From Nannobrachium achirus (lineage: Eukaryota; Chordata; Actinopteri; Myctophiformes; Myctophidae), in NCBI GenBank assembly GCA_963921795.1, contig OY997640.1, positions 12,209,023 through 12,273,022 on the forward strand: DNA of 64,000 nucleotides, read 5' to 3'. The notes beneath the pieces are model-generated. The model was not told the origin of the DNA and did no database searches. It worked only from the letters and a program-made list of their open reading frames with translations. This document shows, piece by piece, positions 1 to 64,000 of the stretch; the stretch's first letter is position 1; each line of letters opens with the position of its first letter. Position numbers and translations under genes: made by a program.

Positions 1-1300
1 GTACTTAAGACAATCAAAATAGAGCCCTAGTCTATAATTACATCCGTTAGTCAGCTCTCACGGAGAGATGCCATAGCCTTCCGTACAATATCTGGCCTTA
101 CAACCCAGATATCTCTGCGTTATACAGGGATCCTCAGATCCATTATCCATAGGCATTAGGGTTGACATCTCGGTTAAGTTCTTACCGGACACCACTGCGG
201 CGGGTCCTAATCCTGGACAACCATTCCCACTGAGTAGTATTTTATAGTTACAGAACACAATACTGCTGTCATATGCTTTCCATGAATGAATGAATGAATG
301 AATGAATTAATGAATTAATGAATTAATTAACAAATTAATGCATTCTTGGTCATTGTTTTATAACTTACACTCCATCAGGCCGATTTCTGATTCACATTTT
401 TGGACACTGCTCTACATACAAATTTTGCCCTAAAATCACGCAAAGCGGTACACAGTATCTCTGAAGTCATGTGATCAACATGGATCTGTCCCATTTCCCA
501 TATTCCCTCCTGATTCGCTACGATTGCCTTCTAAAGTTTGTGTATGCCTAATCTATTAGGGAGTCTTACTGGTTTTCTAACTGACACACTGCACTGCATT
601 ACTGGTAAGCAGTAAAGCACAGCTTAATCTGGTCAAAATAGACCTGGAAATGCATCATGCGGGCACAGTTTAACAGCTTAAAAACACTCTCATTTATCTT
701 TTACCCTCAGTCCGCGCAATTACCCTAAAATGCAAGCATACGACTTTAATCTCAACCAAAGCATTGTTCTCCATCAGCGGCACTAAGCCTTCCTCGCACT
801 GTTCAGTATAGTACACGGCTATGAATGGTATTTGTTGTTTACACTATGGCTATAGCTAGCAGCATAATCGAGAGTGGTTTATTACCTACAAAGATATGGA
901 ACTGTGGGGGAAAACATGTTGCACTAAAACCTGTGACCTTTCCGTGCTCTCTTTGATGTGCACATTGACTTTCATTATGCAACGTGACACATGCATGCAC
1001 ACACACGGCACAGCTGCGCGGCCCGGAGCATTCCCTCTTATCCTTAACACCTAACATCTAAATACGATACACAGATCTAGAGAGAGGTGATGGCGGCACA
1101 GCCGGCACACTGTCGCTCGCTGGGAGAAAAAAAATGCCCCGAGGGCAGTAATGCAACCCTCCACACCGCAAAACATTGCAGTCGAGCAGGAAAACTCTTA
1201 TCTGCTAGTGTTTTCTTTTAATGAGCATCAAAAGAAGCAGATCCATAAGCTCGAAACGTGTCACGAATCGGCTCATTTTGAACTTGCAGATTTGCTACTT
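1..1300. other. No gene recognised
   Basis: No protein family, RNA gene or clear transposon end was recognised in this stretch. It holds a short AATG/AATT simple repeat at about 282-340. Short open frames on either strand show no recognisable motif and no splice-site support. Confidence 0.5.
282..340. repeat. AATG / AATT simple repeat
   Basis: A run of AATG units passes into AATT-like units. This is a plain microsatellite with no coding meaning. Confidence 0.8.
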
Positions 1301-1907
1301 TTGATGCTTTTTTAATTTGAATCCTGACAAGTAACAGTTTAGGACATATGAGGTTTCCACCCGACAGTCTAAATGTTTCTTTGAAAACCACATGCTGCAG
1401 TTCCCTTTGTAGGCACTTCTAAACCGAGACCATTGACATTGTCAGACAGGCTGTTTATTTTATTTTTATTTCCTTTTTTCTTTTGTGCTATATCTACTGC
1501 ATAGTACTGTGTTCTATCTGTCTGCCATTCAATGTTATATGAGATACTTCAATGGATTCCTAAGCTTAGTCTTTTCTAGGATCTCCTTTTAGTTGATCAA
1601 AGGCACGTGCACACATAGACATCAACGGGGGCTTGAGCCCCTGCCCTTTCATCCGTCCGTAAAAGAAGTGCCCTCTCCAGACCATGAATGCAGTTTTCAC
1701 TATGGTGAAAGAAATGCAAATGCCCCTCTTTCCATGCCATACCTGAAGGCATGGAAAGCATGCCTTGTCCAAATTTTCCTGAACTTGAATCAAATGCAGC
1801 ATCTTATGTTGTGAAAGAATTGCCCTCTCTGTGTAGAAATCCATGCCGTATATGCCACCTCTCCAGTATTGAATTGAGTATGCTTTGTTTAGTGTGGTAT
1901 CGAGTAC

Positions 1908-1962
1908 CGAAAATAGCTGACCTCCAAGCTCACAACACAGCTTGGAGGTCTGCTATTTTCGA
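1908..1962. repeat. Hairpin of the AGATCTACAAGC palindrome family
   Basis: Left arm CGAAAATAGCTGACCTCCAA pairs with right arm TTGGAGGTCTGCTATTTTCG around a short CTCACAACACAG-type centre. It is a diverged member of the hairpin family described in the findings: the arm reads GACCTCCAAGC where the family core reads AGATCTACAAGC, and the change appears on both arms. Confidence 0.75.
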
Positions 1963-2235
1963 TATTTTCATCAAAAGGCCCTTTGAGAATGTTCAGCCCC
2001 TGCCTCTCTAACATTCTCTGCACGTCCCTGTTGTCAGATGAAATACACACTTGTGCTTATAGTGTATAAGCAGGGGTTAACCATTTAACAGTCCCATCCC
2101 TAATGACAATGTAACTAAGCAAATTAAAGAGCTCCCTAACCAGAAACACTGGTTCAAACAACAGTGTGCGAGGGCTGCTCAGAGCCCAATAAGGTACAGC
2201 ACTCTCTCAAAAATAGCTAAACATATTCTATCTAC

Positions 2236-3030
2236 TCAACACGTCACACCGCGACATGTTGTGAGCTTGTAGACGTGCTCTTTTTTCCTATTTGTTGTAC
2301 AACCAATGTTATTTTTTTCAGCAAATTCTGATTTAGTCTTAGACTATTCTTCTGAAATTGTTTAGTCTTAGTCTTAGATATTAAAAAAAAACTAAGCAGC
2401 AGTGGAAGGGCCTCTCTCCACATACACACCCATTATAACTTCAAACTCCATTTTAACCATGATAGATTCATTAAACACCCATAATCTTTTCTGGTGACTC
2501 ATACTACCCTCCTAATATGTGAGCAGGCCGTGTTTTTTCGATAACCTTTTTCATTTATTTTTAATAATTATCTGGGAAAATGTAAAAAATGAAATACAAA
2601 AGAATTATTATTAAGAATAAATGAAAAAAGTTATCGAAAAAACACGGCCTGCTCACATATTAGGAAGGTAGTATGAGTCACCAGAAAAAATAATGGGTGT
2701 TTTTAATGAATCTATCATGGTTAAAATTAAGTTTGAAGTTACAATGGGTGTGTGTGGGGAGAGGCCCTGCATGGGCCTGGAGGGCCTGGTAACATTTACA
2801 TCAAATATCTAAATATTCAATCAAGCTAATTAAAAACTGTTCAGGGTATTCATAAATGCCTGATTAGATGATAACATTACCAAAAGTGTTTTTGAAAGTG
2901 AAATATCCCTTTAATGCAGTGTTAATTTTGATAGCAAAGATTTAGTCTTATTTTTAGTCTTTTGAATAACACACCATTTAGTCTTAGTCTTAGACTAGTC
3001 TTCTGAAACTGTTTAGTCTTTTGGTTGGTA
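2236..3030. repeat. Nested MITE pieces with a long foldback
   Basis: Tracts rich in TTTAGTCTTAGTC lie at about 2325-2390 and 2938-3020 and bracket a piece that ends GAAAGTGAAATATCCC before TTAA at 2911-2914. That end matches the MITE at 23136-23502. At about 2495-2690 there is a foldback with arms reading from CATACTACC to TTTTTTCG. I infer one TTAA-target MITE lying inside an older repeat. The left end of the MITE was not found. Confidence 0.55.
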
Positions 3031-3412
3031 GAGTGTTTGTTCAGTAACAGTGGTAGCTGTAGCTCTTGAAAATACCTTTTCAGTTCGGGATACCATTGTT
3101 ATCCTATCAGGAGAGAGAAGTCACACAGGGCAGAGGATAAACATGTGAAATTGGAAGTGATGACACCAAGGATTTGAGCAGACAAAATTGGAAATGAAAT
3201 ACTAAATTGAAGCTGATAAATGGGCACTTTCTCCTGATTGGCTGAATTTTCTGTTTATTAAAGAGTTGAGATGCAGTGATTTAACCTTTTAGCAAGAATA
3301 TGTTTTGTTTTAACCCAAAAAAATCACTTATCGTCATTGTCGGGTGGAAAAATGTGTATGTTCTTTCGCAAAGTAAAGCCCTGCTGCCTACAAGGCTGTC
3401 GCACAAAAGTAG

Positions 3413-3490
3413 TGAAAACAGCCGATCTACAAGCACACAACGCCTCGCGGCGCGAGGCGTTGTGTGCTTGTAGATCAGCTGTTTTCACTA
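3413..3490. repeat. Near-perfect long hairpin, AGATCTACAAGC family
   Basis: Arms run AGTGAAAACAGCCGATCTAC to GATCAGCTGTTTTCACT with a GC-rich centre CTCGCGGCGCGAG, giving about 36 paired bases per arm. This is the most complete member of the GTGAAAACAGC subtype. The same subtype recurs inside the hAT MITEs at 56722-57127 and 57922-58364. Confidence 0.85.
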
Positions 3491-3770
3491 GCTTACGTCA
3501 TTTTTGAAATGATACAGGCAAAACCAACGGTTTTGGACATACAAGGTTTTCACCCAACAACAACGTTATGCTACCTTTAAGTTGTTAAAACTGTTAAAGA
3601 AAAGTACAAAGAACATAATATATTTTAAGGAAAACAACTCGTATCCATGTGGCAAGGTGTCAGGAACATTACTCACTAAACAAAGCCACAGTACCCATTC
3701 TGAACTTCCCTCCCAGGCCCAGACCAGATCAACACATTCTTTGCCCTCTTTGTGTGCCACCACCACCTTA

Positions 3771-4390
3771 CAGGGGCGTCACAAGGGGGGGAGTGGGACT
3801 GAGTTACTAGGGCCCAAGGTTGAGGGTCCTTTATTATTTAGCTATTGAAAAATAGCAGATATACAAGCTCACAGCGTGGCACGAGTGCCGCGCTGCGAGC
3901 TTGTAGATCTGCTATTTTTGAAAAGTTGTGATAATGTGTGCAAATCTTTTTAATATGTATTTTTTAAGCGAACATTTGTAACAAAAATTTTGCTTCTGGG
4001 GGGTCCCTGGAACTAAATATTTTGAGATGAAGACTGTGGCCAAAATTTACATATAATTTTGGGGGTCCTTCACGTGAAAAAGTTTGAGCACCACTGACAT
4101 AGAAACATAGTTTTTTTCAAAAACCTTAGAAGGATTTGAAATATTCAGACTTGCGCACACTTTTCACGATTTTTCAAAAATAGCAGATCTCCAAGCTTGC
4201 AGCGTGGCACTCGGTGCCGCGCTGTGAGCTTGTAGATCTGCTATTTTTCAATTGTTAAAGCACAAAATAACGTGTGATAATGTGTTCCCAGTCTAAATGG
4301 GTTAAACCCCCTCTCCCTGTGAAGAACATTCATGGGGAGCCCACAGTGAATCCTTGTACCCATGGCCCAGAATTTGGTGCGACACCCCAG
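3771..4390. mobile_element. hAT-type MITE (CAGGGGCGTC family) carrying two hairpins
   Basis: It begins CAGGGGCGTCACAAGG and ends GGTGCGACACCCCAG, matching the better-bounded copy at 40845-41362. The flanking 8-mers CCACCTTA and CCACCACA are only a partial match. Two AGATCTACAAGC hairpins sit at about 3846-3919 and 4173-4250, and between them is a piece of a second MITE family (GGGGGTCCTTCACGTGAAAA, AGTTTGAGCACCACTG). There is no coding capacity. Confidence 0.7.
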
Positions 4391-4999
4391 CCACCACAGC
4401 CTCTCTGCTCTCCAGCCCAACCAGGTCATGTGGGTTTGCAGGACCACATTTGGAACTAAGTGTTTCATTACGCTTTTATGTGTTAGTCTATATATCCTGG
4501 ATTGAAGTTATATGGTGATTACTAAAAGCATTTCTTTTACCAAAAGCAAATCGAATCAAATACGCATCATCGACCGCAACTGCTGTATAGGCAGAGATGG
4601 GAAAAGTACTCGCATTCTGTACTTAAGTAAAAGTAAAAGTACTTGTGAAAAAAACGACTTTGGTAAAAGTAAAAGTACTCAATTCAGATAATTACTCAAG
4701 TAAAAAGTAAAAAGTACAGGCTTTGAAAAGTACTTTTAAAGTAAAAGTAAAAGTATTTTTACTGTATGTTTCTGTGCAAAGCCAATAGAATTTGAAGGAT
4801 ATTAAACTTAAAAGATCCCCACCAAACACACGTCTTAAAACTGGCCCAGGATTGCTTTCCTAACTATGATGTGAAATCTAAATACAGCAAGGGTTTTCTA
4901 CCTTTTTAGACTGAGTACCACTTATATAAAAAATATATAGGCCTATACATATCCCACGATCCCAAAATGTTTTCGTCAGTAACGTCAGGGTTCGAGTTA

Positions 5000-6545
5000 T
5001 GCGGGGGCCAGTGGGAGCTTAGCTCCCATAGTTAAAGTCTGGGACCCCATAGTCAACAACCCCCTTTGGGGTCTCTTTTTTTCTAAGTGTGTTTTTTTTT
5101 TTTTTTTCTCTCGTTTTTTTTTTTTTTTTTTATGTTCCATTGGAAGAATTTATATTATTTATGTTAACTAGATATACTAAATAAACATGTTAGACAGTAA
5201 GACTGAACAATGACATCACACCGTTTAATCCTACTATTAATTTTATTATTATAAATCAGGCGCATTTAATGTGGGGTGTGAGTCTTCCTTTACCGTCCGG
5301 CGTCCGGGTTATAACACACTCGCTGCAATGGTTCCTACCTTTCCCCCAGCTGGATGCAGACCTACCCAGCTGCGTGGTCTCGCCATGGCCTGGGCATAGG
5401 CTAAGCTAGGAACCACTGCATCGAGTCTTTGCACTTCTAGCCACGGCCCGGACGGAAAAGGAAGGCGGACACGCCGGAGAGCAACAAAACAACCAAACAA
5501 AACAACGCTGTCTTAGCAAGACCATACCCGAGGGAAGTAGGGGTGCTGGGGGTGCGGCCGCACCCCCTCCCCCACGTCCCACCGCACCCCCTAAAGGGGG
5601 GTTGGGGGGAAAATATTGCCGATCGGCAAGTAGAGGCTCTGACATCAGTGGCGTTAAGTAGGAGCTATTGGCTACTTCTATTTCCAGTACAATTTCAAAA
5701 TAAACATGTGTTGAATGATCGATTGTATAGACAAAAAAAAAAAAGAAAGGCTCTTGTTTTGAAATGTGCTTCTGGGCACTGTTCAGAGAGGAAATGGCTT
5801 TCAAAGGACTTCCCTTTTAACTTGTCTGAACGTCTGTCTCTCCGTGCGTAACTGATGCGTCATGGACTCGGTGGATTATAACAATACGGCCATAAAGGAA
5901 TATACAGAACACCAAGACAACACAACCTAGGCTATGAAGACATTAAACATCGCCCTCTGCTAGCCCTGGCGTCCTCACTGGTGAGTCGTGGGCTCGTGGC
6001 TATAGACTTGTAATGATGAATGAATGCTATGTTATGCTGCTGTGCTGCCTGGCTAGGCTAACGTTTGGGCTAGCTAGTGGCTAATGGCTATGGTGTACCA
6101 GAACCATCGCCAATGAAGCCTGGGTTTCCGAGGCTAGCTGTTTCCTAACACTGGGGTCTGGACCGATGTGGCAGACACGTTGTATGGGTCACAACGCACT
6201 GAACACAGTGCGAAGCAACTCGTTGTGAGCTTGTACATCTGCTATTTTCACTACTTGTTTGGTACAAGGTAGTAATGTCTCTTGGTTCACGGGCTAAAAA
6301 GTTTGGGAACCATCATACTTGCTGTTGTAGACAGGTTCACGGGCTAAAATGTTTGCTTGCTGTTGTAGACAGTGGTGTAAAGTAACTAAGTAGATTAACT
6401 GAAAAGCTCTGGGAACTGAATGATTTTATGAAACTGGCACTTGTTGTCTGACTGTTGGTACCAAGAAATCCAGACTATATACCGAAAAGTACCTGATTTA
6501 ATATGATTTAATATAGGAAAATACTCGTTTTAGCCGACTTTATAC
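5000..6545. other. Non-coding interior of the hAT nest
   Basis: This holds T-rich runs at about 5090-5140, a GC-rich stretch at 5530-5610 with repeated GCACCCCCT units, and a half-hairpin of the AGATCTACAAGC family at about 6187-6250. It also holds a fragment with the GTGTAAAGTAACTAAGTA motif at 6370-6405, which is typical of fish hAT ends. No gene was recognised. Confidence 0.5.
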
Positions 6546-6628
6546 CCGAAAAATAGGGCCCCCATAACTATGGGGGCCACCCCCATAACTATGGGGGCCC
6601 TATTTTTCGGCGGCGCCTTTGGCGCCGC
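6546..6628. repeat. Double hairpin, CCGAAAAATAGGGCC arms
   Basis: CCGAAAAATAGGGCCCCCAT pairs with its reverse complement ending at 6610. Each arm itself contains the small palindrome CCCCCATAACTATGGGGG. A second hairpin, GCGGCGCCTTTGGCGCCGC, follows directly. A related CCCATAGT/GGGGTC piece lies near 5020-5070. The source element is unknown. Confidence 0.7.
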
Positions 6629-7168
6629 TAGAGGGACCCCATAGCTCTAGGAGTATAACTCGAACTCTGAGTAACGTAATCCGATTACTGCCATTTAAAA
6701 GTTTAGTTACTTTCAGTTAGTCGATTTATGATGACTGTTAACAGTTTTATCATAAAATATCTAATTTTAAAGATTCACATACTGGATAACACAATTGTCC
6801 ACTTGTACACATAGGCGATTCTAGCCTCTTCCAGCAGGGGGTGCGCGCGCGTGCACGACGCTCGCGCGCACGCGAAAAACATTGCGGATATTAGCGGTTT
6901 TGTAATGTTGTTTTATCGGATTTCTGCAGTTAATTTTGTACCCAAATGTAACACAATATAAACAAAAAAAAGTGTAAAACAGGTGCTTCTTTTTCTAGAC
7001 ACCATATGTCTATCTATAGGATTTATTTACTTATTTTGCAGACAGAGGCAGCACAGCCAGGACATATAAAGCCAAACATCAAGTTAATCATCATTCATCA
7101 AGCAATCAAGCAGTCATTTACAGTGTCAAATAAGCATTTCACAAAAACAAATAGTAGACACATCCTTA

Positions 7169-7632
7169 TTACACAATGAACTGCAGCCTCCGGGTTTTGG
7201 CACTTGCAAACCTTTCAATTATTTTCTGCACTTTAATTTCGTGTATTTTCTCAATCTGTAAAATGCCTATATCTGACACTCTTTTATCAGTCATGGTTGT
7301 CCGTAAATACGTTTTTAGTTGTCTCAAAGTAGAGAAACTGCGCTCAGCTGAAGCACTCGTAACTGGTATGGTGAGGTACAGTGTGTAGACGTGTTTTAAT
7401 GTACCTCGGTCTCCGGCAACGGCGAGCCTTCCACAGTGATGTCGGTGGCTGGATCACTGCTGCTGCAAGCTCCGTCCACCTCCTCTGGTTCACGTTCATT
7501 AGCATTACTGTCAGTGTCGAGTGAACCCGTGTTCACATTTCCTGATGATGAATTATCGGTTGTGGCACTGGGTTTGCTCTTTTTTATAAAGAATTGGTCA
7601 ATTGTCTTTGTATTTATAGTTCGTTTCGCCAT
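7169..7632 (-). pseudogene. Internally deleted hAT transposase (N- and C-terminal ends only)
   Basis: Read on the minus strand, the left part starts MAKRTINTKTIDQFFIKKSK, the usual short lysine-rich opening of many hAT transposases, and runs about 79 residues from this methionine before a stop near 7396. In another frame just downstream come YLTIPVTSASAERSFSTLR and LKTYLRTTM, the conserved C-terminal hAT dimerisation block, ending near 7169. The catalytic middle of the protein is missing, so this is a deletion derivative unable to encode a transposase. Possible element ends are the GC-rich stretches near 6830 and 7990 (both carry CAGGGGGTGC-like runs), but no target duplication was proved. 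Confidence 0.75.
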
Positions 7633-8528
7633 TATTGCTGCTCTGCTGCTGTATCCATATTGTTTTAGGCGGGCGGAAACAGATAAGGAAATCACGGAAT
7701 TGTGGGTCATCATATCAGAGAGTCACACAGCCGGCCAGCACAGGTGTCAATCTCACAGCCCACCCACAGTGCCTGCCAAGTCTGCCAACAGCGCCGTCGC
7801 CAAGCAAGCTGATAGGTCTTACATTGCAAGCAAGCAAGCTGAAATACTTGCCCCTCCACCTCTCTTTTTGCGCACATTTTACAAATCACGATCACTGTTT
7901 TATTTAATAATTATAAAATAAAGTTACATTACAAAAAAAAAATATATATCAAAATGGCCGCCTGGCGGCCAGGGGGTGCACGTGCACCCTAGGACACCCC
8001 TTAAAATCGCATACTGTAATTCACACAAACTACAGCATGTTCAGAAAATAGAATGTTAGATCAGGTTCTCAACCTTATTTTTTTACCAGTAGGCCTACCA
8101 CTCAGAAAATATTTGTCTCTCCAAGTACCACCATATGATGTTAAAATACAGTAGTGTACACCTTCCCCATCCTATTCATAGACAGGCACAGTACACACAG
8201 AAGGCAAAAGTATTCCGACAAACAAAATAAAGAAACACTACTTAATAGCTTTATATCCAAATGACTGGTACTTTCTAAGCAATGGCCAAATGTATAATAC
8301 TGTACTGTAGGCATATATAAGAAATAGATGTATTGTTGATTTCAAGCATTCACTTGTGACGTCGGCCGCCTCTCAATGCAAACAACCAACCTCTGTCACT
8401 AACATACTCTTGCTGAGAACGACCAGCATCCGTTCTCCCATCAAAAATTAAATAAAAAATCATGTTTTACTCAACAATCCATAGCCAGCCTCAATACAAG
8501 ACTGTCTTGATCCAAGGCTAAACAAGCG

Positions 8529-9059
8529 TGATAAATAAGAAATACAAATAAAAGAAAGATAGAACTTTCACTAAAAATAGAAAAGAACATGGAATCCGGA
8601 GGTAATGAGGTAGTCGTTCCTTGCAGCTTTATTCAAAGAAGCATCAAAAACAAAGTCCAGGATAGCATAAAATCAAGTAAAGAGTCACAGGATCCCGAGA
8701 GAGTCCTCCGGCACTGGCATCACCTCACGGCTGCCAGGCCAATACTGAGTCCCTCATGTCAATATACAGTACCTTTAAATACAGTCTCAATACACAAAGT
8801 CATGGCCTACAGACAGACAGATGGTTCAAACAGGAGGTAAGACTTGATCAAAGGACACAGTGATACAGTAAATATAGCATTGATCAGGCAGGGAACAAAT
8901 AGATCAAGAGAGGTTTACATATAGGTGTGACATCCTCAGGCCAGTCACAGCAGATTGCAGAGTGACAGATGGTCTGGAGGAGACATCATTTTAGTTTTTA
9001 AGTTCACCTTGATATTAAACAAACTATTACATGTTTAAACAAAGATATCCTATTTATCA
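8529..9059 (-). repeat. LTR (3' LTR in element orientation)
   Basis: 531 bp with TG...CA type ends. It looks identical by eye to 11924-12454. The AAGCG duplication lies directly to its left. Confidence 0.85.
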
Positions 9060-9111
9060 ATCCCTCATCTTTTAAATATGTTATAGTTTGTTATTTAACT
9101 GGCATGCATAA

Positions 9112-10029
9112 TCAGTCGTACATAAACCGAGGTGTGCCATATTTCATTGGGAGCGGAGTAATCTGAGTTCTGGAAAAGTTCGGTGGTAGTGGAGCACGTC
9201 GGCTCTTTGTGGATATAGGTTTAACTTTTATAGCTATCCATTTGGGACTGTATTCAGAAATGTCAATTTGCTTGCTAGAGCCACCAACAACCTCGCAGGA
9301 TATCCCCACACTGTCGGCAGTGGTTGTGAGTGGAGTGGTGATAGCGATGGTGTTCGTTTCTGGAACCGATTTAGCAAAGTCCTCGCTCTTTTTTATCTCT
9401 GCCTCCGTGGAACGTACCATAGTTGCGTTCACGGAGTCCTCCTCAGCGTGCCCGTTCTCAACGCTGATAATGACAGCATCATCTGCTTCCACCGCTGTGA
9501 TTGCGTCCATGATGACAGCCTCTCTGTCGGTGGATGCGTTCTCCTCGGCGGGACGTGGAACCGCTGGGGCAGGGGCAGGATCTCTTGGTAGCGTTGAAAC
9601 ACAGCTGATCACAGCTATCTCTGGTGATTGACGGGGAAGGCGGCCTCGACGACGGTGACGGAAAGTCAGTTTGGCTTTGAGTTTTGGGCAAGCGTGCACA
9701 GTGTGCGTAAACGCACCACAATAAAAACATAATCCACTTTCTCGCCGGCGCTGACGTTCCTCTGTGGGCAAGCGGCGGCCCAAGTCATTCTTGGAAGCAT
9801 TATGCTGGGCTTCCGTCTTCGTAGCCCGGTTCTTTGAAAAGGCCGGCAAGTCACAATCAGTGACAACAGGGCGAGTTGTCCGTCCTGTTAAACGGCCTCT
9901 CAAAATGTTGTGAGAAGCGGTTGGCTCAGGCTTATCCAGTTCTTGTCGTAACTGGAAAATTTCTGCTTCAAGTAAAGCGATCCTTTGAAGCAGGGCTTGA
10001 TTCTTCCCGGTTAAAATAACAGGAGTCAT
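9112..10029 (-). CDS. Gag-like ORF with CCHC zinc knuckle (part of the LTR element)
   Basis: Open frame of 305 residues on the minus strand. An N-terminal leucine/glutamate-rich stretch (LLQRIALLEAEIFQLRQEL, about residues 14-32) looks like a short coiled coil. Near residues 100-113 is CFYCGAFTHTVHAC, with the C-x2-C-x4-H-x4-C spacing of a retroviral-type nucleic-acid-binding zinc knuckle. The basic stretch before it (RRLPTEERQRRRESG) is usual for Gag proteins of Ty3/Gypsy-like elements. The C-terminal half is low in complexity, rich in A, T, E and V. It is treated here as the relic Gag of the surrounding element. No protease or reverse transcriptase follows. Confidence 0.7.
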   Translation of the reverse strand: MTPVILTGKNQALLQRIALLEAEIFQLRQELDKPEPTASHNILRGRLTGRTTRPVVTDCDLPAFSKNRATKTEAQHNASKNDLGRRLPTEERQRRRESGLCFYCGAFTHTVHACPKLKAKLTFRHRRRGRLPRQSPEIAVISCVSTLPRDPAPAPAVPRPAEENASTDREAVIMDAITAVEADDAVIISVENGHAEEDSVNATMVRSTEAEIKKSEDFAKSVPETNTIAITTPLTTTADSVGISCEVVGGSSKQIDISEYSPKWIAIKVKPISTKSRRAPLPPNFSRTQITPLPMKYGTPRFMYD

Positions 10030-10192
10030 CCTGGCAGTTATTGTCCAAAACTATAACTGAAAAAACAACTAACACTACATCACCTCAAATGTCCATTCTC
10101 CTCTTCTCAGCTCTGGTTCGTTTGAAACGTCAATTGGCAAGCGTACTCTGACAGCTTAATCCAATATATTGTTTCCCGCATCGAAGGACCAT

Positions 10193-10766
10193 TGATAAAT
10201 AAGAAATACAAATAAAAGAAAGATAGAACCTTTACTAAAATATAAAAGAAGATGGAATCCGGAGGTAATGAGGTAGTATGTTTCTTGCAGCTTTATTCAA
10301 AGAAGCATCAAAAACAAAGTCCAGGATAACGGCATAGAATCAAGTAGAAAAGGACACAGGGTCCTAAAAGCACTGACCTCGCCTCACGGCGGCCAGGCTC
10401 AACTGAGTTTCTCATGTCAATTTAGTGTCAGGTTAAATACAGGAGGAATACACAAATCATGGTCTGCTCAGACAGACAGATGGTTTGAACCGGAGGTAAG
10501 ACATTGATCAAAGGACAACAATAGATCAAAGAAGTTTAGGCAAAGATACTGTAGGTGTGAACTCCTTGAGGGACAGCAGATAGGCTACAATCAACATAAG
10601 ACAGACAGATATAACACCTCAATTGGGAGACAGTGCCACAGCTGCATGTCTACTGTAGCGTAGCCTGAGTCAGACTGATTAATTTAATATCCGGAATATA
10701 GTTTCACAGTCCATATTAATATAAATCAAAATACATACATTTGTTTAAACAGAAACCTATTTATCA
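10193..10766 (-). repeat. Diverged inner LTR-like unit
   Basis: About 574 bp, starting TGATAAATAAG and ending CTATTTATCA. It shares most of its sequence with the outer LTRs but has many differences. GTCCCTCATCTTTT follows it and TCGAAGGACCAT precedes it, so both LTR-adjacent signals are duplicated along with it. I infer an older copy or a recombination product joined to the young element. Confidence 0.75.
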
Positions 10767-11923
10767 GTCCCTCATCTTTTAAATATATTTCAATTTGTGT
10801 CACTTATCTCCTGAGTTTCATGATGATGTGTGTTGTGTTGTGACTAATGACTAACGATTATCTACTAATTACTAACTGAACTTGATAAAATGGGGAAAGA
10901 ATTTTACTTTGCAAATAATTATGTTCTTCCAGGTACATCTTTTTCATATTGGGAGTTTAAGAATGAATTATCTTTGTGTTACTTATTGATTAAAGTCCAA
11001 ATGATGTTTGTGCATTCTTTTCAGTTTTGACAGTCAAATATGTGGACAGTATTTGACATTTTCTCCTTGAAAACTGAATGTTGCTATTGGACCATTGTTA
11101 TGTGTTGTGTGGTTTTTATAAATGTCAATAATGTACGTAGTTTGGGACCTCCACATTTAATTCAGTTTCCCAAACAAAAAGTTTCCTCTGTTCATATGAC
11201 TTTTTCGAATGTTTTAGATGCTCTGGGGCAATAACAATCTCCTTCCCCCCATTTCTCCAGAGTCATGAAAAGAGACCACTGAGTTGTTAAAGTGTCCACA
11301 TGTTCGTAATGTCGATACTTATTCTATTTAATTATTTTTATTGTTTTACTTTTATTTTTGATAACTTGAGCCAACCTAGTTCTGATGTGCAACTTTATTA
11401 TATTAACTGTTATACACCCTTCTTGAATCATTGTTATACCCGGCCTATAGCTCTCCTGACACATGGACCAAGCCATGTGTCAAAAGGGGGGAAAATGGGT
11501 GTTATGTTGCCTGTCATATTTATTTTCAATGACTTTATTGACACCTCGTTGCCTGTCATTTATTTTCAATGACTTCATTGACATCGCCTGTCATATTCAT
11601 TTTCAATGACTTTATTGATACCTCCAGTATTTTTCCCAGCGTAAATGTAACCACTATTAAGTTCCAAGAGATTTGATTTTAGACACGACAAAACTATTAA
11701 AATATTATATATTTTGGCTCATTCTGGTACAAAGTAGACAACAGTTGGCATCTCATCTCCCCGGGGAGAATATACATCAACCCTCCTGTCAAGCAACAGG
11801 CTATCGCTTCAACTGCCAGAAATAAACTGGTCAAGAACTGGTAAAACTGATTTACCAATCTAAAAGGGTATGTGTGTACCGGATCTAAAACTCTGAAAAG
11901 ATCTATCCGGCTCGAAGGACCAT

Positions 11924-12454
11924 TGATAAATAAGAAATACAAATAAAAGAAAGATAGAACTTTCACTAAAAATAGAAAAGAACATGGAATCCGGAGGTAA
12001 TGAGGTAGTCGTTCCTTGCAGCTTTATTCAAAGAAGCATCAAAAACAAAGTCCAGGATAGCATAAAATCAAGTAAAGAGTCACAGGATCCCGAGAGAGTC
12101 CTCCGGCACTGGCATCACCTCACGGCTGCCAGGCCAATACTGAGTCCCTCATGTCAATATACAGTACCTTTAAATACAGTCTCAATACACAAAGTCATGG
12201 CCTACAGACAGACAGATGGTTCAAACAGGAGGTAAGACTTGATCAAAGGACACAGTGATACAGTAAATATAGCATTGATCAGGCAGGGAACAAATAGATC
12301 AAGAGAGGTTTACATATAGGTGTGACATCCTCAGGCCAGTCACAGCAGATTGCAGAGTGACAGATGGTCTGGAGGAGACATCATTTTAGTTTTTAAGTTC
12401 ACCTTGATATTAAACAAACTATTACATGTTTAAACAAAGATATCCTATTTATCA
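11924..12454 (-). repeat. LTR (5' LTR in element orientation)
   Basis: 531 bp and looks identical by eye to 8529-9059. AAGCG follows directly on the right. The primer-binding-like TGGTCCTTCGAGCCGG (minus strand) adjoins its inner edge. Confidence 0.85.
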
Positions 12455-13250
12455 AAGCGAAGCACCATCGCCCACCAAGTTACACCACAAGGACCCCCAA
12501 AATGACACTTATTAGCCCATGGACCACCATGCATCACTGCTCCAGCTCTAGCAGTGATTCTAAACCATTTTAATTCCAAGGACCCCCAGTTTGACATGCA
12601 TTAGGCTACGGACCCCCATTTATTGGGTAAAATCAATGTTAATTTAACTCTGAGAGTGTACACTGTGAGAGTTACAGACCCATGGTCCATTAAGTTTCCA
12701 AACTAGCATTTAGCTGCATGGGGGTGCATTTCAATTTTGTACACTCTACAGACCCATAAGGGTCCATTTGGTTCCTAACTATCATTTAGCTGGGGACCCC
12801 CTGGGTTGGAACTCCCTCAAGGACGCCTGTCCCCGGACCCCACTTTAAGAACCAATGGCTTAAACAAGCCACTTTATAAGGACTGCCTTTAGCTTACCGT
12901 TGTAGAAACAGCGTGTGTAAGCCTTCATCATGCATATCTCATTCTGCCTTGTGTACAGTTTTCCTTTCAGGATTGTTGTAAATATTCCATAATCGCCATA
13001 TTTGTTGGTGTTAAACTTGTCAGTGCTGCCATTGTAATCAAAGGCAGATACAGCGTTCCTAAATCAGATTATTAGCTTTTATTTCCCAACAGAAACGTAA
13101 TAAATAACCACTGTGTTCATCTAACTTTCTCCACGTTGAGTAAAAACAACAACAGCCGGGCTGTATCCCATCCAATCACAGAGAGGGATGCGAAATAGGA
13201 GTCATTGATTGGCTGTGAGACGTTACATGCGGAAATGGTGTCAGCAGACT
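12455..13250. other. Repeat remnants (GGACCCCC-rich hAT MITE pieces)
   Basis: Contains repeated GGACCCCCA and GGGGACCCCCT units, as in fish hAT MITEs with GTTCTCAA-type ends. It then passes into unannotated sequence inside the outer hAT. No gene was recognised. Confidence 0.5.
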
Positions 13251-13253
13251 TAC

Positions 13254-13310
13254 AAATTCACAATGCGTCGCGGTTAGCCACGCTGTGAGCTTGTAGATCT
13301 GCTATTTTCG
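13254..13310. repeat. Diverged AGATCTACAAGC-family hairpin
   Basis: The right arm, CTGTGAGCTTGTAGATCTGC followed by TATTTTCG, is intact. The left arm is decayed (TTACAAATTCACAATGCG). Confidence 0.65.
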
Positions 13311-13790
13311 ATGCGCACCACCGTCTTACGTCTGAACATAGCATAACATGCTGTCGTTCCCTGAATCGACGCTTACGTCAATGCGTACTGGTATTTCTAC
13401 TTGAGTATTTTATTGTTTCGTTTCATCTTCCGTGCAGTGGCGCAACATTATTTAAAACCAAAGTAGCGAGCCTGTTTTGAAAATGTAGCGGAGTAAAAGT
13501 ACAGATACTTGTGTTAAAATGTAACGGATAAAAGTAAAAAGTACTCCGAAAAATAAATACTCAGTAAAGTACAAAGTACTTAAAAATGTACTTCGTTACA
13601 GTAACGAAGTATTTGTACTTCGTTACTTCCCATCTCTGTGTATAGGCAGCTGGGCCCGATGGTGGATCCCAAGCACCCCTTAGTTGAGAGAGAGATGAAG
13701 CAGGGACCCCCCACAACCTTTTCATAGATTTCATATCGTTTCATTGTTTGACAGCACACTCATCAGTGTATTTTCGATTCATGTAAATTT

Positions 13791-14204
13791 TAGCCGGGGA
13801 CCCACAAGCCCAAAAGCTCAAGGAATAGGGTAGGACCTGTGATTTTCTGCCGTACTTTTTATTTCTGTTTTATCTATTAGTTTGGTCATTCTGTGGACCG
13901 AATGCGAGGCCTGCTCTGCCGGAAACATCGCGAAAAAAAGTTATGGCCATTTGTATATTCACTGTCCCACTGACTCCACTAGAAATATTTAAAAAAGGAA
14001 AAACATCTGCTTTAATTAGCATGTTCTAGTGGAGTCAATGGGACAGTGAATATACAAATGGCCATAACTTTTCGCGATGTTTCCAGCAGAGCAGGCCTCT
14101 CATTCTGTGGACCTTAATGACCAAACTAATAGATAAAACAGAAATAAAAAGTACGGCAGAAAATCACAGGTCCCCTCCCATTTTGGTGACTGGGTCCCCG
14201 GCTA
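13791..14204. mobile_element. Foldback MITE, long inverted arms
   Basis: TAGCCGGGGACCCA at the left end and TGGGTCCCCGGCTA at the right end frame a second, stronger inverted repeat at 13835-14171 (ACCTGTGATTTTCTGCCG ... CGGCAGAAAATCACAGGT). The arms pair over most of their length, including GGCCATTTGTATATTCACTG. There is no coding capacity and no clear target duplication. Confidence 0.75.
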
Positions 14205-15199
14205 TTTGTGTTTTCAGTTATTTAACCACTTGAGCCGTCATTACCTACGCTGGGGTTCAAGTGGTTAACTCATTCTGTGCCTATCCCGAACATGTTCGGG
14301 ATATGTTCAATCCAAAACATTTTTTTTTAATTAATTGACTTACCCTGAGCTGCTTGTAGAGTCGTGGGTGGTCCTGGCTCGTCCTACAATAGCCAGCTAG
14401 CCATTTTACATGGTCCGACGATATATTCCATTAAAAATGGTTTAAAATACATTTTTGAGACCCCCAATGTTCACCAAATGTTCAGCGCCGCTTCCGGAAC
14501 GTAGTCCAGTGTGCCTATCCCGAACATGTTCGGGATTTTTAATGAAATGAATAAAATGATCCGAGGCCTTCTGAAGCCTGAGCCTAAATTTAAAATCCAG
14601 TGGTCCAAATCCTGGGGAAGCCATGCCGGCCGTGAGCCGCGAACGTAGCCGCGAATCGCCGCCGAATCCAATGAAAAACCACAGCTTTGGAGGCCCATAT
14701 CTCTGGATTGTGTTTTTAGGGATGTGGCGCGAGGTTTATTTACGGCGAAATCGCCGAAAAATGATCTTTAAAATGACAAAATGGGAATAGCTATTCTGTT
14801 AGCATTATCATCCGGGCCCTTTCCATGACGTGCACGAACGTGAGCACGCGCGTCACTGCAACGTGAGTCCCCGGATGCTAATGCGCTCGCCTATGGGAGA
14901 AAGCCTGGCATTATTTGGCGCCATCTAGGGGCTGGCACTGGTAGGGTTAATATAAAAAAGGAGAGAAAAAAAGTTTCTATCACTCAAAGATTTGGAGGAC
15001 CCCCTGTAGTAACTCTGAGGACCCCCTAGGGGTCCCGGACCCTCTGTTGAAGACCCATGGTCTAAATAAAAGGGGGACCAAATACAACCTCCCCAATTGA
15101 ATATATTAGTTAATAGATAGTGTGGTTGCCTGACAGGGCAACACATTATAGTTCTAGGGAAACTTTATAGACTTCTAGGGTAACATGTAACTATTTGTG
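14205..15199. other. No gene; two 18-bp perfect palindromes
   Basis: TGTGCCTATCCCGAACATG... occurs twice as a direct repeat. Each copy contains the perfect palindrome TCCCGAACATGTTCGGGA, at 14284-14301 and 14518-14535. A GGACCCCC-rich piece lies near 15000-15050. No coding region was recognised. Confidence 0.55.
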
Positions 15200-15962
15200 T
15201 CCCAATCCAGTAGGAGCGAGATCATTTAGCGACCTACAACCGGGTCGCGACGTGGTCGGTAGTTTTCAGCGACCGGGTCGCTAAATCGAGCGACCGGGTC
15301 GCTAAATCACCGACCGCGCCGCTAAATCGACCGACCCGGTCGCTAAATCTACCGACCTGCCTGCAGTTTTAGGTCGGTAGATTTAGCGACCCGGTCGGAA
15401 GATTTTGCGCCCCAGTCGGTCGATTTAGCGACCCGGTCGCTCACTTTAGCGACGCGGTCGGTGATTTAGCGACGCGGTCGGTGATTTAGCGACCCGGTCG
15501 GGAGGTTGCGTGGCAGGTTAGCCTAACTGAGGTAACGGTCGGGAGGTTGCGTGGCAGGTTAGCCTAACTGAGGTAAGGTTACTGAGGTTAGGTTTAGGGT
15601 TAGGGTTAGGGTTAGTAGGTCGGTGGAAGCGACCACCGGTCGGTGGATTTACCTACCCGGTCGCTGGATTAGCGTCCCAGTCGGTGGAATTAGCGTCCCG
15701 GTCGATGGAATTAGCGTCCCAGTCGGTCGATTTAGAGACCCGGTCGCTCGCTTTAGTGCCGCGGTCGGTGATTTAGCGACCCGGTCGCTCCATTTAGCGA
15801 CCCGGTCGCTCGCTTTAGTGCCGCGGTCGGTGATTTAGCGACCCGGTCGCTCCATTTAGCGACCCGGTCGCTCGATTTTGCGACCCGGTCGCTGAAAACT
15901 ACCGACCACGTCGCGACCCGGTTGTAGGTCGCTAAATGATCTCGCCCTCTCTCTCCCAATCT
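15200..15962. mobile_element. Mutator-like TIR element made of GCGACCCGGTCG minisatellite
   Basis: Flanks TCCCAATCC and TCCCAATCT give a 9-bp target duplication with one mismatch. The ends are inverted repeats of about 95 bp, GAGCGAGATCATTTAGCGAC on the left and its complement on the right. The inside is a tandem array of roughly 20-28 bp units of the type GATTTAGCGACCCGGTCG. It also has a direct duplication of a GGTTGCGTGGCAGGTTAGCC block and a short TTAGGG tract at about 15590-15616. There is no transposase. A 9-bp duplication with long ends suits Mutator-like (MULE) MITEs, though the family call is an inference. Confidence 0.65.
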
Positions 15963-16499
15963 CACTGAGAGCCAGTCATCTCGGAAAGTACAGCTTTAGA
16001 CAGGGACTGAAAATAGCTTTTTTTTTTTTCTCACTAAAATGTGATAAAGCCACTAAAGCATTTCATAAATTTCAGGCTACATTTCACTTAACGCCAGAGC
16101 TTAACTCTGCATGTAAATAAGACTTTTTTTAATTAATGTGAGAGATCGTCAGGTCATTTGCAGGTTAGAAATTTATTTAGAACTTGAATATCTCAAAAGT
16201 AGTATTTCAGCATGGCATCATTCTATAAGCCATATCTTCAAAACTGTTGGGTCAATCTCCACAACCAATATATCATTTTGTAGCTATGATCCCCAGCTTT
16301 CAAATGAAATGAAAAGATGAAAATGAATAAAAATCCAATGACTGGCTCCCAGCCAAATTGGGACACATTTATAGACTTGTTTGTTAGGAATGGGAATCAA
16401 TGGGATAGGGAAGCAACGGGAGTGGGAATCAGTAGGAAATCAATGGTGTGTGGTGGGAATCAATAATGAATAGGTCAATCAATTGGTCGAGCTTCACAT

Positions 16500-17105
16500 G
16501 ACAGTTAGCTTAAACGCACATGAGTTCTGGGCAAACCCCGCCCATGGAAGCTTTTGATTGGCTGAAATTTAGCTAGGGAGCGCTCCTTTGTGTTCGCTTG
16601 GACCGCGCGGAGGTGCGACCACCTAAACCTAACCCTAACCCTAACTCTAACCCTAACCTTAACCTCAGTAAAACTATGCCTAAACCTAACCTAAAAGAAA
16701 TTTGTAAGAATAGCTACTTCTTCTTCCTATTTGGCCCCATCTGCCCCTCTGTTTAGAAAATTAAATGTATTATCTATCTATGACATTAACATCCTGTTCT
16801 TTCATTTATAAATGTACATACCTTTCAAATATGCTTCCTAGACCTTTCAAAGAATATTTTAAGACCAATTCACAATTTCATGATTATAATACTAGACAAT
16901 CGGACAATCTCCATCCTCCCTTTAGTCGCATCACACATAGCCAGTTCTCCATTAAAGACAGAGGTTCTTCATTCTGGAATACACACATACTTATTGCCAA
17001 ATCCTCATCTTCAATTAATAATTTTAAACATAGATTGAAGGCCAGCCTGATGAATCAAGCCTCTACATTTAATTCTACCACTTAAAGTGGCCATGCTTCT
17101 GCTAT

Positions 17106-17175
<70 letters not shown>

Positions 17176-17520
17176 TCGAGGGACAATTGTTTTTTAGTTT
17201 TGTAGTTTGAATCTTGTGTCAACTTTACTTGTTTATTACTTCAGGTGAGAACCTTGTATAAGCCCTTTATGGGCTTCCTTTCTCGCCTGCACATATTTTC
17301 ATGCTTTTTTTTAATAATGTTAACATGTATTGTTTGTTTTCTTATTGTGCAAATAAATACATCAAATCAAATCAACCCTAACCCTAACCTTAACCTCAGT
17401 AAAACTATGCCTAACTCTAACCCTAACCCTAAACCTAACCTCACTGAAACTAATGCTGGTGAGTAACTAACCTGCCGACGGGCGTGAAAACAAACGGCTC
17501 CGCCCCGAACTCATGTGCGA
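16500..17520. mobile_element. Telomere-like CCCTAA tracts split by a LINE insertion
   Basis: GCACATGAGTTCTGGGC near 16518 and its near complement at about 17500-17515 look like inverted ends. Inside, a CCTAACCCTAACC tract with TAACCTCAGTAAAACTATGCC occurs at about 16621-16695 and again at about 17376-17450. The LINE 3' end at about 16700-17375 lies between them. I infer one CCCTAA-cored element, like the one at 51902-52221, interrupted by the LINE. Confidence 0.5.
16730..17375 (+). mobile_element. LINE 3' end fragment with CA microsatellite in its tail
   Basis: The frame at 16765-17085 reads SQFSIKDRGSSFWNTHI ... INNFKHRLKASLM, the usual C-terminal tail of a non-LTR retrotransposon ORF2 (ikdRGpxxWN, FKxxLK). 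Next come a CA array (17109-17172), an untranslated tail and a terminal AAATCAAATCAA. The element is strongly 5'-truncated. It could be L2/Rex-like, but too little is left to place it in a clade. Confidence 0.65.
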
Positions 17521-17692
17521 TTCCAAATCAGGCGTCAGCAACTGTCAGCAACCACACTCGCAATTTCAAATTGCTTCTTTCTAGTTATTATTATTATGGG
17601 GGGTGGAGAACCCTTGGTCTACAGTACAGAACATCTACAGTGGGAAAAGCAGGACGCCACTGAAAGTAGTGTGGTGGCCGCTATCTCATAGC

Positions 17693-17928
17693 CTATACTT
17701 GAAAACCTTTCCACCAAGTCTCCATTTTCACTTTGTCTTTGGCATTGAGTGACAGAATCATTCCTTGGCCGGTCATTTCTCCGCCCTTTTTGGTCCTGTA
17801 GGTGCTGACTTGAAGCCGACCGTTCTTCACCAGCCTGGCCCCGGAGTAGTGATTACCCCAGCCGAACGTGGTGAAGGTGAACTGGTACGCCCCCTTCTGG
17901 GGAGCAGTGAAGACCCCTGAGACACACA
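17693..17928 (-). pseudogene. Orphan C1q-domain exon fragment
   Basis: Read on the minus strand after a good acceptor (GTGTCTCAG at about 17929), the frame gives GVFTAPQKGAYQFTFTTFGW, GARLVKNGRLQVSTY and LSLNAKDKVKMETWWKG. These are core strands of a C1q globular domain (the GxFTAPxxGxYxF and LxLxxxDxVxM signatures). The frame stops after about 75 residues, short of the usual final GFLLF strand. No upstream exon with the first half of the domain, collagen repeats or a signal peptide was recognised within a few kb. I take it as a broken or partial copy of a fish C1q-like (cerebellin/caprin-type) gene. An exon of a gene split by repeats is also possible. Confidence 0.75.
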
Positions 17929-18219
17929 ACATGGAATCATTAGAGCCCTGTCTGTTCTATGTCTGAATGATGAATTGAGTGAAATAATAATGGACCACAA
18001 TGGAAACAAGAGCCCAAGGGTGTGCCGTCAATTCTATTTAATTTGTTCCTGTCCTCTCTCCATTAACACCATTAACTGATAGAGATTAATTCGTTTTAGT
18101 CCTATTCCTAATCCAATAATTTGATGACAGTCTCCTATTGATCGATGTCCCCTCATCAAATTATCTTATGAATGTGACAAAAATAAATAATTGCGATCGA
18201 AGGTCGCAGTATACTGTAC

Positions 18220-19290
18220 CCAGCAAGCACCGTGGACGACTGCGTCCGCGTCATGTGACGCGACCTCAGACCCGTCTGTATACGCGTCAGTGCATAAATA
18301 GCGGTCAGGACGCAGCTTTGCGTGTCTGGACGCAGTTTTGCGTCTTCTAGACGCGAAACCGCGGCCCTGGTAGACTTACCGCGTTTACAGACGCGATTAT
18401 CACGGCTCTGTGAGACACACTGCGGCTCCAGACGCGATTATCGGTTTCAATCGCGGCTCTGAATTCCGAGACGCGGCTCAAAGACGGGGCTTGGAGGCTA
18501 CCGCGTCTGGCTGGAACTGGGAGCGGAGTCTCAGACGTCTGCTGTCTGCTCTCATCACACCTTGATTCCTTGATTCTATTTGATAATTATTAGTATTGTT
18601 TATTGTCAATGGAACATGCAATATTCTACCATATTGTCGGCATTATAGTGTGTCATGATAACGTTTTTAGTGAGAAAATATTCTCTCTTTTCTTTCTTTT
18701 TTTTGTTCGCATTTTTCACTTAAATCTGGCTATATGTGCGTGGATTCATGGCACGAAGCTGGCCGTTTAGCTCAATCGCCTCGTTGACCGGGGGTCACCG
18801 GTTCGATCCCCACTCGAGTTACTCTTTTCACCACCTCCCACGGCTAAACGTAGCTGACTACTAGCCGTGTAATAGTCGTCTAGTTTTTATTTCTAGACCG
18901 TTATCACACTGTAAAGCACTGTAAAACACGTTTTCAAGCCAAGGAACCCTTAGTTGAGAGAGAGATGAAGCAGGGACCCCCAAGACTTTTTCATAGATTC
19001 CAGATATTTAACCACCGTCAATACCTAATGAACTTGGCCTCTCACTCTGTACCTCCCTAACCTACAGACGCAGACGCGGGCTCAAACGCAGCTTTGTGAG
19101 ACTACATCGCGTCTGTAACTCCGAAAGACGCGGCTCGGAGTTATAGACGCAGCTCTCTGAAGGCTACAACGCGTCTGTAATTCCAAGACGCGACTCAGAG
19201 ACGCGCTCGGAGTTACCCAGAGATGCGTGGACGCAAACGGCCGGCCGTGGACGCAGACGGCCGGCCGTGGACGCGTCCATGGACGAGGCA
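18220..19290. repeat. CpG-rich GACGCG degenerate repeat block
   Basis: Two stretches (about 18220-18510 and 19065-19290) are packed with imperfect GGACGCAG, GACGCGATTA and GACGCGGCTC units. Between them lies AT-rich DNA with a tRNA-like piece. The left edge reads CCCAGCAAGCACCGTGGACG and the right edge GTGGACGCGTCCATGGACG, so the block may be one element with complementary CGTGGACG ends. There is no coding evidence. Confidence 0.5.
18761..18820 (+). repeat. tRNA-like sequence (SINE head or tRNA pseudogene)
   Basis: TAGCTCAATCG resembles a polymerase III A box. GGTTCGATCCC, 30 bases on, is a perfect B box. The acceptor-stem ends (GGCCGTT against the 3' side) do not pair well and no CCA-adjacent structure is clear, so a working tRNA is unlikely. 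A tRNA-derived SINE remnant is the better reading. Confidence 0.45.
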
Positions 19291-19318
19291 GCGAAAAAAA
19301 GGCCGCGAAAAAAAAAAA

Positions 19319-19640
19319 AATTGGGTGTCTATTGTATGTATTTTTTGATGGAGAATTCAAATATGACCTTCTTTTTTGCATAGGACAACTCTAAGCTGCA
19401 TCAATTGGTATTTTATAATTGCCAATTGTACCCTATCCATCTAAAAAACAAATTGGATGTCTATTGTAGGTATTTTTTGATGGAGAATTCAAATATTACC
19501 TTCTTTTTTGCATAGGACAACTCTAACCTGCATCAATTGGTATTTTATAATTGCCAATTGTACCCTATCCATCTAAAAAACAAATTGGATGTCTATTGTA
19601 TTTGTAGGTATTTTTTGATGGAGAATTCAAATATGACCTT
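19319..19640. repeat. Tandem repeat, about 131-bp unit
   Basis: About two and a half copies of a unit beginning TTGGATGTCTATTGTA and containing TTTTTTGATGGAGAATTC and GCATAGGACAACTCTAA. Starts lie near 19320, 19452 and 19583. Confidence 0.8.
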
Positions 19641-19863
19641 CTTCAGGGTTCTTGAAGATCAAGAGTCTTGGTCAAATACTTCTGTTGGTTTCTGCACTGA
19701 TCATTTATACAATTCAGCTGTGTTTGCTCGTGTCATCATGATGAGGTCATAAATCAGCCATGCCCAAATATAGATTTTACGGGTTTACATGCTTACTCAG
19801 TTATTCGTTATGTGAAAGTCCTATGACGTCTATGATATCTGACATCATCATACATACATTCCC

Positions 19864-20520
19864 TTTTATGCCCATAAATGGAGATCCCCTCTGTAGAACC
19901 AGCCACTGACATCACTGTAATGTCAGGGGAACCAAATCCCTTTTATGCCCATATATGGAGATCCCTGTGATGCCAGGGGAACCAAATCCCTTTTATGCCC
20001 ATATATGGAGATATGGAGATCCCTGTGTTGCCAGGGTAACCAAATCCATTTTATGCCCATATATGGAGATCCCTGTGATGCCAGGGGAACCAAATCCCTT
20101 TTACGCCCATATATGGAGATCCCTTATGTCATCAATATTAAGCCCATATCTGTGAATATCTATGGGTACCAGATGTCTCCATATATGGTTAAATGGTCCG
20201 ATATACATCACTGGCCAGAAGACCAAGAAATGGTGCAACCTCGCCCTTTGCTTTTCTCCCTTAGGCATCTTACTGGTAGGTAGTTTAATGAGGAATGCAG
20301 TATGGTGGTAGGTAGGTAGTTATGGCCTTTGATGTAAGATTTTCACTTTCTAGGATAACTATATTTGCTATTCCCAGATGATGCCCTTTTAGGGTACCCC
20401 TCATGCCCATATATGGAGATCCCCAGGCTTTACTAATTAACATAAGTTTTATGCCCATATATGGAGATCATTGTCCCAATGTCATCAGATATATGGGCAT
20501 AAATGGACACAGGCAAACTA
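19864..20520. repeat. Tandem/dispersed array of CCCATATATGGAGATCC units
   Basis: Roughly 50-bp units with CTTTTATGCCCATATATGGA, GATCCCTGTGATGCCAGGGG and AACCAAATC, about five in series and then scattered and inverted copies. The core CCATATATGG is itself a palindrome. The same units recur at 50920-51150. Apparent proteins here (MPIYGDPCDARG type) are an artefact of the repeat. Confidence 0.8.
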
Positions 20521-20665
20521 GATGGGCTGTATGGATATCCAGATGTGTGATGTAAGTGTTTTATTCCAAATGTGGCACCCCACAGACATATTTCCAGAAA
20601 CAAAATCCCTTTCATCCTATATATGGAGATTTCTGATGTCATCAATCCCAGGCCCTGTAAAAAAC

Positions 20666-20870
20666 ATGGTTGCTATGGTAAACAGTTGGTTGCTAGGGTA
20701 AGAAAACATGGTTGCTATGGTAAACAATTGGTTGCTAGGGTAAACAGTTGGTTGCTAGGGTAAAAAAACATGGTTGCTGTGGTAAACAGTTGGTTGCTAG
20801 GGTAAACAGTTGGTTGCTAAGGTAAAACACATGGTTGCTATGGTAAACAGTTGGTTAGTAGGGTAAACCT
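20666..20870. repeat. Tandem repeat of GTTGCTAGGGTAAACAGTTG units
   Basis: Alternating GGTTGCTATGGTAAACA and GGTTGCTAGGGTAA blocks, some seven to nine copies with AAACATG spacers. Confidence 0.8.
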
Positions 20871-21603
20871 TCAATGATTTTGACATCTTGTTACTAATCT
20901 GTCGGTAGATAATGCCGGTCTTATATAAGGGTCATTTGTGTACGGTGTGATGTCATACTGATGTCAGCAGTGTGACAGGAGATAAGCGACCAACGGTCGC
21001 TTATCTCCCGATTAAGGAGTCTTACTGGTCATATCATCCTAAAAACACACCTCCTGTAAACCTGTGGTGTGACAATAAAGTTTCTGATTCTGAAAGTCTG
21101 TTTTTATGTTTTCAATGTATTTCAACAGTGACACATTTACCAGGGTTCCCCAGGCATTGATAGTTAGGTTAACTTAGGAACCAAATGGACCCTTATGGGC
21201 CTGTAACTCTGAGAGTGTATAAATTGAACCAAATGGACCCATAGAGTCATGGGGATCTGTGGCCCAATAATGCACACCAAACTAGGGGTACTTGAAATGA
21301 ATAAAAAACTCTAAAAGGTTGAAGACCATTACCAGAATACAATACAACAATGTGTACGAATAATGTTCTCAGAACGACTGAGAGACTGAATTGTTTCAAT
21401 GATGATTTATTCGTTTTTTTTATTCATTTTTATTGATGCAAGAAAAAGAAAAGAAACAAAGAAATACATTGAAGCAAGTTGTGAGCAGCTTAAATCAAAC
21501 CATCTGTTCCTTCCATGTTCCTCTCATGAGCAACACAGACCTGCAGGTCACGTCCAAAACCACATACTAACTTCAACCTCAGCCTACTGTTCAGAATCTA
21601 AAG

Positions 21604-21955
21604 CAGTCGTTCTCAACCTTTTCAGGCCGTAACCCCCAAAATAATCATATTTGAACTGGGGACCCCCCCCCAACCTGACAAGCACTAAGAGTTGAGGCAT
21701 TACATTTTGTATAAGGTGATTCTATTATGAAAATAGAAAATATTCGCACAGTTTCTGCCTGTATATATTTCACAATTTGGCCAATGTTTGATTTGTCATT
21801 TTAGAGATTAAAAAGTCCTTCAATTGTCACTTTAGAAATGAATATATACCCCCACTGAAACCTTATGTTGCACATGAAGTTAATCATCTGGGGACCCCCT
21901 AAAATAATTTGTGGACCCCCCTGAAGGTCCCGACCCCACAGGTTGAGAACCACTG
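21604..21955. mobile_element. hAT-type MITE in duplication copy A
   Basis: Ends CAGTCGTTCTCAACC and GGTTGAGAACCACTG. The flanking 8-mers ATCTAAAG and TACTAAAG match at six of eight positions. Copy B has TATCTAAACTAAAGCAGCAG at the same place with no insertion, which supports a real insertion after the duplication. There is no coding capacity. Confidence 0.75.
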
Positions 21956-22383
21956 TACTAAAGCAGAATTCACTTCAGACATACTATGGAGGTTGGGAAA
22001 GCACCCCATCTGCTGGTAAAGTTACTACATGGCCGCTGCACATCTCAGCCAGCCTGTTCTGTCCCTGCTTTATTAAAGGGATACTTCACTTGCAAATAAA
22101 AGTTGTTAAACCTTGATATCTAACAGCAAAGTGAAACGTATAACTTCACTTAAACCCCATATGGTTGACCATAATGAGTCCCTCAGGGCTAGTGTCCCTT
22201 CTGATTTCTGAATAATGTCAGGAAGGCTTTTCCTGGAAATATGTAGGCCTATTTACTGTGAATAAAGCCCTCCCCACAATAAGGATGTCCAACATTGTTG
22301 TTTTGAATAGCAACCAGGTATGTGTCTCACATAATTGAATAGCTACCAAACTCTGGGACAGGCTAAGATGTAATGTGGCTTAA

Positions 22384-22984
22384 AGTGTTAGTTCACCTAT
22401 TTTTGACATAAAGCTGTGTGAAATACTTGCCATTAAAACAGAGGTTAAAAATGTATTAATTGATTACCAGAGTCCCGTGGTCAGAGTTCTGGTCAGTTTC
22501 TAATGAATATTAAGTAGTTCCAATTGGGTGGGGGCCAGTTGGCGTGGCCCAATCACTGAAAATAGATTAATCCACAAAACTAGTGTCATTTGTATTGTTG
22601 ACCTATTTCTACCATGTAGAGCGAGGTTTCGTTCTGATCAGCTGACTGCAAAGCACCTTGTTTTGGGGAAATACGTTGCAGCGGCGTAGTGATACCAGAC
22701 ACAAAAAATAGTACCATGTGACAGAGGGGTCAAAGTTGAACAAAAGTTGGTCTATTTGGTAGAAATAGGTCAACAATACAAATGACGCTAGTTTTGTGGA
22801 TTCATCTATTTTTAATGATTGGGCCATGAGCCCCTGCCAAATCACCGGAACTACTTTATATTCATCTAAAACTGACCAGAACTCTGACCACGGGACTCTG
22901 GTAATGAATTAATACATTTGTAACCACTATTTTAATGGCAAGTTTTTCACACAGCTTTATGTCAAAAATAGGTGAACTAACACT
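22384..22984. mobile_element. TTAA-target MITE, about 600 bp
   Basis: TTAA flanks both ends (22380-22383 and 22985-22988). Inverted ends start AGTGTTAGTTCACCTATTTT and pair over roughly 150 bases, including ACCAGAGTCCCGTGGTCAGA. TTAA duplications occur in piggyBac and Kolobok elements and I cannot tell which made this one. Copy B of the duplication reads GTGGCTTAAATAAC here, an unfilled TTAA. Confidence 0.8.
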
Positions 22985-23135
22985 TTAAAGCGTTACAGCG
23001 ATAGCAAAGCAGTATAGTGGATAGCATAGATTCTGTGGATATAAGATAACACACAGAGAACAGGATAGGTGGACAGGGACAGCTGGACACCTCAATGTAA
23101 AATGGGTTATTTTGTCCAACATGTTACTTACTTAA

Positions 23136-23502
23136 AGGGATATTCCACTTTCAAAAAACCTTTGGTCATTTTATCTTCTAATCAGGCTTTTATGAACACC
23201 CTGAACAGTTTTTAATTTGCTTGATTCAATATTTAGATATTTGATGTACTATCACTGTAAATGTTACCAGGCCCTCTTGGCCCAAGGCCTCTCCCCACAC
23301 ACCAATTGTTTAATAATTATTTGGGAAAATGGAAAAAAAAAACATACAAAAACATAATTATTAAAAATAAATGAAAATTTAATAATATGGGTGTTTTTAA
23401 TGATGGTTTTAATCATGGTTAAAATGGAGTTTGAAGTTACAATGGGTGTGTGTGGGGAGAGAAGCCCTTCCCCTGTTTCCCTGCTGAAAGTGGAATATCC
23501 CT
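23136..23502. mobile_element. TTAA-target MITE, AGGGATATTCCACTTTCA family
   Basis: TTAA lies at 23132-23135 and 23503-23506, and the inverted ends read AGGGATATTCCACTTTCA. A diverged relative lies near 2400-2910, and a lone end (GTGAAATATCCC before TTAA) sits at about 51446-51460. Copy B of the duplication lacks it (CAACATGTTAAAAAAAA). Confidence 0.8.
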
Positions 23503-23559
23503 TTAAGACACCATTTTGTACCTTTTTTTTTGCCCAGATGTCCCAGTGCCCAACAATCC

Positions 23560-24230
23560 TGTAATCTCCATCTCAGTGCAACCTTTTGATATGGATCTTG
23601 GTCCATTCGGAGAACATGGTCCGGGCCAATAATATTGCAAATACCTTTTTCATTCATTTTTCATAAGAGCTACAATCTATTTAGGTTTGTTTCGCTGGGG
23701 GATGTAAACAGACCTGCACTGCGTGACATAACTTCCCTTAACCGCAGCATTTCCGCCATTTCAGTTATGCAGCCCACAGTAGCGCATATTGTGGCCAGGG
23801 TGCTGTGTTACTGTTTGGAGCAAGGCTTCACAGTCAACTATACAACCAAATACATCTCTTTATGAACAAGCACTGACACTAATGAAATGAAATGCCACCA
23901 ATCTTAATTATTAGAAAATACACCATGTTTAGTTTTTGCAAAGGTGAGTGTCATGCATTATAGTGAGTGTGATGCATTATATGGCTGTTGTAGAGAATAC
24001 AAGGAGGGTTTTATTTGAGGACAGAAGGAGATCAAGTTCTACCATCAAAGTGATCAGGTATTCACTGTTGAGTCCAAGGCATGCAAATTTAACAATGGAC
24101 AAAAGACATGCATGCAGATGCACTGCAAGCTTGATATGCTTTGATTTATTAGATGCAATAATGACACGTTAAATGCTTTTCACATGACTAGTCTAGTTTA
24201 GTTTGCAATGCAGGAGATGTTAGTGCACCT
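23560..24230. other. No gene recognised
   Basis: A short plus-strand frame at 23635-23865 (FVSLGDVNRPALRDI...) vaguely recalls a transposase helix-turn-helix region, but no catalytic motif or second match supports it. Nothing else was recognised. Confidence 0.4.
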
Positions 24231-24490
24231 TGTTCAGGAGCTCGAGCTGCAGGCCGCCAACGGGAGCCAGTGGAGGGAGTGGAGAAGGGGGGAGACATTG
24301 CCTGGTTGAAGACCAGCCGTGCCACGGCATCAGGACTCGAACCAGCAACACGCTGTCAGGCAACCCTGAGCCTATGTGGTATGTCCCTGGACCGGTAGGC
24401 CCCAAAGCTCACAACTTAAACACATCCATCTTGTCACTGTGTGTCCGTCTGTGTGCAACAACAGTGCTCAAGCAAAGCACATGATTTAGT
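24230..24490 (-). repeat. tRNA-derived SINE-like repeat
   Basis: On the minus strand the B-box-like GGTTCGAGTCC is preceded by CTACCGGTCCAGGGACATAC, an A-box-like region. The same sequence, including the downstream CACATCCATCTTGTCACTGT, is found at about 46430-46682, so it is a dispersed repeat. Confidence 0.55.
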
Positions 24491-24708
24491 GGTTTTGACA
24501 ACACATAGATGTTAACAGGTACAGTATATGAGGCTGAACCCCTTTTCCATTCGACATAAAATGATGTCCCTCGCGACTGAAAAGCATTAGACCGAATGAG
24601 AGTTCAGAAATGTGCACGTCGGAAAACACAACTCACCAAACATTTTGTAGAAATAGAAAAAGAATAGACAGGCCTTGAGTGTGTCCTCTCCCCCCACTCC
24701 CCCCCTCC

Positions 24709-24712
<4 letters not shown>

Positions 24713-24781
<69 letters not shown>
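24713..24781. repeat. CT microsatellite
   Basis: About 34 CT units. The REREREL-type frame on the minus strand here is an artefact of the repeat. Confidence 0.95.
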
Positions 24782-24783
<2 letters not shown>

Positions 24784-24829
24784 TTTCCTGCAACTCTTTC
24801 AGGTAAACCAAGAACCTAGATCACACACA

Positions 24830-25560
24830 TGCAAAGGCAACACCAGAGCCCTCTTCTCCAGAGTCAACCACTTACTCCAGCCCCCCAGAGCCCTCCCCTC
24901 CAATAGAACCTCTCATACCTGCACTGTCTTTCTGCAATTCTTCACCACCAAAATCACCACCATCCACCAACAGCTGGCCTCATCAAACACCCCATCAGTT
25001 GACCCACCCTGGATGAATTCTGCTGACCAACCACCTCTCAGTCCCCTCTCCAACTTTAGCCCCACCTCAGAACCCACCATATGTGAGCTCATCCTTAAAT
25101 CCAAATCCATCCATCAACTAGACCCCCTTCCCACTACCCTCGTCAAAGCCTGTCTCCCATCCATTTCCCCTATAATAACAAATTATAATCAATTACTCCC
25201 TCACCTCTGGAACTGTCCCCCCGCTCTTAAAATGGCTGCAATCACCCCAATCATCAAAAAACCTGGCGCCGACCCAACTGACTTGAACCACTACCGCCCC
25301 ATCTCCAACCTCCCCTTCATCTCTAAAACCCTCGAGAGAGTGGTCGCCGCCCAACTTCAGTCCCACCTCAACTCTACTGTAACAACCTCCATGAACCGTT
25401 TCAATCCGGTTTCCGCCCCCATCATAGCACCCAAACAGCCCTGGCAAAAATCACTAATGACCTCCGTGCGGCCGACTCCGGACTCCTCACCATCCTCATC
25501 ATCCTCAACCTTTCCGCTGCCTTCGACACCATCTCCCACCCACTACTCCATGTTAGTTAC
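24830..25560 (+). mobile_element. L2-type LINE fragment (reverse transcriptase region, decayed)
   Basis: Plus-strand translation gives LDPLPTTLVKACLPSISP, then AAITPIIKKPGADPTDLNHY and RPISNLPFISKTLERVVAAQ. This is the typical fish L2-clade reverse transcriptase N-terminal palm and fingers. After LQSHLNS the frame shifts, and the next frame gives FQSGFRPHHSTQTALAKIT and LNLSAAFDTISHPLL. The catalytic YxDD box and the 3' end are absent. It is a dead fragment truncated at both ends. The upstream frame from about 24830 (GNTRALFSRVNHLLQPP) belongs to the same ORF2. Confidence 0.85.
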
Positions 25561-25989
25561 TCACCTGTGTAGGCAGGTTAGCTTTTCACCAGGTTAACAT
25601 TCACCCGTGTCAAAAGAATGAACCGTCAAACAGATGCTATGTCGCAATATCGACACGCTCCCTGTGCTAGAACAATCCTAAAGGGTTGAGTCATGGGAAG
25701 CAAATCATGCCGTGATAGCTTGTGCAAATCATGTGCCTTGCAATTTATTTTAGATGAGGCGCATGTTCAAGTTATGATTAGCATTAAAACACTTACATGA
25801 TAACTAATGTAGTAGCATTGCGATAGCTGTATAGCAATCATAGTCTTGTTGCTGTAGTAGCATTATAGACACATTAGACTTGGCATTGATTGAGAGCAGT
25901 AGTGTAGCAACAATAATAAGTTAGCCTAGCATTTCTGTTGTAGCAGCACGGTAGTAAAGTCAGCAGCATTAGCAAAACCATTATCATAT

Positions 25990-27640
25990 CACCCTAAGCA
26001 CAAAACACACCTCCTGTAAACCTGTGGTGTGACAATAAAGTTTCTGATTCTGAAAGTCTGATTTTGTGTTCTCAAGGTATTTTAACAGACAGACATATTT
26101 ACCAGGGTTCCCCAGGCATTGATAGTACTCTGAGAGTGTACAAATTGAACAAAATAGACCCTTGCCTTGAGTCATGGGGATCTGTGGCCCAATAATGCAC
26201 ACCAAACTAGGGGTACTTAAAATGAATAAATAAAATTAAAAAAAAAGGTTGAAGACCATTACCAGAATACAATACAACAATGTGTACAAATAATGTGCTC
26301 AGAATGACTGAGAGACTGAGATTGTTTCAATGATGATTTATTTGTTAGTTTTTTTATTCATTTTTATTGATGCAAGAAAAAGGAAAAAATACATTGAAGC
26401 AAGTTGTGTTCAGCTTAAATCAAACCATCTGTTCCATCCATGTTCCTCTCACTATCAACACAAGACCTGCAAGTCACGTCCAAAACCACATACTAACTTC
26501 AACCTCAGCCTACTGTTCAGTATCTAAACTAAAGCAGCAGGAATTCACTTAGTTCAGACATACTATGGAGATTGGGAAAGCACCCCATCTGCTGGCAAAG
26601 CAGAGTTACTACATGGCCTCTGCAAATCTAAGCCAGCCTGTTCTGTCCCTGCTTTATTAAAGGGATACTTCACTTTCAAATAAAAGTTGTTAAACCTTGA
26701 TATCTAACAGCACAGTGAAATGTATAACTTCACTTAAACCCCATATGGTTGACCATAATGGGTCCCTCAGGGCTCTATACTAGTGTCTCTTCTGTGTTCT
26801 AATGTTAAGAAGGCTTTTGCTGGAAATAGATATTTACTGCAAATACAGCCTTCCCCACAATAAGGATGTCCAACATTGTTGTTTTGAATAGCAGCAAGGC
26901 AGCTATCAGCCACATTTCACTGTGGGATGTACCCACAGTGTCCACTTTAAGTGTCCATGCACACAATTGCCTGAATTTAGTTTGTATCTCACATACAATT
27001 GAATAGCTACCAAACTCTGAGACAGGCTAAGATGTAATGTGGCTTAAATAACAACTTAGTATGTGATTTCAGACGATGCCCTGATGTCACTGACAATGTC
27101 ATTGTTAATGCAACCCATGGCTTTTAGAGGAGTTCTGCCCATACCTCAAAATGTGGCTGGGGTTGAGTGAGACTGTGTTGCTAATGAGAGTCTGTGTCCA
27201 TCTTCTGTTAACTCGTCACTTGTCTCTTCATTCTTTCAGTAGCGTTACAGCGATAGCAAAGCAGTAATAGTGGATAGCATAGATACTGTAGATATAGGAG
27301 TCACACACAGGGAACAGGATAGACAGGGACAGCCATGGGCACCTCAATGTAAAATGGGTTATTTTGTCCAACATGTTAAAAAAAATACACTATCTTTAGT
27401 AAATTATACAGTAGATGATGAAAGATTAGAGCACGCTTACATATTTGACGATTAAGGTCTGATATTTCTGCAATCGCTATATAAATTGCTACAGAACCTT
27501 TTTTTAAGGCAAAAAGAAGTTGTTGAAGGAACAATTGAAGTCTGATAATGATGTAGTGTGTACTTTTACTTAGCTTTACTTAGAATTGTTTACCTTTTTT
27601 ACATTGCCCAGATGTCCCTAGTGCCCAACTATCCTGTATC
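25990..27640. repeat. Segmental duplication, copy B
   Basis: Direct partner of 21033-23560, in the same order and orientation but shorter because it lacks the MITEs found in copy A. It carries a roughly 190-bp stretch (about 27055-27240) missing around the TTAA MITE site of copy A. It ends about 90 bp before the stop codon of the C-type lectin gene on the minus strand. No coding region was recognised. Confidence 0.75.
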
Positions 27641-27732
27641 ACCCACACACACAAAATAAGACAGTATGTCAAGAAGTAATATGGTGTAAATAGTGTGTAA
27701 ATGCGTGTGCATGTGTGTAATCTCCATGCTAT

Positions 27733-30700
27733 TCACTGGGCTCCAGGCACTGGCTTTTTGCAGATGGAGGGAAACTTCTCACTGCATTGAATGTCATCCC
27801 AGTTGTTTTTTCCATCTGAAAAGAAAGACAACGTGGAGCCTTATGTTAATTATTATATTGAGTTGTTAGTTAAAGGTGCTACTAGTGATATAGCGTTGTG
27901 TTATTACATCTTTATATGCTATTTGTAATATTTGAGTGTGTCTCTCCGGCTCTTTAGTAAAGTAGGATCTATTATGGATGGACAATATAATTGATATGGC
28001 AATATATCGCAATATTTTATTTCCCAATACTGTATTGATACTATAGGCTGTAGTATTGCAATACTTTTGGAGCAAAAACAATGCATAGGAGCAAATGTAT
28101 ACTTCTTTTGTTTTCACCTGAAAAAAGTGCTGACTATCCCTGTAACGTCATGCAGCTCAGAGATGTCATTTTCGGAGCTGCGGAGACTGTAAACCCACTG
28201 TATCTGCGATCCACAACGGGGCAAGCAAGAGTGCAAGACTAAATCATCGTGCTCTGCTGAACTGTCACAAGCATGCAGCAAAGAAACCTGACCTGGATGG
28301 CATAGCCAATATACCTTAATTTCCCGTACATCCGCCAGGAGTAGCACCTTCCTCATCTAGAAATAAATATGTGGAAAAACCTTTTTTGGTTTGTTTTACT
28401 GCATGTACTTGAATGCTTTGTTCACTATACTATAGCTTGGTCATGGTTATACTTTTTTTTTTTTTTTTTTTTTTTTTACAATCCATGATGCACAAATACG
28501 AGGGAGTGAATTAGTTAACGAGAGAGAGAGAGAGAGAGAGAGAGCGAGTATAAGTGTTCTGCTTGTGCTCGTAGTAGCCTATGTTATCTTTTGTGAGATC
28601 AATAAATAATAAATGTCCTCTTCAATGCAATTACTTTGATAATATGGTGCTTACATATTGAAACCGCTGAACATTCATTGTAAAATCATAACACTGTACT
28701 ATTGACAAACTGTAAATAAATAAAGTATGCCTATCCAGTAGGGGGGAAAAAATCCTTTTTTGCAACGGAAGGGGGGGAAGGGCGATTGATATGGGTTCCA
28801 ATATGGCATTGACATTTGGACAAAACTCTGCGCCTATTCTCAGCGACCAGAGCATAGACATAAGTACACATAGAACGTACTGCACTGCATGACTTCTGCT
28901 TCTCATTCCAACTGTTGAGCTTCCCTTTCTCCTTCTATGCCTGTTGTGTCTATACTGAGTTATGCTTCGACGAACAACGGTATGTGTGATTTACAAGCAC
29001 ACAACTGGGCTTGCAGATCGGCGATGTTCGACACGTGATACTGGCGTACGTCCAAGTATAAACCAACTTATCGAGCCATGAAAGGCAACGGAACTCTGTG
29101 AGATCTATTTCTCACGGTTTGTTTTGTATGTTAAGAACGCTGGCTTTCATACCAAAACAATACATTTGATATCAATACTTGTTATTTTACTTCAACATTT
29201 ATTCAAGTAAATGTTGAATACATGACTTCTACTTGTAACAGAGTAGGCTATCTTGACATTGCAGCATTGCTACTTTTACTCGAGTAAAGAATGTGAAAAA
29301 AGTTTCCACCACTGAGTAAAAGTTAAGCCATAAGGTGACAGAGTCATGGCTTTGAGGGTTAATCTTCTGCCATTATCTCAGGTTCAGATTGCTTAAGGCA
29401 CTTTTGGTGCATGTTTGCTTGAGTGTATTAATTTTTTTATGGTGTGGCTAGCGCCCTCCAAGGAGAAAAAATCACCGGCCGCTACTGATCTGGTCAGAAC
29501 ATTAGCCAAAAGCAGATCTACAAGCTCACAACTAGTCAGGGAATATAAAACAATAAATAAAAGAAAATAAAAGAAGAAAACATACAGTATATAAAAATAT
29601 ATATACCGGTACATAGAATAAATTCCTTACGATACAGTTATTCACCAATGTGTTTGTAAAAGTGTCTCGTAACACATCTCACAAGGACTGAAATTCAGTT
29701 TCCCTAGGCGAATCTGTGACTGCTGAAAGTTCATGATTCTGAATCCATTGCAAGCATTTGTTTTGCACGAAATACACTCCCTGGGCTAAAGAAAAAAATA
29801 AATAAAACAGCCATAGACACTTTTCCAGGTCATCACAGTTTTGTGTTGTCACTTACCAGCACCTCTCCAGTTCAGGATCATGCAGTCCTGGTTTCCTTTG
29901 TGATTGTCAGGTTGTCCCTTGTTCCACTCGGTGAAGGTCATTGGGGTCCCGTCGCTCCACAGCCAAGCACCTTCCTAGAGGACAGTATCACATCATGGTT
30001 TAATACAATAGAGCGTGTTTCCAGTTAACAAATTACAAAGCTTATTTATACAGTTGCATTCATTCATTCATTCGTTCATTCATTCATTTGTTCGTTCATT
30101 ACATTTTGCCCCTACGCCCTTTTCTGTCTGGACAAGGGTGTAGGGGTGACTAACGCTTGTCAATAAAAATGTGTTTCCCAAAAAAAATTTAAAAACCCAT
30201 TTCATGCTTTGACTATGCCAGCTTGTAAATGTGCTATTTAAAAAAAAAAAAAAAAAAGATATATAAATGTCTTCTAAATGCTTCTTCTAAATCAGTGGTT
30301 CTCAAACTTTGTCATGTGAAGGACCCCCATAATTAGTAAAAAAAAAAAGTATTTGGCTGCGGACCCCCATCTCAAAATAAGCTGTTCCAGGGACTCCCCC
30401 AGAAGCAGAGATTTGAGTACATTTATAAGTTTGCAAATATTTTCAAGATTTTTCAAAGAATAGCAGATCTACAAGCTTGCAGCGCGGCACTAGATGCCAT
30501 ACTGTGAGCTTGTATATCTGCTATTTTTCAATATCTAAAGCATCAAATAATGGTTGAAGCGGTTCAAGTCTAACGTGACACAGATTTGTATTTCCATCTC
30601 TTAATGTGTAAATGTACCTGTGGGCCATCGTGGCCGCCCACCCAGGTCCAGGTCTTTGCACCAGTTTTGTAACTTATCAGAGCCTGAAGAATGGTGTGTT

Positions 30701-31814
30701 CCTCTTTGCTCTGTATGGATGCCAGGTTTCCATCCTGAGACAAGCACTTTTTCTGCAGAAAAATATAAACAGAGGACAAAAAATGATATTATTCAATTAC
30801 TTAAAGGAGCTATAGTCAACTTTTTCATTGTAGGGCCGACACTTTGTTTACATCCTAGTCTATAGACTAGAATGTAAACAAAGTGTCGGCCCCTCAATGG
30901 CCAAAATTATTATTGTATCATTATTTTACGCTTTTTGTGGTCATTTTTGAATAGAAACACATATATGAAGCTTATTCTTTTATAAAATATTTTCGAAACA
31001 TTATTTTTATTTTAGCATCCGTTTTTCAAGAAAAAGTTGACAATAGCTCCTTTAAAGGACAACTTCACCACTTCTCATCCTATTTTCATATAATTGGTCC
31101 TCACTAATGTTCACGATAAAACAGCACTACTCGGTCTGTGTCTCTTAAAGGAGAGCTGTGGGCAGTTCAGAAATCTGTCATGCTTTCAGGGATAAACATA
31201 CTACAGTTTCTATTTGCTGGGATTCCCCATATGATGTCATATGATGTCACATCTGCCCACAGGGCTGTGGGCAGATGGAACTGCCCACAGCCCTCCTATG
31301 AGACACAGGCCGAGTAGAAATAAATTATGCTTATTTATCATGAACATTAGTCAGGACTAATTATATGATGATAGGTTGAAAAGTGGCGAAGTCGTCCATC
31401 AAAGCAAGAAAGCAATAAATAAAGAAAGGAAGAAAGAAAGAAAGAAAGAGTTGCGTATTTCATGTGTCCTCTAGACTAATTACCTCTGCGTCAGCCCAAG
31501 TCATCTTGGACACTTCGAATAAGTAGCAGTTACCGAACAATTCATCCCATCCTTTTGGACACTGACACTTGGCGACTACTGAAAATACAGCAGACACCAT
31601 AAGTCAGCCGTTTGAAAGCAAAGCTGTTGTTATTCATCTAAAAATTACAGTGAAAATGCTAAACACTGAAGAGTAAATGGCCTATACAGTAGGCTATTTA
31701 ATTAGGAATCTGTAACACACGTGCGCGCACACGTGCACCTCACACACCTGCAGGAGCTGCAGCAGTCAGAGCCATCCCAGCACAGAGAAGTAGAGTCACA
31801 CTCAGCATACTCAT
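27733..31814 (-). CDS. Secreted C-type lectin, ladderlectin / type II antifreeze-like, five coding exons
   Basis: Minus strand exons: 31814-31748, 31578-31484, 30752-30618, 29974-29857 and 27815-27733, all with AG/GT borders and matching phases, giving 165 residues. The start MSMLSVTLLLCAGMALTAAA is a clear signal peptide. The single lectin domain then begins CQCPKGWDELFGNCY. Later marks are WADAEKKC, GNLASIQSKEEH, TWVGGHDG, EWNKGQPDN, QDCM and IC near the end. QPD is the galactose-type calcium-site tripeptide. The other half of the usual site, WND, reads WDD here. Length and exon pattern fit the fish ladderlectin and herring/smelt type II antifreeze group: secreted lectins of mucus and plasma that bind microbes. 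An ice-binding role cannot be inferred. A TATA box lies upstream, and intron 4 is stretched by repeats. Other CTL subfamilies are possible. Confidence 0.9.
28450..29540. other. Lectin intron 4 contents: poly-T, GA repeat, hairpin remnants
   Basis: Poly-T lies at about 28450-28478 and a GA repeat at about 28519-28544. A diverged AGATCTACAAGC-type hairpin lies at about 28991-29032, a hAT-end-like TTTACTCGAGTAAAGAATG at about 29276, and a half-hairpin AGCAGATCTACAAGCTCACA at 29511-29530. No exon was seen here. Confidence 0.55.
30296..30560. mobile_element. hAT-type MITE piece with hairpin, in lectin intron 3
   Basis: It starts CAGTGGTTCTCAAACTTTG, followed by GGACCCCCAT and CGGACCCCCATCTCAAAATA blocks. 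It contains an AGATCTACAAGC hairpin at about 30459-30533. The same block order, inverted, is found inside 3771-4390 and 40845-41362 and near 55650-56230. The right end is not defined. Confidence 0.6.
30801..31055. mobile_element. TTAA-target MITE in lectin intron 2
   Basis: TTAA lies at 30801-30804 and 31052-31055, with ends AGGAGCTATAGTCAACTTTT and AAAAGTTGACAATAGCTCCT. Inside near the left end is a short perfect foldback around CTAGTCTATAGACTAG (ACACTTTGTTTACATYCTAG arms). Confidence 0.8.
31056..31398. mobile_element. Foldback MITE abutting the previous one
   Basis: Ends GGACAACTTCACCACTTCTC and its near complement ending GTCGTCC. The arms pair on through CATATAATT and TCGGTCTGTGTCTC to a centre TCTGCCCACAGGGCTGTGGG. 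It shares the TTAA junction with the element at 30801-31055. Confidence 0.7.
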
Positions 31815-31910
31815 GGTGGTCGTCACGGTGATTGATTGAAGATGATCCTTCAGCAGAAAGAAACAGTCATATTAGACATATTAGACACACGGTATCTCTG
31901 AAAGTCAGTG

Positions 31911-31950
31911 GAGAGGAGAGGAGAGGAGAGGAGAGGAGAGGAGAGGAGAG
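31911..31950. repeat. GGAGA microsatellite between TATA box and start codon of the lectin gene
   Basis: About eight GGAGA units (minus strand TCTCC), lying in the 5' untranslated region or a 5' intron of the lectin gene. Confidence 0.85.
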
Positions 31951-32007
31951 GTCTCAAACCTTCAGTAGAATGATGTGTTGATGTGTTGGATGACAGAAAC
32001 GGCGGCT

Positions 32008-32015
32008 CTTATATA
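32008..32015 (-). promoter_or_regulatory. TATA box of the C-type lectin gene
   Basis: Minus strand GGGTATATAAGAGCC, about 195 bases before the start codon and followed by a CAACACATCAACACATCATT leader. Spacing and sequence are typical. Transcription would start near 31980. The 5' leader may contain a small intron. Confidence 0.65.
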
Positions 32016-32394
32016 CCCTTTGTGTGGATGACGAAAACAGATCAGAATGCATGAAAGAATGCAGAATGAGCAGGAAGTAGTTTATAATCTCATTTGGGTC
32101 TACTTTGACATTCATATGTATTTCCTTGGTGGTGTTTTCACGGGAAACCCCCTCTCTGCCATCGCCTGCCTTGAGTTCCTTGTCAGTTAGGCCACGTCTG
32201 CCAACAGAGTACCAATATGTTACCTTAGACACTCCACTGCACACTCATAGCCGTGGGAAGTACTGTGTTGATGAGTTGTCAGTCTGAGTTCAGTGTGTGC
32301 GCAATAAATGGACAATAAATGTTGTTCTGCATGCCCAAAGTAAGAAGTTGCAATACAACCTATTTTCTTTTTTAGCCTACGTTTATACTTATTT

Positions 32395-32610
32395 GGGGGT
32401 GTTATTGCTGACGGTCGCAGTTACTATATCAAAACCTCCGGCTTTTCGTCAGTCTGTCAGTCTGTCACGTCACATCATGTCACGTCACGTCACACTTTTG
32501 CCCTACTCATATCTCCGCCACCATTGCCCCTATCCATGCCAAACTTTGCACACACACTCCTTGCCTACCAATCCACAACCTCCACCACTCCAGTCTCACT
32601 GGTGTTAGAT
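32395..32610. repeat. Dispersed repeat piece, inverted partner at 40040-40285
   Basis: CGGTCGCAGTTACTATATC, CATATCTCCGCCACCATTGC and CCATGCCAAACTTTGCACAC all occur as reverse complements at 40120-40275. One copy is outside and one inside the Harbinger element, so the repeat is independent of it. Confidence 0.7.
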
Positions 32611-33207
32611 GAGTCTGCAATTAGGCCTATTTATATTTAACAACCAAATTAAACTGATTTTATAGTTCATTAAATTCTTTTGAAAAGAAAAATATAGATT
32701 TAGCTGGGGGGAGGGTTGATGGGGTAGACTCAGCAGCAGTAAATGACTTCCCACGGCCCTGCTCACACCCGTAACACAATCTAAAACTATTTTTAAACTA
32801 TGGTAGCTTCGACAGTGGTGGTTTCTTTCCACACCGTGATATCTTGATGAGACATCTTCTTTCGTGACGAGGAAGTCTAAAGGGGAACACACACTGGACG
32901 CGGAGGCGGCGCGGAAGCGCCGCGTCAAAACATACGGCCCCATTATTTTCAATGAACTAACCCACACCGGCGGCGTCAGACGCGCGCAGCCGCACGTCGG
33001 ACGCCTCGCCGATACACCGCTGTTCTATTTTTCCAGCGTTGGCGCGCGGTGAAATGCTTTTTTTCTTTTTTTCATATGGGTATTCCGTGGGCGTGGCTAG
33101 CAGGTCTCTGCTCCCACCATGGCTCAGTGCGTACGTGACTTGTTGTGGCATGCCATGCGGACAGAAGAAGGGAGAAAGCAACAAACCAACCTGAAGCCGT
33201 CGTCGCA

Positions 33208-36194
33208 ATGCCTGGGACCAACACAGAAATGGACGAAGAGAAACTGATAGATGAAGTACAAAAGTACCCCGAATTATTTAATCCCCAATGCCGACATTAC
33301 AAAAATAATCCAAAAAAAGAGAACGCCTGGCGAGCTGTTGCTTCGGAGGTTGCTTCAGGTAAGGAAAACTTTATTTTGTGTACTTTTTTTAAGCTAGGCT
33401 CTAGCTAGTCTAGCTGCTATGCTAACGTTAATAGTGCAGAAACTACACCATGCACAATGTGCGTTTGCAACTAGCGTTAGCATAGCACCTAGACTATCTA
33501 TAGCCTAGCTAGCTTGTTGGTGTAGCTTCTGCGCTGTTAGCGTTAGCATAGCAACTAGACTATCTATAGCCTAGCTTGTTGCAAACGCACATGGTGCATG
33601 GTGTAGCTTCTGCGCTGTTAGCGTTAGCATAGCAACTAGACTATCTATATAGCCTAGCTTGTTGTGAACGCACATGGTGCATGGTGTAGCTTCTGCGCTG
33701 TTAGCGTTAGCATAGCAACCAGACTATAGCCTTGCTTGTTGCAAACATCCATGGTGTAGCTTCTGCACTGTTAGCGTTAGCATAGCAACTAGACTATAGC
33801 CTAGCTTGTTGCAAACGTGCATGGTGTAGCTTCTGCACATTACGTCAAGCCACCAGCTAGGCTTACTCATGGGTTTACTAGGCGAATGGTGCACCTAAGG
33901 CCGTGTGGCAATGGTGTAAAGTAACTAAGTACATTTACTTAAGTACTGTATTTAGGTACAGTTTTAGGGTATTTGTACCTTACTTGAGTATTTCCAATTT
34001 TCAGTATTTTACTTCAACTCCATTATATCTGTGTAGTCAATGTACTTTACTCCACTATTATTTGAAAACTTAAGTTACTAGTTACTTTGCAGATATATAT
34101 GATTATATTATAAAACATATAGTAATCCATTTAGCCCTGTTTTATACCTAGGCTATGCAACGCGTTGTGAGCATGTAGATCGGCTATTTTCACAACTTTT
34201 TGTATTTTTACTTTTAGTACTTGAAGTACATTTTGAATTACAGACTTTGACTTGTATGGAGTATTTTTAAATTGCAGTATTAACACCAGTGAGCTTGTAG
34301 ATCGTCTATTGATAGTTTTACCCAAGTAGAGAATATGACTACTTTTTCCATCTCTAGTAGTCCCTCTATCAGACATGTTGGGGACCAACGCAGGTGTTTC
34401 TATTTGTCTGATTGGCAGATTGCATAGAACTAATCAGTGCCGTAACTGCTCTGGAACTAATGTTCTATGCCAATCAGAACACCTGTGTTGGTCCTCAACA
34501 TGGCCGATGTAGGACTGCAAATGCAACCCATGAAGTGAACTTATCACTAGTTTAAATTACATAATATAAATAAATGAACACAAACCAGATTATGTATAAT
34601 GCAACATTTAATTGATTTGTTTAGCATTAAACAGGTAATCATTTCACAATAACAACATTGCCCAGCCCTACTTAACATCTTATAGGCCAGGGGTCTTCAA
34701 CGTTTTCAGGCCAAGGACCCCTTAGTTAAGAGAGAGATGAAGCAGGGACCCCCACAACCTTTTCATAGATTCCATATAGTTTCATCGTTTGACAGCACAA
34801 TCATCAGTGTATTTTCGATTCATGTCAATGTGTGTTTTCTGTCAAAACTTTCAGTAATACACTTGACCTTTCACTCTGTACTTAGTCTGCTCCTTTTCCC
34901 CTCTACACCGAAGCTCTTTGCCGAAAATAGCAGATTTATAAGTTCACAACACCTCGCAGCGCGAGGCGTGAGCTTGTAGATCTGCTATTTTTGGCTAAAG
35001 TTCTCAGAATATGGACGTTAGGGTTCAAGTGGTTAATATAAAAAAGGAGAAAAGGGGTACTGTTAGTAGGTTCGTGTCGTTAATTATGCCATACTGTCCT
35101 GCCATGGAACGCTTCCCTGTGGGGAGTTTAAATATTGGCACAGTTTGTCCCTCACTTCATGTGCTCCTTGCCCAGCTCTGTTTCCCCCCAACCTCCCTGC
35201 ATCCTCCATGGGGTTCTCTCCAAACTCCTCGAGCCACCTTCGATCAGCTCGGGGGTTGGAGAGGTAGTTGTGAAGGATGCATGCTGAAAGCACAACCGCA
35301 TCAACCTTGTCAGGGTTGAGCTTGATCCTCCTTGTGAAAATCTCCCACCTGGAGGAGAGAATGCCAAATGCATTTTCAACTACATTTCTTGCACGTGAGA
35401 GTCTGTAATTGAAAATGCGCTTCTCCCAGGTCATCCTACGTGCAGCATAGGGTTTCATGAGGTAGCTTTTGTGGGGGAATGCAGCATCTCCAACTATGGT
35501 GAAGGGCATTGGACCCAGCTGTTCAGCACCAGGTATGACCGCATCTTGAGGTACATTGAGGGTTCCAGCCTCCAGACCTCTGCCCAGCGCTGATCCAGCA
35601 AACACTCCCCCATCATTGGACTTGCCATATTCCCCGATGTGAACCACTCTAAAGTTTTTGTTGGCGTCCACAAGGGCCATCAGGACAATAGAAAAGGTCT
35701 TCTTATAGTTCCAAAATAAGGTACCGGAGTTGGGGGGTGCCTGTATGTACACATGTTTGCCGTCAATGGCACCAATGCAATTTGGAAAGTTCCATTTAGC
35801 TTGGAACTGGTTGGCCATTTCTTTCCAGTCAGCCTCGGTTGGCGGTGGCATGTAGGTCCCAATCATCCGCCGATTTATTGCGTCACATGTGTCCTTTATG
35901 GCACAGGCGACAGTGCTCTCTCCTAGCCGATAATTGAATGCCATGCTGGACATGGAATCTCCTGATGCCAAAAACCTGTAAAAGAGAAATAATCACTGTT
36001 AACATTTGTGTGTTTTTTTTTCTTTTTTTCAATACAGTAACCGACTGCAAGGCTAAATGGAAGTCCTTGAGGGACGGCTTTGTCAAATGGAGGAAGAAGC
36101 AAGACGTTCCTAGTGGATCCGGGGCGACCAGCCAGAGGGAGTGGCGCTATGCCCCCCACATGGCATTTCTGGTGCCACACATGGCAAGCAGAAG
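33208..36194 (+). CDS. Harbinger MADF/Myb-like DNA-binding protein (5' exons only seen)
   Basis: Exon 1 (33208-33358) encodes MPGTNTEMDEEKLIDEVQKY followed by PELFNPQCRHYKN and ENAWRAVASEVAS, ending at GCTTCAG/gtaagg. Exon 2 (36038-36194, acceptor CAATACAG) continues in frame VTDCKAKWKSLRDGFVKWRK, then EWRYAPHMAFLVPHM, and ends at a good gtaact donor. Together they make one MADF domain (LIxxVxxxPxLF ... W ... CKxKWKxLRD), the partner that helps Harbinger transposase bind DNA and enter the nucleus. Further exons, normally with an acidic linker and a BESS-like tail, were not recognised. The DNA just downstream is rearranged by transposase fragments, so the gene may be cut short. A start at 33229 (MDEEKL) is equally possible. 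Exon 2 lies inside the transposase intron on the other strand. Confidence 0.75.
33417..33850. repeat. Tandem repeat of about 80-110 bp in the MADF intron
   Basis: Five units of GTTAGCGTTAGCATAGCAAC, CTATCTATAGCCTAGCTTG and GCATGGTGTAGCTTCTGC. The units become shorter to the right. Confidence 0.8.
33900..34360. repeat. hAT-end-like repeat of the AAGTAAC family with half-hairpins
   Basis: AATGGTGTAAAGTAACTAAG and repeated TACTTGAGTA/AAGTACA blocks resemble the ends of the 4592-13638 hAT. It holds two partial AGATCTACAAGC hairpins at about 34158-34192 and 34286-34311. Confidence 0.55.
34365..34512. mobile_element. Small foldback MITE
   Basis: CATGTTGGGGACCAACGCAG and its complement CTGTGTTGGTCCTCAACATG frame GTGTT...GATTGGCA arms around ATAGAACTAAT. 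Confidence 0.65.
34690..35000. repeat. hAT-type MITE start plus full AGATCTACAAGC hairpin
   Basis: CAGGGGTCTTCAACG at about 34688 is a typical hAT MITE end, followed by GCAGGGACCCCC. A full hairpin lies at 34920-34998 with centre CACCTCGCAGCGCGAGGCG. Relatives of the MITE are near 13680 and 18950. Confidence 0.65.
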
Positions 36195-39100
36195 GTAACT
36201 AATCCTAAAGTGTTTAAAGTTTGAAAGATCATACCAACAGGAAACCAACATGCACAGATCATAGTGCTGTCAAACATGTCTATGAAAACATTCAACCTGT
36301 ATAACTCTATACAGTATTTAGTGGGGATCTTTTAGCTGCAGTGATGTGCCTGCACAATTGAATTTCACCATCCTAACTTGAAATGGGATTTGTAAGGTTT
36401 TGTACCTTATTTTGGAATTATAAGAAGACCTTTTCTATTGTCCTGATGGCCAATACTCAGCAGAGGCCTGGCAGGTCAACACAGTTGGTCATGCTGGCAA
36501 CGGGTGGCCAGATTGTGGGTGTCAACCCATAGGTGCCAACAGTGTTGGTGCCTATGGGTTGAATCTGGCTCACCCGCTGCTGGCACGGCCAGATGTTGTC
36601 GACCTGCTGGGCCTCTGCCTGCATTTTATTTTGAGTGCCTTTTTGTTCAGGGAGCATAATTTCATTTGTTTTATATCAGCACTGAAGTATTATTGGCTAG
36701 GAGAGAGCACTGTCGCCTGTGCCATAAAGGACACATGTGACGCAATAAATCGGCGGATGATTGGGACCTACATGCCACCGCCAACCGAGGCTGACTGGAA
36801 AGAAATGGCCAACCAGTTCCAAGCTAAATGGAACTTTCCAAATTGCATTGGTGCCATTGACGGCAAACATGTGTACATACAGGCACCCCCCAACTCCGGT
36901 ACCTTATTTTGGAACTATAAGAAGACCTTTTCTATTGTCCTGATGGCCAATACTCAGCAGAGGCCTGGCAGGTCAACACAGTTGGTCATGCTGGCAACGG
37001 GTGGCCAGATTGTGGGTGTCAGCCTATAGGTGCCAACAGTGTTGGTGCCTATGGGTTGAATCTGGCTCACCCGCTGCTGGCACGGCCAGCTGTTGTCGAC
37101 CTGCTGGGCCTGCATTTTATTTTGTTGCGAGTGCCTTATTGTTCAGGGAGCATTTATTTTATATCAGTAGGGAGCATTTATTTTATATCAGCACTGAAGT
37201 ATTGATGTTCAGCTCAGCAGAGGCCCGGCAGGTCAACACCGTTGGTCATGCTGGCAACGGGTGGCCAGATTGTGGGTGTCAGCCTATAGGTGCTAACAGT
37301 GTCGTCTGACACTGTTGGCGCCTATGGGCTGGATCTGGCTTGCCCGCTGCTGGCACGGCCAGCTGTTGTTGACCTGCTGGGTCTCTGCTCCCATTTTATT
37401 TTCTTATGAGCGCCTTAATTGCAATGTTTACAATGTGTGATTGTGGCAGGGGCCTGGTTGGTCGAGACAGTTGGTCATGCTGGCAATGGGTGGCTAGATT
37501 GTGGGTGTCAGTCCCATGGACTGAATCTGGCTCACCCGTTGCTGGCACGGCCAGCTGGTCTTGACCCGCTGGGCCTCGGCCCTCAATGTACCTCAAGATG
37601 CGGTCATACCTGGTGCTGAACAGCTGGGTGCAATGCCCTTCACCATAGTTGGAGATGCTGCATTCCCCCACAAAAGCTACCTCATGAAACCCTATGCTGC
37701 ACGTAGGATGACCTTGGAAAAGCGCATTTTCAATTACAGACTCTCCCGTGCAAGAAATGTAGTTGAAAATGCATTTGGCAGCCTCTCATCCAAGTGGGAG
37801 ATTTTCACAACTACTTCTCCAACCCCTGAGCTGATCTTATTTTTTGTTGTATTTCATTTTTTTTATTTTTATGTTTGACAAAACAATTAAAACTTTTATG
37901 TTACCTTGCAGCGTTGTATTTCTTGGAATTGTATAATTGTGGATATACATAGCCGTGGCATTTTGTCTTGACACACATCGCAAAGCACTTTCTTCTATGT
38001 GTGACAAGAGGCGTCGGGCATGTAACAGGCAATACAACGACTTTATATTAAAATATATAATCTTTATTAATGATAGCAAGATATAAAAATATAGAGTCAA
38101 TAATACGTGTCAACAATAAGATTAAGCACAGTGCAGTAATCACAATTCACAATACAAACAATAATAATAGAGACAAATGGAACTTTACAATAAATCAAAC
38201 TTCGCCCTAACAAACCCCTGTTTCTGATTGGAATAGCACAACTAAAAGCAGTGACCACGGATGATCACCACCTGTAATGGCACAGAAATAAACATAAATA
38301 TAGCTGCAAGCAGCGATAAAGTGGCCAAGGTAGAAAAAGTAGGAAAGCAAAAAAGCATCAAGGGAAAGCAAAGAAGAAATCAAAGAAAAACTGGAAGCAG
38401 TGTTCTTCCGAACAGGTCTCCGGCAGGTCAGGTGTTTTTTTTTGGCCTAGTGGTGACTATAATAGGCCAAAGTCAAAAGGGTACCACGTGTTCTTTGGCC
38501 TTTCACGGCAATCGGACGCTGCATGCGGGATTTGAGGCATTTTGTTCCAAAAATGGGTTTTGCAAAAATTGACCCGCTGGTGGCGCTATAACAGGCCAAT
38601 GTGAGAAGGGTGGCATCTGTTCCTTGGCCTAGTGGGAATGTGCGTGCAAAATCTCACACAAATAGCAGGCTGCGTTTGAGACATTTTGTTCTAAAAGGAG
38701 CAATCCTGCAAACCTTGGAATTCAATGTTAGCCAATTAGATAGAATATGATATTGGACAAATCCATCATGATTACATCACTGTAGAGATACTGTGTGCCC
38801 ATTTGTGTGATTATCGGATAAAATCTGAAGGAGTAATATCGAAGAATGCGTTTTCGGCCTTCTGGTGGCGCTATAAATGACAGACTCTGCCGATTTTACA
38901 CTAATCGGCATAGTTATTGGTGAAAGCACAAATTGACCTCTACACAACATGTATGCAAAAGACTATATGCAACAGACATAAAATAGTTCCAAAGAACTCA
39001 AGGTTTTAACTCAATATCTTTATTTTCCAACTTTTTCATTAGTTGTCTTTGTTGAAGAGTTGGTCATCAGGTTGTAAACCTTCAAAACAGAGGGTTAACA

Positions 39101-42100
39101 ACCTAGCCATTTTCAGGCATGTCTTTTAAATCACAATGTTTTCAAATAATTCAAGTAGTAAACGTCTTCAAATAAAGTTTTTAAACATTAAGTATTGTGA
39201 AGTCTGAACCCAAACCAGCACACGGAAACAGTTCTCAAGGTGAAAACGCAATAAGCGTCGTTTTATTCAATGGGGCGTTCCCCTAAAACATGAATTAAAG
39301 TTCTTCCCAAAACCGGGCCTTTTAACACGTCTTCAAATAAAGTTTTTAAACATTAAGTATTGTGAAGTCTGAACCCAAACCAGCACACGGAAACAGTTCT
39401 CAAGGTGAAAACGCAATAAGCGTTGTTTTATTCAATGGGGCGTTCCCCTAAAACATGAAATAAAGTTCTTCCCAAAACCGGGGCTTTTAACTCAAAATAT
39501 GCTTCTTTCCAGAACTTAACAAACAGGGGTTACATTCGAAACACATGTTTCACAGTATGCCGTTGCTTCCATTAACACATGCCATTTCTCTTCCAAGATT
39601 CAGATGCAGCTCCTAATTTGCCTACAATGGGAACAGATAGAACCACCATTAGCAATGTGGCAAAATACAGAGCAAATGAACATAGTGGAGTTTTGCTTAC
39701 TGCTCGCTGGAAGAGTCCCTTCGAGAGCCAGCTACACAGTGAAGCAGAGCTCGGTGGTTAAGAGCAAAAACATTTGGATTGCCTGACTCGGAGAAGCTGT
39801 GTTGCGGCCAGGTGCTGACAAATCAAACTGATTGCAACAAGCAGCCATCTTAGCTGCTGCATTCTGGGAAATGTAGTTTTTCTGAAAACCAAACAAAGCC
39901 ATCAGTTAGATTCAGTTCACATGCAAAAAACAGGGCCTGGATAAAAAAAAGATATCAACTAATCAGCCGATCTACAAGGTTAAAACAAAATAAAGTCAAC
40001 AGATCTGCTGATTTGGAGGTTGTGATTTGCCATCCAATTTGCGTGATTTTAGGCCAAAATCTGTAGGAGCAGTGTTGAAAAATGTTTTGCAAGAATCGGC
40101 CTCATGGTGGCGCTGGAGGGCCATATGAGAAATCAGGCAGCCAAGGAGTGTGTGCAAAGTTTGGCATGGATAGGGGCAATGGTAGCGGAGATATGAATAG
40201 GGCAAAAGTATGATGTCACACGGACAGAGTGACAGCCGGTGGAGGTTTCGATAGTAACTGCGACCTAACAGTCGCAATAATACTCACATCTCTTTAGTTA
40301 AATGCTTACATTAAAGAAAGAGATGAGGCCACACCCCAAACAATAGTGGACACAGGCAATCATCCACAACTAAACACTCCTGACAATATAAACTAATAAA
40401 AAAAAACTAATCAGCCGATCTACAAGCTTAAAACAAAATAAAGTCGACAAATCTGCTGATCTACAAGCTTGCCATTGAACTCAAAACACATCAATAATCA
40501 ACTTAGCAGCTTATCTACAAGCAATAATTACATTCCCGAAATGAATCTTTTTACATTCCAATCCCAAAACCAGAAACAAACATTTCTGAGCCACATGTTC
40601 ACTTACCAATTTATCTTCCAGCCAGGTGAGGTGAGCTGAGGTGAATGAATTAAACTGAATGAATGAATTAAAACTGTTAGAAATAGGAATAGTTGTTGAA
40701 ATAATGAACAGTACAGATCTGCAGCAGCTCCAGTGATGTGCACCTCACTGAGCAAACTGCAGACTGACGGTTTTATACTGGGTGTGGTGATGATTATCAA
40801 TTGCTGCGCAGCTGTGTGACTGATTGTGACTTGGGGACCGGGACCAGGGGCGTCACAAGGGGTAGGAAAGTGGGACTGAGTTACTAGGGCCCAAGTTGGA
40901 GGGGCCCTAGTAACTTTAGCTATTGAAAAATAGCAGATATACAAGCTAACAGCGCGTCGGTGCCGCGCTGCGAGCTTGTAGATCTGCTATTTTTGAAAAG
41001 TCGTGAAAATGTGTGCAAATCTTTGAATATATGTGTTTTTTTAAGCGAACATTTGTAACTCAAATTTTGCTTCTGGGGTGTCCCTGGAACTAAATATTTT
41101 GAGATGGTGGTCCGTGGCTAAATACATATAATTTTGGGGGTCCTTCACATGAAAAAGTTTGAGCATCACTGACATGGAAACATATGTTTCTTGCACACAT
41201 TTTCAATTTTTTTTCAAAAATAGCAGATCTACAAGCTCGCAGCGTGGCACTCGGTGCCGCGCTGTGAGCTTGTATATCTGCTATTTTTCAATAGTTAACA
41301 TTCATGGGGGGCCCGCTGTGAATCCTTGTACCCAGGGCCCAGAATTTGGTGCGACGCCCCTGACCGGGACCAAAACATTGCATGTGGAAATGAAGAAAAC
41401 ATTCCATTTAAAAATAAAATGAAACTAGGAATAAGTGTCACTGCGGCTGCTTTTTCCTACCCATAACCATAGGTCAGACAGGATTGTGTCAGTCTTTCTG
41501 CAGGCTCGCCATCTTTCAGATTCAGTTCTAGGCAATAAACCTGGCCTGGATCAAAGAAAAAGGCCAAATGAATAGAAAAACAAAAAATCAAATAATCTGC
41601 TGCACTACAGGCTTGAAACAAAATAATTCCATTAATCTGCCCAACTAGGCATTGGCATTAAACTCAAAATACATCAATTCAATAATCAACGTTGCAGCTA
41701 ACATACAAGCATTACATTCCAAAAGAAATCGTTTAACATTTAGATCCCAAAACCAAAAACAACATAACATTTCAGAGCACATGGTTAGCTTACCAAGTCA
41801 CATTGTTCCTCCATCACACACAGCCAGTGTATCGAGTGGATCGGGTAGGTATGGTCAGGTGAGGTAAATCTAAAAGCCAAATTATAGTATGGGTAAGTAT
41901 AATGAATAAAACTGTTAGAAATTGGAATAGTTGTTGGAATAATGAACAGTGTACAGACCTGCAGCTGCTGCATAATGTAGCAGTGAGTAGCAGCAACCAG
42001 CAGTACCATGCAGCTTCCAAACAATCTGAGAGGGGGGGAGTGGCCTCAACTCAACCACTATTTATACTCTTGCTTAAGAAGGTTGCCATGTTTGGTCGGG

Positions 42101-45000
42101 TTGCCATGTTTAGTTGCAATACCAGGGTTTTCACGGCAAAATGTTGTAAAATATATTTTAAATGCATGAGGTAAGGCTTGAACAGGAGACTTCTGGAATG
42201 ATAGACAAAGGCCTTACCATGTGAACTATGCACAGCTCTGCACAGTGAGAAAATATTACTTTGAATGTTTGTTTTAGAGGCAGAAGAATAATTTGCATAA
42301 AACCGCAATATGAATTGAATTATTAAAAAATCATGTTTCAATTTTTTAAAAATCCGATCTGACATATCTTTAGATATTGGTCCAAGGTTCATGTAAAAAA
42401 AGTTCCGTGCACGTGACGCGAAAGTTCCGGAATAAAAGCGGGTTTAAGTGTTTTACAAACTGCTCAACATTGCGGAAAATCTAAGGGCGGAGCTTACTTA
42501 ACAAAGACACAGATGTCTTCTGCTTGAGTCAAGGCACGCGTGTAAGCAAGTTGCATGTCTTCAAACGAAACGAGGCATGACTTATGCCCCTTTAAAGTTT
42601 GAGTTTTCAAACGCTTCGTATAGCGCCCACCTTTGGCCAATTGGAGTAAGATTGCTTTCAGTGATATTTGGACTAACCCTCGACATATTTGCCAAATGCC
42701 ATGAACGTGTCACTTTGCATGTATGATTTAGAGGCAGAAGAATAATTTGCATAAAACTGCAACATTGAGTGAATTATTAAAAAATAATGTTTCGCTTTAA
42801 AAGAAATCTGCCGAGACAGATCTGACCGCATTGGTCCAAAGTTCATGTAAAAAAAGTTTCGCGCACGTTACGCGAAAATCCCAGGAGGAGATAGATTTTG
42901 ACTGTTTTTCATATAATTCAAAATTGTGGGAGAAGTAAAGGTCAGAGGTCAAAAGTCAGAGTGTAAAGGTTGTTCGGCATGAGGAGACGCATAAGTGTAT
43001 ACAGGTTTCATTGCTGTACCTGAAACAGGGCATGAGCTACACCAGTTCAAAGTTGGCATTTTTCAAAGGCTTCCTACAGCGCCACCCTTTGGCCGATTGT
43101 TGCGAGCTTCGCGATTTAGCCGTTTGGCATAGTCCTCTGCCATACTGCCGAGTTTCGTAAAAAGCGACTGCACGGTCTAGCCACAAGTGAAAAAGTGGCG
43201 GAATAATGATGAAGTCCAATATCAATGAGTGGCCATTTGCCACTTCGTAGCCTTGGCCACTAATAAACATCACAGCACAATGACCATTCATGAACCCGCA
43301 TTATCATACATTACAAAGCGCATGCATATAAATAGGCCACGGACTCACCGAGACACACAACAGCTGATTGCCTCACACTCGAAACTCAACGTGGCTTCAC
43401 GCTCCGTGTGCTGTGCACTAGACAGAACCACAAACATGTTGTCCCATTTAGTTACTCAGAATAACAGTACATATCGTTACCATAACCCAGTAGTCACACA
43501 CAGCCATATAGCAAAACAGAGACTTACATTTCAATAAATGAATTGACTCCCGGCATTACGACACGCCACCATAGAACACGGCACGCTGTGTTTTACACAC
43601 AGCTCTCACAGCCGTCCCTCCCGTCCGGCTTTTCTCCCTAGAGAATACGACGCAATCAACATGTCAAATTAGACGAAAGATGACAGACAACCTACACGTC
43701 TTTTAGCGATAGTGCAGGAGTAAACTGCAATTCCAACTCACCAGCGTAATATCAATTCCGCACGCATTAGAGACGTGTGTCCCTCGGGAAAAGTTTGTTG
43801 CTGCCGCCTCTCACGGAAGTGTGTTCCAACTGTCCCCTGGCTGCACTGAAATTCGCGCTGGCGCCAGGAGCCCACCCACAATACTCGTCATCAACCCCAG
43901 TGTACCCTGACCCGGCCACATATGCCCTATAGTTTGAATGAATGTTATTTTCCATGGAGAACTGAGCTATTAAGACATACCTCAAGGTGAGTGCAAGCTT
44001 TTGTTTAGGTTCTATGGCATCTCTGTAGTTTGTGTCCATCTTCGTGATATCGGGACCAACGACGGAGAGAATATCTTCTGTCTGAGTTGCGCTCATCCGA
44101 AAATATTTTCGGTGCCTCTGAGGGTGAGGAATGAGCTCCTGTACAAGATGGTAGTAATGCCCCTGTTGTCGTCTCCTTTGATTGAGCTCATGCACCCAAA
44201 TTCTCTTTTTCTTCATACGCAGCCTGCGGCGAAGCAGGAGCAGGGCAGCAGCCTTCTTTTTGTCTGCAGTTATTTGCTCTGTTGGAATAAAATACAATTA
44301 AAGGATTATTTATGATTGTGTTGCTGCCGGCATGTGTAGATATAAAACTATTAGGATTGTTGGAAATGAGGTGGAGACAAGAACATTGTAGTGTTTTTAC
44401 AAGCACATGACTTGAACTTATAATTATAGCTACTCTACATATCTGGGAAGTTAAACTTTGAACTCAAACAAAACATTTTCTTCACTTATTTACAGTGAAA
44501 ATTGCCTAGCTACAAGCTATGATTTTGTTTAATGCCATAGGATTGCTTACAAATGTAGGCCTACTTTGTAATATGTAGCTTGCCTTGCATTTGGATACCA
44601 GTTCAGTTTATCATAGGCCTACATTGTCTGCCAATACACAGACCTATCATGACTGAACTGAATTAAAGTAGTCCAAATAGTGTCCTTTATCCTACGAGAT
44701 TAATTTTAACTGCTGTCTATTACTAAAGTACCATATCAAATCACAACACATCGATAGTTGGCAGTCTTGAGTAGAAGTAGTAGCCTTGCTATAAAGCCAC
44801 TATTGTATTGTTGCCTAAAAGCATTTCTGTCGTTCACAAATTAACTGCTTTTCAAACGTGCAGGTTTTATCAGCAGCTTGTTATTGACTATCAACAGCTG
44901 TTAACTATGAGCAACATTAAAACTATCACAGTTATGACTATTTTAAAAGCTTATTATAGATTATAGATCAGAAACAATATACAATACAATACCTACCCAT
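35084..45000 (-). CDS. Harbinger transposase (HARBI1-like), three exons, uninterrupted frame
   Basis: Minus strand exons: 45000-44997 (ATGG, then GTAGGT donor), 44263-43981 (acceptor TAACTGCAG, donor gtatgt) and 35975-35084 (acceptor TTTTACAG). Phases agree and give 392 residues. It starts MDKKKAAALLLLRRRLRMKK and continues WVHELNQRRRQQGHYYHLVQ, KYFRMSATQTEDIL and LTLRFLASGDS. The DDE nuclease shows all three expected acidic residues: IDGKHVYIQAP, SNDGGVFAGSA and RNVVENAFGILSSRW. Length is normal for the family, and no stop or frameshift was seen. The protein should cut and rejoin the element's ends at TWA targets with the MADF partner. Odd points are the 8-kb second intron and antisense fragments inside it. 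Whether it is still active cannot be told from sequence. The four-base first exon is the least certain part. Confidence 0.82.
36396..36455 (+). pseudogene. Short transposase fragment (inverted)
   Basis: TTGTACCTTATTTTGGAATT through TCCTGATGGCC repeats a small part of transposase exon 3 in the opposite orientation and is followed directly by a foldback unit. Confidence 0.75.
36458..37580. repeat. Four foldback units (CAGGTCAACACAGTTGGTCATG family)
   Basis: Units at about 36458-36620, 36953-37110, 37208-37390 and 37447-37578. Each has a left arm GTTGGTCATGCTGGCAACGG, a middle CCTATAGGTGCCAACAGTG/TTGGTGCCTATGGG, and a right arm CACCCGCTGCTGGCACGG that pairs back on the left. The units lie between and beside the inverted transposase fragments. 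They look like one MITE family amplified locally. Confidence 0.75.
36697..36947 (+). pseudogene. Inverted partial copy of transposase exon 3 (N-terminal part)
   Basis: Plus-strand translation LGESTVACAIKDTCDAINRR to FSIVLMA looks identical to the minus-strand transposase exon 3 (residues from about LGESTVACA). It breaks off at GATGGCC, where a foldback unit begins. It is a fragment with no start or end of its own. Confidence 0.85.
37578..37832 (+). pseudogene. Inverted partial copy of transposase exon 3 (C-terminal part)
   Basis: Plus-strand translation LNVPQDAVIPGAEQLGAMPF to ENAFGSLSSKWEIFT is nearly the same as the main transposase, with a few substitutions. It then jumps at TTCACAA to the later LSNP region. 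The shared CACAA suggests a deletion at a short repeat. Confidence 0.85.
38280..38640. repeat. GCTGCAAGCAGCGAT-end repeat, copy 1
   Basis: It starts ATATAGCTGCAAGCAGCGAT and contains TTGTTCCAAAAATG, GACCCGCTGGTGGCGCTATA and GAGAAGGGTGGCATCTGTTC. The same order is found at about 45395-45620, and the start alone at about 47200-47265. This is a dispersed fish repeat of unclear class. Confidence 0.65.
39163..39488. repeat. Tandem duplication, 165-bp unit
   Basis: Two nearly identical copies begin CGTCTTCAAATAAAG at 39163 and 39328 and include GGAAACAGTTCTCAAGGTG and TTCAATGGGGCGTTCCCC. Confidence 0.85.
40040..40285. repeat. Inverted partner of 32395-32610
   Basis: GTGTGCAAAGTTTGGCATGG and GGCAATGGTAGCGGAGATAT are reverse complements of the sequence at 32395-32610. 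Confidence 0.7.
40837..41370. mobile_element. hAT-type MITE with perfect 8-bp duplication and two hairpins
   Basis: ACCGGGAC (40837-40844 and 41363-41370) flanks an element that starts CAGGGGCGTCACAAGG and ends GGTGCGACGCCCCTG. AGATCTACAAGC hairpins lie at about 40924-40998 and 41212-41291. Between them lies an inverted piece of the CAGTGATGCTCAAAC / GGACCCCC MITE family. It sits in the long intron of the Harbinger transposase. Confidence 0.85.
42250..42880. repeat. Locally repeated sequence (GAGGCAGAAGAATAATTTGC)
   Basis: GAGGCAGAAGAATAATTTGC, TTGGTCCAAGGTTCATG-like and CGCGCACGTTACGCGAAA-like blocks occur twice, near 42280-42420 and 42732-42880. This is a local duplication. No gene was recognised. 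Confidence 0.6.
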
Positions 45001-45203
45001 TTTCCCGCGGTTCGCCTACCACCACTCTGGTAGCAGTCCCAAGAGTGCCATCTACTGGCCTGGAATGGTCAGGACATAAAAATGTCTCTCACCCCACCGC
45101 AGCGCGCCGCATCCAGTTGGGGTTAACGCGCGCCATTTCACGTGCGTCGATGCCGCGACGCGACGCTGCGCAGCCGTTCGCGTCCAGTGTGCGCTCCCCT
45201 TTA

Positions 45204-46430
45204 GACCTTGCATAGTTGTGATGTAAGAACAATGGAAACAGAAAGGTCATGTACATGCGCATGACAAGTGATTAGATAACTAGACAATAGTGTTCCTTCG
45301 AAACAATTGTGGGCTCGCTTCAAGCCAAAAAACAATGGCTATAAAAGTACAAAATGTCAAGATCGCATGCAGTGCTCTCTTTGACGTTACTGACAAAATC
45401 GGACGCTGCATGCATGATTTGAGGCATTTTGTTCCAAAAATGTGTTATGCAAACGTTGACCCGCTGGTGGCGCTATAACAGGCCAATGTGAGAAGGGTGG
45501 CATCTGTTCCTTGACCTAGTGGGAATGTGCTTGTGAAATCTCAAACACATCGCAGGTTGTGTTCATGATTTGAGGTGTTTTTGGCCACTTAATCGTTGCT
45601 TGCAGCTAGATTTATTATTATTAAAATGATTTAAAACAAAATGTGCACTTCATAGCCATGTTAGATAAAGGTCCTTAGATTGCTTAGGTTGTAACCTACA
45701 ACCGGGAAAAGTCTGGTTCTTTGCCACTTTCTGCTATAGTAATTAAAAGAATAGAAGATATGCAAGCTGTGGTATCTCGATAAGAGGAATACTGCCAGGG
45801 GTAGCCAGATAAGTCGCCCTCTTTCAAAGTCGCCCCCAAACTTGTTTCCCGTAGGGAAACGAGTCTGGGGTGACTTTGAAAGAGGGCCACTTTTCTGGTA
45901 TTCCTGCCAGGTAAGCACGCCACCAGGAGGAGGCCGAGAGAGTGGCATGAAGGCAGAGTAAAACCCAGAGGACCCCGCCCCCGCTTAGGCCGCGTCATCA
46001 AGGGCCGCTACGTTCCCACTTACCTTCTCAATCAACCTGAACTGACGACAGCTGTGTACAGTAGGTGCTGTGACAGCTGCGGCTAGGTGGGGCGGGGTAC
46101 AAATATCCTCTGTGAAAAGAAGAAGACTATTTCAGTTTGCCTTTACTGTGAACGTTTTATTTGACATTTGCACTGCTTCTTTTCACTCTGTATGCAATTC
46201 TGTGAATAAATGCGCCTTTTGGCTTGCACCTGCAACTGTGTTGTGTAATGGTTTGGTCCGGTTAAACCTGTATTTGCCACAAAGCTCACTTTGTGCAGCG
46301 CTGCAAACTGCGAAATGTTGAACTAGTGATTTAGAAGGAATAGAATCTGCCTCAGGTCTAAATGGGGTTGTAAAAGCACACGTACTGCTCTGGTGAAGCT
46401 CACAACTTATTTTTTTAGATATGTGTTTGG
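45204..46430. other. Repeats right of the Harbinger element; no gene recognised
   Basis: 45395-45620 is the second copy of the GCTGCAAGCAGCGAT-end repeat. Around 45800-45900 there is a short inverted pair (AGTCGCCCCCAAACTTGTTT / AAACGAGTCTGGGGTGACTT). No coding evidence. Confidence 0.5.
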
Positions 46431-46682
46431 GCTTGTTATGCCTTTATTAATAGGACAGTAGACTGACAGGAACTGAGGAGAGAGATTGGGAGTGCCGAGC
46501 AGCAAAGTTGTTCGGCATCAGGACTCGAACCAGCGACACACTGTCAGGCTACACTGAGCCTATGTGGTATGTCCCTAGACCGGTAGGTCAGCGTGTGCCC
46601 CAAAGATCACAACTTTAACACATCCATCTTGTCACTGTATGTCTGTATGTGTGCAACAGTGCTCAAGTAAAGCACATGATGT
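46430..46682 (-). repeat. tRNA-derived SINE-like repeat, second copy
   Basis: It matches 24320-24490, including the B-box-like GGTTCGAGTCC (minus strand), and extends into TTTATTAATAGGACAGTAGA, a sequence usual beside fish SINE copies. Confidence 0.6.
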
Positions 46683-46779
46683 TTAGATCAGAACAGACAT
46701 GTTAATTTAGAGTTGATACCTTGCCAATTTAAAATCAATTTACAGTTACACATAAGCACAGAAGAATGTTTCCACCATA

Positions 46780-46780
<1 letters not shown>

Positions 46781-46855
<75 letters not shown>

Positions 46856-46890
46856 CCTCAACCTGCAACTCTTTGTATCACACAGACACA

Positions 46891-46965
<75 letters not shown>
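46781..46965. repeat. CT then GT microsatellites
   Basis: CT array at about 46781-46852 and GT array at about 46897-46962. Confidence 0.95.
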
Positions 46966-46970
<5 letters not shown>

Positions 46971-47189
46971 CCACAGCTGGCTCTTGCCATGACAAACATT
47001 GGGGAGAGGAGATTGGGCAAAAAGAGTAACACAAGAATGTTTATTAGAGAACTCCTATCCACACTCACATCTATGCTGGACACCTCCACCATTATAAGAA
47101 CGCCCTCTCCATCCTCACCATCTCCCAATGTTTTATTGTTTTTATTTTTTTCAAATTTCCCAAAGAATTATTAAAAATACAGGTATAAA

Positions 47190-47440
47190 AATAAAAAATA
47201 TATCTGCAAGCAGCGATAACGTGGCCAAGCGGGGAAAAGCAGGAATGCCAAAAAGCAGCAAGGCCAAGGGGGGGGGGGGGGGGGGGGGACAGGAAAAGCA
47301 GGAAAAGTGTAAAAATAAATCAAAGAAAAATCTAGAAGCAGTGCTCTTCCGAGGTCACATCCTCCCCCCACACAACGCATGCACGTCCTGTTGCATGTTA
47401 AACTACATGGATTTACTATTATCCATTGGGTCATGGAGGG
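47190..47440. repeat. Piece of GCAAGCAGCGAT repeat with poly-G run
   Basis: TATCTGCAAGCAGCGATAAC resembles the start of the 38280 repeat. A G run lies at about 47270-47288. Confidence 0.6.
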
Positions 47441-47778
47441 GGGCCCAAACTAGCAGAAACAGCAGATCTACAAGCTCTCAACGCATTGCTATCCGAAAAG
47501 TTGGGAGGTGATATCACAGGTGACATCACCAGTGGCGAAAACTCAGGTCCCCAGGTACGGGGGTCCGATTTGGACCGGCCCAGCCCACAACGGCCCACTT
47601 CGGTCTCATTCGCGGCCGCCATAGGCGGCCGCCGAAAAATCGGATCGGGTCGGGTTGGATCGGCCGAAAATTCGGTTCGGTTTGGGTTTCTGTGTGCATT
47701 TCCAGGTCGGTTCTGGTGTGTAATAATGAGTTAGCACACAGCGCAGCATGTACATACGTGCACACTACACACAGACAG

Positions 47779-47779
<1 letters not shown>

Positions 47780-47842
<63 letters not shown>
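47780..47842. repeat. CA microsatellite
   Basis: About 30 CA units. Confidence 0.95.
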
Positions 47843-48023
47843 ACACACACACTACCAGGACAGTGTTAAACTTAATATCACCAACAGTGTGTGTTGGTCA
47901 GCCTCACACACCACAGACACATGACACATGTTCAAAACCAGACGGAAATAACTGACCACTGCATAACTCACATCAAGTTCAAATTCACACGCAAAGACCA
48001 TGCAGCCAAAACTAAAGCACTAT

Positions 48024-49046
48024 CATTGTAATAGGGCTGTCTTCGACACAGGATTTATGAAGTCGATTCGAGTCGCGGGGGTTAATCCGACGCGTCGACG
48101 AATCGTTTTATAGTCTACTTTGTGTAAAAAAAAAGAAAAAAAAGTGTTGCTTTAAACCACGTCAACATAATAGAATAATACATTAAGAGATGAATTGAAT
48201 ACACAGTGTTTTCGGTGATATCGGTGCGCGAGCACAAATGTTATCTGCATAGCAGTGTACAACCATAGAGTTATAACACACCGTTAAAACAAATAAAACA
48301 TCTCCGCTGTTTCAACTCTGCCCAGTCTCTCTGCAGCGTGCAGTAGAGATGAGACATTCGCGAACGATTCCGCTCTCTTAAATGAACGTTGGGATCCAGT
48401 CCGCAGTCGCGGGACACAGAGCACTGACAGAGTAATGAGTCAGTGTCGAGAACGGATTCATTTCAGAAAAGGATCATAAAAAGGTGGAGGCACAGCTCCC
48501 GCTTGAGCCAGAAGTGTGGACATGTCATGGACGCAAACACAGCGAAACACAATCATTCATCATGGATTACAACACTGGAACAATTAAGAAGCACTTTAAT
48601 TAGAAAATGTAACTTGTAGCCTACACTTGTGTATGTTAATTTGACTTTGAAGATTGTTTACTACTTCGTGGACACGCGTTTGTGCTGTGGCAGGTTATTT
48701 AATATGGGATTTTGACAGCGTGCTTCCTCCTCTTAACGGAACACTGTCCCGGCTCTGAATGTTTTAACGAAGCGGCGGTCTGAACCGTTCTGCCCGTTCC
48801 GTCTCACTTTCAACCCGACGCTGGTGCGAGACAATAAATAACTGTTCGCCAATTGCTACTTCTCATTGGAAGTATACATGACACCACACCAGTCCAGCAG
48901 TGCACCGCAGTACTGGCAGTATTAGGCTAACTGGTGATATAAAAAAATATATATTTTCGCTTCGACTCAAACAATTGGCGTCGATTCCCGGGGCTTAAAA
49001 CGATGCGTCGATTCGTCGATTTTTAGAAGACACCCCTACATTGTAA
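48024..49046. mobile_element. hAT-type element, 1.0 kb, perfect 8-bp duplication
   Basis: CATTGTAA lies at 48024-48031 and 49039-49046. The ends TAGGGCTGTCTTCGACAC and GAAGACACCCCTA are inverted, and inner CGACGAATCGTTTTA / AAAACGATGCGTCG also pair. No transposase reading frame was recognised, so it is a non-autonomous derivative. Confidence 0.85.
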
Positions 49047-49049
49047 CAC

Positions 49050-50700
49050 AACGCACACACCAACACAGTGCTGGCACTGTGCGTAAAGACGCACAGTGGA
49101 GAGCTGCTTAGACATGCCCAAGTGGTGCCCAACAAATTGACCAAAGGCACAATGCAATTAGAATAGAATAATAAACTACTTGTTTATATCCTACCTTATT
49201 GAATGAGCATTGAATGAGCATCCGTCGCATAGGTGATGATCATCATCATCACCTATTCCTTCTTGGGCCGCGGCCGTTCCAAAGTTGTTCCGGGCGGCCG
49301 AGCTTCTAGTAATAATAATGCACTGAATGCAATGTCTGATAGCTCCACTTCCCCGACAATAGGTGCTTGGCTGTGGGTAGTCCATCCGATTTAGACAGCA
49401 CTACTGGCCGGTAGCGACGCCTCCTCGTCCTCGCTGACAAAATAATTATTTTCAGTACAGTAGGCTGCTGCTGGGCTGCATCTGCCTCCAGATATTTTCG
49501 TTTTTTATCTCTTACTTTCTCCGCAATTTGCACGCACGGTTGAACCATAGAGTATATGGGGTTGAACACTGACTGGTCCCATCTTCTATTAACGTAAATC
49601 CCGACACCATTTTTTGAACGGGTTACGTTGACGTACGGAGCAAACCACTTGAGCAGGGGGAATGGAGTCTCTACCTAACCTCCCTCTACCAGTCACAATC
49701 ACTTCACCACCCCCCCTTAATAACAATGTATAATGGACCGGGCCGGCCCAGTTGTCTCTATTGCTCTATTAGGGCCGATGGGTGGTGAGACTGGTCACTG
49801 GTGACTGCGTGTCGGCCAGACCGGTTGTGCGCACATATCGTCCGCGTGGTCCTAGTGCCGGCCCCATTTGAGGCTTTTTTCCTCTCCTTTTTGGATTTCA
49901 GCGTCTCGGCAGCCCAACTGGTGGTCCGCGGCCCACGGGGGACAAAACGTACGTGTCCCCGGCCGTTTTTACGCCGCTGGACATCACCTATGTAAAAGTC
50001 CATATATGGGTATTCCCCAGAATCCCTTTTATGCCCATATATATAGTGAAAGTTACAGGTAAGCTGAATGCGATATGAAACGTAAGCTTACCATAATCAC
50101 AGTAATCCTTAATCATTTTCAATCATATTCAAGGGCTTTTGGAGAAATGAGACAGACACAGAGCCCTGCAGAGGGGAGGTGATTGTGTCAGACTCTGTGT
50201 CCAGCTGGCAGCTGATGCCAATAAGTAGTAACGGCCCCTTGTTAATGGATCAAAGGAAGGCAATTATGTTTCTCTGCACTGTCAACTAGCTGCTACAGAT
50301 GCATACTTTTCAAGCAGACTGGTTAATTGGTTCTTAACTTATTTAGTTTCAACTTTAAAAATGGCCAATGTTTTACCAGTTTTTATATAGTTTGTTGATT
50401 ATTTTTGATGCTGTAATGGTCTATTTTATTTTATTTTTTTAGGTATTAAACAGGTTTTAAAAGTCCTTAAATCGTGACTTCACTGCAAAATTTCAAAGGC
50501 CACACCAAAGGTCCGCTGCACAATGCTTGAGAAACACTGCACTAGTAGGCCTATATCTGAATTGTCGCTGGAGTAGCAGGAACGCCGCCGTCGCCACCCG
50601 CAATGTTGTGGCCCTCGGCTTGGTACCCTAGACATAATTCGGCCCTTGGCGAAGTGATAGAATGAATAGATTTTTTTTTTCTTAATGCCTTGCCAAAAGA
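49050..50700. other. No gene recognised; lone hAT end near 50790
   Basis: Short frames on both strands show no family motif. GATCGGATCGGG-type repeats at 50697-50785 end GGGGCATCCCTA, the end of a common fish hAT family, but its other end was not found here. Confidence 0.45.
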
Positions 50701-50919
50701 TCGGATCGGGAAAGATCGGGATCGAATCGGAAGCAAAAATATTTTATCGGGATCGGGAGCAAAAAAACGTGATCGGGGCATCCCTAGTATATATCACTGG
50801 CCAGATGGCCAAGACATGGCCCATATCTGTGTGGCTGGTTCAGATAGGGATGTCCATGTATGTGCATAAAATATATTGTATGTTGTGATGTCATTGGAAC
50901 CACTCTAACAGAATCCCTT

Positions 50920-51160
50920 TTATGCCCATATATGGAGATCCCTGATGTCATCAATATTAAGCCCATATCTAACAGGACTTCATATGGGAATGCCCATATA
51001 TGGAGGAAGAGAGCCCATATATGTGTGGCTGGTTCAGACAAGGATCTCCATGTGACCATGTATGGGCATAAAAGGGATGTAGGCCACTATACAGTGCATG
51101 AATCTCCATATATGGGTACCAGGGGTCTCCATATATGGGTAACTGGTCCGATATACATCA
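50920..51160. repeat. CCCATATATGGAGATCC units, second site
   Basis: CTTTTATGCCCATATATGGA, GATCCCTGATGTCATCAATA and TTAAGCCCATATCT match the array at 19864-20520, about 31 kb away. Inverted copies follow. Confidence 0.75.
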
Positions 51161-51482
51161 CTGGCCAGATGGCCAAGAATTGGCACAAGGTCGCATGTCG
51201 CCCTGAGTCGTCTTACTAGTTTATATCAGGTTCCACGTGTTGGTGGTGACATCACCGAGAACGCTGCTCCCTCATTGGCTAAAGGCCCTGCCTTTGTATT
51301 GTCAGGCAGAAACAGACAGCTGGAAACAGTCCACAACAAACACAGTAGCCTACTTGCTCGCTCTGCTGGCACAGATAATAAAAAGAAAGAATGGAGAAGA
51401 AAGGGTTAGGGTTAGGGGGGAGAAAGTGAAGGGTTAGGGTTTGGGTGAAATATCCCTTTAAACTGGTTGTTTGTTCTTCTAG

Positions 51483-51722
51483 GGTGATTCAGGCGGTCCT
51501 CTGATGTGTGAACAGGATGGGACTCATTACATCGCAGGTCTGGTGAGCTGGGGTCCTCAGTGTGTTCAGAGTGACAAGCCTGGTGTCTACACCAATGTCC
51601 ACAAATATGTGGCCTGGATTCATGAAAAAATGTCTAACGTTGATGTTGATTACTCTTATGATGATATCACTGATAATGTTGACGCTGATTACTCTTATTA
51701 TGATAATGTCACTTATTATTGA
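51483..51722 (+). pseudogene. Last exon of a trypsin-like serine protease (orphan)
   Basis: After the acceptor TTGTTCTTCTAG the frame reads [20 protein letters not shown], then [20 protein letters not shown] and [10 protein letters not shown]. This is the last exon of an S1-family protease: the active-site serine (GDSGGP), the S1-pocket SWG strand and the C-terminal helix. An unusual acidic, tyrosine-rich tail of about 29 residues ([15 protein letters not shown]...) follows before the stop. The exon is itself uninterrupted. No histidine (AAHC) or aspartate (DIAL) exon was recognised upstream. The DNA directly before it is MITE and tandem repeat, so it is either a cut-off remnant or the end of a gene with distant exons. 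Confidence 0.75.
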
Positions 51723-51891
51723 GCACATGTTGTAAGACAGGTTAAAGATTGTAAGACTGTTTGTAAGGCAAATTTAAATACCCACACCGGCCAAATCATG
51801 ATTTTTGAAAATATGTTTTGGGAGCTTTTCTCTGAAAATCGTATTTGTCACTCAGCATTGCATGGCCTTCATTGGCCCGCCCCTGTGATAG

Positions 51892-52231
51892 CAGGTTTGA
51901 CGGGAGAGTGTTGTTTGCAGGTCTTTCAGTCTGAGTGTATCAAAAAAGCAACTGGGTTAGCCGGAAGCTTGTGATTGGCTGCACGGAGGTACCGAAAGTC
52001 GGGGGGAAGGAGATACACCTAAACCTAACCCTAACCTCAGTAAAACTAACACTAGTGAATGCTAACCTGGTAAATGCTAACCTGCCGACGCTGGTGAATG
52101 CTAACCTGCCGACGCTGGTGAATGCTAACCTGGTGAATGTTAACCTGGTTGGACCAACGGTGCTTAACCCGGTTGCTTTTTGATACACTCGGACTGAAAG
52201 ACCTGCAAAAAACACTCTCCCCAGGTTTGAC
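51892..52231. mobile_element. Mutator-like MITE, 320 bp, 10-bp target duplication, telomere-like core
   Basis: CAGGTTTGAC at 51892-51901 is repeated exactly at 52222-52231. The ends are inverted for about 55 bp: GGGAGAGTGTTGTTTGCAGG and, on the minus strand, GGGAGAGTGTTTTTTGCAGG. The core has CCTAAACCTAACCCTAACC and a tandem GGTGAATGCTAACCTGCCGA unit. A 9-10 bp duplication points to Mutator-like elements. The core resembles those at 15209-15953 and 16500-17520. Confidence 0.82.
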
Positions 52232-52299
52232 ACACATTCATGATGTCATCCTGTCACAGCCAGGGACAGGCCAATCACGTCCAGAAAGAGCTTAGTCCC

Positions 52300-53800
52300 T
52301 TCCCATCTCACATGTTTATGCATGCATGAAGTCAGCCTCTGATTGGGCAAAATACCAGGAAGAAATCAGGATCAGGAAGTAAACGACACACAGAACCACA
52401 CTGTTTGCTGCTGTTATTTTTCAATAAGTTTGCACAGAACACAATTACATTTATTCTATCACTGCCGCCCTACATCGTACAATTATATCAAAACTAGGTT
52501 ACAATTTTTACAATGCAATTCCATTCATAACTTCATTCATTCAAGTCTAATGATAATAAACATAGCCCACATTAAAAAAGTAGGCTATAGGCCTATTCAA
52601 AATGTTGAGCCCTGATAAGGCATAATTAGTCTAATGTTGCAATTGGGGGTTCTAAATGTTGATAACAGGGCAGGGATGTGGTATATTAAATGAGGGTACG
52701 GGCAAAGTTTAGGATCCCATAAGTTCATTTGTTTTGTTTGTTTTTTTTTTCCTGGAGGCTGCCACCTTGTGGGTCAAAAGTGCTAGTCCAAAAACACAGA
52801 TACAATTACATCATAGAATCAACCCCTCCTCTTTTACCATTCACCCAACTCTGTGGGTGTGGCTAACAGTTCGTCCATGACCGTATGCAAACGCTTCATG
52901 ACCCTCTTTTGGGCCGTGATCCACCACATGAGAAACCCTGGTCAAATGTTAGGTGAATGGTGGATGGTTTTGACCTGCTCTACTGTATGTGTAAGAAAAC
53001 TATTTTGATCCGGCTTTATATCAATAAAATTGACTTGATTGACAATTTATGCAATGGAAACCCTTTTTTAATTATAGTATAGTTCCGCCTTTCTTACAAG
53101 GTAAACTTGTGAGGTTTTACTTGATCACTAATCAAACCAAAAACCAATGACTAGAGTCATTTTATTCCCCATCAGTGAAGAAAGAGTATGATGGGGGTCC
53201 CCCATGGGGGTCCCCCATCAGGTCAAAAGTGTCATTATCGCATTGTCTGAAAGTTCAGTATTCCAAGTTGACTTGAATAAAAGTGCCAAAGTACTGGCAT
53301 CAACATGTACAAAAAAGCAGCCTACCAAAATTAAAAGTAGGCTATACTCATTAGGCAGAATGCCTCATTTCACAAGTTCAAAATGTAAGCATACAGACAG
53401 ATAGAGTCAGACACAGTACAGTCAAAACAACACTCAGTCTAAAATGAACACACCATTAAAGTCATAGCGCTCTTGTTTCCATTGGGGTCCTATAGGTATT
53501 CAGTTCATCAACATATAGGCCTTCCATGATAAAGATAAAGATATCTTTTTAAAAATCCTTCTCACTCGTGGTAAAGTCCACAGTACACCACAACGAAAAC
53601 ACAGACATAATTGATGTGAACAGATCATTATAGCAATCTTTATCGAGCCCGGTGGGAATGAAGCTTAAAGTAGCATCAAAAACATTCATAAGGATGCTAG
53701 GGTTCAAGTGGTAAAAACAAAAGAAGAGAAAATAACTCCTATTAAATTAAACAAAGATGTGTCTCCCGCATGTGAAACTAACTAAACAATCAGCTAAAAC
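52300..53800. other. No gene recognised
   Basis: No family motif, tRNA-like box or clear element end was recognised. GGGGGTCCCCCATGGGGGTC near 53192 is a short palindromic run. Confidence 0.45.
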
Positions 53801-53822
53801 AGGACATGTCCAAAAACTCTCA

Positions 53823-53823
<1 letters not shown>

Positions 53824-53916
<93 letters not shown>

Positions 53917-54016
53917 GGCATCTTCTCGGCTGAGGAAAAACAACAAAATGTGACCATAAGAGATGAATAGTAACACACTGCTTTATTGAGCAAAAATAGC
54001 GCATGTGTGTGTGTGT

Positions 54017-54062
<46 letters not shown>
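53824..54062. repeat. CA and GT microsatellites flanking a 90-bp spacer
   Basis: CA array at about 53824-53912 and GT array at about 54004-54060. The right array runs into TTGTCTAGCTATACCTATGG and GGGGACAAA blocks, a common fish repeat tied to GT arrays. Confidence 0.9.
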
Positions 54063-54063
<1 letters not shown>

Positions 54064-55160
54064 TCTAGCTATACCTATGGGGACCAACCGCATGTTCACA
54101 CAGTCACGCGCAGGGGACGTCTGACACAGTGGGGACAAAATCGTAGGTCCCCATAGTTATTATCATTCAGGAAGATAGGGGAGAGGTTGCTGAAGTGTCT
54201 GGTTGTTTTTTTTAAGCAAGTCCCTCAATTCGCGTTTTCATGTCATATGACAGGTGTGTTAACACAGTGGGGACAGCCCCCATCAGACGATAGTTGGTAC
54301 TGCAGTTTGTGTGTGAGTGTGTGAGAGAATGGGAGAATGAGAGCTTCACACACTACTAGCCAATCACAGGTCAGATATTTGCATACAATGACGTTGGCTT
54401 CAAGTCAGCACATATGGTGGACTTTCTTTCAAGGACTTTCAAAGACCCTCTAAACTGGTAAGCAATGTGGTTATTAATATTATTTACGGTTGTGTCCGTA
54501 TATATACATGTAAAAAAAACACCGGGCTTGTAGAACAGCTATTTTTGCCGACATTTGGCGGCTGTAGCTCTGTATATATACATGTAAAAATAATAATATC
54601 ATAATAAATAATATACATTTGGCGGCTGTAGCTCGAGGGAATGTTTTAGAGTCTCGGGGTTTGCATTTTTGGTTTCAGCAGCTAATTTCCATTCCAATCA
54701 TATGCTGCATGTCAATAGAAACTACCTATTGAAGCTAAAAGAAGCCATGAAAAACAGCTTGTTACACCACAATTGACGGCCGTTAGCTTAGCGGCTAACG
54801 CCGTTAGCTTAGCGGCTAATGCTAGCGCTGCAGGCTAACAGAGGCAATGTATACACATCTGGAATAAAACGCGACCCAACTCTATTTTTGCTCTATCTAT
54901 CTATGATTGCCAAACATCTACAAGCTCACAGTGCGAGGCGGTTAAGTGTAGATTGTGTAACTTTAGTCAGAAGGATAATCTGACCCTGATAATATACCAC
55001 AAACACATGATGTTACAGTTAGCTAAGCTCGGGGAACCCATTTCAATAGGGCACGCATTCTGGTGTTGCGCACGTATATAGAAGCGCAAGCAACGTGTAC
55101 TAGACGAAAACGGTGCCCTATAGAACTGTGTATCAGTAGCCTACTGCACTACTCTGTTAC
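54063..55160. other. Repeat remnants; no gene recognised
   Basis: Half-hairpins of the AGATCTACAAGC family lie at about 54522-54545 and 54912-54938. A direct repeat of CATTTGGCGGCTGTAGCTC occurs at 54552 and 54617. A CCGTTAGCTTAGCGGCTAA direct repeat lies near 54780-54825. Confidence 0.5.
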
Positions 55161-55330
55161 AAGTAGAATTGATTGATTGATTGAAGACTTTATTAGAAGT
55201 TTGCATAGGAAAAGGTACAGTTTCATGACGGTACAGTTCACTGGTACAAGGTCTACTAAAAGGAGATCCATGAAAAGACTAAGCTTATTTCCACTGGAAA
55301 CCATTTAAGTATCTCATATAACATTGAATG
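55160..55330 (-). mobile_element. LINE 3' tail remnant
   Basis: Minus-strand sequence ending AATAAAGTCTTCAATCAATC is the usual 3' terminus of fish LINEs with ATTGATT-type tails. Only the tail is present. Confidence 0.45.
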
Positions 55331-55522
55331 ACAGACGAATAGAACACAGTACTATGCAGTAGATATGTAAATAAAATAAGAAGTATGTGAGCTATTCAAA
55401 TGTATGTTTTCTAGGCCTAAATCAAAATCTACAAAGCAATAACTAAAGTTTTGAAATAAATGTAGGCCTAGTGGAGTATAGGGTGACCATATTCTGAAAA
55501 CCCAAAAAGAGGACACACTACC

Positions 55523-55526
<4 letters not shown>

Positions 55527-55592
<66 letters not shown>

Positions 55593-55599
55593 AATTTTG

Positions 55600-55648
<49 letters not shown>
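55527..55648. repeat. Two AT microsatellites
   Basis: AT arrays at about 55527-55588 and 55600-55648 are separated by GCGCAATTTTGC, itself a near palindrome. Confidence 0.95.
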
Positions 55649-55649
<1 letters not shown>

Positions 55650-56240
55650 CAAAATATTTTGTTCCAGGGACCCCCAGAAGCAAAGATTAGATTTCAGTCT
55701 ATTCTGCATCTAGGTTAAGGCCACAGACCCTTTGGGAAACGAGTTTGGGTCGACTTTGTTTGGCCTTAAGCTAGATGCAGAAAAGACAAAAATCTAATCT
55801 TTACTTCTGGGGGTCCCTGGAACTAAATATTTTGCGATGGGGGTCCGTGGCCAAATACATATCATTCTGGGGGTCCTTGACATGACAGAGTTTGAAAAAC
55901 AATGATAGCAACATAAGTTTTTTCAGGAAAACTGTTAGGATTTAGAAGACATTTGTAGAATGTGCCTATCAGTGGTTAAGGACCCCCAAAATGTTGTTTT
56001 TGGCCGCGGACCCCCATCTCAAAATATTTTGTTCCACGGATGGACCCCTATTGCAAAATATTTTGTTCCAGGGACACCCAGAAGCAAAGATTAGATTTCG
56101 GTCTATTCTGCATCTAGCTTAAGGCCACAGACCCGTTGGGAAACGAGTTTGGGTTGACTTTGTTTTAGGTCGACCTTTCATGTATTCCCCTCAAGTAGTC
56201 CTGAGGTCCCCAGACCCCACTTTGGGAACCATTGCCATAT
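55650..56240. repeat. GGACCCCC-type hAT MITE pieces, inverted pairs
   Basis: CAGGGACCCCCAGAAGCAAA, CATCTAGNTTAAGGCCACAG and GGGTCCCTGGAACTAAATAT blocks recur in both orientations (55655-55745, 55740-55870, 55980-56150). They are relatives of the MITE at 30296-30560. Confidence 0.6.
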
Positions 56241-56266
56241 GGGGATAATGTTAGCCCGACTCCAAC

Positions 56267-56480
56267 AAGCTAAAAGCAATTGGTTTAAGCAATTGGTTTT
56301 CATTAGAGATGGTAGTCCTTGCATGGATGATTGTTACTGGTTATTCTTGTATGTTATTTGCAAATAACTTGAATACATTTGATTAGGTGGCAGATAATAA
56401 ACATGGGAACATCTGCAAGGAAACAAGTTTCTCCAGAGACCTCTTCAGGGTGTTTCCGCTTGTGATGCAAATAAGAGGTA
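56267..56480 (+). pseudogene. Duplicated, decayed promoter/first exon of the KMT5A-like gene
   Basis: From AAGCTAAAAGCAATTGG through GTTATTTGCAAATAACTTG and GGTGGCAGATAATAAACATG this copies 57618-57780. The first-exon copy reads MGTSARKQVSPET-like where the working copy reads MGRTARRRVSPET, then loses similarity after about 13 codons. It is a broken duplicate of the gene's start, with no later exons. Confidence 0.7.
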
Positions 56481-56713
56481 CAGACAAAAATTGCTGCCCC
56501 AAACCCTGTGGAATGCACACCCCAAATGCTCTCATTCCACAGTGTTTATTGATTTTATATTTGTTTTCTCATGCCACCCATGTAATATACATTTGAGTAT
56601 GTACTCATAGACTACCTGCATTGTTCACTTACAGAGTTAAGGGGGTCATTGCAAATAATACATTTGAGAACCACTACTAGTTGGACTCCTCCTGTTATGC
56701 TATAGCTATAGTG

Positions 56714-57135
56714 TCGTACATCAGGGGTTCCCAAACTTTTTTGTCTCAGGGCACCCCGTGAATATTTTTTTAAAATCCGAGGCACCCCTACATTATAATT
56801 TTCACTCCCAGCACCTCATATTTATTGCATATCGTTGTTGTCGGGTGGAACCCTTGTATGTTCAAAACCGTTCATTTTATATTTATCATCTATAAAATGT
56901 ACTAAACTAGTGAAAACAGCAGATCTACAAGCACACAACGCCTCGCGATGCGAGACTGAAAATAACTGTGTACTTCAAGTTTAAAATGATACTAAATATT
57001 TTTTCAAGTGTCCAAATAAATTCCAAATATTATCAAATGATCTCGCGGCACCCCTGGACTGCCGTCGCGGCACCCCAGGGTGCTCCGTCACCCCAGGGTG
57101 CTCCGTCACCCACTTTGAAAACCCCTGTCATACAT
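56714..57135. mobile_element. hAT-type MITE, CAGGGGTTCCCAAACTTTTT family, copy 1
   Basis: TCGTACAT (56714-56721) and TCATACAT (57128-57135) match at seven of eight bases. The ends are CAGGGGTTCCCAAAC and TTTGAAAACCCCTG. It has half of a GTGAAAACAGC-type hairpin at about 56910-56947. Confidence 0.85.
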
Positions 57136-57329
57136 ATTCTGAAAAAACCTGTAGACTTGACATTCAGTAATGGGGTCTTACTTGAAGGCTATATGTATTT
57201 AGGCACTCATTTGAATAGGAAATGTACGTAGGCCTATATAAATATAGATTTTACTGTCATGTTTGAGGGTCAAGAGTGGCTGTCCCTCTCGGTAGTAAGT
57301 CTCTACTGGTCCTGCCTAGCTCCCCCTGC

Positions 57330-57640
57330 CCCGGTAGAAAAAAGAGGAGAAGACTGATGTCAGAAAGGGAGCAAATTAGACCCTGGAAACTACCGCCCTA
57401 TTTCTATACTAAGTTCCATCTCGAAGGTGATGGAAAGAATAGTCTATGAACAGGTTGAAAAGTATATTGCCAGGAAAAAAATATATATATACAAATTCCA
57501 GTCTGGCTTCAGAACATTCCACTCGACTGACACATGCCTCCTCTATTTGAGTCGACCACATCAAGCACGAGGTGGATGCTGGCAAGACACTGTGAACCAC
57601 TCCATACTGGTTAACAAGCTAAAAGCAATTGGTTTTCATT
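57330..57640 (+). mobile_element. LINE reverse transcriptase fragment
   Basis: Translation gives NYRPISILSSISKVMERIVY, then FQSGFRTFHSTDTCLLYL and DTVNHSILVNKLKAIGF. These are conserved reverse transcriptase blocks 2-4 of a jockey/L2-like non-LTR element, with the stretch between TDTCLLYL and DTVNHS damaged. It lies just upstream of the KMT5A-like first exon. The end of the same LINE precedes the decayed duplicate at 56267. Confidence 0.75.
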
Positions 57641-57738
57641 ATGGACGGTATACCTTGCATGGGTGATTGTTACTCGTTATTCTTGTATGTTATTTGCAAA
57701 TAACTTGAATACATTTGATTAGGTGGCAGATAATAAAC

Positions 57739-60700
57739 ATGGGAAGAACTGCAAGGAGACGAGTTTCTCCAGAGACAGATGCTCTAAATTACATCAAGTC
57801 TGGAACTGACAAACCTGGACTTCGGTTCATCAGTACATACAAAGGTGAGCAATTTATAGAACATGTTTGATGCTGCTGTTCAACTAATGCAGAGAACTCA
57901 GCGCTTTGGCGTCCACTATAGCAGGGGTTCCCAAACTTTTTTGTCTCAGGGCACCCCATAAATATAAATACATTATAACTTTCACTCCCAGCACCTTATA
58001 TTTATAGCATATCATCGTTGTCGGGTGGAAACCTTGTATGTCCAAAACCGTTCGTTTTGTATTTATAATCTATAAAATGTACTAAACTAGTGAAAACAGC
58101 AGATCTACAAGCACACAACGCCTCGCGTCGCGAGGTGTTGTAGATCGGCTGTTTTCACTAGTTTTGTGCGACAGTCTTGTATGATGAAGCAGGGCTTTGC
58201 TTTACCAAAAGAAAAAATTACTTTGTACTTCAAGTTTAAAATGTTACTAAATATTTTTTCAAGTGTCCAAATAAATTCCAAATCTTATCAAATTGTCTCG
58301 CGGCACCCCTGGACTGCCGTCGCGGCACCCCAGGGTGCCCCGTCACCCACTTTGAAAACCCCTGCACTATAGGCCACTCATGTTATTTATAGACTGCAGG
58401 GCTCTACTTCCCCACATATTAGAGTATCAGACTATTCACGTTACCTTGGTATGAGTCAAATTAAGCCCTATAGGCAAGATTTCAAATTACCTCTACCTTG
58501 AATTGTTTGCAAAAACAATTAACCAAATGTTTTATACTAGTTCATGACGTGTTTATTTATTTTTCCCCAAAAGGGCGAGGCGTTTTTGCTACCAAAGACA
58601 TTTCTAAAGGAGAGTTTGTGGTGGAGTATCGTGGTGAACTTATAACACAAGCTGAGTCTCATGCCAGGAAACTGTCCAAGGCAGCCTCTGTATTCCTGTT
58701 TGATTTGCAGTGGAATGGAAAGTATTGGTGGTAAGTTATTATTAAAATATATTTTTATGCCAAGTAGTTGTTTGCTGACCTTATTCATTAAGGTACTTTC
58801 AGATGGGCATCAATTAACACAGGTCTGTTCCAGGTCTGCTCATGAGGGCCGCTACAAAATAAAAACTAAACACAATCCAGGTCTAGTCAGTCACAACTGC
58901 TTTATTGCACCTCGACTTCTCTGCATGTGCTACTATTAGGCGTGTTAATCACTGCCCATCTGAAAGGTGCTTTACTGTTCCCCAAAATGTAGGGCTGCCA
59001 TGACTACATTTAATGCTAAAGACCTGAATTGTTTTTCTATTCCTACATTTTTAGTGTTGATGCGTCTAAAGAGGATAATTCACTTGGGAGGCTTGTGAAT
59101 GACGAGCACCGGACTCCCAACTGTAAATTGAGAGTCATTGCCCTAGAGGGAAAACCTCACCTCTGTCTGTTTGCTGCGAGAGACATCTTACCAGGTGAAG
59201 AATTGAACTACAACTACGGAAAATCGAACTGGCCATGGCGGACTAAGGTGAGGACACATACTTAAACATTTATGCCTGACTTGCATATGTAGGTTCAAAG
59301 TGAGATGTAGTCTAATGTCAACAGAATAGAGCCCTGCACGGGCCTAAAATGTGGGCCCGGGCCCGGCCCTGGCCCGTGGACTTCAGTCCAGGCCCGGCCC
59401 GTGGCCCGTTTGGTGCCGCTATTTAAAGCCCGAGCCCGGCCCGAAGCCCGTCGCCTTATTATTAATTAATTATTTGTGTGCGTGGCTTTCACTGCTGTGC
59501 GCTGCAGCTGCACTCTCAAGGGGAGTCCATACTGTCACAGCCCACCGAAATTTGCGTCGGAAAGGTCCAGTTCAACTACAAAATGACATCTCTTGCAACT
59601 TCTGAAAAGGATTACTCATAATTTGAGTTCGGAAAGCTGCACGCACGTCAGAAAGTCGAAACTTTCCGACGAAAACTATGGTCGGAGAGGACGGAGACTG
59701 AGAGACGTGTACAGCCCTCTATACTATAGCTGTGCTCGTCTTGCGCTCTGATTAAAAGAAAGAAGTCAACACAACACAACAGCACAGCAAGTAATTACAC
59801 ACACATCATTCACAACGCAAGAAATCTTCCTCCACCCACCATTTGTTATGTTACTGTATATCTTCACTGCAATTAGATATTGATATTATTGTCGGCTTGC
59901 CGCCCGTGGTTTCAAGCCATCGTAAAATACAGAGTATCGTCCAGTACTAAAGAGTAAAGACGCACGCACGCATCCCGTAACTGATACGGGACTCGGGAGG
60001 TCGGGGAATCATTACAGGGCGATTTATTTGAGAAATGACGGTGAAATGGGTGAAACTACAGTAGTGCTCCTAATGTTATAGTCTCGCTGTGTATGTACAC
60101 GCAGAGTCGCAGAGTAGACTTGTGTGCCCGTCGCCCTCGGCTCGTTGCGGCTCTCCCGGCTCTCCATTGGCTAATGTACTCATGTCACGACCAATCAAGA
60201 GCCGTGTTGCTATAGATACGGATAGAGCCCATAGCCTAGAAGGCTATTAGCCTAGAAGGCTATGGGAGGCAGGCAGGCTGAGGCAGCACTCACTCACGCA
60301 CACACACCACACTCCATTCTAAGCGCACACACAGAGACGTCATGTGTGAAATTCACAGCGCGAAATGTTCCGAGCATGGTTCTGAGCCCGGGCCTAGGCC
60401 CGTTGGTGAGTTTCTAAACGAGCCCGAGCCCGGCCCGTTTTGGCGGGCCGGGCCGGGCCCTGGTCGGGTCCCGTCGGGCTTGCAGGGCTCTACAACAGAA
60501 GCAGGTTGTAGTAAGGACATGAAAATTAAATACAAATCCTTGTTGTTCTCAGACAGTCACGTTTGTGATGAGAGGACAGCAACACAGCATGCACTTGCAC
60601 CCCAGATGTACTACCGACATGTTATGCATACCTCTTATCTTATCCATATTCAATTACTTATTCTTCACAGACGTTGAATGACATGTGTGCAGCAGGTGAT

Positions 60701-63277
60701 GGCGACTGCCCCACAGACACGCATGGCTCCATCACAGCACCACGGCAAGATCCAGTCACTGCCAAGACGTCCACTTCCGTTGAAAAGGTAAATGTGGAGA
60801 GCACACCTTACAAATGATTTTTAGTTTATTTTCATTTCCTAATGTCTAGTGTATCACTTTAAATGTAGGCCTCACGGGGTCCCCAAGACACATGTTTTTA
60901 GGTGTGTGTGTGTGTGTTATGCAAGGTTGTAGCCAGAATAATTCAATCTTCAGAAGTCATGTATGTCCCCATGATGCACATTGACACTGGGTCCCCAAAA
61001 CCCATGTTTTTAAAATGTGTGTGTGTGTGTATTTAAGCAAGTATGTTCCAGGAGAACTGAAATTTCAGAAGACGTGTCCCCATGATGCACATTACCACAG
61101 GGTCCCCAAAACTGATGTGTGTGTGTGTGTGTATGTGTGTGTAAGTTTACGGAATGCATCAATTATCTGATCCATTTTAAGGCTATTCATTTTAGAGAAG
61201 CGTTGTCCACACTGATCACATCCCTAGACTTTCTCTCCAGTGTTGTCTTATGGCTATGTAGGTATTGTAAAGTGCATTTTGGTTGTTGATTATAATCTAC
61301 TGTACCAGTGAGAACATTATCTGATCTCACATCTGATTGTTTATCTTCTATTTGCTTAAATGGGGATTTCATAATAAGGTGTACTTTTAAAAAGTACTCA
61401 TAGACCACATACTCATAGACCGCACACCAAATGTGTTTGAAATACCTACTGTCCAACTAGCCTGGGCAGCATTCAGTTTCAGGTTTGTTATCAGGTCGGA
61501 AGCGGATGATATCGCTACATCATGTTGTAGTGTCGTTGTGTAGTCAGACAGACAGGAACATTCCTTCCATACTTACTTCCTTCCTCCTTTCCCCCATTGT
61601 ATCGATTGAATGTTCCGGTCTGTCTGACTACAAAACAATACTACAACATGACGTAGCAATATCATCCACTCCAGACCGGGTCACACAGCGATTTTGACAT
61701 GCCTACCTTTTGACTTTTAAATATTTAATGAATCTTATTCTTCACAGACGTTGAATGACGTGTGTGCAGCAGGTGATGGCGACTGCCCCACAGACACAGA
61801 CACGCATGGCTCCATCACAGCACCACGGCAAGATCCAGTCACTGCCAAGACGATCACTTCCGTTGAAAAGGTAAATGTGGAGAGCACACCTTACAATGAT
61901 TTTTAGTTTAGTTTCATTTCGATTGAATGTTCCGGTCTGTCTGACTACAAAACAATACTACAACATGACGTAGCAATATCATCCACTCCAGACTGGGTCA
62001 CACGGTGATTTTGACATGCCTACCTTTTGACTTTTAAATATTTAATGAATCTTATTCTTCACAGACGTTGAATGACGTGTGTGCAGCAGGTGATGGCGAC
62101 TGCCCCACAGACACAGACACGCATGGCTCCATCACAGCACCACGGCAAGATCCAGTCACTGCCAAGACGATCACTTCCGTTGAAAAGGTAAATGTGGAGA
62201 GCACACCTTACAATGATTTTTAGTTTATTTCATTTCCTAATGTCTAGTGTATCACTTTAAAGGGTAGGCCTCAAGGGGTCCCCAAGACACATGTTTTTAG
62301 GTGTGTGTGTTATGCAAGGTTGTAGCCAGAATAATTCAATCTTCAGAAGTCATGTATGTCCCCATGATGCACATTGACACTGGGTCCCCAAAACCCATGT
62401 TTTTAAAATGTGTGTGTGTGTGTGTGTGTGTGTATTTAAGCAAGTATGTTCCAGAAGAACTGAAATTTCAGAAGACGTGTCCCCATGATGCACATTACCA
62501 CAGGGTCCCCAAAACTGATGTGTGTGTGTGTGTGTGTGTATGTGTGTGTAAGTTTACGGAATGCATCAATTATCTGATCCATTTCAAGGCTATTCATTTT
62601 AGAGAAGCGTTGTCCACACTGATCACATCCCTAGACTTTCTCTCCAGTGTTGTCTTATGGCTATGTAGGTATTGTAAAGTGCATTTTGGTTGTTGATTAT
62701 AATCTACTGTACCAGTGAGAACATTATCTGATCTCACATCTGATTGTTTATCTTATATTTGCTTAAATGGGGATTTCATAATAAGGTTTACATTTAAAAA
62801 GTACTCATAGACCACATACTCATAGACCGCACACCAAATGTGTTTGAAATACCTACTGTCCAACTAGCCTGGGCAGCATTCAGTTTCAGGTTTGTTATCA
62901 GGTCGGAAGCGGATGATATCGCTACATCATGTTGTAGTGTCGTTGTGTAGTCAGACAGACAGGAACATTCCTTCCATACTTCCTTCCTTCCTCCTTTCCC
63001 CCATTGTATCGATTGAATGTTCCGGTCTGTCTGACTACAAAACAATACTACAACATGACGTAGCAATATCATCCACTCCAGACCGGGTCACACAGCGATT
63101 TTGACATGCCTACCTTTTGACTTTTAAATATTTAATGAATCTTATTCTTCACAGACGTTGAATGACGTGTGTGCAGCAGGTGATGGCGACTGCCCCACAG
63201 ACACAGACACGCATGGCTCCATCACAGCACCACGGCAAGATCCAGTCACTGCCAAGACGATCACTTCCGTTGAAAAG
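57739..63277 (+). CDS. KMT5A-like SET-domain lysine methyltransferase with repeated 3' exon (runs off window)
   Basis: Exons: 57739-57844, 58574-58730, 59055-59247, then 60671-60787, 61748-61870, 62065-62187 and 63155-63277, all with AG/GT borders and agreeing phases. The first three give 152 residues: MGRTARRRVSPETDALNYIK, GRGVFATKDISKGEFVVEYR (SET-I), WNGKYWWCVDASKEDNSLGR, then LVNDEHRTPNCKL and PGEELNYNYG, ending WPWRTK. This is the fish-expanded branch of KMT5A/SETD8, the enzymes that put one methyl group on histone H4 lysine 20. NDE replaces the usual NHS and YNYG the usual YDYG. The NDE change is common in the fish branch as I know it. Whether it methylates H4K20 is unknown. After the SET domain come at least four copies of a 39-41 residue exon. 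The stop codon is beyond the window. Start choice: the ATG in AAACATGGG, supported by the decayed duplicate. Confidence 0.82.
57914..58372. mobile_element. hAT-type MITE, CAGGGGTTCCCAAACTTTTT family, copy 2, in intron 1 of the SET gene
   Basis: CACTATAG at 57914-57921 is repeated exactly at 58365-58372. The ends are CAGGGGTTCCCAAAC and TTTGAAAACCCCTG. A nearly full GTGAAAACAGC-type hairpin lies at 58091-58164 (centre CGCCTCGCGTCGCGAGG), in the same place as in copy 1. Confidence 0.9.
59319..60500. mobile_element. hAT-type element, 1.17 kb, in intron 3 of the SET gene
   Basis: CAACAGAA at 59319-59326 is repeated exactly at 60493-60500. The ends TAGAGCCCTGCACGGGCC and GGGCTTGCAGGGCTCTA are inverted, with subterminal GGCCCGGGCCC-rich repeats. 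No transposase was recognised. It is non-autonomous and probably young, given its exact duplication. Confidence 0.9.
60671..60787 (+). CDS. Repeat exon copy 1 (39 codons)
   Basis: Starts TLNDMCAAGDGDCPTDTHG and ends TAKTSTSVEK/gtaaatg. It differs from later copies by missing one TD pair and by two substitutions (M for V, S for I). Phase 0 at both ends. Confidence 0.8.
61493..61682. repeat. Foldback inside the exon-array intron
   Basis: GATATCGCTACATCATGTTG and GTCAGACAGACAGGAACATT on the left pair with their complements on the right around a CTTCCTCCTTTCCCCC centre. It recurs at about 62905-63090, its right arm alone at 61921-62000, and its start again at the window edge (63985). The break of the short unit falls at the foldback centre. 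Confidence 0.8.
61748..61870 (+). CDS. Repeat exon copy 2 (41 codons)
   Basis: TLNDVCAAGDGDCPTDTDTH through TAKTITSVEK. Phase 0 at both ends. It belongs to the shortened unit. Confidence 0.8.
62065..62187 (+). CDS. Repeat exon copy 3 (41 codons)
   Basis: It looks the same as copies 2 and 4 at the protein level. Phase 0 at both ends. Confidence 0.8.
63155..63277 (+). CDS. Repeat exon copy 4 (41 codons)
   Basis: It looks the same as copies 2 and 3. The following intron repeats up to the window edge. Confidence 0.8.
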
Positions 63278-64000
63278 GTAAATGTGGAGAGCACACCTTA
63301 CAATGATTTTTAGTTTATTTTCATTTCCTAATGTCTAGTATATCACTTTAAAGGGTAGGCCTCACAGGGTCCCCAAGACACATGTTTTTAGGTGTGTGTG
63401 TGTTATGCAAGGTTGTAGCTGGAATAATTCAATCTTCAGAAGTCATGTATGTCCCCATGATGCACATTGACACTGGGTCCCCAAAACCCATGTTTTTAAG
63501 ATGTGTGTGTGTGTGTGTGTGTGTGTGTATTTAAGCAAGTATGTTCCAGAAGAACTGAAATTTCATAAGACGTGTCCCCATGATGCACATTACCACAGGG
63601 TCCCCAAAACTGATGTGTGTGTGTGTGTGTGTGTTTACCTAATGCATCAATTATCTGATCCATTTTAAGGTTATTCATTCTAGAGAAGCGTTGTCCACAC
63701 TTATCACATCCCTAGACTTTCTCTCCAGTGTTGTCTTATGGCTATGTAGGTATTGTAAAGTGCATTTTGGTTGTTAAGTATAATCTACTGTACCAGTGAG
63801 AACATTATCTGATCTCACATCTGATTGTTTATCTTCTATTTGCTTAAATGGGGATTTCATAATAAGGTGTACATTTAAAAAGTACTCATAGACCACATAC
63901 TCATAGACCGCACACCAAATGTGTTTGAAATACCTACTGTCCAACTAGCCTGGGCAGCATTCCGTTTCAGGTTTGTTATCAGTTCAGAAGCGGATGATAT

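Follow-up and report, generated by a model that had tools for sequence, protein, structure and literature searches.

At least four head-to-tail copies of a candidate exon occupy the last 3.3 kb of the 64,000-base stretch of DNA analysed here (the window), and the array crosses the window end at position 64000. We think it probable that this is an intragenic tandem array, in which a symmetric (phase 0–0) coding exon is repeated together with its downstream intron inside a KMT5A-like SET gene. From the type of gene and the repeats, the host is probably a teleost. The array is likely to be a coding exon array of the kind known from human LPA kringle IV-2 (KIV-2), in that its units stand in tandem and each holds a frame-keeping exon, although the exon itself is a prediction. 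The parts of the array are as follows.

60671–60787, plus strand: exon copy 1, 117 nt, 39 codons, TLNDMCAAGDGDCPTDTHGSITAPRQDPVTAKTSTSVEK
60788–61747, plus strand: unit 1 intron
60877, 60989 and 61100: starts of the GGGTCCCCAA sub-repeats of unit 1
61486–61685, no strand assigned: inverted repeat in the unit 1 intron, arms 61486–61572 and 61599–61685 (87 bases, 83% complementary)
61748–61870, plus strand: exon copy 2, 123 nt, 41 codons, TLNDVCAAGDGDCPTDTDTHGSITAPRQDPVTAKTITSVEK
61871–62064, plus strand: unit 2 intron, shortened to 194 nt, about 770 bp missing
62065–62187, plus strand: exon copy 3, 123 nt, 41 codons, equal to copy 2
62188–63154, plus strand: unit 3 intron
62276, 62382 and 62503: starts of the GGGTCCCCAA sub-repeats of unit 3
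63155–63277, plus strand: exon copy 4, 123 nt, 41 codons, equal to copy 2
63278–64000, plus strand: unit 4 intron, cut at the window edge
63367, 63475 and 63598: starts of the GGGTCCCCAA sub-repeats of unit 4

Every copy has a length divisible by three, an open frame, phase 0–0 and AG/GT borders, with TTCTTCACAG just before it and GTAAAT just after it. Copies 2–4 do not differ from one another at any of 123 DNA positions, and their acceptors and donors are likewise identical. Copy 1 differs from them by three substitutions in 117 sites and by one 6-base indel. A sequence-only reading of this DNA had proposed at least four intact, open phase 0–0 copies, with copies 2–4 identical in protein, two cysteines per unit and an array running beyond the window. 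All of this stands: four copies were located, the identity of copies 2–4 extends to their DNA, the translated copies each contain two cysteines and the unit 4 intron is truncated at 64000. No further copy of the exon was found elsewhere in the window by tblastn (next match, E 0.69).

The repeat unit consists of the exon and the intron that follows it, and measures about 1.08 kb. Measured from one unit start to the next, units 1–3 are 1077, 317 and 1090 bases long, and unit 4 has a length of at least 846 bases. Unit 3 aligns to the other units with 95.5–99.4% identity over 146 to 1098 bases (blastn), far beyond chance. The deletion in unit 2 took the left arm of the inverted repeat and ends a few bases inside the sequence that matches the right arm in unit 1; its join shows two shared bases (TC), as judged by eye. 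Other intron indels between units are of 1 base outside the TG tracts, save one 10-base indel at a tract edge. Units 1, 3 and 4 each contain three sub-repeats, 106–123 bases apart, that begin with GGGTCCCCAA and run into TG microsatellites.

Upstream of the array lie two exons that encode a SET domain.

58574–58730, plus strand: SET exon, first half of the domain; Pfam SET 1e-8 (58573–58728); AG before, GTAAGT after
59055–59247, plus strand: SET exon, second half, (C)VDASKEDN...NWPWRTK; Pfam SET 7.3e-10 (59056–59247); phase 0 end

The first begins inside the Gly codon of GRGVFATK and ends with the TG of a Cys codon. Over both exons the Pfam SET match reaches E 6.1e-19, and a phmmer search of the PDB with the domain returned KMT5A as the best match (E 2.5e-25), which confirms the earlier assignment to a KMT5A-like gene. 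Among the best 60 of 107 matches, the top 14 rows are all KMT5A/SETD8/SET8 (E 2.5e-25 to 3e-24), and the next match follows at 4.1e-16. Prokaryote genomes yielded 92 pattern stretches, of which 2 were confirmed as relatives, and viral contigs yielded 7, of which none was. The two relatives are loci in metagenome-assembled genomes (Kaiserbacteria and Verrucomicrobiales) and match query residues 1–108, which is the SET part and not the tail. A PPO1_DWL match of the SET piece 59056–59247 (E 0.021) was under its cut-off and was ignored.

The domain retains Arg295 and Asn298 of KMT5A, which belong to the LGRLxN motif, as well as Tyr334 and Tyr336, the two tyrosines of YxYG. In the phmmer alignment, H299 is replaced by Asp (INH vs VND) and D338 by Lys (YDYGD vs YNYGK), with residue numbers counted by hand from chain 7d1z_K (range 227–338). 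We take H299 to be part of the Asn-His motif and a catalytic/SAM-binding residue of KMT5A. Because these two KMT5A-type catalytic/SAM-binding residues are absent, we do not call the gene a KMT5A, despite the sequence relation. Judging from the residues, the methyltransferase activity of the domain has probably been lost or changed; loss is only likely, because D338 is not kept in all other SET families. The D338A mutant of KMT5A is described as catalytically inactive in the available part of one report (PMC10739863). A search for the missing 5′ exon with a KMT5A flank as the query gave a best E of 2.7 outside the SET exon. A weak splice candidate at about 54171–54253 was unconvincing, and a PHD-like WYCSLC at 54295 was dropped when a pattern scan showed no C..C pairs nearby.

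When the SET exons and the four copies are joined, the frame is open for 279 residues, the first base of the initial Gly codon being supplied by the adjoining intron. On a crude splice-site scale, the acceptors score 3.7 (copy 1) and 2.4 (copies 2–4) and the donor scores 4.0 in all copies; the first SET exon scores 3.1 for its acceptor and 5.6 for its donor, and the second scores 2.8 and 7.5. As a control we scored both strands of positions 1–58000, with true exons left in. Open phase 0–0 stretches of 60–200 nt that score at least as high as copy 2 number 6 in these 116 kb, or about 0.06 per 1.1 kb. Five of the 12 candidates on the plus strand reach this score and 1 of the 14 on the minus strand; the plus strand alone gives about 0.09 per 1.1 kb. 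Copies 2–4 count once in this estimate because they are identical. We regard an exon-like score by chance alone as unlikely.

The second SET exon ends in phase 0 at a high-scoring donor, and the copies beyond it are in phase 0–0 on the same strand. This speaks against the principal alternative, which we judge unlikely, that the SET gene ends at 59265 and is followed by a non-coding 1.08-kb tandem repeat whose open AG/GT stretch is a pseudo-exon. If that donor is left unused, the open SET frame closes after five more codons at a stop (59263–59265), which could be the end of the gene, and pseudo-exons of equal score, at the frequency given above, are not especially rare. The make-up of the intron—microsatellites, three sub-repeats per long unit and an inverted repeat—is also what a non-coding repeat might show. 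The three substitutions of copy 1 fall in two codons and both changes alter the amino acid (M/V and S/I), so that purifying selection on the protein is not in evidence; such a pattern favours a pseudo-exon. Exons 2–4 have nevertheless remained unchanged while their introns differ by up to 2.9%, although the contrast does not reach significance (Fisher p 0.058 for units 3 and 4, and 0.11 for units 1 and 3). The exon indel measures 6 bases, against mostly 1-base intron indels outside the TG tracts, but this argument is weak because the indel sits in a short ACAGAC repeat. KMT5A-like genes with sequence behind the SET domain are known (PMC10368294, available part), and coding sequence after SET is to be expected here because the KMT5A-like genes of Hydractinia and sea urchin mostly have an N-terminal SET. 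Taken as predicted exons, the copies are quite likely to be real ones.

The exon and intron parts of the units differ in their history. Between introns we counted 8 differences in 952 positions for units 1 and 3, 20 in 710 for units 1 and 4 and 21 in 718 for units 3 and 4; for the shortened unit 2 the counts are 4 in 194 (with unit 1), 3 in 193 (unit 3) and 1 in 50 (unit 4). In the 707 columns common to units 1, 3 and 4, private changes number 17 in unit 4, 4 in unit 3 and 3 in unit 1. The excess in unit 4 gives two-sided binomial p values of 0.007 and 0.003, in which neighbouring changes may not be independent. Copy 1 had been proposed as the oldest copy; this is upheld for the exon alone, but for whole units the intron outlier is unit 4. 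As the exon outlier and the intron outlier are thus different units, the units look like mosaics produced by unequal exchange or conversion.

The flank upstream of copy 1 (−64 to −15) is related to the corresponding flank of copy 2, with 31 of 45 aligned bases in agreement. Two of 5000 dinucleotide shuffles scored this high, and none of 462 acceptor-like sites in positions 1–58000 did (highest 38.5 vs 44). The acceptor flank of copy 1 has diverged much further than either the exon or the intron behind the exon. The simplest history of the units would begin with an old duplication of the exon together with its acceptor flank, after which the exon and its following intron would have been multiplied and homogenised recently, by unequal crossing-over or gene conversion. 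Each unit gained or lost would make the tail behind SET 41 residues longer or shorter, and would leave the frame intact because the exon is symmetric.

The symmetric phase would permit any number of copies to be spliced in, and copies 2–4 share identical acceptors and donors. Inclusion in varying number, or singly, rather than of all copies is compatible with a coding exon array; we rate it as rather doubtful, and identical copies would give diversity in length alone. Least probable is an assembly effect, such as two alleles placed in tandem, by which false duplicate units would make the real copy number smaller: the 0.8 to 2.9% seen between introns is within reach of allelic divergence in an outbred fish, but unit 2 alone bears a large deletion, exon 1 has changes that the other copies lack and the stretch ahead of the array (58501 to 60620) is not repeated, so no simple allele pair explains the layout.

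A Pfam search with the repeated exon gave nothing at E up to 10, in agreement with the earlier statement that no domain could be recognised. Against solved structures, also at E up to 10, the exon gave a single match (E 0.9), which we took as chance. On a charge–hydropathy plot the exon unit falls just on the disordered side (0.439 vs 0.448). AlphaFold2 returned a mean pLDDT of 57 for the tail unit, without secondary structure, as a single-sequence model of a type that often turns out poor. These predictions suggest that the tail behind SET is probably disordered.

A more far-reaching proposal, which we hold to be fairly improbable as a whole, is that the gene encodes a KMT5A-like binding protein of an expanded family that is devoid of the catalytic residues, with a tail of 41-residue, two-cysteine repeats that varies between individuals through unequal exchange of the symmetric exon. 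If the copies are spliced in, the window would hold a clear instance of an exon array that has grown recently, in a chromatin-enzyme type of gene. The introns would then carry sufficient markers for tracing exchange among the units, and the array would lend itself naturally to testing whether tail length varies within a population. The array leaves knowledge of how such arrays arise unchanged. Within-gene repeats of this kind are known, for example from human LPA.

The closest parallel is the LPA KIV-2 coding variable-number tandem repeat (VNTR), which similarly consists of near-identical tandem units of exon and intron in one gene. According to the available text of one source, the edge of the KIV-2 array has a partly related intron flank, as here, the first 200 bases of intron next to the exons being about 70% homologous (PMC11201333). 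In what could be consulted of another, the KIV-2 unit, like the present one, holds a short tandem repeat, and unit number varies from 1 to 40 per allele (PMC11462820); the comparison made here is of one sequence. The LPA unit differs in having two exons per 5.6 kb and a kringle domain, whereas the present unit has one exon per about 1.08 kb and a fold that was not recognised. NEB, DMBT1, FLG, SPDYE3 and UBC are treated beside LPA as protein-coding VNTRs (PMC11201333, available part); these are other genes with other units, and we liken them by description, not by sequence. Dscam of Drosophila and Daphnia also has tandem duplicated exons in one gene, but these number dozens and are mutually exclusive, whereas copies 2–4 here are identical (PMC3236188, partial text).

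With respect to the SET domain, the gene here fits the expanded KMT5A-like genes better than KMT5A proper. KMT5A/SETD8, the H4K20 monomethyltransferase, shares the SET domain, but the gene here has predicted sequence beyond the C-flank of SET: the joined frame runs into the array, or would end at the stop behind the donor if unspliced. The accessible portion of one study places SET at the C-terminus in KMT5A of other species, and reports that Hydractinia has up to 65 annotated genes similar to KMT5A and the sea urchin 61 (PMC10368294). In Hydractinia only one KMT5A-like gene has the usual C-terminal SET, and in most others SET is N-terminal; the longer KMT5A-like genes of Hydractinia and sea urchin are also alike in their C-terminal ends (PMC10368294, same portion). 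These expanded genes (Hydractinia, Hydra and sea urchin) combine a KMT5A-type, mostly N-terminal SET with strong growth in gene copies; they differ in being whole genes, with other domains in the longer ones and, in the text available, no tandem exon array, and are likened here by description (PMC10368294).

In fish, setd8a and setd8b are named in zebrafish (PMC2200798, available part). For the hairtail Lepturacanthus savala, a table of gene families that have expanded or contracted assigns KMT5AA and KMT5A to lysine degradation, which the text gives as one of the pathways of the expanded families (PMC10298005, available part). Among the literature matches listed, no title or abstract start dealt with this array or with a fish KMT5A-like tail, and the phrase ‘N-lysine methyltransferase KMT5A-A-like’ was not found in the literature searched.

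An inserted element sits in the intron between the SET exons and the array (59248–60670).

59327–60492, no strand assigned: inserted element, 1166 bases, inverted ends beginning TAGAGCCCTGCA, 8-base target duplication CAACAGAA

The CAACAGAA duplication lies at 59319–59326 and 60493–60500, and the insertion looks like a non-autonomous element of the hAT type. Its 10-base end recurs at 17941, 26768 and 58397. Shortly upstream of the SET exon, 56287–57127 and 57623–58364 are direct copies, 92–95% alike in pieces and 1180–1336 bases apart. In the same region, a weak RVT_1 match at 57370–57546 (E 0.00075; 19.7 bits vs a cut-off of 29.6) marks a LINE-type fragment. No Pfam domain beyond Trypsin, SET and this weak RVT_1 match was found in three frames each of 44001–54000 (plus strand) and 54001–64000 (plus and minus strands). 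The Trypsin match (3.7e-11) belongs to the final portion of a trypsin-like serine protease at 51480–51620 on the plus strand, with a GDSGGPL motif. Farther upstream, at 36424–37875, open stretches resemble a Harbinger-type transposase (CIGAIDGKHV), as judged by eye.
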